From: Strigamia acuminata
Lineage: Eukaryota; Arthropoda; Chilopoda; Geophilomorpha; Linotaeniidae
Direction: 5' to 3'
Length of the DNA stretch: 64,000 bases
NCBI GenBank assembly: GCA_949358305.1
Contig: OX442317.1
Location: 14,512,491-14,576,490 of the forward strand
This document shows positions 1 through 64,000 of this stretch, in pieces. The position numbers and the translations under genes were made by a program. The notes beneath the pieces are model-generated. The model did no database searches. It was not told the origin of the DNA and was given only the letters and a program-made list of their open reading frames with translations. Within the stretch, counting starts at the first letter, position 1, and each line of letters starts with the position of its first letter.

Positions 1-1166
1 TTGGCTGAATCCGGATGCAATTCGGTTCGGGAGTTGCACGAGGCTGTAAATAGATATTAAGTTTTATTTACACTTGTTATTGATTCAAATATTTATTTAC
101 CTTATAGTTATATCGCTGAATAACATCTCACGCGGTTGCAAAGTCGAGGAGACGGAAATCGTACGGCTTGGTTCGGGTGATGGACGCTGAAATGGCCAAA
201 AGAAACGCTCGTTTAAGCTCAAAGACACAAGCAATATGTTGGAAGGAAATACATATGTGCTTACTTACCTGAGCGGTAATTCATGGGATCGCGGGAGAGA
301 AGTAATCCGCAGCAAAAGGCGATCGTGAGCGACGGCGTTGCATTAGGTCGGCCATTTTCAGTAGTAGAGACCCGGATGAAGCGTGCGGTTGAAGTTTTCC
401 TCGATTATCTGTTGAAATAAATAGAAATTAGGTTTGATTGTACAATTAGAGGAATTAGTTTAATTAATTTGTTCACTTTCACTCCTGATTTAATTTCGAT
501 GTGACAGTAGACGATTTGCGAGCGATGACAAGACGCGATGGAGCATTCATACTCGCAAATGACGTCATACACGGAGGAGTTGTATTTTATTAATGTTTAT
601 ACAACTCAAGTTGTTATTTGTTAGTTTAAAACATGTTTTTCTCTCGGATTGCTACTCTTTACGTGATCTGAGAAGTTTAGTTAAGTTTGATTATTTGTAT
701 GCAATCATTTTCAATGTTAAATTACATACTTTTGTTGAAGTGATGATTTTAGGCCAGAAAAGCGCCTGACACTTTTCCCCCATGTTACATTTAATTGGGA
801 AACTTCATGCCTTCTATAAATGAAGTTTCTAATGTATAATTAAGACATTTATGCAATGTTAGGCTTAAAATCATAACCCTTGTTTTGTGACACTTGATAT
901 TTAATTGTTGTCAATCTCGTGTCACGTTTCGTCTCATTGTTAAAAGGATTAAATTCCTCACTTGCGAATAAAATATCAAGTTGAATAGTCAACTCCTCTC
1001 TCTCTCCATATCTCCTTGCAAAACAACAAAAAATGCTGAAGACCAGGCATAACGACGAGAGTCGATGCGACTCAGATCGGGCGATTTGCACAAGGCAAAT
1101 AAATGCTCCGTGCCCGAATCCTATCTTCGGATCGCTGGCGTCGGAATCGACAGGCGATACGAAAAA
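1..1166 (+). repeat. 5' LTR of element A (3' part only)
   Basis: Matches 7794-8959, offset 7793. Similarity stops after GAAAAA, where this copy runs into the primer-binding region and the other runs into element D. A perfect CRE-like TGACGTCA lies at 560-567. The antisense exon-like blocks described for the 3' LTR are also partly present here (about 101-186 and upward from 269). Confidence 0.85.
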
Positions 1167-1167
1167 G

Positions 1168-1180
1168 TGGTGCCGTGGAC
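1168..1180 (+). other. Primer-binding site of element A (tRNA-His-like)
   Basis: TGGTGCCGTGGAC directly follows the 5' LTR. The complement of the conserved 3' end of metazoan tRNA-His, including CCA, starts TGGTGCCGTGAC, so this site fits except for one extra G. The same motif occurs after the 5' LTRs of elements B, C, D and E. Confidence 0.6.
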
Positions 1181-1239
1181 CAAAATGCGAGCCAGGGAAG
1201 TGTGGGCCTAATTCGAATGGAGACGATTCGAAAATAGAA

Positions 1240-1626
1240 ATGGCGGACGTACAGCAAAAGGAATTGTTTCAAGTGGAAACAAGGACGACTGTTCGCCAAG
1301 AGAGCAATGCTGAGAAGCTGGCGGTAAGACGTAGAAAATATGAGAGAATTAATCGAGAAAAGGCGCTGAAGATTGAGCATGCTGCACGCCTCGTGAAGTG
1401 GAAAATAGCCGCTCTTAATCGGAAGACGTTAGGCCTGAAGATTAAACTAACATTCGAATGTACCGTTAAGAAGTTTACAGCAAAGGGGGCCACATACGAA
1501 GACACAACGCAATGGAGATACGGATATGGTGTTGGAACGTCGGGACAACGCGAAAAGAGCTCAGTTCAAGACGGAGCCGATGACGAAGCGAGCATCGAGA
1601 TGAGAATCCATTACAAAGAGACTTAA
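1240..1626 (+). CDS. Short basic ORF in element A leader, possible Gag remnant
   Basis: The frame is open from 1033 inside the LTR. The first ATG beyond the primer site is at 1240 and gives about 128 residues. The product is rich in K, R and E and could form a helix in its middle part (RRRKYERINREKALKIEH). I see no zinc knuckle, protease or other domain, and no relative that I recognise. It may be a surviving Gag N-terminus or a chance ORF. The shared leader motif ACACAACGCAATG (1502-1514) lies inside it, which argues that this DNA is kept for an RNA signal and not for protein. Coding status is unproven. Confidence 0.3.
   Translation: MADVQQKELFQVETRTTVRQESNAEKLAVRRRKYERINREKALKIEHAARLVKWKIAALNRKTLGLKIKLTFECTVKKFTAKGATYEDTTQWRYGYGVGTSGQREKSSVQDGADDEASIEMRIHYKET
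1502..1514 (+). promoter_or_regulatory. Shared leader motif ACACAACGCAATG (element A)
   Basis: These thirteen bases are identical to motifs in the leaders of B/C and D/E, which otherwise look different. The motif lies 336 nt after the 5' LTR here, against 427 nt in C, 220 nt in D and 218 nt in E. A packaging or translation-control role is inference. Confidence 0.5.
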
Positions 1627-4600
1627 TTGAGAAGATCAAGACTTTTTGACTTGTTTTTGTGTTATATTGAATTTTGTGTTCAGTTATGCAATAGTTTTAA
1701 GTTTTTGATTTTTCTGTTAGTCTGTAAGTTTTTGGATTCAACCACCGGTTACGAGAGATGGATTCACTGAATGAATACAAGGTTGGTGAACAACTTTTAG
1801 CATGTTTTTTAGCATAAAGAGTTTTCGTTTAAGTTTGAGAAATTTAACAGAGTTTGTCATGATTTGGTTTTTGCTTTAAGATAGCTTTAAGTTAGGCTAA
1901 GTGTGGCTTTCTCTACCCCCCGGTAGTTGCAGAGAGAGAATGGATCGCAAGTCGCTTTGTAAAAAAGGGTTTTTTGATTTTGCAAAATAAGATTCAGTGC
2001 GAAGTCGTAAGGAGAAGTTATCGTGGGGATTAGTTTCTTAAATTGAATGGGGCTTTGGAGGAAGAACCGCTGCTATTAATGGATTGGGTCGCCAGTCTTA
2101 TTCGGGGAATTCTTTTCCTAATGCAAGGGTCAACAGCGGCCTTGAATAGATCGAGTTGAGTTTAGGATTTCGTGTTTGGGTTTCGAGTTTCGGAATTCCA
2201 TATTCTTTTAACATCGAGGAAAATTATTCTTATTTTTTTAGAAAATAACGAATTAATTTACGGGGCACATCAAGAAAACTTAAGAGAGTTTTAATGAGGT
2301 ATACGAGTTTTAATCGATCAGCTCCCCGTGATCGAAAGAGAAGGAAATTCTTTTTGAATTTTAACTGGCTGTATCGAAGACTATTGATTGAATAGTGATA
2401 CACCAAGAGGATTTCAGCTTAAGGAAATCAATGAATAGTTTGAAAGTGAGGATCGAGTTTAGAGAATAAATAGATCGTTTCTTGCTAGAAAAAGCATGGA
2501 GGTTTTGTTTACTCGAGATATTCTTTTGAGAAGGAGTGTTAACTCGTAACAAGTCATCGATTCTCGTGGTTAGTTCAATTCGATTTTACGGTTCGACGAT
2601 ATTTCGGTTTCTTGTTATGCGAGGTTTCTTGATTTTTGGACGCAATTATTCGAGGAATGCAGACGACACTTTAATTTAGTTGACTTTAAGATGATTAAGG
2701 ACATAATTCTTTGCTTCAAGATTATCCGGAGGATTAGCTACCCGTTCGTTTAGTCGAGTTTGTTTAGAATTTGATACGTCATTCGTCTCGAAAAGTTTTC
2801 TTACCTTCGATTTAGATTTATTAAAGAGTTATTCAATTCGTTCCGTCAAGATAGGCTGGTGTTAATTAAAGAATTAACAGAATTTTCTTTATAATCTGAG
2901 CGCTTTCGTGAACGATTCCGAGATTATATTAGATTTTTCCCGACTTTGATCTGTCAGTCGGCCAATCACCCAGTTATAGAGGACAGTGCACATCCCAGTC
3001 AGTTAATTGTTTTTCAGAAAATAATTAAATGCTACAGCTTCCATTTGAGGGAAGTAAGAGAAGTGCACGGTTATCCTGTTTAACCAGCTGCATATACACC
3101 CACCTTCTACAGAATAGAGAAAAAGAACTTAGTCTTTTTAGGGAATATCGAATTCCATTTAGCTGTAGAAAATAGAAGAAGAGGATTCACTTTCTTGAAG
3201 GAATCCATTCAGATGCAAGAGCTTTTTCAAAAGGAAATTTAACAAGAGGTTAATTTCAGTGATTAAGTTAAAAAAGCACATGTTTGAGAAAAAACAACAA
3301 GATGAGTAGTTTTTGAAACAAAGAAGCATGCACTATCGTGACTCTCTCTACAGAAAATTGCTACACATAAAGAATTTTTTTTGATCAACTTTTAGAGTTG
3401 AAAAAGATAGTCCAGCTCAGGAAGTTCACGTTCCTGAAAGGAAGTGTTCTTCAGATATCATTAGTTACTCGCTCAATAGGAAAAGATACATAACAGGTGA
3501 TCAGTCACACACACATATAGAAGAAATTATCTCCCATCTTAGCTTTTTCGTGATGTTCCTCCAATTGGTTTTACTTTATCGTTAGTTTAGTAATCCCATC
3601 ATCTCATTCAACTTATCTTGTGATGTTTAGACAACGCTCATGTTTTTGAGACAAGCAGAATGGTAGATGACAATTGAGTGCTCGAATCATGTACAAATTG
3701 CATTTGGGTTGCAAAGGTTGACAGATAGCTAGTATCTATAGGTCAGGTACAAAGAGCTATATCAGCAAACACATACAAGTCTTCATACTTAAAATACTAA
3801 ATACTCTCTTTCATAAGCTACACTTACAAGGATGATTGCTAGTTCTTAATCTTCTAACTACTAGTTGCTTTTACAAGCCAACACTAAATAGATGTTTGAA
3901 CGGATTTTACTCTAAGGGCAAAAGCATTGGCAGCCATAGAGGACAGAAGAAAATCCGGAGATTTCACAACTACTTTTCAGAAAGTAATGGATTGTGCTAT
4001 CAGAAACAGAAATAATTTCCAACAAGACGCTTTAAACTTAGGTCAGAATACTGCAGAAATTTTTTGAATGAATATTTGAGGGACGAGAGTTGGGGCGATA
4101 GGTAATCTCCTTTTTTGGTAAATCTCAGATAAGATACGGTTTTTTTTAGTTAAGCAGTCTAAAATATCCAAAGGAGCCTTCTCGGCTCGGATATAAGATC
4201 GTTTCTAACTAATTCCACTTCTATAGTCAATTAACTTTTCTATATATCTTGGCAGTCAAGCGCTGTGGATCAAAGGATCACAGACAGGACGGGAGATCCG
4301 AATGCGTTCGCCTCTCTCAGATTATGATAGTTTGGGGCTAGGGAAACTTGGGATCTAGAGGTTTGGACTTGGGAGAGCCGTTGTTCTTGCTAATCAAGAT
4401 TATTCTCTGTTGAATGAGCCAGTTTCTCTTAGGAGCGCTACTAGCAAAGGCGAAATAGGGGAATGGAGTTTGACAGGTCCACCTAGTTTTCATAGATAAA
4501 AATTTGTTCTGAATCGGTCTTTTAGCAAAAAGTAGAAAATTAGAATTCTAGCAATTAATAGAACCATCTCAGATGATAGATGAAAGTTAGATGAATTTTA

Positions 4601-6030
4601 AGTGAGTTTCCTTGCAATATATACACTAGGATTCGGAGTACAACGTTTCATAACACCATTGCTCAAAATATTACAGCTCATACATTTTAGTTTGAATTGA
4701 GGGAGGAATATGTCAACTTTGGCTAAAAACAATCAATTTTAAGATAGATTGTCGAGGAGGAATACTCTTGTCCAGGTCTTTTTCTTAGGAAGGTAAAAGC
4801 TAGGATTTTCCACATATGGATGAGGTCGATCTTGGTCGAATGAATTTTGCTTTCCAAGATAATGGGGATCTCGTTCAAAGTAATCCCATTTGTCGACATC
4901 TTTTCAATAAACTAAACACTTAACTCTTACAGTCAAATAATGTCTACCCATAACACTCAATAACTTGAATAAGAAAATAACATGCAGTTAACTTCAATAG
5001 TCTTGAGTTAAGTTAGAATTGCATCTATTTCACCTCTTACCACGGTAAATGACAGGATCTTTGTTCTTACTAATCAACTTCACTGATACAAGCATCAATT
5101 GTAGGTTTGACACTTAGGAAATTCTTCTCAGTTATCACAAGGATAATTGTGAGATTTCAAGCTCAATTCGCAGACGGTTGAAACACAGACGGTTTTGTTT
5201 GACTATCTTTCATACTAAAATATTGCACAGGTCTCAAAAGAATAGCTGTCCGGATACAAAGAACAGGAGAATCTTTTCCGTGACTTTTAATCCTTCACTT
5301 TCTTGAATAATGATTAGAGTGCAGAAATCTGCGCGTTTTCTGTTCAGTAACACCCTATTAACTTAGCAAATGCGAAGAGATATAAAAAAGGTGGTTAATT
5401 GTCCATTTTCTTTGTAACTTCACAAAGGCTGATATAGGTGTTAATTAAGAATTAGGTAAATCAGTTTCCTTTTTTTTAACTCAGCTGATGTCATAACATA
5501 CAGATTGTTTGAGATTCAGGTTTCTTCACTTCCTTTTCTGTTTGCCGGGAAGACCTCCTGAGAGGAGGGGAAAGTCAACCTTTATAGGACATTGGGTAGA
5601 GTGAATTGAGAGAAGAGCCTAAAAAATACAATCATACAGTAGTTTGAAAGATTCACAAGGAATCAATCAATAAAACAAAGAGGGAAATTTGGTTAACATA
5701 AGGAGACTTGCTATAGTACTTATGACTAACTTTCCAATTTTCCAATAGACATTTTGTATGGTCAGATAAGAGAGAGAGAGTCACATAGTCATTTGAGAGG
5801 AAATAACACCCTTAGTAGATATTCACCGGAAAAGACAAAAAATTGGCATGAACTCGAACCCTGGTCAACAGGTGCAACAAGATTGTTTCCAATTGCTTTC
5901 ACGGAAGCTCTCCGGAAACACGGAAATGAGGCCGTGATCGTATAGTGAGTTTGAATACTTGAAATTCATCTGCAGGTCGAATATTTGGATTCGAGTCACT
6001 GCATTTTTTCATTCCTCGTGAATTAGAGAA
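1627..6030 (+). other. Non-coding internal region of element A
   Basis: No frame here exceeds about 65 codons and none resembles gag, pol or env. The sequence is AT-rich with scattered GA-rich runs. I see no tRNA, rRNA or convincing repeat apart from low-complexity stretches. Confidence 0.7.
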
Positions 6031-6357
6031 GGTCCAAGCTCGGTCAACAGATACCGACACCTAGCTTTCAGAAGTAATTGAGCCCTAATCTGGTCCATAG
6101 CTACCAGGGGTTGTCTGAAAGATTTAGCAAAGGTCCAAGTTCGGCCAAAAAAGCCGACGCCTAGTCATTAGAGTAGAAAGGTCCAAGTTCGGCCAAGAGT
6201 GCCGACGCCTAGTCATTAGAGTAGAAAAGGTCCAAGTTCGGACATGAGTTCCGACACCTAGCTTTTAGAAGTAGTTGAGTTCAGATCTGGTAAAAAAGTT
6301 ATCAGTATTTGTTTCAAAGGATAAAAGGTCCAAGTTCAAAAATATGGTTTTTTGACA
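6031..6357 (+). repeat. Array of seven hairpins with covarying stems (element A)
   Basis: Most units start GGTCCAAG, then a short stem-loop, then C(A/G)CCTAG. Stem arms are TCGGT/ACCGA (6040-6044, 6053-6057), CTGGT/ACCAG (6090-6094, 6103-6107), TCGGC/GCCGA (6141-6145, 6153-6157), TCGGC/GCCGA (6189-6193, 6201-6205), TCGGA/TCCGA (6238-6242, 6250-6254), CTGGTAA/TTATCAG with one G-U pair (6287-6293, 6299-6305) and TCAAAAA/TTTTTGA (6336-6342, 6349-6355). Arms differ between units, but each still pairs with its partner. This is direct evidence that pairing has been preserved. Confidence 0.8.
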
Positions 6358-7058
6358 CCTAGCATAAGTAAAGAGTGGGAATTTGAAATACACGGTTCAG
6401 GTCGTTATTCACCCAAAAATTCCAAACTGGAAAATAATTAAGGGTAACACACGTTGATTAAAACTCCCCTTATTATTTAAAATCGAATCAGATAGAAGAA
6501 AATGTGACGAGACATTTTTAACAGCTAGATTTCCGTATTAAATTACCTGAGAGGTTTTTAAGTTAAAGGAAATAAATAAGATCGAGATCTGATTCATTTG
6601 AGAAATGACAATGTGTCATTTAAAGTTAGAGTTTCCATAATTGGAAAAATTCTGGACTTAAGGGAAAAGCTAAAATTCCACCAGTGGATACAGAAATTGT
6701 TTTGTCAATTTAATGAAAGGTTAAATTGAATTTTACTTAGCTTTGAAGTTCTCTTGATCCATGCCATGACGAAGAGGATCTCCACGTGGGTTGTCGAAAA
6801 TCGAGGAATACGGTCGATGTTCGTCCCTGGATATCAGAGTCAAATAGTTAGTCGAGTCAAAAGAAAAATGTGAAGGAGAGAAATTGCATTTGAGAAAGGC
6901 AAGAAATCCAAGACATTTTTGAGATTCAGAAAAAGGAAGAAATTTTATTTCCCACAAAAATAAAATACAGTTCTTTAGGTGTAAATGAAAAAAAAACTAT
7001 TGTACAGTATAGTTTTAGACATGATGATTTGCTGTTCCTTTTGTTTCGGCGGGAGCGC
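6358..7058 (+). other. Non-coding 3' part of element A internal region
   Basis: No credible ORF. The last bases before the 3' LTR (about 7036-7058) are a T-rich run followed by CGGCGGGAGCGC. This matches the box before the 3' LTR in elements B, C, D, E and F. It is not a polypurine tract. Confidence 0.6.
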
Positions 7059-8959
7059 TGTTGCGAATCAGTTCGAAACAGGAAATGCTTCTCAAAATAT
7101 AAAGGAAAGAAAAGATGGTGAAAGTTGAAATAAGTCCGAACTTTTCACTAAAAAAGAAAGAAAGAAAGAAATAAATTAGCTAAATTTATTTACCTTTCAG
7201 AAGACAATCAGTTGTCACTTAGTTGAAGTCGAATAGGCATAATCTCGGGTTGTCGATCAAATTGAAGTTCTAGAAGATTCTGAAAAGGAGTTCGAGCTTT
7301 TAAATAATTGTTCATATCGGAAATTAATTGCTATAACTTATCTGAATGTGAAGAACTCCCCGGGTCATGATACAAGCTCGGGAGTCGAGTATGTCTGAAA
7401 GGAAAATACGGGTTAATTATAATCGAGGGTTACAGTGTTTCATTTGCGTTGATTTATTTTCTTACGGATAAATTAAGACGGTTCGCTGGAGTGGGGTAGA
7501 AGTCACAAATCTGCCTCATATGTGGGAATAACTGTAAATGAGAGAAGGTTTAAATTAAAACGGATGTTTGGTTTGGTTAAATATGTTTACACGAAATGTT
7601 AAGTTATGTTTTAATTTATAACCAATTATTTGCTCACCTTAATCTTACGAAATCCGGATGAATGAGGCAGGAGTCACCGGCCTGCTTCATATGAGGGAAT
7701 GACTGTAAATAAAGAATGTATAAGTTAGATATAATTGCGTTACTTGTTAAATTTATGTTTGACTTTATACTCGTGAAATTATTTACCTTAAGTTTGGCTG
7801 AATCCGGATGCAATTCGGTTCGGGAGTTGCACGAGGCTGTAAATAGATATTAAGTTTTATTTACACTTGTTATTGATTCAAATATTTATTTACCTTATAG
7901 TTATATCGCTGAATAACATCTCACGCGGTTGCAAAGTCGAGGAGACGGAAATCGTACGGCTTGGTTCGGGTGATGGACGCTGAAATGGCCAAAAGAAACG
8001 CTCGTTTAAGCTCAAAGACACAAGCAATATGTTGGAAGGAAATACATATGTGCTTACTTACCTGAGCGGTAATTCATGGGATCGCGGGAGAGAAGTAATC
8101 CGCAGCAAAAGGCGATCGTGAGCGACGGCGTTGCATTAGGTCGGCCATTTTCAGTAGTAGAGACCCGGATGAAGCGTGCGGTTGAAGTTTTCCTCGATTA
8201 TCTGTTGAAATAAATAGAAATTAGGTTTGATTGTACAATTAGAGGAATTAGTTTAATTAATTTGTTCACTTTCACTCCTGATTTAATTTCGATGTGACAG
8301 TAGACGATTTGCGAGCGATGACAAGACGCGATGGAGCATTCATACTCGCAAATGACGTCATACACGGAGGAGTTGTATTTTATTAATGTTTATACAACTC
8401 AAGTTGTTATTTGTTAGTTTAAAACATGTTTTTCTCTCGGATTGCTACTCTTTACGTGATCTGAGAAGTTTAGTTAAGTTTGATTATTTGTATGCAATCA
8501 TTTTCAATGTTAAATTACATACTTTTGTTGAAGTGATGATTTTAGGCCAGAAAAGCGCCTGACACTTTTCCCCCATGTTACATTTAATTGGGAAACTTCA
8601 TGCCTTCTATAAATGAAGTTTCTAATGTATAATTAAGACATTTATGCAATGTTAGGCTTAAAATCATAACCCTTGTTTTGTGACACTTGATATTTAATTG
8701 TTGTCAATCTCGTGTCACGTTTCGTCTCATTGTTAAAAGGATTAAATTCCTCACTTGCGAATAAAATATCAAGTTGAATAGTCAACTCCTCTCTCTCTCC
8801 ATATCTCCTTGCAAAACAACAAAAAATGCTGAAGACCAGGCATAACGACGAGAGTCGATGCGACTCAGATCGGGCGATTTGCACAAGGCAAATAAATGCT
8901 CCGTGCCCGAATCCTATCTTCGGATCGCTGGCGTCGGAATCGACAGGCGATACGAAAAA
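7059..8959 (+). repeat. 3' LTR of element A (1901 bp)
   Basis: The start is set by TGTTGCGA after the conserved CGGC box, as in the other elements. The end is set by the jump into element D sequence at 8960. A CRE-like TGACGTCA lies at 8353-8360. The left 1 kb carries a regular series of splice-like signals on the opposite strand. Confidence 0.75.
7194..8062 (-). other. Antisense series of exon-like blocks in element A LTR
   Basis: On the minus strand, blocks at 7894-7979, 7787-7836, 7638-7702, 7466-7531, 7342-7394 and 7194-7279 are each preceded by a pyrimidine-rich stretch ending in CAG. All but one are followed by a donor-like GTAAAT, GTGAGC or GTAAGA. A further donor (CAG then GTAAGT) is at 8062. 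The gaps are 57-106 bp and AT-rich, like short invertebrate introns. The 7342-7394 block ends at ATAAGT, a G-to-A change of a good donor. Blocks 7638-7702 and 7466-7531 look like duplicates. No single frame stays open through all blocks, so this may be a non-coding transcript or a decayed captured gene. Confidence 0.4.
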
Positions 8960-10192
8960 ATACTTAACAACTGATAACAACTGAGTTGCTTCTTTAGCAA
9001 CCTACTCTTAACAACTGGTCACCTGATTACAATAAATGTCAGTGACCAAACAATACAGATTTGAATAATAACAATAGTGCCAACAAGGTTTCCGTATATA
9101 GACAACAGATGTCAAACTTAACATAAATAAAGGCAAAACTTAACCTAACACCTTGAAAACAGTATGACCTGTGCAAACAGCACTTCACTTAAACTTAACA
9201 GATAATTCAAAGGCTAAAACTAACATTAACTGCACTCAAAACACAATGCTGAGCCCAAACCCCAATTGCCACCAAAAGAGGGCGCAAAGTGTCACAAACC
9301 TTAACCCGTAACAACCATACAATAACAAAGGTAAAAGCTTAGATTAACAACCCTTAATATTGGTAATTTATACAAACAATAACTAGTAAATATTCCCTAT
9401 GTCCAGGTCTCCTCAAAACCCCAAAAGAAATAATAACAGGGCAACAGTGCAGCACCAAATCCAAGATGGCGACCATGCAACTGCTAAAATGACGTGAATG
9501 GAGCCAAACAAGGTCGCGAGCGACTCACAGGCCTTCTCAACGATGGATCTTCGTCTTAGAACGGTCAGTACAGCTTTCCCAGTGCTTGGGCATTGAAACC
9601 CGACCAATTCAACTCATTTGCAGGACCCACACGACCACGAGAGGCGTCGCAAGGCGTACGCTCACGCCCGACGCTCGCAAACGCTCACAAACGATGTCCA
9701 ACGCCCATCCAGCGACCCAAGACACCTGTGGACTACCTTAAACACCAATACAAGTTAGTATAAATTAAATCACAAGCAAAATAAGCACCAAAAACCACAA
9801 TTGTGCTTATTTCAGGTTCTTCCCATCTCCCAGTTCACTTGCGCTATGGCGGCCATCTTGCCGATGCACGCCTATCTCCTTCGCAAGTGAACTGGAAACA
9901 GGAGAGAACTTACAAATACTAGAAATAACTCAGAAACGTGAAAAAGACACATAAATTAATTACAAAAGACTAAAAACACAACTTTCAAACATTCCAGGTG
10001 TGGCAGGCGAAGTGACAACCCTCTTGAACTACCAGGATCGTGACAACAAAGCGGCAAACCAACTGGGCATGTCAGATATGTGTTAAAAATCTATCTAAAC
10101 TTGACAACAAAATTAAAAAGCCTTTTCTTTCTTTCAGAAGATGAACAACGTGAAATCTCCAGATCCTTTTTGTTGCGTTCTTGCTCGCAACA
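8960..10192 (-). repeat. 3' LTR of element D (partial)
   Basis: These 1233 bases correspond to 16009-17241 of the other D LTR at the same length. The remainder lies left of element A, outside the window. On the minus strand it begins TGTTGCGAGC at 10192. Confidence 0.85.
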
Positions 10193-12579
10193 TCGCTGCC
10201 GGCCAAAAAAGAAGAGAGCAGCCGCCCTGAAGGAACCGCATTCATGGAGAAAAGACCGAGCATACTGACTTTCACCATGCCTATATCCCTTGGCAAGAAT
10301 CCACAACGAATCATAGAACCCCTTTTCCCAAATCGAAAATATATTGACTCTTCTGTTAACAATACATTAACATGAACAGGAGCGGGTCCCCTGAAACGAG
10401 AAGATCCTAGACATACTGCAAAATAACCGGACTCTAACCTGCAACTCGTAATACAAAGAAACGACTAACAATCACAAAAAAAAGAGCTTGTCTCTCCCAT
10501 AGAGATTGACCTGCAGTCAACTTTGGGAAACTGAGACCCCCAACCAATGGGGTCAGTCAACGACAAGACACCACTAAACCACAAATAACCTTAAAGCTAA
10601 ACTAACAAACCGACTTCTCATACACTTCCTTTAAGAGGTAGTTTGAATCCTCAGACAAAATTCGCCCCTAAAGACACCGACTTACGCAAGCACCTGAGCT
10701 CAGCCATTGATCCATTCAGGAAGCCTGCCAAAGTTGACATCAAACTGAAACGAAAATGCCGCAGAAAGCTAAAGCAGATTCCTATCTAACTAAGCAAAAA
10801 CCAACCAATTCATCGTTGGGACGCCAAGCGACCAACCTAAACAGGCGATCAACTCACGACTTGATGATAAACAACCAGCCAAGCCAGCGACCGTCCACTC
10901 AGGCGGCAACTCACTGCAAAGATAAACTCGTGCCCAATTTCCTTTAAACTAAATATCTTCCACTAGAAAGAACTAAACTAAACTGTGTAATGAACCAAAA
11001 TAACAATTGGAACCAATAATACGCAATGTCAAAGAACACACCCCCAGTCTAACTACACCTGAAAAATCAAGAAAACTGTGCTCACTTTTTAAAAAACAGT
11101 TACCTGTTGACATTGCAGAAAACGAAACCCCTCCCTTAGTGAAATCTTCATTCAAACCTCTCTAGAACTCTCACAACGAGAAGCGGCCACTTAAATTTAA
11201 GACAAGTAACTTCAATCGTGCCCCACCCGACTAGTAGTACAAAATCTTTTCTCAATTTTTTTTCCACTACAAGCAGGGCTCTGCTAAACTAACACAAGAC
11301 AAGCCAAAAATTTGAATCTAAGAGCGCACAACACATAATTCCTTTTTTTTAACGAAAAACTAGGGGTATCCCCTGACACCGCGAATTATCCTCAATGCTT
11401 TCTCCTCATTCGACCTTTTCTCTGGCTAACATCTCAGCTAAACCTTCCTTCCTATCATAACCCATTTTCTTCCCGACAGAAGAAGAATGCTGCCACGGCG
11501 TTTAAACCACTAATGCCGGAGCCAGAAAAGGTCGAAAAAAAACAACATCTGTGAATTTCTTTGTGAGAGAAACCCACCTTTTAAAGGTATAAACTATGAA
11601 TTAACTAACCTTTGACTAACTAAGCTTTTATCTCAGAAGACTTCCGCGAGTATCTGATACGCCACTAACCTCAACCCCATGGTCGTGTGACCGTCAGACT
11701 CGTCGCAAAAAGCTCCGAAATCAAACACTAACAAAAAAGGCTAATTACTAATTTCTACTATATCGTCGCCTCTACGTTCTCCTATTGGAAGCTAGCCCAA
11801 GGGGACTCGAAATCACGACTTACTCTTCATTTCTAACCTCTGCCCTTTTCTCTCATGAACCCCAAAAAACTTGTGCACCTGTGTTCAGCCAAAAACACTT
11901 GTGCTTCTCTGCTCAAAACTTTGGGTAGGAGGGGGCGTGAAAACAAGTTGCGATCCACTCAACTTTGATCGCACATCTCCCAATGCTTGACGCATCTGAC
12001 GAATTAACTGACTCAATCTCATGCATAGGCAAAAAGAAACCCGGATCCAAAGGAGGAGAAGACTTCCTTGCACAATCTAAGTACCAAGGCAAAGTTTACT
12101 GCCCATCTCGGACGAGCAATGGACAAGACCGAAAGTTGAACAGTGCTCAGAAGCTCAGGAGAACGTGAGCAACAGGAATTAAAGTATGGTGATGAAGTTC
12201 ACCCTCTAAAACCGATTAGCTCCTCGTGTATTGGGTCCAATAACACGAGTGTCCACCAGAGAACCAACACGCCCAAAAAACAGTTCCGTTCCATCCCCCG
12301 CGAGACCGAAACCATGCCCCGACTGACGAGGACCCTCAAGAACTTTACCCCATGCACCTTGAGTAAGTATACGAAACTAAACCAAAAAAAAACGCGTGGC
12401 TCTGCCTAAAAGAGAAAAGAATATAGAATCCCTGGCCCTTTCTCACATCAAGGTTGTTGGACTCGCACCTTGTCACTAAGGGCGAGTGTACCCTGTCCTA
12501 GAACAACCGAGAAAGTGAAAGAACTCTGCTTCTGGGCTCCTAACCTTTCACTAACCCTAATGCTTGCACAAAAGTGCTT

Positions 12580-12770
12580 GCTTAAGCCTGATAGACTAAA
12601 CTATCAATCGCTTAAGAACCTCTAATTCGCTTAAGCCTGACGGACTTAACTATCATCCGCTTAAAAAACCTCTTATTCGCTTAAGCCTGACGGACTGAAC
12701 TATCATCCGCTTAAGACCATCTAATTGCTTAAGCCTGACTGACTTAACTATCATCCGCTTAAGACTCTCT
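12580..12770 (-). repeat. Tandem array with CTTAAG palindromes (element D)
   Basis: Four units of about 45-50 bp, each opening with GCTTAAGCCTGA and closing near CGCTTAAG, so each can fold on the two CTTAAG ends. The first unit also holds a perfect inner stem, TGATAG/CTATCA. The same array is in element E at 21369-21559. Confidence 0.75.
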
Positions 12771-12776
12771 AAATGC

Positions 12777-12918
12777 TTTTTCTATGGGTTTGTTGGGCCA
12801 CCGTTAACCAACTAAAACCTTTTTCTTTGGGTTTGTTGGGCCACCGTTAACCAACTAAAACCTTTTTTCCAACTCGGGGTTCGACGGACCAACTGTTAAC
12901 CGACTAAAGCCCTTTTTC
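12777..12918 (-). repeat. Tandem GTTAACC array (element D)
   Basis: Three units of about 40-50 bp containing CCGTTAACCAAC or CTGTTAACCGAC. In the first two units GTTGG pairs with CCAAC across the GTTAA core. In the third the arms become GACGG and CCGAC, with one base pair swapped and one mismatch. Element E has one more unit. Confidence 0.7.
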
Positions 12919-15430
12919 TATTGTTCAGTTCGACTGACTTTGGTTAGCAGTGCAAAATGAACCTATGCAAGTGACCGTTAACTCAACACTCACATGTTAA
13001 TGCTAATTCCCTATCCAACGCGACTCTTGTAACGAGATCTCACATGCTTATCACGTTACACATTGCAACGTCACGAGGCAGCTTTGGGAATTTGAGGGTT
13101 GACTGACGAATGCCCCGCCCTATCGGCGTACTTCAACAACCTCTCTTTTCTGTTTTGACAAATAAGACTTATCTCTCTTTGGCTCTTTCTAACCTTAATC
13201 CGAACCAACGGGGCTTATTGTCCTCTTTCTTCTCCTACTGCCACTCTGACTGCAAGGCAATAGGCCTTGGCTCTTTGAACCCCAGTCCCAGAATGTATCC
13301 AAGAACTGAGTGTGGGACAACACTGGAATCCATTGTGAGTGGACTACTTAACTATGCTACAACTAAATTCCCTAAGAAACAAATTCGGAAAACTATCTTA
13401 ACTTAAACCGCAGGAACAACAAGTCTTCAAAAGAGAGAGAAGTGCTGCGTTTCTTTTTCCAAAAATGAAATTCTAAAACATCCTCAAACACTACCTCTCT
13501 CGCTGGCTTTGCTGACCAACCATTGTTCCATTCGTCAACGCGGCACTCTGCTCCGCCAACCGCAAATGGCTAAGCGCCAAATGGGTGCTCGAACAAGCAG
13601 GTTAACTAATCGCACAAAAAAAAACCCGAATATGTAACTTTCTATTTCTTATAAAGACAACTTTCAATAAAAAATAAATTTAAAGACTGTTAACCTCTAA
13701 TATCTAATTCTACAACTTTGGAGTCTCGAAAAATGCTCTTACAACCCTGATCTGATCAATTAAGCGCCCTTATACCCCTTCCAACCACACAATGTGCAAG
13801 GTGGAGACTGCACTTACTAACATCAATTGTCTCGAATTTGAAAGACTGACCCTAATGGACGATCGTTTCACCCTGAACAAGCCCCAACATGCAGTAACTA
13901 ACTTTCCAAAAAGGGGGGTACCCACCCAACTGATCTACAAGCGCCCTCGCAAAGACGCTTGGTGGCTGCGAACTTAACAAGCAATTTTCCCCAAAACTCT
14001 GAACTAACTTATAACTAAAAGGTTTACACCGAGAAAATAATGACAAACCCAGTAACGCATCCAAACTTCCTAACCAATTGTGAACGCACTAAAACAAAGG
14101 TACAACACGCTGGAAGTGGGAACATCTACAAATTCTTAGCAGTAACTTCTCAAAAACCTTTTATCACAAACGAGACTGAATGGAGGACTGATTCCTAAAT
14201 TTCCGCTTTCTCTAATTAAACAGCTAGTGTGGCTTATCTTATCTCAACCCACGCACAGGTTCTTCTGAAAAACCTCACACACTAACACCTGCTTAAACAA
14301 TCAACTAAATAATACGGAAGTCCCCCAAAATACAATCAAAACGCACTCTTCCATGTGGTCAGTCCACTGAAAGGCTGGCGGACAAACACGGCGGCCATTG
14401 AGACGGGATCCCTCGCCTCCACTCTCCCACGCAACCCAATATAACTGGCTGAGTGTAGTAGGGGAGAAGGAGCGACCACTCGATTGCCACAACCGAAAGA
14501 ACAAGCAAACGAGCGCGGGACCGCTTCTCATCAGCCTCAAACATGGCCAATCTGCCGTCAGTCAACCTAACAGTTCACAATAGACCTGACCTCAAAACTT
14601 AATCAACTCTTAAAGCTAGAAAGAACTTCAAACACAAGCAAACAAAATTTTAGACTGAGAGAAGTGTCCAAGTGCTTACAGCCTTTCAAAATATTATAAC
14701 CAAACTTATTTCGAAAATTCAGGAGCGTGGCTCTTTCTCAAATTGCTTGAGCCAGGGGACCATACTCTCAGGTCGCTCCCACGCAAAGCACCGAGTCTGC
14801 TCACACAGTAAAACGTTAAACATAACTGCCTGTATCAACTTCAAAACCAAAAAACCAAACACCGCAAAAGCACCTGGATAAAACTCTCAATCTTAACAAA
14901 CCTCTTTCTAAACTAATAAAAGCAAAGCTTGTCTTCTTTCTTTTCTGCCCTGACGGCAGGCGTCCACCTTCCCGTACGACTTGGCGTTAATGCTCAGTTG
15001 ACTGGAGCGTGACTTGTCCTTTGACTTGTCTGCACCGACCAGCAACCCGCTTGCACCGCTAACTGTCCAGCCGTCTTCATCGTCCTGATGTGCCAACCAC
15101 ATGATGCGACCTTGCAACCACAAGCTCCTTGAAGACAATTGCATTGTCCCGCTCAGCTTGACTTGACTCGTACACACCACACTGACACCTCCTGGACAAG
15201 CTCAACAACAGGAAGGCAAAACTAAATTCTAACTTAATTCAAACAGAAACTCCCCTGCTTTAAGCAGTTATATGGAGTGCAAAACTTAAACGCTAACTTA
15301 AATACAAAAAAGCACACTTCCCCTCCCCCCAGAAGGAACACATCAAAAACCCAGAAAACAGCCCACCAAAAATACACTTTAATAACTAAAAATGTTCTTC
15401 TTCTTTCAGGCTGTAGCTGTTCAACTTGCA

Positions 15431-15443
15431 CATTGCGTTGTGT
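15431..15443 (-). promoter_or_regulatory. Shared leader motif ACACAACGCAATG (element D)
   Basis: On the minus strand it is identical to the motif in A, B, C and E, and lies 220 nt inside the 5' LTR. The bases that follow also resemble those in B/C: a CAAGTT core, then a CAG-containing stretch and an A-rich tail. Confidence 0.55.
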
Positions 15444-15634
15444 TTGACTTGGCAGACTCAGGACGTCAATGGCCGCTCTCACGTGACTCTCTGGCGTGCG
15501 CACTTGATGCCGGCCGCTCACGGAACCAGCCGTACAAACGAACCAACTGGCACGCACCAACCCACTTGAATCACTTGCTGAACATCCAAATGACCTCTTT
15601 TCCATGCGCGCTGTACACACGTGCACGAAATCCT

Positions 15635-15649
15635 GGAATCACGGTACCA
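15635..15649 (-). other. Primer-binding site of element D (altered)
   Basis: On the minus strand TGGTACCGTGATTCC follows the 5' LTR at a spacing of 13 bases. The near-identical element E has TGGTGCCGTGACC, so D differs by one substitution and two extra bases in the site thought to pair with tRNA-His. Confidence 0.55.
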
Positions 15650-15662
15650 AAAAACAGCTCCC

Positions 15663-17241
15663 TGTAGCAAACAACCTTGGATCTCACAGGGGAGGACTGG
15701 CGAATTGGTCACCAAACTCTGGAAACCGCCCGAGACTGTATAGTGGTTGATGAAACAAGCTGAAATCCTTTCTCTGAGCCCAAGCCTAACTTGAAGAAGG
15801 ATTAGGCCTGACTGCATGAAACTAGGCCTAACTGCATTTAGATGAAGTGATTGGCAAAACCTCTTTAGCTGCTGGGTAGAAATTCTGTGCTCCCAGGGAG
15901 GAGGAGAGCAGGCAAAGCTCTCTACTCACAAGTCATCCTGTTTATTGAAGTAAAATAAACCCAGGAATAATTTATCCAAAGAAGGAGGAAAAACATCAAC
16001 TGGCTTTAATACTTAACAACTGATAACAACTGAGTTGCTTCTTTAGCAACCTACTCTTAACAACTGGTCACCTGATTACAATAAATGTCAGTGACCAAAC
16101 AATACAGATTTGAATAATAACAATAGTGCCAACAAGGTTTCCGTATATAGACAACAGATGTCAAACTTAACATAAATAAAGGCAAAACTTAACCTAACAC
16201 CTTGAAAACAGTATGACCTGTGCAAACAGCACTTCACTTAAACTTAACAGATAATTCAAAGGCTAAAACTAACATTAACTGCACTCAAAACACAATGCTG
16301 AGCCCAAACCCCAATTGCCACCAAAAGAGGGCGCAAAGTGTCACAAACCTTAACCCGTAACAACCATACAATAACAAAGGTAAAAGCTTAGATTAACAAC
16401 CCTTAATATTGGTAATTTATACAAACAATAACTAGTAAATATTCCCTATGTCCAGGTCTCCTCAAAACCCCAAAAGAAATAATAACAGGGCAACAGTGCA
16501 GCACCAAATCCAAGATGGCGACCATGCAACTGCTAAAATGACGTGAATGGAGCCAAACAAGGTCGCGAGCGACTCACAGGCCTTCTCAACGATGGATCTT
16601 CGTCTTAGAACGGTCAGTACAGCTTTCCCAGTGCTTGGGCATTGAAACCCGACCAATTCAACTCATTTGCAGGACCCACACGACCACGAGAGGCGTCGCA
16701 AGGCGTACGCTCACGCCCGACGCTCGCAAACGCTCACAAACGATGTCCAACGCCCATCCAGCGACCCAAGACACCTGTGGACTACCTTAAACACCAATAC
16801 AAGTTAGTATAAATTAAATCACAAGCAAAATAAGCACCAAAAACCACAATTGTGCTTATTTCAGGTTCTTCCCATCTCCCAGTTCACTTGCGCTATGGCG
16901 GCCATCTTGCCGATGCACGCCTATCTCCTTCGCAAGTGAACTGGAAACAGGAGAGAACTTACAAATACTAGAAATAACTCAGAAACGTGAAAAAGACACA
17001 TAAATTAATTACAAAAGACTAAAAACACAACTTTCAAACATTCCAGGTGTGGCAGGCGAAGTGACAACCCTCTTGAACTACCAGGATCGTGACAACAAAG
17101 CGGCAAACCAACTGGGCATGTCAGATATGTGTTAAAAATCTATCTAAACTTGACAACAAAATTAAAAAGCCTTTTCTTTCTTTCAGAAGATGAACAACGT
17201 GAAATCTCCAGATCCTTTTTGTTGCGTTCTTGCTCGCAACA
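15663..17241 (-). repeat. 5' LTR of element D (1579 bp)
   Basis: Plus-strand ends are TGTAGCAAAC and CTCGCAACA, so both ends carry the TG...CA form. It has the same length as both LTRs of E. It contains a 14-bp inverted repeat (16879-16892 and 16931-16944), two AAGATGG-type boxes and a minus-strand AATAAA near 15940. Confidence 0.9.
16879..16944 (-). promoter_or_regulatory. 14-bp inverted repeat enclosing an AAGATGG box in the LTR
   Basis: CCAGTTCACTTGCG at 16879-16892 pairs with its perfect complement at 16931-16944 around a 38-base loop. On the sense strand the loop holds CAAGATGGCCGCC, resembling YY1/Pho-type sites. The same structure is in the other LTRs of this family, including element F (28727-28740 and 28779-28792, also a 38-base loop). 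Function is not known from the sequence. Confidence 0.5.
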
Positions 17242-17400
17242 GTGTCAATCTACGCAGGATCCTTGACGAGGGAAAGATGCCTCTCGTCAAGTGGGCAGCA
17301 TCAAAGGTAGAAGTCTTTGATGCACTCAAAGACAAGGATTTCCACATGCGTGCAGACAAGTTTGAAGATCTAGGAGTTGTCAAGATGCTGGGCATCCTTT
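17242..17400 (+). pseudogene. pol: Element F pol fragment, end of reverse transcriptase region
   Basis: These 159 bases lie between the 5' LTR of D and the 3' LTR of E. They read open in one frame for about 53 residues, including KWAASK and KMLGI, which fit the last part of a BEL/Pao reverse transcriptase. The frame resumes after element E at 26074 when the shared CTTT is counted once. F's earlier pol, gag and 5' LTR are displaced left of D, outside the window. This piece is therefore a stranded section of a gene split by two insertions. Assignment rests on continuity with the RNase H and integrase segment. Confidence 0.8.
17397..17400. repeat. Target-site duplication CTTT, left copy (element E)
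   Basis: CTTT directly precedes the left LTR of E and recurs directly after its right LTR at 26074-26077. Four bases is within the usual BEL/Pao range. Confidence 0.9.
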
Positions 17401-18979
17401 TGTAGCAAACAACCTTGGATCTCACAGGGGAGGACTGGCGAATTGGTCACCAAACTCTGGAAACCGCCCGAGACTGTATAGTGGTTGATGAAACAAGCTG
17501 AAATCCTTTCTCTGAGCCCAAGCCTAACTTGAAGAAGGATTAGGCCTGACTGCATGAAACTAGGCCTAACTGCATTTAGATGAAGTGATTGGCAAAACCT
17601 CTTTAGCTGCTGGGTAGAAATTCTGTGCTCCCAGGGAGGAGGAGAGCAGGCAAAGCTCTCTACTCACAAGTCATCCTGTTTATTGAAGTAAAATAAACCC
17701 AGGAATAATTTATCCAAAGAAGGAGGAAAAACATCAACTGGCTTTAATACTTAACAACTGATAACAACTGAGTTGCTTCTTTAGCAACCTACTCTTAACA
17801 ACTGGTCACCTGATTACAATAAATGTCAGTGACCAAACAATACAGATTTGAATAATAACAATAGTGCCAACAAGGTTTCCGTATATAGACAACAGATGTC
17901 AAACTTAACATAAATAAAGGCAAAACTTAACCTAACACCTTGAAAACAGTATGACCTGTGCAAACAGCACTTCACTTAAACTTAACAGATAATTCAAAGG
18001 CTAAAACTAACATTAACTGCACTCAAAACACAATGCTGAGCCCAAACCCCAATTGCCACCAAAAGAGGGCGCAAAGTGTCACAAACCTTAACCCGTAACA
18101 ACCATACAATAACAAAGGTAAAAACTTAGATTAACAACCCTTAATATTGGTAATTTATACAAACAATAACTAGTAAATATTTCCTATGTCCAGGTCTCCT
18201 CAAAACCCCAAAAGAAATAATAACAGGGCAACAGTGCAGCACCAAATCCAAGATGGCGACCATGCAACTGCTAAAATGACGTGAATGGAGCCAAACAAGG
18301 TCGCGAGCGACTCACAGGCCTTCTCAACGATGGATCTGCGTCTTAGAACGGTCAGTACAGCTTTCCCAGTGCTTGGGCATTGAAACCCGACCAATTCAAC
18401 TCATTTGCAGGACCCACACGACCACGAGAGGCGTCGCAAGGCGTACGCTCACGCCCGACGCTCGCAAACGCTCACAAACGATGTCCAACGCCCATCCAGC
18501 GACCCAAGACACCTGTGGACTACCTTAAACACCAATACAAGTTAGTATAAATTAAATCACAAGCAAAATAAGCACCAAAAACTACAATTGTGCTTATTTC
18601 AGGTTCTTCCCATCTCCCAGTTCACTTGCGCTATGGCGGCCATCTTGCCGATGCACGCCTATCTCCTTCGCAAGTGAACTGGAAACAGGAGAGAACTTAC
18701 AAATACTAGAAATAACTCAGAAACGTGAAAAAGACACATAAATTAATTACAAAAGACTAAAAACACAACTTTCAAACATTCCAGGTGTGGCAGGCGAAGT
18801 GACAACCCTCTTGAACTACCAGGATCGTGACAACAAAGCGGCAAACCAACTGGGCATGTCAGATATGTGTTAAAAATCTATCTAAACTTGACAACAAAAT
18901 TAAAGAGCCTTTTCTTTCTTTCAGAAGATGAACAACGTGAAATCTCCAGATCCTTTTTGTTGCGTTCTTGCTCGCAACA
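17401..18979 (-). repeat. 3' LTR of element E (1579 bp)
   Basis: TGTAGC...GCAACA on the plus strand. It shares E-specific variants with 24495-26073, such as AAAAACTACAATTG where D has AAAAACCACAATTG. Confidence 0.9.
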
Positions 18980-21368
18980 TCGCTGCCGGCCAAAAAAGAA
19001 GAGAGCAGCCGCCCTGAAGGAACCGCATTCATGAAGAAAAGACCGAGCATACTGACTTTCACCATGCCTATATCCCTTGGCAAGAATCCACAACGAATCA
19101 TAGAACCCCTTTTCCCAAATCGAAAATATATTGACTCTTCTGTTAACAATACATTAACATGAACAGGAGCGGGTCCCCTGAAACGAGAAGATCCTAGACA
19201 TACTGCAAAATAACCGGACTCTAACCTGCAACTCGTAATACAAAGAAACGACTAACAATCACAAAAAAAAGAGCTTGTCTCTCCCATAGAGATTGACCTG
19301 CAGTCAACTTTGGGAAACTGAGACCCCCAACCAATGGGGTCAGTCAACGACAAGACACCACTAAACCACAAATAACCTTAAAGCTAAACTAACGAACCGA
19401 CTTCTCATACACTTCCTTTAAGAGGTAGTTTGAATCCTCAGACAAAATTCGCCCCTAAAGACACCGACTTACGCAAGCACCTGAGCTCAGCCATTGATCC
19501 ATTCAGGAAGCCTGCCAAAGTTGACATCAAACTGAAACGAAAATGCCGCAGAAAGCTAAAGCAGATTCCTATCTAACTAAGCAAAAACCAACCAATTCAT
19601 CGTTGGGACGCCAAGCGACCAACCTAAACAGGCGATCAACTCACGACTTGATGATAAACAACCAGCCAAGCCAGCGACCGTCCACTCAGGCGGCAACTCA
19701 CTGCAAAGATAAACTCGTGCCCAATTTCCTTTAAACTAAATATCTTCCACTAGAAAGAACTAAACTAAACTGTGTAATGAACCAAAATAACAATTGGAAC
19801 CAATAATACGCAATGTCAAAGAACACACCCCCAGTCTAACTACACCTGAAAAATCAAGAAAACTGTGCTCACTTTTTAAAAAACAGTTACCTGTTGACAT
19901 TGCAGAAAACGAAACCCCTCCCTTAGTGAAATCTTCATTCAAACCTCTCTAGAACTCTCACAACGAGAAGCGGCCACTTAAATTTAAGACAAGTAACTTC
20001 AATCGTGCCCCACCCGACTAGTAGTACAAAATCTTTTCTCAATTTTTTTCCACTACAAGCAGGGCTCTGCTAAACTAACACAAGACAAGCCAAAAATTTG
20101 AATCTAAGAGCGCACAACACATAATTCCTTTTTTTAACGAAAAACTAGGGGTATCCCCTGACACCGCGAATTATCCTCAATGCTTTCTCCTCATTCGACC
20201 TTCTCTCTGGCTAACATCTCAGCTAAACCTTCCTTCCTATCATAACCCATTTTCCTCCCGACAGAAGAAGAATGCTGCCACGGCGTTTAAACCACTAATG
20301 CCGGAGCCAGAAAAGGTCGAAAAAAAACAACATCTGTGAATTTCTTTGTGAGAGAAACCCACCTTTTAAAAGTATAAACTATGAATTAACTAACCTTTGA
20401 CTAACTAAGCTTTTATCTCAGAAGACTTCCGCGAGTATCTGATACGCCACTAACCTCAACCCCATGGTCGTGTGACCGTCAGACTCGTCGCAAAAAGCTC
20501 CGAAATCAAACACTAACAAAAAAGGCTAATTACTAATTTCTACTATATCGTCGCCTCTACGTTCTCCTATTGGAAGCTAGCCCAAGGGGACTCGAAATCA
20601 CGACTTACTCTTCATTTCTAACCTCTGCCCTTTTCTCTCATGAACCCCCAAAAAAAACTTGTGCACCTGTGTTCAGCCAAAAACACTTGTGCTTCTCTGC
20701 TCAAAACTTTGGGTAGGAGGGGGCGTGAAAACAAGTTGCGATCCACTCAACTTTGATCGCACATCTCCCAATGCTTGACGCATCTGACGAATTAACTGAC
20801 TCAATCTCATGCATAGGCAAAAAGAAACCCGGATCCAAAGGAGGAGAAGACTTCCTTGCACAATCTAAGTACCAAGGCAAAGTTTACTGCCCATCTCGGA
20901 CGAGCAATGGACAAGACCGAAAGTTGAACAGTGCTCAGAAGCTCAGGAGAACGTGAGCAACAGGAATTAAAGTATGGTGATGAAGTTCACCCTCTAAAAC
21001 CGATTAGCTCCTCGTGTATTGGGTCCAATAACACGAGTGTCCACCAGAGAACCGACACGCCCAAAAAACAGTTCCGTTCCATCCCCCGCGAGACCGAAAC
21101 CATGCCCCGACTGACGAGGACCCTCAAGAACTTTACCCCATGCACCTTGAGTAAGTATACGAAACTAAACCAAAAAAAAAACGCGTGGCTCTGCCTAAAA
21201 GAGAAAAGAATATAGAATCCCTGGCCCTTTCTCACATCAAGGTTGTTGGACTCGCACCTTGTCACTAAGGGCGAGTGTACCCTGTCCTAGAACAACCGAG
21301 AAAGTGAAAGAACTCTGCTTCTGGGCTCCTAACCTTTCACTAACCCTAATGCTTGCACAAAAGTGCTT

Positions 21369-21559
21369 GCTTAAGCCTGATAGACTAAACTATCAATCGC
21401 TTAAGAACCTCTAATTCGCTTAAGCCTGACGGACTTAACTATCATCCGCTTAAAAAACCTCTTATTCGCTTAAGCCTGACGGACTGAACTATCATCCGCT
21501 TAAGACCATCTAATTGCTTAAGCCTGACTGACTTAACTATCATCCGCTTAAGACTCTCT
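21369..21559 (-). repeat. Tandem array with CTTAAG palindromes (element E)
   Basis: Same four units as in element D, same order and length. Confidence 0.75.
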
Positions 21560-21565
21560 AAATGC

Positions 21566-21752
21566 TTTTTCTATGGGTTTGTTGGGCCACCGTTAACCAA
21601 CTAAAACCTTTTTCTTTGGGTTTGTTGGGCCACCGTTAACCAACTAAAACCTTTTTCTTCGGGTTTGACGGACCAACTGTTAACCGACTAAAGCCATTTT
21701 TTCCAACTCGGGGTTCGACGGACCAACTGTTAACCGACTAAAGCCCTTTTTC
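21566..21752 (-). repeat. Tandem GTTAACC array (element E)
   Basis: Four units, one more than in D. The added unit is of the GACGG/CCGAC type. It accounts for most of the length difference between the two elements. Confidence 0.75.
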
Positions 21753-24264
21753 TATTGTTCAGTTCGACTGACTTTGGTTAGCAGTGCAAAATGAACCTAT
21801 GCAAGTGACCGTTAACTCAACACTCACATGTTAATGCTAATTCCCTATCCAACGCGACTCTTGTAACGAGATCTCACATGCTTATCACGTTACACATTGC
21901 AACGTCACGAGGCAGCTTTGGGAATTTGAGGGTTGACTGACGAATGCCCCGCCCTATCGGCGTACTTCAACAACCTCTCTTTTCTGTTTTGACAAATAAG
22001 ACTTATCTCTCTTTGGCTCTTTCTAACCTTAATCCGAACCAACGGGGCTTATTGTCCTCTTTCTTCTCCTACTGCCACTCTGACTGCAAGGCAATAGGCC
22101 TTGGCTCTTTGAACCCCAGTCCCAGAATGTATCCAAGAACTGAGTGTGGGACAACACTGGAATCCATTGTGAGTGGACTACTTAACTATGCTACAACTAA
22201 ATTCCCTAAGAAACAAATTCGGAAAACTATCTTAACTTAAACCGCAGGAACAACAAGTCTTCAAAAGAGAGAGAAGTGCTGCGTTTCTTTTTCCAAAAAT
22301 GAAATTCTAAAACATCCTCAAACACTACCTCTCTCGCTGGCTTTGCTGACCAACCATTGTTCCATTCGTCAACGCGGCACTCTGCTCCGCCAACCGCAAA
22401 TGGCTAAGCGCCAAATGGGTGCTCGAACAAGCAGGTTAACTAATCGCACAAAAAAAACCCGAATATGTAACTTTCTATTTCTTATAAAGACAACTTTCAA
22501 TAAAAAATAAATTTAAAGACTGTTAACCTCTAATATCTAAATTCTACAACTGTGGAGTCTCGAAAAATGCTCTTACAACCCTGATCTGATCAATTAAGCG
22601 CCCTTATACCCCTTCCAACCACACAATGTGCAAGGTGGAGACTGCACTTACTAACATCAATTGTCTCGAATTTGAAAGACTGACCCTAATGGACGATCGT
22701 TTCACCCTGAACAAGCCCCAACATGCAGTAACTAACTTTCCAAAAAGGGGGGTACCCACCCAACTGATCTACAAGCGCCCTCGCAAAGACGCTTGGTGGC
22801 TGCGAACTTAACAAGCAATTTTCCCCAAAACTCTGAACTAACTTATAACTAAAAGGTTTACACCGAGAAAATAATGACAAACCCAGTAACGCATCCAAAC
22901 TTCCTAACCAATTGTGAACGCAGTAAAACAAAGGTACAACACGCTGGAAGTGGGAACATCTACAAATTCTTAGCAGTAACTTCTCAAAAACCTTTTATCA
23001 CAAACGAGACTGAATGGAGGACTGATTCCTAAATTTCCGCTTTCTCTAATTAAACAGCTAGTGTGGCTTATCTTATCTCAACCCACGCACAGGTTCTTCT
23101 GAAAAACCTCACACACTAACACCTGCTTAAACAATCAACTAAATAATACGGAAGTCCCCCAAAATACAATCAAAACGCACTCTTCCATGTGGTCAGTCCA
23201 CTGAAAGGCTGGCGGACAAACACGGCGGCCATTGAGACGGGATCCCTCGCCTCCACTCTCCCACGCAACCCAATATAACTGGCTGAGTGTAGTAGGGGAG
23301 AAGGAGCGACCACTCGATTGCCACAACCGAAAGAACAAGCAAACGAGCGCGGGACCGCTTCTCATCAGCCTCAAACATGGCCAATCTGCCGTCAGTCAAC
23401 CTAACAGTTCACAATAGACCTGACCTCAAAACTTAATCAACTCTTAAAGCTAGAAAGAACTTCAAACACAAGCAAACAAAATTTTAGACTGAGAGAAGTG
23501 TCCAAGTGCTTACAGCCTTTCAAAATATTATAACCAAACTTATTTCGAAAATTCAGGAGCGTGGCTCTTTCTCAAATTGCTTGAGCCAGGGGACCATACT
23601 CTCAGGTCGCTCCCACGCAAAGCACCGAGTCTGCTCACACAGTAAAACGTTAAACATAACTGCCTGTATCAACTTCAAAACCAAAAAACCAAACACCGCA
23701 AAAGCACCTGGATAAAACTCTCAATCTTAACAAACCTCTTTCTAAACTAATAAAAGCAAAGCTTGTCTTCTTTCTTTTCTGCCCTGACGGCAGGCGTCCA
23801 CCTTCCCGTACGACTTGGCGTTAATGCTCAGTTGACTGGAGCGTGACTTGTCCTTTGACTTGTCTGCACCGACCAGCAACCCGCTTGCACCGCTAACTGT
23901 CCAGCCGTCTTCATCGTCCTGATGTGCCAACCACATGATGCGACCTTGCAACCACAAGCTCCTTGAAGACAATTGCATTGTCCCGCTCAGCTTGACTTGA
24001 CTCGTACACACCACACTGACACCTCCTGGACAAGCTCAACAACAGGAAGGCAAAACTAAATTCTAACTTAATTCAAACAGAAACTCCCCTGCTTTAAGCA
24101 GTTATATGGAGTGCAAAACTTAAACGCTAACTTAAATACAAAAAAGCACACTTCCCCTCCCCCCAGAAGGAACACATCAAAAACCCAGAAAACAGCCCAC
24201 CAAAAATACACTTTAATAACTAAAAATGTTCTTCTTCTTTCAGGCTGTAGCTGTTCAACTTGCA

Positions 24265-24277
24265 CATTGCGTTGTGT
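24265..24277 (-). promoter_or_regulatory. Shared leader motif ACACAACGCAATG (element E)
   Basis: Minus strand, 218 nt inside the 5' LTR; identical to the motif in A, B, C and D. Confidence 0.55.
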
Positions 24278-24468
24278 TTGACTTGGCAGACTCAGGACGT
24301 CAATGGCCGCTCTCACGTGACTCTCTGGCGTGCGCACTTGATGCCGGCCGCTCACGGAACCAGCCGTACAAACGAACCAACTGGCACGCACCAACCCACT
24401 TGAATCACTTGCTGAACATCCAAATGACCTCTTTTCCATGCGCGCTGTACACACGTGCACGAAATCCT

Positions 24469-24481
24469 GGTCACGGCACCA
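24469..24481 (-). other. Primer-binding site of element E (tRNA-His)
   Basis: On the minus strand TGGTGCCGTGACC lies 13 bases after the 5' LTR. Its first twelve bases match the complement of the conserved tRNA-His 3' end including CCA. It is the best of the five primer sites in the window. Confidence 0.7.
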
Positions 24482-24494
24482 AAAAACAGCTCCC

Positions 24495-26073
24495 TGTAGC
24501 AAACAACCTTGGATCTCACAGGGGAGGACTGGCGAATTGGTCACCAAACTCTGGAAACCGCCCGAGACTGTATAGTGGTTGATGAAACAAGCTGAAATCC
24601 TTTCTCTGAGCCCAAGCCTAACTTGAAGAAGGATTAGGCCTGACTGCATGAAACTAGGCCTAACTGCATTTAGATGAAGTGATTGGCAAAACCTCTTTAG
24701 CTGCTGGGTAGAAATTCTGTGCTCCCAGGGAGGAGGAGAGCAGGCAAAGCTCTCTACTCACAAGTCATCCTGTTTATTGAAGTAAAATAAACCCAGGAAT
24801 AATTTATCCAAAGAAGGAGGAAAAACATCAACTGGCTTTAATACTTAACAACTGATAACAACTGAGTTGCTTCTTTAGCAACCTACTCTTAACAACTGGT
24901 CACCTGATTACAATAAATGTCAGTGACCAAACAATACAGATTTGAATAATAACAATAGTGCCAACAAGGTTTCCGTATATAGACAACAGATGTCAAACTT
25001 AACATAAATAAAGGCAAAACTTAACCTAACACCTTGAAAACAGTATGACCTGTGCAAACAGCACTTCACTTAAACTTAACAGATAATTCAAAGGCTAAAA
25101 CTAACATTAACTGCACTCAAAACACAATGCTGAGCCCAAACCCCAATTGCCACCAAAAGAGGGCGCAAAGTGTCACAAACCTTAACCCGTAACAACCATA
25201 CAATAACAAAGGTAAAAACTTAGATTAACAACCCTTAATATTGGTAATTTATACAAACAATAACTAGTAAATATTTCCTATGTCCAGGTCTCCTCAAAAC
25301 CCCAAAAGAAATAATAACAGGGCAACAGTGCAGCACCAAATCCAAGATGGCGACCATGCAACTGCTAAAATGACGTGAATGGAGCCAAACAAGGTCGCGA
25401 GCGACTCACAGGCCTTCTCAACGATGGATCTGCGTCTTAGAACGGTCAGTACAGCTTTCCCAGTGCTTGGGCATTGAAACCCGACCAATTCAACTCATTT
25501 GCAGGACCCACACGACCACGAGAGGCGTCGCAAGGCGTACGCTCACGCCCGACGCTCGCAAACGCTCACAAACGATGTCCAACGCCCATCCAGCGACCCA
25601 AGACACCTGTGGACTACCTTAAACACCAATACAAGTTAGTATAAATTAAATCACAAGCAAAATAAGCACCAAAAACTACAATTGTGCTTATTTCAGGTTC
25701 TTCCCATCTCCCAGTTCACTTGCGCTATGGCGGCCATCTTGCCGATGCACGCCTATCTCCTTCGCAAGTGAACTGGAAACAGGAGAGAACTTACAAATAC
25801 TAGAAATAACTCAGAAACGTGAAAAAGACACATAAATTAATTACAAAAGACTAAAAACACAACTTTCAAACATTCCAGGTGTGGCAGGCGAAGTGACAAC
25901 CCTCTTGAACTACCAGGATCGTGACAACAAAGCGGCAAACCAACTGGGCATGTCAGATATGTGTTAAAAATCTATCTAAACTTGACAACAAAATTAAAGA
26001 GCCTTTTCTTTCTTTCAGAAGATGAACAACGTGAAATCTCCAGATCCTTTTTGTTGCGTTCTTGCTCGCAACA
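24495..26073 (-). repeat. 5' LTR of element E (1579 bp)
   Basis: Same ends and length as 17401-18979. It is followed at 26074 by CTTT and the resumed pol of F. Confidence 0.9.
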
Positions 26074-26077
26074 CTTT
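26074..26077. repeat. Target-site duplication CTTT, right copy (element E)
   Basis: Right partner of 17397-17400. Counting it once keeps the F pol frame in register across the insertion. Confidence 0.9.
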
Positions 26078-28377
26078 GGAGCGTCCAAGATGATACGCTA
26101 ATGTTCAGGATCCCAACCGGTGTTGAGATTCCCCAGTCAAGGAGGGGCATTCTGTCATTATTGGCATCAGTCTTCGACCCCTTGGGGTTGATAGCTCCAG
26201 TCATTTTGCGGATGAAGCTACTTTTACAGAGTATGTGGGGTCGCGACATCAAATTGGACGACATTATCTCAGAAGAGAACCGACAGATAGTGGCAAAATG
26301 GTACGCCGATCTTCAGCGCCTCACCGAAGCCCGGGTGAAGCGTTGGATGGGGACGTACTCGGGCCAAGAAATGGACATTGACGTCTTTTGCGACGCAAGT
26401 CCACAAGCGTACGGGTGCGCGATCTACGTTCGAGCTGCGTCAGGCGCGACCCAACTGCTCTTGAGCAAAAGCAGAATTGCCCCCACCACCAAGTTGACTT
26501 TGCCACGCCTAGAATTGACCGCAACTGTTGTTGGAGTCCGGATGGTGGAGTACATCCTAGAGGATTTCCTACCAGGTTATCCAATTGGGAAGATAAGGTA
26601 TTACTCGGACTCAATGGTTGCGCTCGGGTGGTTGAAGTCTGATAAGAACAGGTGGAAGCCATATGTCTCCAACAGAGTGGCAGAAGTTCTTGAAAAGTCA
26701 AGTCCGAGTCAGTGGGCATACGTCCCGACGGACCGGAATCCAGCGGACGTATTGACACGCCCATGCGAGGCAAAGAACCTTTTGGCCAACCGTCTCTGGT
26801 GGGACGGGCCCGGTCAGTTGGAAGACCTCGCGGACGAACCTGAGGACGTTGACCTCCCAATGGAAGAGGCAAAAAAGGAAAAGGTAGCTTTGGTTGCGTC
26901 AGATGGAGAAGCGCATATGTGCGAGGTTTGCAAGCGATTTAGTAGTTTTAATCGCCTCGTGCGAGTTTTCGCGCTCATGCGGCGCTGGTTTCCTTTTTTC
27001 GCCCGCGGGAGGGACCTCGAGGTTCTCGAGATAGAAGTTGCCGAGGAAAGAGTCATCCGCTTGGCTCAGGTCTTGAGTTTTCCAGACGAAAGACAAGCCG
27101 CAATGTTGAAAGAGAAAGTGGCAAAGGGTTCTATCCTGAAAAATTTCGACATTTTTCTGGATGAGAGAGATTTACTAAGACTAAGGAGCCGTCTAGGGAA
27201 GTCAGCGCTTCCCTTCGACGAGGCATTTCCCATCATTTTACACCCGGATAGTTGGGTAACAAGACTAATCATCAAGAAGGTCCACTTACAGCTCCTGCAT
27301 GGTGAGCTAAGTGAGACGTTTTACCGGTTGAGAGACAAGTATTGGATTGTAAGAGGACGCCGAACGGTCAAGGCTGTGATCCGGAGTTGCTTGGTCTGCA
27401 AACGAGAGCGGTTGGAACGCAATAACCCAGCCACTGGAGACCCTCTTATGGAGCGCGTCACGCCGGCAGCCCCGTTCCAGCATACAGGAATTGACCACCT
27501 CGGCCCTCTCACGGTCAAGCATAAGGAGAAAGGAAGGAAAGTCTATATTCTGTTGTTCACCTGCCTGGTAACACGAGCGATCCATTTGGAAGTCTCTGAG
27601 AACCTTTCGGTGGAAAAGTTTCTTCTGGCCTTCCGTCGTTTCGGCGCAAGATTTGGGTATCCGGCGAAAGTGTTCTCCGATAACTCCAAAACTTTCGAGC
27701 GAGGAAGCCAGGAGATACAGTCGTGGGGTAAATTGCTGACCAAGGATGGTATCCGGACGTTCCTTTCGGAGAAGCGAGTGGTTTGGTCGTTCATTCCACC
27801 ATTGTCCCCATGGGCCGGAGGAGCCTGGGAGAGGCTTGTGCGGTCGGTGAAAGATAAATTGCGTAAGATGCTGCTGCGCAGGACCGTGGATTTGGAGACG
27901 CTCCAGACGCTAGCCGCCGAGATAGGTTCCGTGCTTAACTCAAGGCCACTGTCCTACGTGCATGAGGAGGTTGACGGCGGGAGAATTCTCAGTCCTGAGA
28001 ATTTCCTCACTGGAGGAATGCCCAAGTGGGTAATCAACCGTCCGCTGCACGCAATACAGAAGAAAGACCTACGGCGATTGGATCGAAAGAGACGACTTTT
28101 CATTTGGGAGTTCTGGCGGATTTGGCGCGAGAGTTACCTGAAACAACTAAGAAATTTTCATGAAGTTAAGGGTGACTCACGCTTCAAGAATCCGGAGGTC
28201 AACCAGATAGTATTGCTGGAAAAGGTCGGCTGCAATCCGTACTTCTGGCCGCTGGCACGGGTCATCGAGGTCCTACCAGGCGAAGATGGTTTTGTGCGCG
28301 TCGTGAGAGTGGTTACAGCCAATGGGAAGGAATACCGACGCTCGGTCAAACACGTGAGGGCTTTGGAGCTAGACTAG
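26074..28377 (+). CDS. pol: Element F pol, C-terminal part: RNase H and integrase
   Basis: The frame is open to a TAG at 28375; residues here are counted from an ATG at 26062 that belongs to the E LTR and is not the true start. RNase H acidic residues are D111 (FCDAS), E151 (PRLELTA), D183 (YYSDS) and D229 (RNPADVLTR). The integrase zinc domain has H408, H413, C443 and C446. The integrase core has D478 (GIDHLGP), D540 (FSDNSKTF) and E590 (GGAWERLV). The end (NQIVLLEKV to the stop) fits the C-terminal domain found after BEL/Pao integrase. These enzymes degrade the RNA of the RNA-DNA hybrid and join element DNA to the target. All expected catalytic residues are present, so the gene was probably sound before E split it. 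No envelope gene follows. Confidence 0.9.
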   Translation, partial: LWSVQDDTLMFRIPTGVEIPQSRRGILSLLASVFDPLGLIAPVILRMKLLLQSMWGRDIKLDDIISEENRQIVAKWYADLQRLTEARVKRWMGTYSGQEMDIDVFCDASPQAYGCAIYVRAASGATQLLLSKSRIAPTTKLTLPRLELTATVVGVRMVEYILEDFLPGYPIGKIRYYSDSMVALGWLKSDKNRWKPYVSNRVAEVLEKSSPSQWAYVPTDRNPADVLTRPCEAKNLLANRLWWDGPGQLEDLADEPEDVDLPMEEAKKEKVALVASDGEAHMCEVCKRFSSFNRLVRVFALMRRWFPFFARGRDLEVLEIEVAEERVIRLAQVLSFPDERQAAMLKEKVAKGSILKNFDIFLDERDLLRLRSRLGKSALPFDEAFPIILHPDSWVTRLIIKKVHLQLLHGELSETFYRLRDKYWIVRGRRTVKAVIRSCLVCKRERLERNNPATGDPLMERVTPAAPFQHTGIDHLGPLTVKHKEKGRKVYILLFTCLVTRAIHLEVSENLSVEKFLLAFRRFGARFGYPAKVFSDNSKTFERGSQEIQSWGKLLTKDGIRTFLSEKRVVWSFIPPLSPWAGGAWERLVRSVKDKLRKMLLRRTVDLETLQTLAAEIGSVLNSRPLSYVHEEVDGGRILSPENFLTGGMPKWVINRPLHAIQKKDLRRLDRKRRLFIWEFWRIWRESYLKQLRNFHEVKGDSRFKNPEVNQIVLLEKVGCNPYFWPLARVIEVLPGEDGFVRVVRVVTANGKEYRRSVKHVRALELD

Positions 28378-28429
28378 CGTGGTCGAATTGCTTAGGCCGG
28401 CTGTCTGCTTCTTTTTCGGCTGGCAGCGA
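28378..28429 (+). other. Element F 3' untranslated spacer with pre-LTR box
   Basis: Fifty-two bases between the pol stop and the 3' LTR. It ends in a CTTCTTTTT run and CGGCTGGCAGCGA. The same kind of box precedes the 3' LTRs of A, B, C, D and E. A purine-rich tract, normally expected here for plus-strand priming, is not seen. Confidence 0.6.
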
Positions 28430-30002
28430 TGTTGCGAGCAAGAACGCAACAAAAAAGATCTGGAGATTTCACGTTGTTTATCTTCTAAAGGAAAGAAAAG
28501 GCTTTTTAATTTTGTTGTCAAGTTTGAATAGAGTTTTTACACATATCTGACATGTCCAGTTGGTTTGCTGCTTTGTTGACACGATCTTGGAAGTTCAAGG
28601 GGGTTGTCACTTCGCCTGCCACACCTGGAATGTTTGAAAGTTGTGTTTTTAGTCTTTTGTAATTGTTTTTTGTGTCTTTTTCACTTTTAGATGTTATTTC
28701 TAGGATTTGTAAGTTCTCTCCTGTTTCCAGTTCACTTGCGAAGGAGATAGGCGTGCATCGGCAAGATGGTCGCCATAACGCAAGTGAACTGGGAGACGGG
28801 AAGAACCTGAAATAAGCACAATTGCAGTTTTAGTGCTTGTTTTACTTGTAATTTAATTTATACTAACTTGTATTGGTGTTTAAGGTAGTCCACAGGTGTC
28901 TTGGGTCGCTGGATGGACGTTGGACATCATTTGTGAGCGTTTGCGAGCGTCGGGCGTGAGCGCACGCCTTGCGACGCCTCTCGTGGTCGTGTGGGTTCTG
29001 CAAAAGAGTTGAATTGGTCGGGTTTCAATGTCCAAGCACTGGGAAAGTTGTACTGACCGTTCTAGGACGCAGATCCATCGTTGAGAAGGCCTGTGAGTCG
29101 CTTGCAACCTTGTTTGGCTCCATTCACGTCATTTTTAGCAGTTGCATGGTCGCCATCTTGGATTTGGTGCTGCACTGGTGCCTTGTTATTATTTAGTTTG
29201 GGGTTTTAATGAAACCTGGACATAGGGAATATATACTAGTTATTGTTTGTATAAATTACCAATATTAAGAGTTATTAATCTAAGCTTTTACCTTTGTTAT
29301 TGCATGATTGTAAAGGGGTTAAAACTGTGACACGTTGCGCCCTCTGTTGGTGGTGATTGGGTTTGGGCTAAGCATTGTGTTTTTGAATGTAACTAATGTT
29401 AGTTTTAGCCTTTGAATTATCTGTTAAGTTTAAGTGAAGTGCTGTTTGCACAGGTCATAATGTTATCAAGGTGTTAGGTTAAGTTTTGCCTTTACTTATG
29501 TTAAGTTTGACATCTGTTGTAGAAATACGGAAACCTTGTTGGCACTATTGTTATTATGCAAATCTGTATTGTTTGGTCACTGATATTTCTTGTAAGCAGG
29601 TGACCAGTTGTTGTGTGGTTGCTAAAGAAGCAACAGTTGTTATCAGTTGTTAAGTATTAAAGCCAGTTGATGTTTTTCCTCCTTCTTTGGATAAATTATT
29701 CCTGGGTTTAATTTACTTCAATAAACAGGATGACTTGTGAGTAGAGAGCTTTGCCTGCTCTCCTCCTCCCTGGGAGCACAGAATTTCTACCCAGCAGCTA
29801 AAGAGGTTTTGCCAATCACTTCTTCTAAATGCAGTCAGGCCTAGTTTCATGCAGTCAGGCCTAACCCTTCTTCAAGTTAGGCTTATGCTCAGAGAGAGGA
29901 TTTCAACTTGTCTCTTCAACCACTATACAGTCTCGGGCGGTTTCCAGAGTTTGGTGACCAATTCGCCAGTTTTCCCTGTGAGATCCAAGGTTGTTTGCTA
30001 CA
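28430..30002 (+). repeat. 3' LTR of element F (1573 bp)
   Basis: Starts TGTTGCGAGC and ends TTTGCTACA. It is clearly related to the D/E LTRs along its length but has scattered substitutions and small indels. It keeps the 14-bp inverted repeat (28727-28740, 28779-28792). It is followed by satellite starting ACTGTGATG, so F is inserted in the satellite, and ACTG is the likely target duplication. Confidence 0.88.
29720..29725 (+). terminator. Poly(A) signal AATAAA in F LTR
   Basis: AATAAA in TTCAATAAACAGG, conserved at the matching place in the D and E LTRs on the minus strand. It probably marks the R region. Confidence 0.5.
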
Positions 30003-30149
30003 ACTGTGATGAGATCAAAAGTCTATTCTCCCAAATCATTGCTTGGATGTTGCTAAAACTTACATTAAAGCTTTCTACTAAGGTTTAAACACTATTTCAA
30101 AACATTCAGAGACATTGGTCTTGTGATGTTTGTGCTAAGTCAACTGTGA
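30003..30149. repeat. Single satellite monomer between elements F and B
   Basis: Exactly one 140-bp monomer plus seven bases, from ACTGTGATGAG to GTCAACTGTGA. It ends with GTGA, the left target-site duplication of B. Confidence 0.9.
30146..30149. repeat. Target-site duplication GTGA, left copy (element B)
   Basis: GTGA also follows the element at 36336-36339. The empty satellite site reads CAACTGTGATGAG. Confidence 0.9.
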
Positions 30150-31117
30150 TGTTGCAACTCGCCACTGCCGTGATGCGACGAGTTGTAACGCGGTGGGGAA
30201 TTATTGGCAAATTTCCCATAGGCCTATACTTTGCTTAGCTGAGAGGAGAAGTGAAGTAACTTGAGTTTCTGCCATGGATCTTGACTGTAGCTGCTCCAGG
30301 GAGTTTGGGGTTAACTCTCCCTACTCAATCATGCTTTGTGTTGAAGGAAATAAAGCTTGTTGTTGAAAATTCCACATAATGTTTTTATTCCTTTTTAAAA
30401 CATTAAAATGGAGGCAAAATCCAACATAACTACATCTAATTCTTCATAACAAGAGTGTAACAACTTCATAACAACAACAATTCTATAGCAACAACAAATT
30501 CATGAGGCACCTAGTGACTAAATTCATAAATAACATAAGTTAAAGCTTGCATTGTGCCTCATAATAGAGATAAAATCAACTAAAATTAACAGAAATCATT
30601 GGAAAGAATTATAACAAACAGAATAGGAATAAACTTAACTAAATATGCAAATAACGCATCTAAAGCAAGTCAAATACACTGTAAAAATGCATTAATTGCA
30701 ATCCATTACAAAATTAACAATTCCTTCTTTTCCAATGCACCTTTAAAGCAACTCAGATGCTTCAAACCCGTCATTCCGCCTTCACAACTGAACTGGGAAC
30801 AGGACAAGACTTAGAAATAGGTAAACATAGCATGAAAACATTGGAAAACAAGACTAAAAATTCCTAAACCTTGACCTTGTCATTCTAAGAGATAAAATAC
30901 CTAACAAACATTGTCTTTACTGAAAATTGGCACACAAAAAAGACATGTAAAATTCCTATTACAACAGAAAAAGATTAGATATTTGCTAAATAAATAATAC
31001 AATTATAAGACCGAAATTAGTAACTCTTCTTTACATTTTCGAACACATAAAATCAAACTACTATCAAATTGACGAGCAGTTGTGGTCTCTCTTTCCTCCT
31101 TTCTGTTGCTCGAAACA
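30150..31117 (-). repeat. 3' LTR of element B (968 bp)
   Basis: On the sense strand it runs from TGTTTCGAGC to GTTGCAACA. It has an AATAAA on the sense strand (30384-30389) and a CCAGTTCAGTTGTGAAGG stretch that resembles part of the D/E/F LTRs. Confidence 0.92.
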
Positions 31118-31210
31118 GAGATTGCCGCCGAAAAGAAAAGAAGGTGAAGAAGAACCTCTTAGCAATCTGAAAACTTCTCATCCACCTAGGATCAGCTCCC
31201 TAATGACTCC

Positions 31211-34198
31211 TTAAGGTAAGCGCAATTTTTTGCGGATCAAACTGGCCACCCATGGAGGTAATCTTCGATTCAAAATCGCTAAACTTAAATGTGCCGCTCC
31301 ATTAATTAGCTTTCTCTTGACTTCTATAGAATTGATTGATTTCTGAAAACAGGTACGACACGTCGGCTTGTATCTCTCTTCTCCTCCCACAACCTGAACT
31401 TGCGTTTCACCCGATATTCGTTTGGTGAACGACGCTTGGTTTCCACAAAAGTGGCATTTGGCATGAAGTTTGACAATAGTTTCCGCTAGTGGAATGAGAT
31501 TAGATACTGCCTTGAATTCCTGTCTCTTAAAATCACCATTTAAAGCGGCAATTATTACATTCTTTCCTTCGTTCGCCATTTTGTCGGAAAACGAATCGAT
31601 GTCTCCGAAAAATTGCCCTTCGTCGATACCTATCGTCTTGACCGACTCCGCAATTTTCTTGATTTCCTGTAACGACGCGACCCGAACCGCTGGACGTCGT
31701 TGTCCGGTGTGGCTAATCATTTCATCTTTACTATATCTAACGTCTGTCAAATGCTTAACAAGCAGGCAAGAATTTTCTTCTTCATTTCGGATTACATTAA
31801 GTAAAGCAGTAGTTTTTCCAGAAAACATTGGGCCAATTACTAAATGTATATTTCCCGTGGCCTTTGTGACTGCATTTGATCTTCTGTGCGAATTGGTGAG
31901 TTTCTTGCGACTCCATTTCAATATCTTCCTCCATTTACTTAAACCCTTTTCTTCATCTTTTTTGAAATTTTTTGGAAATTCTCCTTTCTTTTCCGTAGAC
32001 TCCAGTGTGTCAGGACTCTGAGAAATCGCCATCTTGCCCGACCTTATCCCTTTAAACGTCCGCTTTCCATCCATTTCCAATTCGATGGGGACGTCAGGAT
32101 GCCGTACCTCCAGCTCGCTAGAGCGGCTCGCGGCAAAACGAGAAGCGATGACGCCTTTTGCTCGTACTCCACCCTTTTCGCTTTTCTCGTCGGGCATTGA
32201 TGTGGAATTCGCCTGTCCAAACCCGCCTTTGTCCTTTTTTGAAGTGTTGAAAGTCATCTTCTTTCCAGAATCGATCGCCATACACGATACATCTCCCAGT
32301 GAGATATCGTCTTTGTAGATGGAAGGCTCTTTTGAGTTAATTTGTCCGTTTAAAATCCATCCAAAAACTGTTTTCATCATTCCTAATTCTGGACTAATTC
32401 TCTTCGTTCCCGCTTGAATTATTTTCCACCATGCTCCGCTTCCGATCAAGACATCTACCTCATCTGACACGGAGGGATGTGGTTCTGCCATCTCAAGATT
32501 AAACGACTTGATTTGTTGCAGCGTTTGGTGATCTATCACTCCCTTTATATTGGGAAGTGTGTCGGTATCAAGAGCAAATACAGACACTTTCTGCTTGTCG
32601 TGACGAGACTGCAACTCGAATCTAAACACGTCATGAGTTGTAGGAACTGGTTCCTTGTTCAGCAGACACTGGGTCATGGTGTGATACGTCTCAATCTTGT
32701 TTAGGTGTAATTTCTTTGCTAACCGCTTCGTAATATATGAACGATGACTACCCGGATCGAGTAATCCACGAACTGGGATTGTTTCGCCACTCTTTCGGAC
32801 GAACAATGCTGTGAAAACCATTAGCTGGACGTCACTTGAGACCGACAACGAGACGTTGGCGGAGACGTTCTCTTCTTTGGTATCAGGTGGCTTTTCCGCA
32901 TGACCTCTGTTACAAATTGAAGAATGGTGTCGACCACCGCATGATCGGCAACAAAATTTTACAGGGCAGTTACCCACTGTATGGCTTGGTCTCAGGCAAT
33001 TAAAGCATAGACGTTTTCGCTTAACGATGTCGTATTTCTCCGAAACTTCCAGATTTGCGTCGCAATTATTGTTGAAATGATCTCCTTCACAGAAGGCACA
33101 GATCAATTTCCGGACTGGACCTGATTTTGGTTTGAATGATTCTTTCGTATTGGACCCGAATGACGTATTTTGCGCAACCGCGCAAGATGACATGGTCCCT
33201 CGTAATTCTTCTTTTTGCTCTCTAGTTGCTGGTTTCTCACTCTTCTTGGTGACTTTCTGACTGGTAAATACGCTATCGTCTGATAATTCTGCTACTCTGA
33301 CTTCGCTTGCTACAAATTCGAGAAATAAATTAACGTTTTCCACGTTTCCTTTGTAAATCCTATGAAATCGTCTTCCCAATTCCGGTGGAAACTTCCGCAA
33401 TAATTCCGGGATTAGAAATAATCCAGTAGTCGTAACTGGGAACTTCAACTGTTCTAATGTTCGGAAAGCACCGGTGAGGGACGTCAATAGAGATTTTACT
33501 GGCTGGATTGGGTACAAATCTTTAACTGCTTCGGCTTCACGAATTTTCCTCGCCAGAGCGTTCTTTTGGGCTACTTCTGACCCAAAAAGTCCTTCTAAAC
33601 TGCTAAGTGCCATTAAATACGAATCGTTAGTAAGTGGGTACGACTTAATCGCCACTTCAGCTTCCCCGATACAGCTTGATTTAAGATATTGAAGTTTTTC
33701 GACGTTCGATAACTCGGCATCGGCGTCAACTGTGGTTGAAAACATATCCATGAAGCTCTTATACTCCATCGGATTCCCGTCGAATTTCTGCAGAGTCAAC
33801 TTTGGAAGCTTTGTAGTCTTCCGTGATATGATTGAGGAGTTGTTCAGAAATCCAGAATTCATTAGCGTATTTCCGCCGGGATGTGCCCCAAACTTATCCT
33901 GCATCTGTTTTGAAAATTTCGTCCTTTGCTTAAGAAGATTGACCTTAGTCCTAATGTCTTCGAGACGTCTCAAACTAAGCAGGTAATCTGAACGTTCTAT
34001 CTTGTCTTTAAAGACAGCGAGCTCATCAATAAGGTCACTCAACTGCGCATCTATTGTTGCGTGGAGAGCTTCAAGCTCACCCCCGTCGAGAACGTTTGCA
34101 GATGTCGAGAGCAGATCCTCTGCTCCTTGGGCCTTGGCTTGCCATTGTGTTTCTTTCTCTTCCGCTGCTTCCGCGGTCAAACCAGCTGCAGTTGCCAT
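31211..34198 (-). CDS. Gag-retropepsin-thymidine kinase fusion protein (element B)
   Basis: 995 codons, start at the first ATG after a 1169-nt leader. Order: helical N-terminus (about 40-100); BEL-type Gag core (about 130-300; KLTLQKFDGNPMEYKSF); zinc knuckles C367-C370-H374-C379, C398-C401-H406-C411 and C417-C420-H424-C429; retropepsin-like region with D481-P-G-S, an unusual P in the active motif; a charged low-complexity linker (about 625-780); then a whole type II thymidine kinase. The kinase has a P-loop GPMFSGKTT (789-797), DEGQFF (859-864, catalytic E860), zinc cysteines C915, C918, C947 and C950, and the GGEERYKPTC substrate loop. Family members convert thymidine and ATP to dTMP. It replaces RT, RNase H and integrase in the same frame, with no intron. 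Whether the kinase is active, or cleaved free by the protease, is inference. Confidence 0.93.
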   Translation of the reverse strand: MATAAGLTAEAAEEKETQWQAKAQGAEDLLSTSANVLDGGELEALHATIDAQLSDLIDELAVFKDKIERSDYLLSLRRLEDIRTKVNLLKQRTKFSKQMQDKFGAHPGGNTLMNSGFLNNSSIISRKTTKLPKLTLQKFDGNPMEYKSFMDMFSTTVDADAELSNVEKLQYLKSSCIGEAEVAIKSYPLTNDSYLMALSSLEGLFGSEVAQKNALARKIREAEAVKDLYPIQPVKSLLTSLTGAFRTLEQLKFPVTTTGLFLIPELLRKFPPELGRRFHRIYKGNVENVNLFLEFVASEVRVAELSDDSVFTSQKVTKKSEKPATREQKEELRGTMSSCAVAQNTSFGSNTKESFKPKSGPVRKLICAFCEGDHFNNNCDANLEVSEKYDIVKRKRLCFNCLRPSHTVGNCPVKFCCRSCGGRHHSSICNRGHAEKPPDTKEENVSANVSLSVSSDVQLMVFTALFVRKSGETIPVRGLLDPGSHRSYITKRLAKKLHLNKIETYHTMTQCLLNKEPVPTTHDVFRFELQSRHDKQKVSVFALDTDTLPNIKGVIDHQTLQQIKSFNLEMAEPHPSVSDEVDVLIGSGAWWKIIQAGTKRISPELGMMKTVFGWILNGQINSKEPSIYKDDISLGDVSCMAIDSGKKMTFNTSKKDKGGFGQANSTSMPDEKSEKGGVRAKGVIASRFAASRSSELEVRHPDVPIELEMDGKRTFKGIRSGKMAISQSPDTLESTEKKGEFPKNFKKDEEKGLSKWRKILKWSRKKLTNSHRRSNAVTKATGNIHLVIGPMFSGKTTALLNVIRNEEENSCLLVKHLTDVRYSKDEMISHTGQRRPAVRVASLQEIKKIAESVKTIGIDEGQFFGDIDSFSDKMANEGKNVIIAALNGDFKRQEFKAVSNLIPLAETIVKLHAKCHFCGNQASFTKRISGETQVQVVGGEERYKPTCRTCFQKSINSIEVKRKLINGAAHLSLAILNRRLPPWVASLIRKKLRLP

Positions 34199-34545
34199 TT
34201 ATTCTCGAGAAAGAGAGAATGAGAATAAAAATTCTATTCAACAACTCAATCACTGCTAATTAAATCCCCACGAATATTCTCCAAACTTCACAGACTCTTA
34301 CTTATACTTGCTTAACGTTAATTCAAATGCGGTGTGCAAATGAAAAACGACCTCGAAATAAAATGCTAAACTCAACTCCGAAATGCCACAGACAATCTGA
34401 CTTGACACACTATACGTAATACACTGGGACGGAATTATTGACCGCACAAATAAACTTATCCGCATAAATGTCTTGATAATTCCCCCAAAATGCACTTAGT
34501 TCGAAATTAATAATTAATATCTAACCGCACAACCGAGATAAATTA

Positions 34546-34717
34546 GTTATCTTTTACAATAACACTGCACAAAAGAGATAAATAGTTATATTTTACAATA
34601 ACCCCGCACAAAGAGATAAATAGTTATATTTTACAATAACCCCGCACAAAGAGATAATAGCTATAGTTTATAATAGCGCTGCACAAAAGAGATAATTAGC
34701 TATCATATACAATAGCT
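34546..34717 (-). repeat. Five-hairpin array in element B leader
   Basis: Mirror copy of 47015-47186 in element C; stems are listed there. Confidence 0.75.
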
Positions 34718-34928
34718 CCGCACTTAAGAGATAATAACTTTATATTTAAAATTATTGACATAAAAAACCCCTTTTAAACTCCCCAAATACAGCTCGAAAT
34801 TGGCAGAAACTTCCTTGAAAAATCAGATAAAGAATTAATTTAAATAAATATAATTCTTAAATTCTAACAGCAATTGAATTAAAATTAATCTTGTTCTTTT
34901 TTCAGCTGCAGATGAACTTGAAGATTGA

Positions 34929-34941
34929 CATTGCGTTGTGT
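34929..34941 (-). promoter_or_regulatory. Shared leader motif ACACAACGCAATG (element B)
   Basis: Minus-strand copy, 427 nt from the 5' LTR, identical to those in A, C, D and E. Confidence 0.55.
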
Positions 34942-35350
34942 TTCTCAAATTGTTGACCAGGAAATCGCTTGCTTGTCTCCTTATGTTGACCGCCACAGTA
35001 GAAAGACTCCGAACTCGTTACACTTGACATAAAATCCACTGACGAATCAACTCCCTGACGCCTGCGAAGGACGACACAGCACAAACACACTTCTGTCGCA
35101 ATTGGCGACAATAATCCAGTGGAAATAAATCGAAAAACGCGTCGCCACACACTTCACACCACGAAAATCGGCACCACACACTGCTTACTGCGAACTAGAT
35201 GCCACACACTGCCTCACTGTGAAGTCGGGAACACACACGCAAATCACCGTGAAATTGACGTCACACACCTGGCTAAAAATGCAATGACGTGCACTGAAAT
35301 CCACTGGAAGAACTGGACGAAAATCCTGGTTGGCAACAACAAAATCCTTG

Positions 35351-35363
35351 GGTCACGGTACCA
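35351..35363 (-). other. Primer-binding site of element B
   Basis: On the minus strand TGGTACCGTGACC lies four bases after the 5' LTR. It has one mismatch to the tRNA-His complement in the first twelve bases. Confidence 0.6.
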
Positions 35364-35367
35364 AAAA

Positions 35368-36335
35368 TGTTGCAACTCGCCACTGCCGTGATGCGACGAG
35401 TTGTAACGCGGTGGGGAATTATTGGCAAATTTCCCATAGGCCTATACTTTGCTTAGCTGAGAGGAGAAGTGAAGTAACTTGAGTTTCTGCCATGGATCTT
35501 GACTGTAGCTGCTCCAGGGAGTTTGGGGTTAACTCTCCCTACTCAATCATGCTTTGTGTTGAAGGAAATAAAGCTTGTTGTTGAAAATTCCACATAATGT
35601 TTTTATTCCTTTTTAAAACATTAAAATGGAGGCAAAATCCAACATAACTACATCTAATTCTTCATAACAAGAGTGTAACAACTTCATAACAACAACAATT
35701 CTATAGCAACAACAAATTCATGAGGCACCTAGTGACTAAATTCATAAATAACATAAGTTAAAGCTTGCATTGTGCCTCATAATAGAGATAAAATCAACTA
35801 AAATTAACAGAAATCATTGGAAAGAATTATAACAAATAGAATAGGAATAAACTTAACTAAATATGCAAATAACGCATCTAAAGCAAGTCAAATACACTGT
35901 AAAAATGCATTAATTGCAATCCATTACAAAATTAACAATTCCTTCTTTTCCAATGCACCTTTAAAGCAACTCAGATGCTTCAAACCCGTCATTCCGCCTT
36001 CACAACTGAACTGGGAACAGGACAAGACTTAGAAATAGGTAAACATAGCATGAAAACATTGGAAAACAAGACTAAAAATTCCTAAACCTTGACCTTGTCA
36101 TTCTAAGAGATAAAATACCTAACAAACATTGTCTTTACTGAAAATTGGCACACAAAAAAGACATGTAAAATTCCTATTACAACAGAAAAAGATTAGATAT
36201 TTGCTAAATAAATAATACAATTATAAGACCGAAATTAGTAACTCTTCTTTACATTTTCGAACACATAAAATCAAACTACTATCAAATTGACGAGCAGTTG
36301 TGGTCTCTCTTTCCTCCTTTCTGTTGCTCGAAACA
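35368..36335 (-). repeat. 5' LTR of element B (968 bp)
   Basis: Same ends and length as 30150-31117, with one base difference seen (35837). Satellite resumes directly at 36336. Confidence 0.92.
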
Positions 36336-39300
36336 GTGATGAGATCAAAAGTCTATTCTCCCAAATCATTGCTTAGATGTTGCTAAAACTTACATTGAAG
36401 CCGTCTACTAAGGTTTAAACACTATTTCAGAACATTTAGAGACATTGGTCTTGTGGTGTTTGTGCTAAGTCAACTGTGATGAGATCAAAAGTCTATTTTC
36501 CCAAATCATTTCTTGGATGTTGCTAAAACTTACATTAAAGCTTTCTACTAAGGTTTAAACACTATTTCAAAACATTCAGAGACATTAGTCTTGTGATGTT
36601 TGTGCTAAGTCAACTGTGATGAGATCAAAAGTCTATTCTCCCAAATCATTGCTTGGATGTTGCTAAAACTTATATTAAAGCTTTCTACTAAGGTTTAAAC
36701 ACTATTTCAAAACATTCAGAGACATTGGTCTTGTGATGTTTGTGCTAAGTCAACTGTGATGAGATCAAAAGTCTATTCTCCCAAATCATTGCTTGGATGT
36801 TGCTAAAACTTACATTGAAGCTTTCTACTAAGGTTTAAACACTATTTCAGAACATTCAGAAACATTGGTCTTGTGATGTTTGTGCTAAGTCAACTGTGAT
36901 GAGATCAAAAGTCTATTCTCCAAAATCATTGCTTGGATGTTGCTAAAACTTACATTGAAGCCTTCTACTAAGGTTTAAACACTATTTCAGAACATTCAGA
37001 CACATTGGTCTTGTGGTGTTTGTGCTAAGTCAACTGTGACGTCAAATGAGATCAAAAGTTTATTCTTCCAAATCATTGCTTGGATGTTGCTAAAACTTAC
37101 ATTGAAGCTTTCTACTAAGGTTTAAACACTATTTCAGAACATTCAGAGACATTGGTCTTGTGATGTTTGTGCTAAGTCAACTGTGATGAGATCAAAAGTC
37201 TATTCTCCAAAATCATTGCTTGGATGTTGCTAAAACTTACATTGAAGCCTTCTACTAAGGTTTAAACACTATTTCAGAACATTCAGACACATTGGTCTTG
37301 TGGTGTTTGTGCTAAGTCAACTGTGACGTCAAATGAGATCAAAAGTTTATTCGTTCAAATTATTGCTTGGATGTTGCTAAAACTTACATTGAAGCTTTCT
37401 ACTAAGGTTTAAACACTATTTCAGAACATTCAGAAACATTGGTCTTGTGATGTTTGTGCTAAGTCAACTGTGATGTCAAATGGGATCAAAAGTTTATTCT
37501 TCCAAATCATTGCTTGGATGTTGCTAAAACTTACATTGAAGCTTTCTACTAAGGTTTAAACACTATTTCAGAACATTCAGAAACATTGGTCTTGTGATGT
37601 TTGTGCTAAGTCAACTGTGATGTCAAATGGGATCAAAAGTTTATTCTTCCAAATCATTGCTTGGATGTTGCTAAAACTTACATTGAAGCCTTCTACTAAG
37701 GTTTAAACACTATTTCAGAACATTCAGAGACATTGGTCTTGTGAAGTTTGTGCTAAGTCAACTGTGATGTCAAATGAGATCAAAAGTTTATTCTTTCAAA
37801 TCATTGCTTGGATGTTGCTAAAACTTACATTAAAGCTTTCTACTAAGGTTTAAACACTATTTCAGAACATTTAGAGACATTGGTCTTGTGATGTTTGTGC
37901 TAAGTCAACTGTGATGAGATCAAAAGTCTATTCTCCAAAATCATTGCTTGGATGTTGCTAAAACTTACATTGAAGCCTTCTACTAAGGTTTAAACACTAT
38001 TTCAGAACATTCAGACACATTAGTCTTGTGGTGTTTGTGCTAAGTCAACTGTGACGTCAAATAAGATCAAAAGTTTATTCTTTCAAATCATTGCTTGGAT
38101 GTTGCTAAAACTTACATTAAAGCTTTCTACTAAGGTTTAAACACTATTTCAGAACATTCAGAGACATTGGTCTTGTGATGTTTGTGCTAAGTCAACTGTG
38201 ATGTCAAATGGGATCAAAAGTTTATTCTTCTAAATCATTGCTTGGATGTTGCTAAAACTTACATTGAAGCCTTCTACTAAGGTTTAAACACTATTTCAGA
38301 ACATTCAGAGACATTGGTCTTGTGATGTTTGTGCTAAGTCAACTGTGATGTCAAATGAGATCAAAAGTTTATTCTTTCAAATCATTGCTTGGATGTTGCT
38401 AAAACTTACATTAAAGCTTTCTACTAAAGTTTAAACACTATTTCAGAACATTCAGAGACATTGGTCTTGTGGTGTTTGTGCTGTCAACTGTGATGAGATC
38501 AAAAGTCTATTCTCCCAAATCATTGCTTAGATGTTGCTAAAACTTACATTGAAGCCTTCTACTAAGGTTTAAACACTATTTCAGAACATTCAGAGACATT
38601 GGTTTGTGGTGTTTGTGCTAAGTCAACTGTGATGTCAAATGAGATCAAAAGTTTATTCTTTCAAATTATTGCTTGGATGTTGCTAAAACTAACATTGAAG
38701 CCTTCTACTAAGGTTTAAACACTATTTCAGAACATTCAGAGACATTGGTCTTGTGGTGTTTGTGCTAAGTCAACTGTGATGAGATCAAAAGTCTATTTTC
38801 CCAAATCATTTCTTGGATGTTGCTAAAACTTACATTAAAGCTTTCTACTAAGGTTTAAACATTATTTCAGAACATTCAGAGACATTGGTCTTGTGATGTT
38901 TGTGCTAAGTCAACTGTGATGAGATCAACAGTCTATTCTCCCAAATCATTGCTTGGATGTTGCTAAAACTTACATTAAAGCTTTCTACTAAGGTTTAAAC
39001 ACTATTTCAAAACATTCAGAGACATTGGTCTTGTGATGTTTGTGCTAAGTCAACTGTGATGAGATCAAAAGTCTATTCTCCCAAATCATTGCTTGGATGT
39101 TGCTAAAACTTACATTGAAACCTTCTACTAAGGTTTAAACACTATTTCAGAACATTCAGAGACATTGGTTTGTGGTGTTTGTGCTAAGTCAACTGTGATG
39201 TCAAATGAGATCAAAAATTTATTCTTTCAAATTATTGCTTGGATGTTGCTAACACTTACATTGAAGCCTTCTACTAAGTTTTAAACACTATTTCTAAACA

Positions 39301-42300
39301 TTCAGAGACATTGGTCTTGTGGTGTTTGTGCTAAGTCAACTGTGACGTCAAATGAGATCAAAAGTTTATTCGTTCAAATTATTGCTTGGATGTTGCTAAA
39401 ACTTACATTGAAGCTTTCTACTAAGGTTTAAACACTATTTCAGAACATTCAGAAACATTGGTCTTGTGATGTTTGTGCTAAGTCAACTGTGATGTCAAAT
39501 GGGATCAAAAGTTTATTCTTCCAAATCATTGCTTGGATGTTGCTAAAACTTACATTGAAGCTTTCTACTAAGGTTTAAACACTATTTCAGAACATTCAGA
39601 AACATTGGTCTTGTGATGTTTGTGCTAAATCAACTGTGATGTCAAATGGGATCAAAAGTTTATTCTTCCAAATCATTGCTTGGATGTTGCTAAAACTTAC
39701 ATTGAAGCCTTCTACTAAGGTTTAAACACTATTTCAGAACATTCAGAGACATTGGTCTTGTGAAGTTTGTGCTAAGTCAACTGTGATGTCAAATGAGATC
39801 AAAAGTTTATTCTTTCAAATCATTGCTTGGATGTTGCTAAAACTTACATTAAAGCTTTCTACTAAGGTTTAAACACTATTTCAGAACATTTAGAGACATT
39901 GGTCTTGTGATGTTTGTGCTAAGTCAACTGTGATGAGATCAAAAGTCTATTCTCCAAAATCATTGCTTGGATGTTGCTAAAACTTACATTGAAGCCTTCT
40001 ACTAAGGTTTAAACACTATTTCAGAACATTCAGACACATTGGTCTTGTGGTGTTTGTGCTAAGTCAACTGTGACGTCAAATAAGATCAAAAGTTTATTCT
40101 TTCAAATCATTGCTTGGATGTTGCTAAAACTTACATTAAAGCTTTCTACTAAGGTTTAAACACTATTTCAGAACATTCAGAGACATTGGTCTTGTGATGT
40201 TTGTGCTAAGTCAACTGTGATGTCAAATGGGATCAAAAGTTTATTCTTCTAAATCATTGCTTGGATGTTGCTAAAACTTACATTGAAGCCTTCTACTAAG
40301 GTTTAAACACTATTTCAGAACATTCAGAGACATTGGTCTTGTGATGTTTGTGCTAAGTCAACTGTGATGTCAAATGAGATCAAAAGTTTATTCTTTCAAA
40401 TCATTGCTTGGATGTTGCTAAAACTTACATTAAAGCTTTCTACTAAAGTTTAAACACTATTTCAGAACATTCAGAGACATTGGTCTTGTGGTGTTTGTGC
40501 TGTCAACTGTGATGAGATCAAAAGTCTATTCTCCCAAATCATTGCTTAGATGTTGCTAAAACTTACATTGAAGCCTTCTACTAAGGTTTAAACACTATTT
40601 CAGAACATTCAGAGACATTGGTTTGTGGTGTTTGTGCTAAGTCAACTGTGATGTCAAATGAGATCAAAAGTTTATTCTTTCAAATTATTGCTTGGATGTT
40701 GCTAAAACTAACATTGAAGCCTTCTACTAAGGTTTAAACACTATTTCAGAACATTCAGAGACATTGGTCTTGTGGTGTTTGTGCTAAGTCAACTGTGATG
40801 AGATCAAAAGTCTATTTTCCCAAATCATTTCTTGGATGTTGCTAAAACTTACATTAAAGCTTTCTACTAAGGTTTAAACATTATTTCAGAACATTCAGAG
40901 ACATTGGTCTTGTGATGTTTGTGCTAAGTCAACTGTGATGAGATCAACAGTCTATTCTCCCAAATCATTGCTTGGATGTTGCTAAAACTTACATTAAAGC
41001 TTTCTACTAAGGTTTAAACACTATTTCAAAACATTCAGAGACATTGGTCTTGTGATGTTTGTGCTAAGTCAACTGTGATGAGATCAAAAGTCTATTCTCC
41101 CAAATCATTGCTTGGATGTTGCTAAAACTTACATTGAAACCTTCTACTAAGGTTTAAACACTATTTCAGAACATTCAGAGACATTGGTTTGTGGTGTTTG
41201 TGCTAAGTCAACTGTGATGTCAAATGAGATCAAAAATTTATTCTTTCAAATTATTGCTTGGATGTTGCTAACACTTACATTGAAGCCTTCTACTAAGGTT
41301 TAAACACTATTTCTAAACATTCAGAGACATTGGTCTTGTGGTGTTTGTGCTAAGTCAACTGTGACGTCAAATGAGATCAAAAGTTTATTCTTTCAAATTA
41401 TTGCTTGGATGTTGCTAAAACTTACATTGAAGCTTTCTACTAAGGTTTAAACACTATTTCAGAACATTCAGAAACATTGGTCTTGTGATGTTTGTGCTAA
41501 GTCAACTGTGATGTCAAATGGGATCAAAAGTTTATTCTTCCAAATCATTGCTTGGATGTTGCTAAAACTTACATTGAAGCCTTCTACTAAGGTTTAAACA
41601 CTATTTCAGAACATTCAGAGACATTGGTCTTGTGATGTTTGTGCTAAGTCAACTGTGATGTCAAATGAGATCAAAAGTTTATTCTTTCAAATCATTGCTT
41701 GGATGTTGCTAAAACTTACATTAAAGCTTTCTACTAAGGTTTAAACACTATTTCAGAACATTTAGAGACATTGGTCTTGTGATGTTTGTGCTAAGTCAAC
41801 TGTGATGAGATCAAAAGTCTATTCTCCAAAATCATTGCTTGGATGTTGCTAAAACTTACATTGAAGCCTTCTACTAAGGTTTAAACACTATTTCAGAACA
41901 TTCAGACACATTGGTCTTGTGGTGTTTGTGCTAAGTCAACTGTGACGTCAAATAAGATCAAAAGTTTATTCTTTCAAATCATTGCTTGGATGTTGCTAAA
42001 ACTTACATTAAAGCTTTCTACTAAGGTTTAAACACTATTTCAGAACATTCAGAGACATTGGTCTTGTGATGTTTGTGCTAAGTCAACTGTGATGAGATCA
42101 AAAGTCTATTCTCCCAAATCATTGCTTGGATGTTGCTAAAACTTACATTGAAGCCTTCTACTAAGGTTTAAACACTATTTCAGAACATTCAGAGACATTG
42201 GTCTTGTGATGTTTGTGCTAAGTCAACTGTGATGAGATCAAAAGTCTATTCTCCCAAATCATTGCTTGGATGTTGCTAAAACTTACATTGAAGCCTTCTA

Positions 42301-45300
42301 CTAAGGTTTAAACACTATTTCAGAACATTCAGAGACATTGGTTTGTGGTGTTTGTGCTAAGTCAACTGTGATGTCAAATGAGATCAAAAATTTATTCTTT
42401 CAAATTATTGCTTGGATGTTGCTAACACTTACATTGAAGCCTTCTACTAAGGTTTAAACACTATTTCAGAACATTTAGAGACATTGGTCTTGTGATGTTT
42501 GTGCTAAGTCAACTGTGATGTCAAATGAGATCAAAAGTTTATTCTTTCAAATCATTGCTTGGATGTTGCTAAAACTTACATTAAAGCCTTCTACTAAGGT
42601 TTAAACACTATTTCAGAACATTCAGAGACATTGGTCTTGTGATGTTTGTGCTAAGTCAACTGTGATGAGATCAAAAGTCTATTCTCCAAAATCATTGCTT
42701 AAATGTTGCTAAAACTTACATTGAAGCCTTCTACTAAGGTTTAAACACTATTTCAGAACATTCAGACACATTGGTCTTGTGGTGTTTGTGCTAAGTCAAC
42801 TGTGACGTCAAATGAGATCAAAAGTTTATTCTTTCAAATTATTGCTTGGATGTTGCTAAAACTTACATTGAAGCTTTCTACTAAGGTTTAAACACTATTT
42901 CAGAACATTCAGAAACATTGGTCTTGTGATGTTTGTGCTAAGTCAACTGTGATGTCAAATGGGATCAAAAGTTTATTCTTCCAAATCATTGCTTGGATGT
43001 TGCTAAAACTTACATTGAAGCCTTCTACTAAGGTTTAAACACTATTTCAGAACATTCAGAGACATTGGTCTTGTGATGTTTGTGCTAAGTCAACTGTGAT
43101 GTCAAATGAGATCAAAAGTTTATTCTTTCAAATCATTGCTTGGATGTTGCTAAAACTTACATTAAAGCTTTCTACTAAGGTTTAAACACTATTTCAGAAC
43201 ATTTAGAGACATTGGTCTTGTGATGTTTGTGCTAAGTCAACTGTGATGAGATCAAAAGTCTATTTTTCAAAATCATTGCTTGGATGTTGCTAAAACTTAC
43301 ATTGAAGCCTTCTACTAAGGTTTAAACACTATTTCAGAACATTCAGACACATTGGTCTTGTGGTGTTTGTGCTAAGTCAACTGTGACGTCAAATAAGATC
43401 AAAAGTTTATTCTTTCAAATCATTGCTTGGATGTTGCTAAAACTTACATTAAAGCTTTCTACTAAGGTTTAAACACTATTTCAGAACATTCAGAGACATT
43501 GGTCTTGTGATGTTTGTGCTAAGTCAACTGTGATGAGATCAAAAGTCTATTCTCCCAAATCATTGCTTGGATGTTGCTAAAACTTACATTGAAGCCTTCT
43601 ACTAAGGTTTAAACACTATTTCAGAACATTCAGAGACATTGGTTTGTGGTGTTTGTGCTAAGTCAACTGTGATGTCAAATGAGATCAAAAGTTTATTCTT
43701 TCAAATTATTGCTTGGATGTTGCTAAAACTTACATTGAAGCCTTCTACTAAGGTTTAAACACTATTTCTGAACATTCAGAGACATTGGTCTTGTGGTGTT
43801 TGTGCTAAGTCAACTGTGATGTCAAATGAGATCAAAAGTTTATTCTTTCAAATTATTGCTTGGATGTTGCTAAAACTAACATTGAAGCCTTCTACTAAGG
43901 TTTAAACACTATTTCAGAACATTCAGAGACATTGGTTTGTGGTGTTTGTGCTAAGTCAACTGTGATGTCAAATGAGATCAAAAGTTTATTCTTTCAAATT
44001 ATTGCTTGGATGTTGCTAAAACTTACATTAAAGCTTTCTACTAAGGTTTAAACACTATTTCAGAACATTCAGAGACATTGGTCTTGTGATGTTTGTGCTA
44101 AGTCAACTGTGATGAGATCAAAAGTCTATTCTCCCAAATCATTGCTTGGATGTTGCTAAAACTTACATTGAAGCCTTCTACTAAGGTTTAAACACTATTT
44201 CAGAACATTCAGAGACATTGGTTTGTGGTGTTTGTGCTAAGTCAACTGTGATGTCAAATGAGATCAAAAATTTATTCTTTCAAATTATTGCTTGGATGTT
44301 GCTAACACTTACATTGAAGCCTTCTACTAAGGTTTAAACACTATTTCAGAACATTCAGAGACATTGGTCTTGTGATGTTTGTGCTAAGTCAACTGTGATG
44401 TCAAATGAGATCAAAAGTTTATTCTTTCAAATCATTGCTTGGATGTTGCTAAAACTTACATTAAAGCCTTCTACTAAGGTTTAAACACTATTTCAGAACA
44501 TTCAGAGACATTGGTCTTGTGATGTTTGTGCTAAGTCAACTGTGATGAGATCAAAAGTCTATTCTCCAAAATCATTGCTTGGATGTTGCTAAAACTTACA
44601 TTGAAGCCTTCTACTAAGGTTTAAACACTATTTCAGAACATTCAGAGACATTGGTTTGTGGTGTTTGTGCTAAGTCAACTGTGATGTCAAATGAGATCAA
44701 AAGTTTATTCTTTCAAATTATTGCTTGGATGTTGCTAAAACTTACATTGAAGCCTTCTACTAAGGTTTAAACACTATTTCTGAACATTCAGAGACATTGG
44801 TCTTGTGGTGTTTGTGCTAAGTCAACTGTGATGTCAAATGAGATCAAAAGTTTATTCTTTCAAATTATTGCTTGGATGTTGCTAAAACTTACATTGAAGC
44901 CTTCTACTAAGGTTTAAACACTATTTCAGAACATTCAGAGACATTGGTTTGTGGTGTTTGTGCTAAGTCAACTGTGATGTCAAATGAGATCAAAAGTTTA
45001 TTCTTTCAAATTATTGCTTGGATGTTGCTAAAACTTACATTGAAGCCTTCTACTAAGGTTTAAACACTATTTCTGAACATTCAGAGACATTGGTCTTGTG
45101 GTGTTTGTGCTAAGTCAACTGTGATGTCAAATGAGATCAAAAGTTTATTCTTTCAAATTATTGCTTGGATGTTGCTAAAACTAACATTGAAGCCTTCTAC
45201 TAAGGTTTAAACACTATTTCAGAACATTCAGAGACATTGATCTTGTGGTGTTTGTGCTAAGTCAACTGTGATGAGATCAAAAGTCTATTCTCCCAAATCA

Positions 45301-45408
45301 TTTCTTGGATGTTGCTAAAACTTACATTAAAGCTTTCTACTAAGGTTTAAACACTATTTCAGAACATTCAGAGACATTGGTCTTGTGATGTTTGTGCTAA
45401 GTCAACTG
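36336..45408. repeat. Satellite array between elements B and C
   Basis: About 63 head-to-tail monomers. The short form is 140 bp (CTGTGATGAGATC). The long form is 147 bp, with seven extra bases (CTGTGATGTCAAATGAGATC). A further variant has lost CT in GGTCTTGTGG. All share GGTTTAAACACTATTTC. A 2019-bp block of 14 monomers is present twice in tandem (about 37321-39339 and 39340-41358): six rare variants recur exactly 2019 bp apart, for example TGAAGTTTG, ACTAAAGTTTAAAC and AGATCAACAG. No coding capacity. Confidence 0.97.
45405..45408. repeat. Target-site duplication ACTG, left copy (element C)
   Basis: ACTG precedes the 5' LTR of C and recurs after the 3' LTR at 51571-51574. Confidence 0.9.
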
Positions 45409-46364
45409 TGTTTCGAGCAACAGAAAGGAGGAAAGAGAGACCACAACTGCTCGTCAATTTGATAGTAGTTTGATTTTATGTGTTTGAAAATGTAAAGAAG
45501 AGTTTCTAATTTCGGTCTTATAATTGTATTATTTATTTAGCAAATATCTAATTTTTTTCTGTTGTAATAGGAATTTTACATGTCTTTTTTGTGTGCCAAT
45601 TTTCAGTAAAGACAATGTTTGTTAGGTATTTTATCTCTTAGAATGACAAGGTCAAGGTTTAGGAATTTTTAGTCTTGTTTTCCAATGTTTTCATGCTATG
45701 TTTACCTATTTCTAAGTCTTGTCCTGTTCCCAGTTCAGTTGTGAAGGCGGAATGACGGGTTTGAAGCATCTGAGTTGCTTTAAAGGTGCATTAGAAAAGA
45801 AGGAATTGTTAATTTTGTAATGGATTGCAATTAATGCATTTTTACAGTGTATTTGACTTGCTTTAGATGCGTTATTTGCATATTTAGTTAAGTTTATTCC
45901 TATTCTATTTGTTATAATTCTTTCCAATGATTTCTGTTAATTTTAGTTGATTTTATCTCTATTATGAGGCACAATGCAAGCTTTAACTTATGTTATTTAT
46001 GAATTTAGTCACTAGGTGCCTCATGAATTTGTTGTTGCTATAGAATTGTTGTTGTTATGAAGTTGTTACACTCTTGTTATGAAGAATTAGATGTAGTTAA
46101 GTTGAATTTGCCTCCATGTTAATGTTTTGAAATGATTAAAAGCATTATCTGGATTTTTCTACACAAAGGTTTATTTTATTCAACATCCAACATGTGTGAG
46201 TAGGGAGATTTAACCCCAAACTCCCTGGAGCAGCTCCCCACAAGATCCAGTGCAGAAACTCAAGTCAACTCATTTCTCCTCTCAGTATAGGCCTATGGGA
46301 AATTTGCCAAGAATTCCCCATCGCGTTACAACTCGTCGCATCACGGCAGTGGCGAGTTGCAACA
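45409..46364 (+). repeat. 5' LTR of element C (956 bp)
   Basis: TGTTTCGAGC to GTTGCAACA. Twelve bases shorter than the B LTR, with a diverged stretch around 46080-46300. It has ATTAAA at 46135-46140 where B has AATAAA nearby. Confidence 0.92.
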
Positions 46365-46368
46365 TTTT

Positions 46369-46381
46369 TGGTACCGTGACC
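46369..46381 (+). other. Primer-binding site of element C
   Basis: TGGTACCGTGACC, four bases after the 5' LTR, the same as in B; one mismatch to the tRNA-His complement. Confidence 0.6.
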
Positions 46382-46463
46382 CAAGGATTTTGTTGTTGCC
46401 AACCAGGATTTTCGTCCAGTTCTTCCAGTGGATTTCAGTGCACGTCATTGCATTTTTAGCCAG

Positions 46464-46586
46464 GTGTGTGACGTCAATTTCACGGTGATTTGCGTGTGTG
46501 TTCCCGACTTCACAGTGAGGCAGTGTGTGGCATCTAGTTCGCAGTAAGCAGTGTGTGGTGCCGATTTTCGTGGTGTGAAGTGTGTG
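46464..46586 (+). repeat. GTGTGTG tandem units in element C leader
   Basis: GTGTGTG starts at 46464, 46494, 46523, 46551 and 46580, a period of 28-30 bases. The bases between units vary but often contain TTCAC-GTGA-like short stems. A CRE-like TGACGTCA lies at 46469-46476. The mirror copy in B is 35146-35268. Confidence 0.7.
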
Positions 46587-46790
46587 GCGACGCGTTTTTC
46601 GATTTATTTCCACTGGATTATTGTCGCCAATTGCGACAGAAGTGTGTTTGTGCTGTGTCGTCCTTCGCAGGCGTCAGGGAGTTGATTCGTCAGTGGATTT
46701 TATGTCAAGTGTAACGAGTTCGGAGTCTTTCTACTGTGGCGGTCAACATAAGGAGACAAGCAAGCGATTTCCTGGTCAACAATTTGAGAA

Positions 46791-46803
46791 ACACAACGCA
46801 ATG
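46791..46803 (+). promoter_or_regulatory. Shared leader motif ACACAACGCAATG (element C)
   Basis: Identical in A, B, D and E. Here its ATG opens a short frame that stops after nine codons, well upstream of gag. Confidence 0.55.
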
Positions 46804-47014
46804 TCAATCTTCAAGTTCATCTGCAGCTGAAAAAAGAACAAGATTAATTTTAATTCAATTGCTGTTAGAATTTAAGAATTATATTTATTTAAATTAATTC
46901 TTTATCTGATTTTTCAAGGAAGTTTCTGCCAATTTCGAGCTGTGTTTGGGGAGTTTAAAAGGGGTTTTTTATGTCAATAATTTTAAATATCAAGTTATTA
47001 TCTCTTAAGTGCGG

Positions 47015-47186
47015 AGCTATTGTATATGATAGCTAATTATCTCTTTTGTGCAGCGCTATTATAAACTATAGCTATTATCTCTTTGTGCGGGGTTATTGTA
47101 AAATATAACTATTTATCTCTTTGTGCGGGGTTATTGTAAAATATAACTATTTATCTCTTTTGTGCAGTGTTATTGTAAAAGATAAC
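47015..47186 (+). repeat. Five-hairpin array in element C leader
   Basis: Units of about 38 bases. Stem arms are AGCTAT/ATAGCT (47015-47020, 47029-47034), GCTAT/ATAGC (47055-47059, 47068-47072), and GTTAT/ATAAC three times (47092-47096 with 47105-47109; 47130-47134 with 47143-47147; 47169-47173 with 47182-47186). The C-G to T-A swap keeps the pairing. Between hairpins the text is nearly constant (TTATCTCTTTTGTGC). The array ends about 350 bases before the gag start. Confidence 0.78.
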
Positions 47187-47533
47187 TAATTTATCTCGGT
47201 TGTGCGGTTAGATATTAATTATTAATTTCGAACTAAGTGCATTTTGGGGGAATTATCAAGACATTTATGCGGATAAGTTTATTTGTGCGGTCAATAATTC
47301 CGTCCCAGTGTATTACGTATAGTGTGTCAAGTCAGATTGTCTGTGGCATTTCGGAGTTGAGTTTAGCATTTTATTTCGAGGTCGTTTTTCATTTGCACAC
47401 CGCATTTGAATTAACGTTAAGCAAGTATAAGTAAGAGTCTGTGAAGTTCGGAGAATATTCGTGGGGATTTAATTAGCAGTGATTGAGTTGTTGAATAGAA
47501 TTTTTATTCTCATTCTCTCTTTCTCGAGAATAA

Positions 47534-50521
47534 ATGGCAACTGCAGCTGGTTTGACCGCGGAAGCAGCGGAAGAGAAAGAAACACAATGGCAAGCCAAGG
47601 CCCAAGGAGCAGAGGATCTGCTCTCGACATCTGCAAACGTTCTCGACGGGGGTGAGCTTGAAGCTCTCCACGCAACAATAGATGCGCAGTTGAGTGACCT
47701 TATTGATGAGCTCGCTGTCTTTAAAGACAAGATAGAACGTTCAGATTACCTGCTTAGTTTGAGACGTCTCGAAGACATTAGGACTAAGGTCAATCTTCTT
47801 AAGCAAAGGACGAAATTTTCAAAACAGATGCAGGATAAGTTTGGGGCACATCCCGGCGGAAATACGCTAATGAATTCTGGATTTCTGAACAACTCCTCAA
47901 TCATATCACGGAAGACTACAAAGCTTCCAAAGTTGACTCTGCAGAAATTCGACGGGAATCCGATGGAGTATAAGAGCTTCATGGATATGTTTTCAACCAC
48001 AGTTGACGCCGATGCCGAGTTATCGAACGTCGAAAAACTTCAATATCTTAAATCAAGCTGTATCGGGGAAGCTGAAGTGGCGATTAAGTCGTACCCACTT
48101 ACTAACGATTCGTATTTAATGGCACTTAGCAGTTTAGAAGGACTTTTTGGGTCAGAAGTAGCCCAAAAGAACGCTCTGGCGAGGAAAATTCGTGAAGCCG
48201 AAGCAGTTAAAGATTTGTACCCAATCCAGCCAGTAAAATCTCTATTGACGTCCCTCACCGGTGCTTTCCGAACATTAGAACAGTTGAAGTTCCCAGTTAC
48301 GACTACTGGATTATTTCTAATCCCGGAATTATTGCGGAAGTTTCCACCGGAATTGGGAAGACGATTTCATAGGATTTACAAAGGAAACGTGGAAAACGTT
48401 AATTTATTTCTCGAATTTGTAGCAAGCGAAGTCAGAGTAGCAGAATTATCAGACGATAGCGTATTTACCAGTCAGAAAGTCACCAAGAAGAGTGAGAAAC
48501 CAGCAACTAGAGAGCAAAAAGAAGAATTACGAGGGACCATGTCATCTTGCGCGGTTGCGCAAAATACGTCATTCGGGTCCAATACGAAAGAATCATTCAA
48601 ACCAAAATCAGGTCCAGTCCGGAAATTGATCTGTGCCTTCTGTGAAGGAGATCATTTCAACAATAATTGCGACGCAAATCTGGAAGTTTCGGAGAAATAC
48701 GACATCGTTAAGCGAAAACGTCTATGCTTTAATTGCCTGAGACCAAGCCATACAGTGGGTAACTGCCCTGTAAAATTTTGTTGCCGATCATGCGGTGGTC
48801 GACACCATTCTTCAATTTGTAACAGAGGTCATGCGGAAAAGCCACCTGATACCAAAGAAGAGAACGTCTCCGCCAACGTCTCGTTGTCGGTCTCAAGTGA
48901 CGTCCAGCTAATGGTTTTCACAGCATTGTTCGTCCGAAAGAGTGGCGAAACAATCCCAGTTCGTGGATTACTCGATCCGGGTAGTCATCGTTCATATATT
49001 ACGAAGCGGTTAGCAAAGAAATTACACCTAAACAAGATTGAGACGTATCACACCATGACCCAGTGTCTGCTGAACAAGGAACCAGTTCCTACAACTCATG
49101 ACGTGTTTAGATTCGAGTTGCAGTCTCGTCACGACAAGCAGAAAGTGTCTGTATTTGCTCTTGATACCGACACACTTCCCAATATAAAGGGAGTGATAGA
49201 TCACCAAACGCTGCAACAAATCAAGTCGTTTAATCTTGAGATGGCAGAACCACATCCCTCCGTGTCAGATGAGGTAGATGTCTTGATCGGAAGCGGAGCA
49301 TGGTGGAAAATAATTCAAGCGGGAACGAAGAGAATTAGTCCAGAATTAGGAATGATGAAAACAGTTTTTGGATGGATTTTAAACGGACAAATTAACTCAA
49401 AAGAGCCTTCCATCTACAAAGACGATATCTCACTGGGAGATGTATCGTGTATGGCGATCGATTCTGGAAAGAAGATGACTTTCAACACTTCAAAAAAGGA
49501 CAAAGGCGGGTTTGGACAGGCGAATTCCACATCAATGCCCGACGAGAAAAGCGAAAAGGGTGGAGTACGAGCAAAAGGCGTCATCGCTTCTCGTTTTGCC
49601 GCGAGCCGCTCTAGCGAGCTGGAGGTACGGCATCCTGACGTCCCCATCGAATTGGAAATGGATGGAAAGCGGACGTTTAAAGGGATAAGGTCGGGCAAGA
49701 TGGCGATTTCTCAGAGTCCTGACACACTGGAGTCTACGGAAAAGAAAGGAGAATTTCCAAAAAATTTCAAAAAAGATGAAGAAAAGGGTTTAAGTAAATG
49801 GAGGAAGATATTGAAATGGAGTCGCAAGAAACTCACCAATTCGCACAGAAGATCAAATGCAGTCACAAAGGCCACGGGAAATATACATTTAGTAATTGGC
49901 CCAATGTTTTCTGGAAAAACTACTGCTTTACTTAATGTAATCCGAAATGAAGAAGAAAATTCTTGCCTGCTTGTTAAGCATTTGACAGACGTTAGATATA
50001 GTAAAGATGAAATGGTTAGCCACACCGGACAACGACGTCCAGCGGTTCGGGTCGCGTCGTTACAGGAAATCAAGAAAATTGCGGAGTCGGTCAAGACGAT
50101 AGGTATCGACGAAGAGCAATTTTTCGGAGACATCGATTCGTTTTCCGACAAAATGGCGAACGAAGGAAAGAATGTAATAATTGCCGCTTTAAATGGTGAT
50201 TTTAAGAGACAGGAATTCAAGGCAGTATCTAATCTCATTCCACTAGCGGAAACTATTGTCAAACTTCATGCCAAATGCCACTTTTGTGGAAACCAAGCGT
50301 CGTTCACCAAACGAATATCGGGTGAAACGCAAGTTCAGGTTGTGGGAGGAGAAGAGAGATACAAGCCAACGTGTCGTACCTGTTTTCAGAAATCAATCAA
50401 TTCTATAGAAGTCAAGAGAAAGCTAATTAATGGAGCGGCACATTTAAGTTTAGCGATTTTGAATCGAAGATTACCTCCATGGGTGGCCAGTTTGATCCGC
50501 AAAAAATTGCGCTTACCTTAA
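47534..50521 (+). CDS. Gag-retropepsin-thymidine kinase fusion protein (element C)
   Basis: Same 995-residue layout as in element B: Gag core, three zinc knuckles (residues 367-429), retropepsin-like D481, linker and type II thymidine kinase (about 781-955). I see two amino-acid differences from B: I828V and G861E. The second lies in the highly conserved DEGQFF motif beside the catalytic glutamate (E860), caused by one G-to-A change at 50115, so this copy's kinase may be weak or inactive. The P-loop and the four zinc cysteines are intact. The frame ends 93 bases before the 3' LTR, leaving no room for pol. Confidence in the family call is high; activity is unknown. Confidence 0.93.
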   Translation: MATAAGLTAEAAEEKETQWQAKAQGAEDLLSTSANVLDGGELEALHATIDAQLSDLIDELAVFKDKIERSDYLLSLRRLEDIRTKVNLLKQRTKFSKQMQDKFGAHPGGNTLMNSGFLNNSSIISRKTTKLPKLTLQKFDGNPMEYKSFMDMFSTTVDADAELSNVEKLQYLKSSCIGEAEVAIKSYPLTNDSYLMALSSLEGLFGSEVAQKNALARKIREAEAVKDLYPIQPVKSLLTSLTGAFRTLEQLKFPVTTTGLFLIPELLRKFPPELGRRFHRIYKGNVENVNLFLEFVASEVRVAELSDDSVFTSQKVTKKSEKPATREQKEELRGTMSSCAVAQNTSFGSNTKESFKPKSGPVRKLICAFCEGDHFNNNCDANLEVSEKYDIVKRKRLCFNCLRPSHTVGNCPVKFCCRSCGGRHHSSICNRGHAEKPPDTKEENVSANVSLSVSSDVQLMVFTALFVRKSGETIPVRGLLDPGSHRSYITKRLAKKLHLNKIETYHTMTQCLLNKEPVPTTHDVFRFELQSRHDKQKVSVFALDTDTLPNIKGVIDHQTLQQIKSFNLEMAEPHPSVSDEVDVLIGSGAWWKIIQAGTKRISPELGMMKTVFGWILNGQINSKEPSIYKDDISLGDVSCMAIDSGKKMTFNTSKKDKGGFGQANSTSMPDEKSEKGGVRAKGVIASRFAASRSSELEVRHPDVPIELEMDGKRTFKGIRSGKMAISQSPDTLESTEKKGEFPKNFKKDEEKGLSKWRKILKWSRKKLTNSHRRSNAVTKATGNIHLVIGPMFSGKTTALLNVIRNEEENSCLLVKHLTDVRYSKDEMVSHTGQRRPAVRVASLQEIKKIAESVKTIGIDEEQFFGDIDSFSDKMANEGKNVIIAALNGDFKRQEFKAVSNLIPLAETIVKLHAKCHFCGNQASFTKRISGETQVQVVGGEERYKPTCRTCFQKSINSIEVKRKLINGAAHLSLAILNRRLPPWVASLIRKKLRLP

Positions 50522-50614
50522 GGAGTCATTAGGGAGCTGATCCTAGGTGGATGAGAAGTTTTCAGATTGCTAAGAGGTTCTTCTTCACCTTCTTTTCTTT
50601 TCGGCGGCAATCTC
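50522..50614 (+). other. Element C 3' untranslated region with pre-LTR box
   Basis: Ninety-three bases ending in a TTCTTTTCTTTTCGGCGGC stretch just before the LTR. The mirror copy is 31118-31210 in B. It is pyrimidine-rich and has no purine tract at the LTR junction. Confidence 0.7.
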
Positions 50615-51570
50615 TGTTTCGAGCAACAGAAAGGAGGAAAGAGAGACCACAACTGCTCGTCAATTTGATAGTAGTTTGATTTTATGTGTTTGAAAATGTA
50701 AAGAAGAGTTTCTAATTTCGGTCTTATAATTGTATTATTTATTTAGCAAATATCTAATTTTTTTCTGTTGTAATAGGAATTTTACATGTCTTTTTTGTGT
50801 GCCAATTTTCAGTAAAGACAATGTTTGTTAGATATTTTATCTCTTAGAATGACAAGGTCAAGGTTTAGGAATTTTTAGTCTTGTTTTCCAATGTTTTCAT
50901 GCTATGTTTACCTATTTCTAAGTCTTGTCCTGTTCCCAGTTCAGTTGTGAAGGCGGAATGACGGGTTTGAAGCATCTGAGTTGCTTTAAAGGTGCATTAG
51001 AAAAGAAGGAATTGTTAATTTTGTAATGGATTGCAATTAATGCATTTTTACAGTGTATTTGACTTGCTTTAGATGCGTTATTTGCATATTTAGTTAAGTT
51101 TATTCCTATTCTATTTGTTATAATTCTTTCCAATGATTTCTGTTAATTTTAGTTGATTTTATCTCTATTATGAGGCACAATGCAAGCTTTAACTTATGTT
51201 ATTTATGAATTTAGTCACTAGGTGCCTCATGAATTTGTTGTTGCTATAGAATTGTTGTTGTTATGAAGTTGTTACACTCTTGTTATGAAGAATTAGATGT
51301 AGTTAAGTTGAATTTGCCTCCATGTTAATGTTTTGAAATGATTAAAAGCATTATCTGGATTTTTCTACACAAAGGTTTATTTTATTCAACATCCAACATG
51401 TGTGAGTAGGGAGATTTAACCCCAAACTCCCTGGAGCAGCTCCCCACAAGATCCAGTGCAGAAACTCAAGTCAACTCATTTCTCCTCTCAGTATAGGCCT
51501 ATGGGAAATTTGCCAAGAATTCCCCATCGCGTTACAACTCGTCGCATCACGGCAGTGGCGAGTTGCAACA
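50615..51570 (+). repeat. 3' LTR of element C (956 bp)
   Basis: Same ends and length as 45409-46364; followed directly by ACTG and satellite. Confidence 0.92.
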
Positions 51571-54500
51571 ACTGTGATGAGATCAAAAGTCTATTCTCCC
51601 AAATCATTGCTTGGATGTTGCTAAAACTTACATTAAAGCTTTCTACTAAGGTTTAAACACTATTTCAAAACATTCAGAGACATTGGTCTTGTGATGTTTG
51701 TGCTAAGTCAACTGTGATGAGATCAAAAGTCTATTCTCCCAAATCATTGCTTGGATGTTGCTAAAACTTACATTGAAGCCTTCTACTAAGGTTTAAACAC
51801 TATTTCAGAACATTCAGAGACATTGGTTTGTGGTGTTTGTGCTAAGTCAACTGTGATGTCAAATGAGATCAAAAGTTTATTCTTTCAAATTATTGCTTGG
51901 ATGTTGCTAAAACTTACATTGAAGCCTTCTACTAAGGTTTAAACACTATTTCTGAACATTCAGAGACATTGGTCTTGTGGTGTTTGTGCTAAGTCAACTG
52001 TGATGTCAAATGAGATCAAAAGTTTATTCTTCCAAATCATTGCTTGGATGTTGCTAAAACTTACATTGAAGCCTTCTACTAAGGTTTAAACACTATTTCA
52101 GAACATTCAGAGACATTGGTCTTGTGATGTTTGTGCTAAGTCAACTGTGATGTCAAATGAGATCAAAAGTTTATTCTTTCAAATCATTGCTTGGATGTTG
52201 CTAAAACTTACATTAAAGCTTTCTACTAAGGTTTAAACACTATTTCAGAACATTTAGAGACATTGGTCTTGTGATGTTTGTGCTAAGTCAACTGTGATGA
52301 GATCAAAAGTCTATTCTCCAAAATCATTGCTTGGATGTTGCTAAAACTTACATTGAAGCCTTCTACTAAGGTTTAAACACTATTTCAGAACATTCAGACA
52401 CATTGGTCTTGTGGTGTTTGTGCTAAGTCAACTGTGACGTCAAATAAGATCAAAAGTTTATTCTTTCAAATCATTGCTTGGATGTTGCTAAAACTTACAT
52501 TAAAGCTTTCTACTAAGGTTTAAACACTATTTCAGAACATTCAGAGACATTGGTCTTGTGATGTTTGTGCTAAGTCAACTGTGATGAGATCAAAAGTCTA
52601 TTCTCCCAAATCATTGCTTGGATGTTGCTAAAACTTACATTGAAGCCTTCTACTAAGGTTTAAACACTATTTCAGAACATTCAGAGACATTGGTCTTGTG
52701 ATGTTTGTGCTAAGTCAACTGTGATGAGATCAAAAGTCTATTCTCCCAAATCATTGCTTGGATGTTGCTAAAACTTACATTGAAGCCTTCTACTAAGGTT
52801 TAAACACTATTTCAGAACATTCAGAGACATTGGTTTGTGGTGTTTGTGCTAAGTCAACTGTGATGTCAAATGAGATCAAAAATTTATTCTTTCAAATTAT
52901 TGCTTGGATGTTGCTAACACTTACATTGAAGCCTTCTACTAAGGTTTAAACACTATTTCAGAACATTTAGAGACATTGGTCTTGTGATGTTTGTGCTAAG
53001 TCAACTGTGATGTCAAATGAGATCAAAAGTTTATTCTTTCAAATCATTGCTTGGATGTTGCTAAAACTTACATTAAAGCCTTCTACTAAGGTTTAAACAC
53101 TATTTCAGAACATTCAGAGACATTGGTCTTGTGATGTTTGTGCTAAGTCAACTGTGATGAGATCAAAAGTCTATTCTCCAAAATCATTGCTTAAATGTTG
53201 CTAAAACTTACATTGAAGCCTTCTACTAAGGTTTAAACACTATTTCAGAACATTCAGACACATTGGTCTTGTGGTGTTTGTGCTAAGTCAACTGTGACGT
53301 CAAATGAGATCAAAAGTTTATTCTTTCAAATTATTGCTTGGATGTTGCTAAAACTTACATTGAAGCTTTCTACTAAGGTTTAAACACTATTTCAGAACAT
53401 TCAGAAACATTGGTCTTGTGATGTTTGTGCTAAGTCAACTGTGATGTCAAATGGGATCAAAAGTTTATTCTTCCAAATCATTGCTTGGATGTTGCTAAAA
53501 CTTACATTAAAGCCTTCTACTAAGGTTTAAACACTATTTCAGAACATTCAGAGACATTGGTCTTGTGATGTTTGTGCTAAGTCAACTGTGATGAGATCAA
53601 AAGTCTATTCTCCAAAATCATTGCTTAAATGTTGCTAAAACTTACATTGAAGCCTTCTACTAAGGTTTAAACACTATTTCAGAACATTCAGACACATTGG
53701 TCTTGTGGTGTTTGTGCTAAGTCAACTGTGACGTCAAATGAGATCAAAAGTTTATTCTTTCAAATTATTGCTTGGATGTTGCTAAAACTTACATTGAAGC
53801 TTTCTACTAAGGTTTAAACACTATTTCAGAACATTCAGAAACATTGGTCTTGTGATGTTTGTGCTAAGTCAACTGTGATGTCAAATGGGATCAAAAGTTT
53901 ATTCTTCCAAATCATTGCTTGGATGTTGCTAAAACTTACATTGAAGCCTTCTACTAAGGTTTAAACACTATTTCAGAACATTCAGAGACATTGGTCTTGT
54001 GATGTTTGTGCTAAGTCAACTGTGATGTCAAATGAGATCAAAAGTTTATTCTTTCAAATCATTGCTTGGATGTTGCTAAAACTTACATTAAAGCTTTCTA
54101 CTAAGGTTTAAACACTATTTCAGAACATTTAGAGACATTGGTCTTGTGATGTTTGTGCTAAGTCAACTGTGATGAGATCAAAAGTCTATTTTTCAAAATC
54201 ATTGCTTGGATGTTGCTAAAACTTACATTGAAGCCTTCTACTAAGGTTTAAACACTATTTCAGAACATTCAGACACATTGGTCTTGTGGTGTTTGTGCTA
54301 AGTCAACTGTGACGTCAAATAAGATCAAAAGTTTATTCTTTCAAATCATTGCTTGGATGTTGCTAAAACTTACATTAAAGCTTTCTACTAAGGTTTAAAC
54401 ACTATTTCAGAACATTCAGAGACATTGGTCTTGTGATGTTTGTGCTAAGTCAACTGTGATGAGATCAAAAGTCTATTCTCCCAAATCATTGCTTGGATGT

Positions 54501-57500
54501 TGCTAAAACTTACATTGAAGCCTTCTACTAAGGTTTAAACACTATTTCAGAACATTCAGAGACATTGGTTTGTGGTGTTTGTGCTAAGTCAACTGTGATG
54601 TCAAATGAGATCAAAAGTTTATTCTTTCAAATTATTGCTTGGATGTTGCTAAAACTTACATTGAAGCCTTCTACTAAGGTTTAAACACTATTTCTGAACA
54701 TTCAGAGACATTGGTCTTGTGGTGTTTGTGCTAAGTCAACTGTGATGTCAAATGAGATCAAAAGTTTATTCTTTCAAATTATTGCTTGGATGTTGCTAAA
54801 ACTAACATTGAAGCCTTCTACTAAGGTTTAAACACTATTTCAGAACATTCAGAGACATTGGTTTGTGGTGTTTGTGCTAAGTCAACTGTGATGTCAAATG
54901 AGATCAAAAGTTTATTCTTTCAAATTATTGCTTGGATGTTGCTAAAACTTACATTAAAGCTTTCTACTAAGGTTTAAACACTATTTCAGAACATTCAGAG
55001 ACATTGGTCTTGTGATGTTTGTGCTAAGTCAACTGTGATGAGATCAAAAGTCTATTCTCCCAAATCATTGCTTGGATGTTGCTAAAACTTACATTGAAGC
55101 CTTCTACTAAGGTTTAAACACTATTTCAGAACATTCAGAGACATTGGTTTGTGGTGTTTGTGCTAAGTCAACTGTGATGTCAAATGAGATCAAAAGTTTA
55201 TTCTTTCAAATCATTGCTTGGATGTTGCTAAAACTTACATTAAAGCCTTCTACTAAGGTTTAAACACTATTTCAGAACATTCAGAGACATTGGTCTTGTG
55301 ATGTTTGTGCTAAGTCAACTGTGATGAGATCAAAAGTCTATTCTCCAAAATCATTGCTTGGATGTTGCTAAAACTTACATTGAAGCCTTCTACTAAGGTT
55401 TAAACACTATTTCAGAACATTCAGAGACATTGGTTTGTGGTGTTTGTGCTAAGTCAACTGTGATGAGATCAAAAGTCTATTCTCCCAAATCATTTCTTGG
55501 ATGTTGCTAAAACTTACATTAAAGCTTTCTACTAAGGTTTAAACACTATTTCAGAACATTCAGAGACATTGGTCTTGTGATGTTTGTGCTAAGTCAACTG
55601 TGATGAGATCAAAAGTCTATTCTCCCAAATCATTGCTTGGATGTTGCTAAAACTTACATTAAAGCTTTCTACTAAGGTTTAAACACTATTTCAAAACATT
55701 CAGAGACATTGGTCTTGTGATGTTTGTGCTAAGTCAACTGTGATGAGATCAAAAGTCTATTCTCCCAAATCATTGCTTGGATGTTGCTAAAACTTACATT
55801 GAAGCCTTCTACTAAGGTTTAAACACTATTTCAGAACATTCAGAGACATTGGTTTGTGGTGTTTGTGCTAAGTCAACTGTGATGTCAAATGAGATCAAAA
55901 GTTTATTCTTTCAAATTATTGCTTGGATGTTGCTAAAACTTACATTGAAGCCTTCTACTAAGGTTTAAACACTATTTCTGAACATTCAGAGACATTGGTC
56001 TTGTGGTGTTTGTGCTAAGTCAACTGTGATGTCAAATGAGATCAAAAGTTTATTCTTTCAAATTATTGCTTGGATGTTGCTAAAACTAACATTGAAGCCT
56101 TCTACTAAGGTTTAAACACTATTTCAGAACATTCAGAGACATTGGTTTGTGGTGTTTGTGCTAAGTCAACTGTGATGTCAAATGAGATCAAAAGTTTATT
56201 CTTTCAAATTATTGCTTGGATGTTGCTAAAACTTACATTAAAGCTTTCTACTAAGGTTTAAACACTATTTCAGAACATTCAGAGACATTGGTCTTGTGAT
56301 GTTTGTGCTAAGTCAACTGTGATGAGATCAAAAGTCTATTCTCCCAAATCATTGCTTGGATGTTGCTAAAACTTACATTGAAGCCTTCTACTAAGGTTTA
56401 AACACTATTTCAGAACATTCAGAGACATTGGTTTGTGGTGTTTGTGCTAAGTCAACTGTGATGTCAAATGAGATCAAAAATTTATTCTTTCAAATTATTG
56501 CTTGGATGTTGCTAACACTTACATTGAAGCCTTCTACTAAGGTTTAAACACTATTTCAGAACATTCAGAGACATTGGTCTTGTGATGTTTGTGCTAAGTC
56601 AACTGTGATGTCAAATGAGATCAAAAGTTTATTCTTTCAAATCATTGCTTGGATGTTGCTAAAACTTACATTAAAGCCTTCTACTAAGGTTTAAACACTA
56701 TTTCAGAACATTCAGAGACATTGGTCTTGTGATGTTTGTGCTAAGTCAACTGTGATGAGATCAAAAGTCTATTCTCCAAAATCATTGCTTGGATGTTGCT
56801 AAAACTTACATTGAAGCCTTCTACTAAGGTTTAAACACTATTTCAGAACATTCAGAGACATTGGTTTGTGGTGTTTGTGCTAAGTCAACTGTGATGTCAA
56901 ATGAGATCAAAAGTTTATTCTTTCAAATTATTGCTTGGATGTTGCTAAAACTTACATTGAAGCCTTCTACTAAGGTTTAAACACTATTTCTGAACATTCA
57001 GAGACATTGGTCTTGTGGTGTTTGTGCTAAGTCAACTGTGATGTCAAATGAGATCAAAAGTTTATTCTTTCAAATTATTGCTTGGATGTTGCTAAAACTT
57101 ACATTGAAGCCTTCTACTAAGGTTTAAACACTATTTCAGAACATTCAGAGACATTGGTTTGTGGTGTTTGTGCTAAGTCAACTGTGATGTCAAATGAGAT
57201 CAAAAGTTTATTCTTTCAAATTATTGCTTGGATGTTGCTAAAACTTACATTGAAGCCTTCTACTAAGGTTTAAACACTATTTCTGAACATTCAGAGACAT
57301 TGGTCTTGTGGTGTTTGTGCTAAGTCAACTGTGATGTCAAATGAGATCAAAAGTTTATTCTTTCAAATTATTGCTTGGATGTTGCTAAAACTAACATTGA
57401 AGCCTTCTACTAAGGTTTAAACACTATTTCAGAACATTCAGAGACATTGATCTTGTGGTGTTTGTGCTAAGTCAACTGTGATGAGATCAAAAGTCTATTC

Positions 57501-60500
57501 TCCCAAATCATTTCTTGGATGTTGCTAAAACTTACATTAAAGCTTTCTACTAAGGTTTAAACACTATTTCAGAACATTCAGAGACATTGGTCTTGTGATG
57601 TTTGTGCTAAGTCAACTGTGATGAGATCAAAAGTCTATTCTCCCAAATCATTGCTTGGATGTTGCTAAAACTTACATTAAAGCTTTCTACTAAGGTTTAA
57701 ACACTATTTCAAAACATTCAGAGACATTGGTCTTGTGATGTTTGTGCTAAGTCAACTGTGATGAGATCAAAAGTCTATTCTCCAAAATCATTGCTTAAAT
57801 GTTGCTAAAACTTACATTGAAGCCTTCTACTAAGGTTTAAACACTATTTCAGAACATTCAGACACATTGGTCTTGTGGTGTTTGTGCTAAGTCAACTGTG
57901 ACGTCAAATGAGATCAAAAGTTTATTCTTTCAAATTATTGCTTGGATGTTGCTAAAACTTACATTGAAGCTTTCTACTAAGGTTTAAACACTATTTCAGA
58001 ACATTCAGAAACATTGGTCTTGTGATGTTTGTGCTAAGTCAACTGTGATGTCAAATGGGATCAAAAGTTTATTCTTCCAAATCATTGCTTGGATGTTGCT
58101 AAAACTTACATTGAAGCCTTCTACTAAGGTTTAAACACTATTTCAGAACATTCAGAGACATTGGTCTTGTGGTGTTTGTGCTAAGTCAACTGTGATGAGA
58201 TCAAAAGTCTATTCTCCAAAATCATTGCTTGGATGTTGCTAAAACTTACATTGAAGCCTTCTACTAAGGTTTAAACACTATTTCAGAACATTCAGACACA
58301 TTGGTCTTGTGGTGTTTGTGCTAAGTCAACTGTGACGTCAAATAAGATCAAAAGTTTATTCTTTCAAATCATTGCTTGGATGTTGCTAAAACTTACATTA
58401 AAGCTTTCTACTAAGGTTTAAACACTATTTCAGAACATTCAGAGACATTGGTCTTGTGATGTTTGTGCTAAGTCAACTGTGATGTCAAATGGGATCAAAA
58501 GTTTATTCTTCTAAATCATTGCTTGGATGTTGCTAAAACTTACATTGAAGCCTTCTACTAAGGTTTAAACACTATTTCAGAACATTCAGAGACATTGGTT
58601 TGTGGTGTTTGTGCTAAGTCAACTGTGATGTCAAATGAGATCAAAAGTTTATTCTTTCAAATTATTGCTTGGATGTTGCTAAAACTAACATTGAAGCCTT
58701 CTACTAAGGTTTAAACACTATTTCAGAACATTCAGAGACATTGGTCTTGTGGTGTTTGTGCTAAGTCAACTGTGATGAGATCAAAAGTCTATTTTCCCAA
58801 ATCATTTCTTGGATGTTGCTAAAACTTACATTAAAGCTTTCTACTAAGGTTTAAACACTATTTCAGAACATTCAGAGACATTGGTCTTGTGATGTTTGTG
58901 CTAAGTCAACTGTGATGAGATCAAAAGTCTATTCTCCCAAATCATTGCTTGGATGTTGCTAAAACTTACATTGAAGCCTTCTACTAAGGTTTAAACACTA
59001 TTTCAGAACATTCAGAGACATTGGTTTGTGGTGTTTGTGCTAAGTCAACTGTGATGTCAAATGAGATCAAAAATTTATTCTTTCAAATTATTGCTTGGAT
59101 GTTGCTAACACTTACATTGAAGCCTTCTACTAAGGTTTAAACACTATTTCAGAACATTCAGAGACATTGGTCTTGTGATGTTTGTGCTAAGTCAACTGTG
59201 ATGTCAAATGAGATCAAAAGTTTATTCTTTCAAATCATTGCTTGGATGTTGCTAAAACTTACATTAAAGCCTTCTACTAAGGTTTAAACACTATTTCAGA
59301 ACATTCAGAGACATTGGTCTTGTGATGTTTGTGCTAAGTCAACTGTGATGAGATCAAAAGTCTATTCTCCAAAATCATTGCTTGGATGTTGCTAAAACTT
59401 ACATTGAAGCCTTCTACTAAGGTTTAAACACTATTTCAGAACATTCAGAGACATTGGTTTGTGGTGTTTGTGCTAAGTCAACTGTGATGTCAAATGAGAT
59501 CAAAAGTTTATTCTTTCAAATTATTGCTTGGATGTTGCTAAAACTTACATTGAAGCCTTCTACTAAGGTTTAAACACTATTTCTGAACATTCAGAGACAT
59601 TGGTCTTGTGGTGTTTGTGCTAAGTCAACTGTGATGTCAAATGAGATCAAAAGTTTATTCTTTCAAATTATTGCTTGGATGTTGCTAAAACTTACATTGA
59701 AGCCTTCTACTAAGGTTTAAACACTATTTCAGAACATTCAGAGACATTGGTTTGTGGTGTTTGTGCTAAGTCAACTGTGATGTCAAATGAGATCAAAAGT
59801 TTATTCTTTCAAATTATTGCTTGGATGTTGCTAAAACTTACATTGAAGCCTTCTACTAAGGTTTAAACACTATTTCTGAACATTTAGAGACATTGGTCTT
59901 GTGGTGTTTGTGCTAAGTCAACTGTGATGTCAAATGAGATCAAAAGTTTATTCTTTCAAATTATTGCTTGGATGTTGCTAAAACTAACATTGAAGCCTTC
60001 TACTAAGGTTTAAACACTATTTCAGAACATTCAGAGACATTGATCTTGTGGTGTTTGTGCTAAGTCAACTGTGATGAGATCAAAAGTCTATTCTCCCAAA
60101 TCATTTCTTGGATGTTGCTAAAACTTACATTAAAGCTTTCTACTAAGGTTTAAACACTATTTCAGAACATTCAGAGACATTGGTCTTGTGATGTTTGTGC
60201 TAAGTCAACTGTGATGAGATCAAAAGTCTATTCTCCCAAATCATTGCTTGGATGTTGCTAAAACTTACATTAAAGCTTTCTACTAAGGTTTAAACACTAT
60301 TTCAAAACATTCAGAGACATTGGTCTTGTGATGTTTGTGCTAAGTCAACTGTGATGAGATCAAAAGTCTATTCTCCAAAATCATTGCTTAAATGTTGCTA
60401 AAACTTACATTGAAGCCTTCTACTAAGGTTTAAACACTATTTCAGAACATTCAGACACATTGGTCTTGTGGTGTTTGTGCTAAGTCAACTGTGACGTCAA

Positions 60501-63500
60501 ATGAGATCAAAAGTTTATTCTTTCAAATTATTGCTTGGATGTTGCTAAAACTTACATTGAAGCTTTCTACTAAGGTTTAAACACTATTTCAGAACATTCA
60601 GAAACATTGGTCTTGTGATGTTTGTGCTAAGTCAACTGTGATGTCAAATGGGATCAAAAGTTTATTCTTCCAAATCATTGCTTGGATGTTGCTAAAACTT
60701 ACATTGAAGCCTTCTACTAAGGTTTAAACACTATTTCAGAACATTCAGACACATTGGTCTTGTGGTGTTTGTGCTAAGTCAACTGTGACGTCAAATAAGA
60801 TCAAAAGTTTATTCTTTCAAATCATTGCTTGGATGTTGCTAAAACTTACATTAAAGCTTTCTACTAAGGTTTAAACACTATTTCAGAACATTCAGAGACA
60901 TTGGTCTTGTGATGTTTGTGCTAAGTCAACTGTGATGTCAAATGGGATCAAAAGTTTATTCTTCTAAATCATTGCTTGGATGTTGCTAAAACTTACATTG
61001 AAGCCTTCTACTAAGGTTTAAACACTATTTCAGAACATTCAGAGACATTGGTCTTGTGATGTTTGTGCTAAGTCAACTGTGATGTCAAATGAGATCAAAA
61101 GTTTATTCTTTCAAATCATTGCTTGGATGTTGCTAAAACTTACATTAAAGCTTTCTACTAAAGTTTAAACACTATTTCAGAACATTCAGAGACATTGGTC
61201 TTGTGGTGTTTGTGCTGTCAACTGTGATGAGATCAAAAGTCTATTCTCCCAAATCATTGCTTGGATGTTGCTAAAACTTACATTGAAGCCTTCTACTAAG
61301 GTTTAAACACTATTTCAGAACATTCAGACACATTGGTCTTGTGGTGTTTGTGCTAAGTCAACTGTGACGTCAAATAAGATCAAAAGTTTATTCTTTCAAA
61401 TCATTGCTTGGATGTTGCTAAAACTTACATTAAAGCTTTCTACTAAGGTTTAAACACTATTTCAGAACATTCAGAGACATTGGTCTTGTGATGTTTGTGC
61501 TCAGTCAACTGTGATGTCAAATGGGATCAAAAGTTTATTCTTCTAAATCATTGCTTGGATGTTGCTAAAACTTACATTGAAGCCTTCTACTAAGGTTTAA
61601 ACACTATTTCAGAACATTCAGACACATTGGTCTTGTGGTGTTTGTGCTAAGTCAACTGTGACGTCAAATAAGATCAAAAGTTTATTCTTTCAAATCATTG
61701 CTTGAATGTTGCTAAAACTTACATTAAAGCTTTCTACTAAGGTTTAAACACTATTTCAGAACATTCAGAGACATTGGTCTTGTGATGTTTGTGCTAAGTC
61801 AACTGTGATGAGATCAAAAGTCTATTCTCCCAAATCATTGCTTGGATGTTGCTAAAACTTACATTGAAGCCTTCTACTAAGGTTTAAACACTATTTCAGA
61901 ACATTCAGAGACATTGGTTTGTGGTGTTTGTGCTAAGTCAACTGTGATGTCAAATGAGATCAAAAGTTTATTCTTTCAAATTATTGCTTGGATGTTGCTA
62001 AAACTTACATTGAAGCCTTCTACTAAGGTTTAAACACTATTTCTGAACATTCAGAGACATTGGTCTTGTGGTGTTTGTGCTAAGTCAACTGTGATGTCAA
62101 ATGAGATCAAAAGTTTATTCTTTCAAATTATTGCTTGGATGTTGCTAAAACTAACATTGAAGCCTTTTACTAAGGTTTAAACACTATTTCAGAACATTCA
62201 GAGACATTGGTTTGTGGTGTTTGTGCTAAGTCAACTGTGATGTCAAATGAGATCAAAAGTTTATTCTTTCAAATTATTGCTTGGATGTTGCTAAAACTTA
62301 CATTAAAGCTTTCTACTAAGGTTTAAACACTATTTCAGAACATTCAGAGACATTGGTCTTGTGATGTTTGTGCTAAGTCAACTGTGATGAGATCAAAAGT
62401 CTATTCTCCCAAATCATTGCTTGGATGTTGCTAAAACTTACATTGAAGCTTTCTACTAAGGTTTAAACACTATTTCTAAACATTCAGAGACATTGGTCTT
62501 GTGGTGTTTGTGCTAAGTCAACTGTGACGTCAAATGAGATCAAAAGTTTATTCTTTCAAATTATTGCTTGGATGTTGCTAAAACTTACATTGAAGCTTTC
62601 TACTAAGGTTTAAACACTATTTCAGAACATTCAGAGACATTGGTTTGTGGTGTTTGTGCTAAGTCAACTGTGATGTCAAATGAGATCAAAAATTTATTCT
62701 TTCAAATTATTGCTTGGATGTTGCTAACACTTACATTGAAGCCTTCTACTAAGGTTTAAACACTATTTCAGAACATTCAGAGACATTGGTCTTGTGATGT
62801 TTGTGCTAAGTCAACTGTGATGTCAAATGAGATCAAAAGTTTATTCTTTCAAATCATTGCTTGGATGTTGCTAAAACTTACATTAAAGCCTTCTACTAAG
62901 GTTTAAACACTATTTCAGAACATTCAGAGACATTGGTCTTGTGATGTTTGTGCTAAGTCAACTGTGATGAGATCAAAAGTCTATTCTCCAAAATCATTGC
63001 TTGGATGTTGCTAAAACTTACATTGAAGCCTTCTACTAAGGTTTAAACACTATTTCAGAACATTCAGAGACATTGGTTTGTGGTGTTTGTGCTAAGTCAA
63101 CTGTGATGTCAAATGAGATCAAAAGTTTATTCTTTCAAATTATTGCTTGGATGTTGCTAAAACTTACATTGAAGCCTTCTACTAAGGTTTAAACACTATT
63201 TCTGAACATTCAGAGACATTGGTCTTGTGGTGTTTGTGCTAAGTCAACTGTGATGTCAAATGAGATCAAAAGTTTATTCTTTCAAATTATTGCTTGGATG
63301 TTGCTAAAACTTACATTGAAGCCTTCTACTAAGGTTTAAACACTATTTCAGAACATTCAGAGACATTGGTTTGTGGTGTTTGTGCTAAGTCAACTGTGAT
63401 GTCAAATGAGATCAAAAGTTTATTCTTTCAAATTATTGCTTGGATGTTGCTAAAACTTACATTGAAGCCTTCTACTAAGGTTTAAACACTATTTCTGAAC

Positions 63501-64000
63501 ATTCAGAGACATTGGTCTTGTGGTGTTTGTGCTAAGTCAACTGTGATGTCAAATGAGATCAAAAGTTTATTCTTTCAAATTATTGCTTGGATGTTGCTAA
63601 AACTAACATTGAAGCCTTCTACTAAGGTTTAAACACTATTTCAGAACATTCAGAGACATTGATCTTGTGGTGTTTGTGCTAAGTCAACTGTGATGAGATC
63701 AAAAGTCTATTCTCCCAAATCATTTCTTGGATGTTGCTAAAACTTACATTAAAGCTTTCTACTAAGGTTTAAACACTATTTCAGAACATTCAGAGACATT
63801 GGTCTTGTGATGTTTGTGCTAAGTCAACTGTGATGAGATCAAAAGTCTATTCTCCCAAATCATTGCTTGGATGTTGCTAAAACTTACATTAAAGCTTTCT
63901 ACTAAGGTTTAAACACTATTTCAAAACATTCAGAGACATTGGTCTTGTGATGTTTGTGCTAAGTCAACTGTGATGAGATCAAAAGTCTATTCTCCAAAAT
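51571..64000. repeat. Satellite array right of element C, continuing past the window
   Basis: About 87 monomers of the same family, short and long forms mixed. Rare variants link it to the array left of C: CTATTTTTCAAAATC occurs only near 43258 and 54184, and GACATTGATCTTG near 45233, 57443, 60036 and 63655. Larger blocks have thus been copied across this region. No coding capacity. Confidence 0.97.

What the first reader, a model, noticed from the sequence alone, without database searches (positions are those of the whole stretch)
31211..34198. Thymidine kinase captured by a BEL/Pao retroelement as an in-frame Gag-protease-TK fusion
Seen directly: one 995-codon frame joins a BEL-type Gag with three zinc knuckles and a retropepsin-like motif to a full TK1-type kinase (P-loop 789-797, DEGQFF 859-864, four zinc cysteines 915-950, GGEERYKPTC loop). 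The kinase sits where reverse transcriptase should begin. Known: TK1-family enzymes supply dTMP, and some DNA viruses carry them. Inference: the element may raise dTTP locally for reverse transcription in cells with low nucleotide pools, or deliver TK inside Gag particles. I know of no described LTR element with this layout, but I cannot search.
Basis: partly seen in the sequence, partly recalled or inferred. Interest (0 to 1): 0.95.

Follow-up and report, generated by a model that had tools for sequence, protein, structure and literature searches.

The report
Jumping element carrying a thymidine kinase
In an arthropod genome, a family of virus-like jumping elements has replaced its DNA-copying enzymes with a selectively preserved thymidine kinase, the enzyme that makes a DNA building block, fused to its capsid protein.

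Summary
One 995-codon frame on the minus strand at 31211-34198 joins a BEL-type Gag, a retropepsin and a complete TK1-type thymidine kinase (Pfam E=1.8e-54; model matches human TK1). It lies in a 6.2-kb LTR element with near-identical LTRs and a 4-bp target duplication; a second copy is at 45409-51570. It has no reverse transcriptase or integrase: a non-autonomous Gag-protease-TK element in a genome rich in long BEL polymerase frames. It is not an assembly error: of 205 TK candidates the genome search scored 150, of which I class 92 as this LTR type, 84 in open 995-1013-codon frames. Two deep lineages (A, B) are 56% identical in the kinase, which is under purifying selection (dN/dS 0.12 A-D, 0.17 B-E; linker 0.37-0.65). 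The host has its own intron-bearing TK1, about 43% identical, so capture is old. Three further repeat types carry related kinases. Most likely the kinase raises dTTP for reverse transcription, in or near Gag particles; that step is inferred. Five paper searches showed no such layout; protein and transposon databases could not be searched.

The parts
30150..36335 (-). Copy 1 of the Gag-protease-TK LTR element (6186 bp, family A)
   Evidence: LTR pair, TSD and ORF
35368..36335 (-). 5' LTR of copy 1, 968 nt, TGTT...AACA
   Evidence: 1 mismatch to the 3' LTR
30150..31117 (-). 3' LTR of copy 1, 968 nt
36336..36339 (.). target-site duplication GTGA (other half at 30146-30149)
30146..30149 (.). target-site duplication GTGA
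35350..35367 (-). Leader motif TTTTTGGTACCGTGACCC just inside the 5' LTR (primer-binding-site position; tRNA match not tested)
   Evidence: near-identical motif in families A, B, C; exact GGTACCGTGA 3 times in window, 0.01 expected
34525..34734 (.). 39-bp tandem repeat in the untranslated leader
31211..34198 (-). Single open frame, 995 aa: Gag-protease-linker-TK-tail
33353..33784 (-). DUF1759 Gag domain (residues 139-282)
   Evidence: E 4.8e-15
32912..33100 (-). three zinc knuckles (residues 367-429)
32324..32836 (-). retropepsin-like protease, LLDPGS motif (residues about 455-625)
   Evidence: dN/dS 0.05-0.08 in the divergent pairs A-D and B-E
31859..32323 (-). linker, residues 626-780, fast-evolving
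   Evidence: dN/dS 0.37 A-D, 0.59-0.65 B-E
31334..31858 (-). TK1-type thymidine kinase (residues 781-955)
31214..31333 (-). C-terminal tail (residues 956-995), 52.5% identical between families A and B
31120..31135 (-). CTTTTCGGCGGCAATC before the 3' LTR (polypurine-tract position)
45409..51570 (+). Copy 2 of the same element (6162 bp), TSD ACTG at 45405-45408 and 51571-51574
45409..46364 (+). 5' LTR of copy 2, 956 nt
   Evidence: 1 mismatch to the 3' LTR
50615..51570 (+). 3' LTR of copy 2, 956 nt
47534..50521 (+). 995-aa frame of copy 2; DEGQFF reads DEEQFF
49874..50398 (+). TK domain of copy 2
36339..63975 (.). 140/147-bp satellite array that carries the insertions (interrupted by copy 2)

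Best explanation
This is a stable lineage of non-autonomous BEL/Pao LTR retrotransposons. Its polyprotein kept Gag and protease but exchanged reverse transcriptase, RNase H and integrase for a linker plus a TK1-type thymidine kinase. SHOWN: anatomy, recent insertion, many copies, old fusion, purifying selection on the kinase. INFERRED: the element's RNA makes Gag-protease-TK; reverse transcriptase and integrase come in trans from autonomous BEL elements of the same genome. The kinase, as part of the particle or released by the protease, turns thymidine into dTMP and so raises dTTP for reverse transcription in cells or phases where host TK1 is low. The gain is to the element, like the dUTPases of other retroelements.
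For: Gag, protease and TK domains. LTRs 968 nt with 1 mismatch and 956 nt with 1, 1358 nt with 0 in both family-B copies compared; 4-bp duplications. By my tally, 84 of 92 LTR-type TK matches (150 scored of 205 candidates) lie in uninterrupted frames of 995-1013 codons. Kinase dN/dS is 0.119 (bootstrap 0.07-0.19) for A-D, 0.171 (0.08-0.33) for B-E and 0.140 (0.04-0.36) for two B copies, against 0.370, 0.653 and 0.576 for the linker in the same pairs. Three BEL frames of the same genome align to Gag-protease residues of about 103-624 only. The BEL polymerase domain Peptidase_A17 has 1068 candidates; many of the 150 scored lie in open frames of about 1740-1800 codons. P-loop, catalytic Glu and both CxxC pairs are kept in all seven LTR-type sequences examined.
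Against: No enzyme activity, transcript or particle has been seen. No autonomous element with the same LTR showed up (best 40 of 101 LTR candidates), so the pol donor is unnamed. Copy 2 has an altered catalytic motif yet young LTRs, so not every copy needs its own kinase. Some copies share identical flanks (34 distinct among 40), so part of the copy number comes from array duplication, not transposition. Selection proves use of the protein, not that dTTP is the reason.
Confidence: 0.6

Rival explanations
1. The kinase fold is kept for structure or localisation (TK1 enzymes form tetramers, recalled), helping Gag assembly, and catalysis is secondary.
For: It is fused to Gag in the intact copies; copy 2 keeps the fold with DEEQFF. 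The tail after TK is 52.5% identical between A and B.
Against: P-loop, catalytic Glu, both zinc pairs and the thymidine-binding loop persist between lineages 56% identical; a scaffold would not need them.
Confidence: 0.15
2. The kinase acts for the host: element copies are a reserve of TK and the host benefits in tissues lacking TK1.
For: Many intact copies and further TK repeats.
Against: The host has an intact-looking TK1 (gene model by eye) and dNK-family matches. The LTR-type copies cluster, and Gag and protease are constrained too, which points to element-level selection.
Confidence: 0.08
3. Passenger: a neutral captured gene hitch-hiking on a recently amplified element.
For: Non-autonomous elements can carry captured genes without use (recalled).
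Against: dN/dS 0.12-0.17 in the kinase at synonymous divergence of 0.23 to 1.0 speaks against neutral drift for the lineage as a whole.
Confidence: 0.04
4. Assembly or annotation artefact: TK and Gag joined wrongly.
For: Satellite regions are hard to assemble.
Against: The same join in 84 open frames over many contigs, in families with different LTRs.
Confidence: 0.01

Closest known systems
BEL/Pao LTR retrotransposons (Belpaoviridae)
   Same: LTR ends TG..CA, 4-bp duplication, DUF1759 Gag, zinc knuckles, retropepsin with a D-x-G-S-like motif.
   Different: No reverse transcriptase, RNase H (Peptidase_A17 region) or integrase; TK instead.
Non-autonomous gag-keeping LTR elements (TR-GAG, BARE-2; names recalled, search listing seen)
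   Same: Keep gag and LTRs, depend on pol in trans.
   Different: Those carry no nucleotide-salvage enzyme, as far as I recall; here TK fills the pol position.
Retroelements with dUTPase (bdelloid LTR lineages, PMC5408684, abstract and passages seen; several retroviruses, recalled)
   Same: A nucleotide-pool enzyme inside the polyprotein.
   Different: Different enzyme; those elements keep reverse transcriptase and integrase.
Additional ORFs shared between bdelloid LTR elements and Terminons (PMC5408684)
   Same: The same enzyme type recurs on different repeats of one genome. Kinases of different repeat types here are 42-56% identical (78% T190-T216), against 42-47% to host TK1, so only slightly closer.
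   Different: There esterase and exonuclease, here thymidine kinase; the tree does not settle whether the mobile kinases are one clade.
TK1-type thymidine kinases (human TK1 and others)
   Same: Fold, P-loop, DEGQFF, two zinc CxxC pairs, thymidine loop.
   Different: Near-C-terminal domain of a 995-aa retroelement polyprotein; host TK1 is a separate seven-exon gene.

Membership tests
BEL/Pao LTR retrotransposon | BEL-type Gag (DUF1759) and zinc knuckles | tested here: met
BEL/Pao LTR retrotransposon | LTRs ending TG..CA with short target duplication | tested here: met
   GTGA and ACTG, 4 bp
BEL/Pao LTR retrotransposon | Gag-protease homologous to autonomous BEL elements | tested here: met
BEL/Pao LTR retrotransposon | BEL reverse transcriptase, RNase H and integrase | tested here: not met
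   absent from the frame and no other long frame between the LTRs; so a non-autonomous derivative, not an autonomous member
BEL/Pao LTR retrotransposon | tRNA primer-binding site | tested here: inconclusive
   near-identical motif at the right place; not matched to a host tRNA
TK1-type thymidine kinase | full TK profile match | tested here: met
   176 of 176 positions, E 1.8e-54
TK1-type thymidine kinase | P-loop, catalytic Glu, two zinc CxxC pairs | tested here: met
   copy 2 has DEEQFF
TK1-type thymidine kinase | fold of type II TK | tested here: met
   TM 0.86 to 1w4r
TK1-type thymidine kinase | thymidine kinase activity | not testable with these tools
   needs an assay
Non-autonomous gag-bearing LTR element | mobilised by pol in trans from a partner | tested here: inconclusive
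   young copies without pol and abundant long BEL polymerase frames, but partner not identified (best 40 of 101)

The most novel reading that the evidence does not exclude
A thymidine-kinase gene has become common currency among mobile elements of one arthropod genome. An old BEL lineage turned itself into a satellite-like partner that supplies Gag, protease and dTTP-making activity while borrowing polymerase, so the kinase may feed reverse transcription of both partners and let them copy themselves in cells with little dTTP. Related kinases travel on three other repeat types of the same genome.
Probability: 0.3. Interest if true: 0.92.

Novelty: new variant of a known kind. Interest (0 to 1): 0.8.

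Why it matters
Retroelements need dNTPs, and cells restrict them by lowering dNTP pools (SAMHD1 in mammals, recalled). A retroelement that carries its own dTTP-making enzyme, kept by selection over long divergence, makes the idea that nucleotide supply limits retrotransposition testable with a natural system. It also suggests that a non-autonomous element can give up polymerase for a metabolic enzyme and persist, and it points to a pool of enzyme genes carried by several mobile repeats, here for a salvage kinase.

Tried and rejected
Tried and dropped. (1) Single insertion site in the satellite: four of the first five junctions lie close together in one stretch of the satellite unit, but among 40 more 3' ends the positions vary and only 19 of 40 (14 of 34 distinct) lie in the satellite (one of the 40, L042, runs into a neighbouring element's leader and is no true flank, and L068 matches the satellite only from its 18th base). 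The elements cluster in certain regions but are not site-specific. (2) Autonomous partner by shared LTR: none seen among the best 40 of 101 candidates. (3) Partner by Gag similarity: 71 of 1267 candidates were scored; by frame length they look like Gag-protease-TK or shortened copies, and the three odd ones read are decayed copies. Closer autonomous relatives may be hidden by the cap. (4) Prokaryotic or viral origin: viral-contig TKs 27-39% identical, one bacterial and one archaeal 34%, against 43-45% for host and human TK1. The scans use short motifs and reach a part of the relatives only. (5) One capture or two: the LTR kinases group (96/93 untrimmed; 81/77 trimmed), but the AU test rejects none of seven arrangements at 5%, among them A-D with host (p 0.0675), B-E with host (0.073), all LTR kinases with host (0.535) and B-E with the T repeats (0.375). 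L037, a twin of L036, was left out, and L036 also. The tail shared by A and B argues for one capture. (6) dN/dS between A and B could not be computed for most domains because synonymous sites are saturated. (7) Host species: only arthropod, from bantam (that bantam marks arthropods is recalled); literature searches on a 147-bp satellite and on springtails did not help. (8) The repeats that carry T190, T216 and T221 kinases were not typed: no Pfam domain above its cut-off in ten neighbouring frames, no clean terminal repeats, an inverted segment between T190 copies. (9) L089 is a decayed TK1-like gene and L087 a decayed B-type kinase; L088 has only a stray motif match; none was used. (10) In one search two loci (L005, L008) were read on the wrong strand, so its pairwise figures for those two mean nothing and were not used.
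Full report
WHAT WAS CHECKED. The reported frame exists exactly as described, on the minus strand at 31211-34198, 995 codons. A second copy at 47534-50521 on the plus strand is 993/995 identical. Pfam gives TK over the whole profile (E 1.8e-54), Gag DUF1759 (E 4.8e-15), and weak matches to Asp_protease_2 and DUF1758, both below the family cut-off in copy 1 (DUF1758 just above it, 22.5 against 22 bits, in copy 2). Human TK1 is the best solved relative (154 bits). AlphaFold2 on the TK part, aligned with the second window copy and six viral-contig kinases, gives pLDDT 88.8 and has human TK1 (1w4r, TM 0.86, 43% identity) as first hit. Motifs are in place. Chance is excluded.

THE ELEMENT. Copy 1 is an LTR element at 30150-36335 with 968-nt LTRs (one mismatch) and GTGA duplications; copy 2 is at 45409-51570 with 956-nt LTRs (one mismatch) and ACTG duplications. 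Just inside the 5' LTR stands TTTTTGGTACCGTGACCC and before the 3' LTR CTTTTCGGCGGCAATC; families B and C have closely similar motifs at the same places. The internal part is 4250 bases and holds one long frame only. There is no reverse transcriptase, RNase H or integrase, so the element cannot be expected to copy itself alone.

WHERE THE KINASE JOINED. I read the Gag-protease part of three BEL frames of the same genome (L084-L086; 17 had been asked for). All three align to A over about residues 103-624 (24-28% identity) and the homology ends there, just after the FGW..G motif that closes the protease region; within about 40 residues they reach a shared WELE stretch that I take, from recall, for the start of BEL reverse transcriptase. 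The TK element goes on instead with a 155-residue linker, the kinase and a 40-residue tail. The finding's remark that the kinase sits where reverse transcriptase should begin is right, with a linker in between.

HOW MANY. The window lies in a 237.5-Mb genome in 157 contigs. The tool scored 150 of 205 TK candidates, so counts are lower bounds. By my count of that table 92 are LTR type: 32 frames of 995 codons, 34 of 1013, 13 of 1009, 5 of 1002, and 8 shortened or broken. I classed them by frame length and score; DNA of representatives was read (L001-L014, L027, L028). So 84 of 92 are in an uninterrupted frame. The list is ranked by score and therefore favours intact copies. The families differ in LTR length: A 968/956 nt, B 1358 nt with identical pairs in both copies compared, C about 715 nt. 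Of the 92, the 79 that I plotted lie mostly in one region per large contig: C1 64.6-66.5 Mb, C5 12.3-15.5, C8 6.8-7.5, C9 0.34-0.71, C11 0.12-0.57, C13 7.9-10.3; one lies on C4 and the rest on small contigs. Of 40 ends read (20 family A of 30 listed, 20 family B of 46 listed), 19 lie in the 140/147-bp satellite, 14 of 34 distinct ones. Repeated flanks show that some copies multiplied with the array rather than by transposition.

AGE AND SELECTION. The LTRs say that insertion is recent. The fusion is old: A and B are 52% identical over the whole polyprotein and 56% in the kinase, with synonymous sites saturated in most domains. Within the kinase dN/dS is 0.119 (bootstrap 0.07-0.19) for A against D at dS 1.0, 0.171 (0.08-0.33) for B_L012 against E, 0.172 (0.08-0.31) for B_L013 against E, and 0.140 (0.04-0.36) for two B copies. 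The linker gives 0.370, 0.653, 0.591 and 0.576 in the same pairs. The protease is at 0.055-0.081 in the three divergent pairs; in A-D the zinc knuckles give 0.038 and the part of Gag that could be compared 0.273. The very close pairs A-A and A-C carry too few changes to say much (A-C kinase 0.209, 0-0.86). The kinase is thus kept less strictly than protease and zinc knuckles, more strictly than linker and Gag part, which is what a protein in use looks like.

HOST GENE AND ORIGIN. To find the host TK1 among so many copies I searched two codon patterns that none of the 15 mobile kinases read matches. This gave a seven-exon gene at C9:8319200, introns 54-67 nt, 215 aa by a model drawn by eye, 60% identical to human TK1 but 43% to the window kinase. 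dNK-family matches are present too. The host is an arthropod, judged from a bantam microRNA above cut-off. In the tree LTR kinases group together (96/93 untrimmed, 81/77 trimmed) and host groups with human (97/99). A single mobile clade is favoured but weak (62/60; 68/56), and the AU test rejects none of seven arrangements at 5%. The viral, bacterial and archaeal relatives found are further away. I therefore claim an old capture, probably once, of an animal-type TK, and leave the donor open.

OTHER KINASE CARRIERS. Forty of the 150 scored matches are 190-codon kinases with equal or nearly equal scores (T190) spread over the contigs, 13 belong to a related T216 group and 5 to a T221 group (classed by frame length and, for representatives, by alignment). 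These are repeated units, over 9 kb in the first two; T190 and T216 kinases are 80% identical with dN/dS 0.112 (0.06-0.18). I could not say what kind of elements they are. The pattern resembles the enzyme ORFs shared by LTR elements and Terminons in bdelloid rotifers (PMC5408684, abstract and passages), where three LTR lineages also encode dUTPase.

MECHANISM. Shown: a selected kinase fused to Gag and protease in an element without polymerase, with young copies, among abundant BEL polymerase frames (1068 candidates, 150 scored). Inferred: polymerase in trans; kinase in particles or freed by the protease; dTTP supply as the gain. Against a pure need in cis: copy 2 reads DEEQFF although its LTRs are as young; four other 995-codon matches share its exact score, which suggests but does not show the same change.

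LITERATURE. Five paper searches on thymidine kinase with retrotransposons or transposable elements (listings only) showed no LTR element with a thymidine kinase; three more were on satellites, dUTPase and non-autonomous elements (listings only). Passages of PMC3118150 and PMC5408684 were seen; the word kinase does not occur in either main text. Subscription journals, Repbase and Dfam were not searched, and the protein database was off, so absence from print is not established.

Noticed in passing
L023, L024, L025; 40 places: About 190-codon intact thymidine kinase in a dispersed repeat over 9 kb long, 94-99% identical between the three copies read, with a 1.8-kb segment inverted between two copies; element type unknown.
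   Followed up: partly
L015, L016 (C3:1.82 Mb, C13:1.19 Mb): Another repeat with a 210-220-aa kinase and tandem repeats, homology between copies ending sharply at L015:6123 / L016:6250; 5 scored copies.
   Followed up: partly
window 36339-63975: Satellite of 140/147-bp units in a higher-order repeat of about 2019 bp, close to the DNA length of one nucleosome (recalled); possibly centromeric.
   Followed up: no
window 8959-26073: Repeated units at 8959, 16008, 17746 and 24840 that look like two tandem LTR elements without long frames; related at 88-97% in inverse orientation to 28394-29976, which follows a BEL pol frame (26062-28377).
   Followed up: partly
window 47534-50521: All three coding differences between the two copies fall in the TK domain (1 synonymous, 2 not), none in the other 820 codons, which hints at gene conversion or recombination between copies.
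   Followed up: partly
L089 (C9:7414710): A decayed second TK1-like gene.
   Followed up: no
C9:946672-1009418: Family-A LTRs at about 3094-nt spacing at three places (946672/949767, 999148/1002242, 1006324/1009418), shorter than the usual 5.2 kb; perhaps shortened copies. A neighbouring copy at C9:1046000-1051300 (L082) has a TK cut short.
   Followed up: partly
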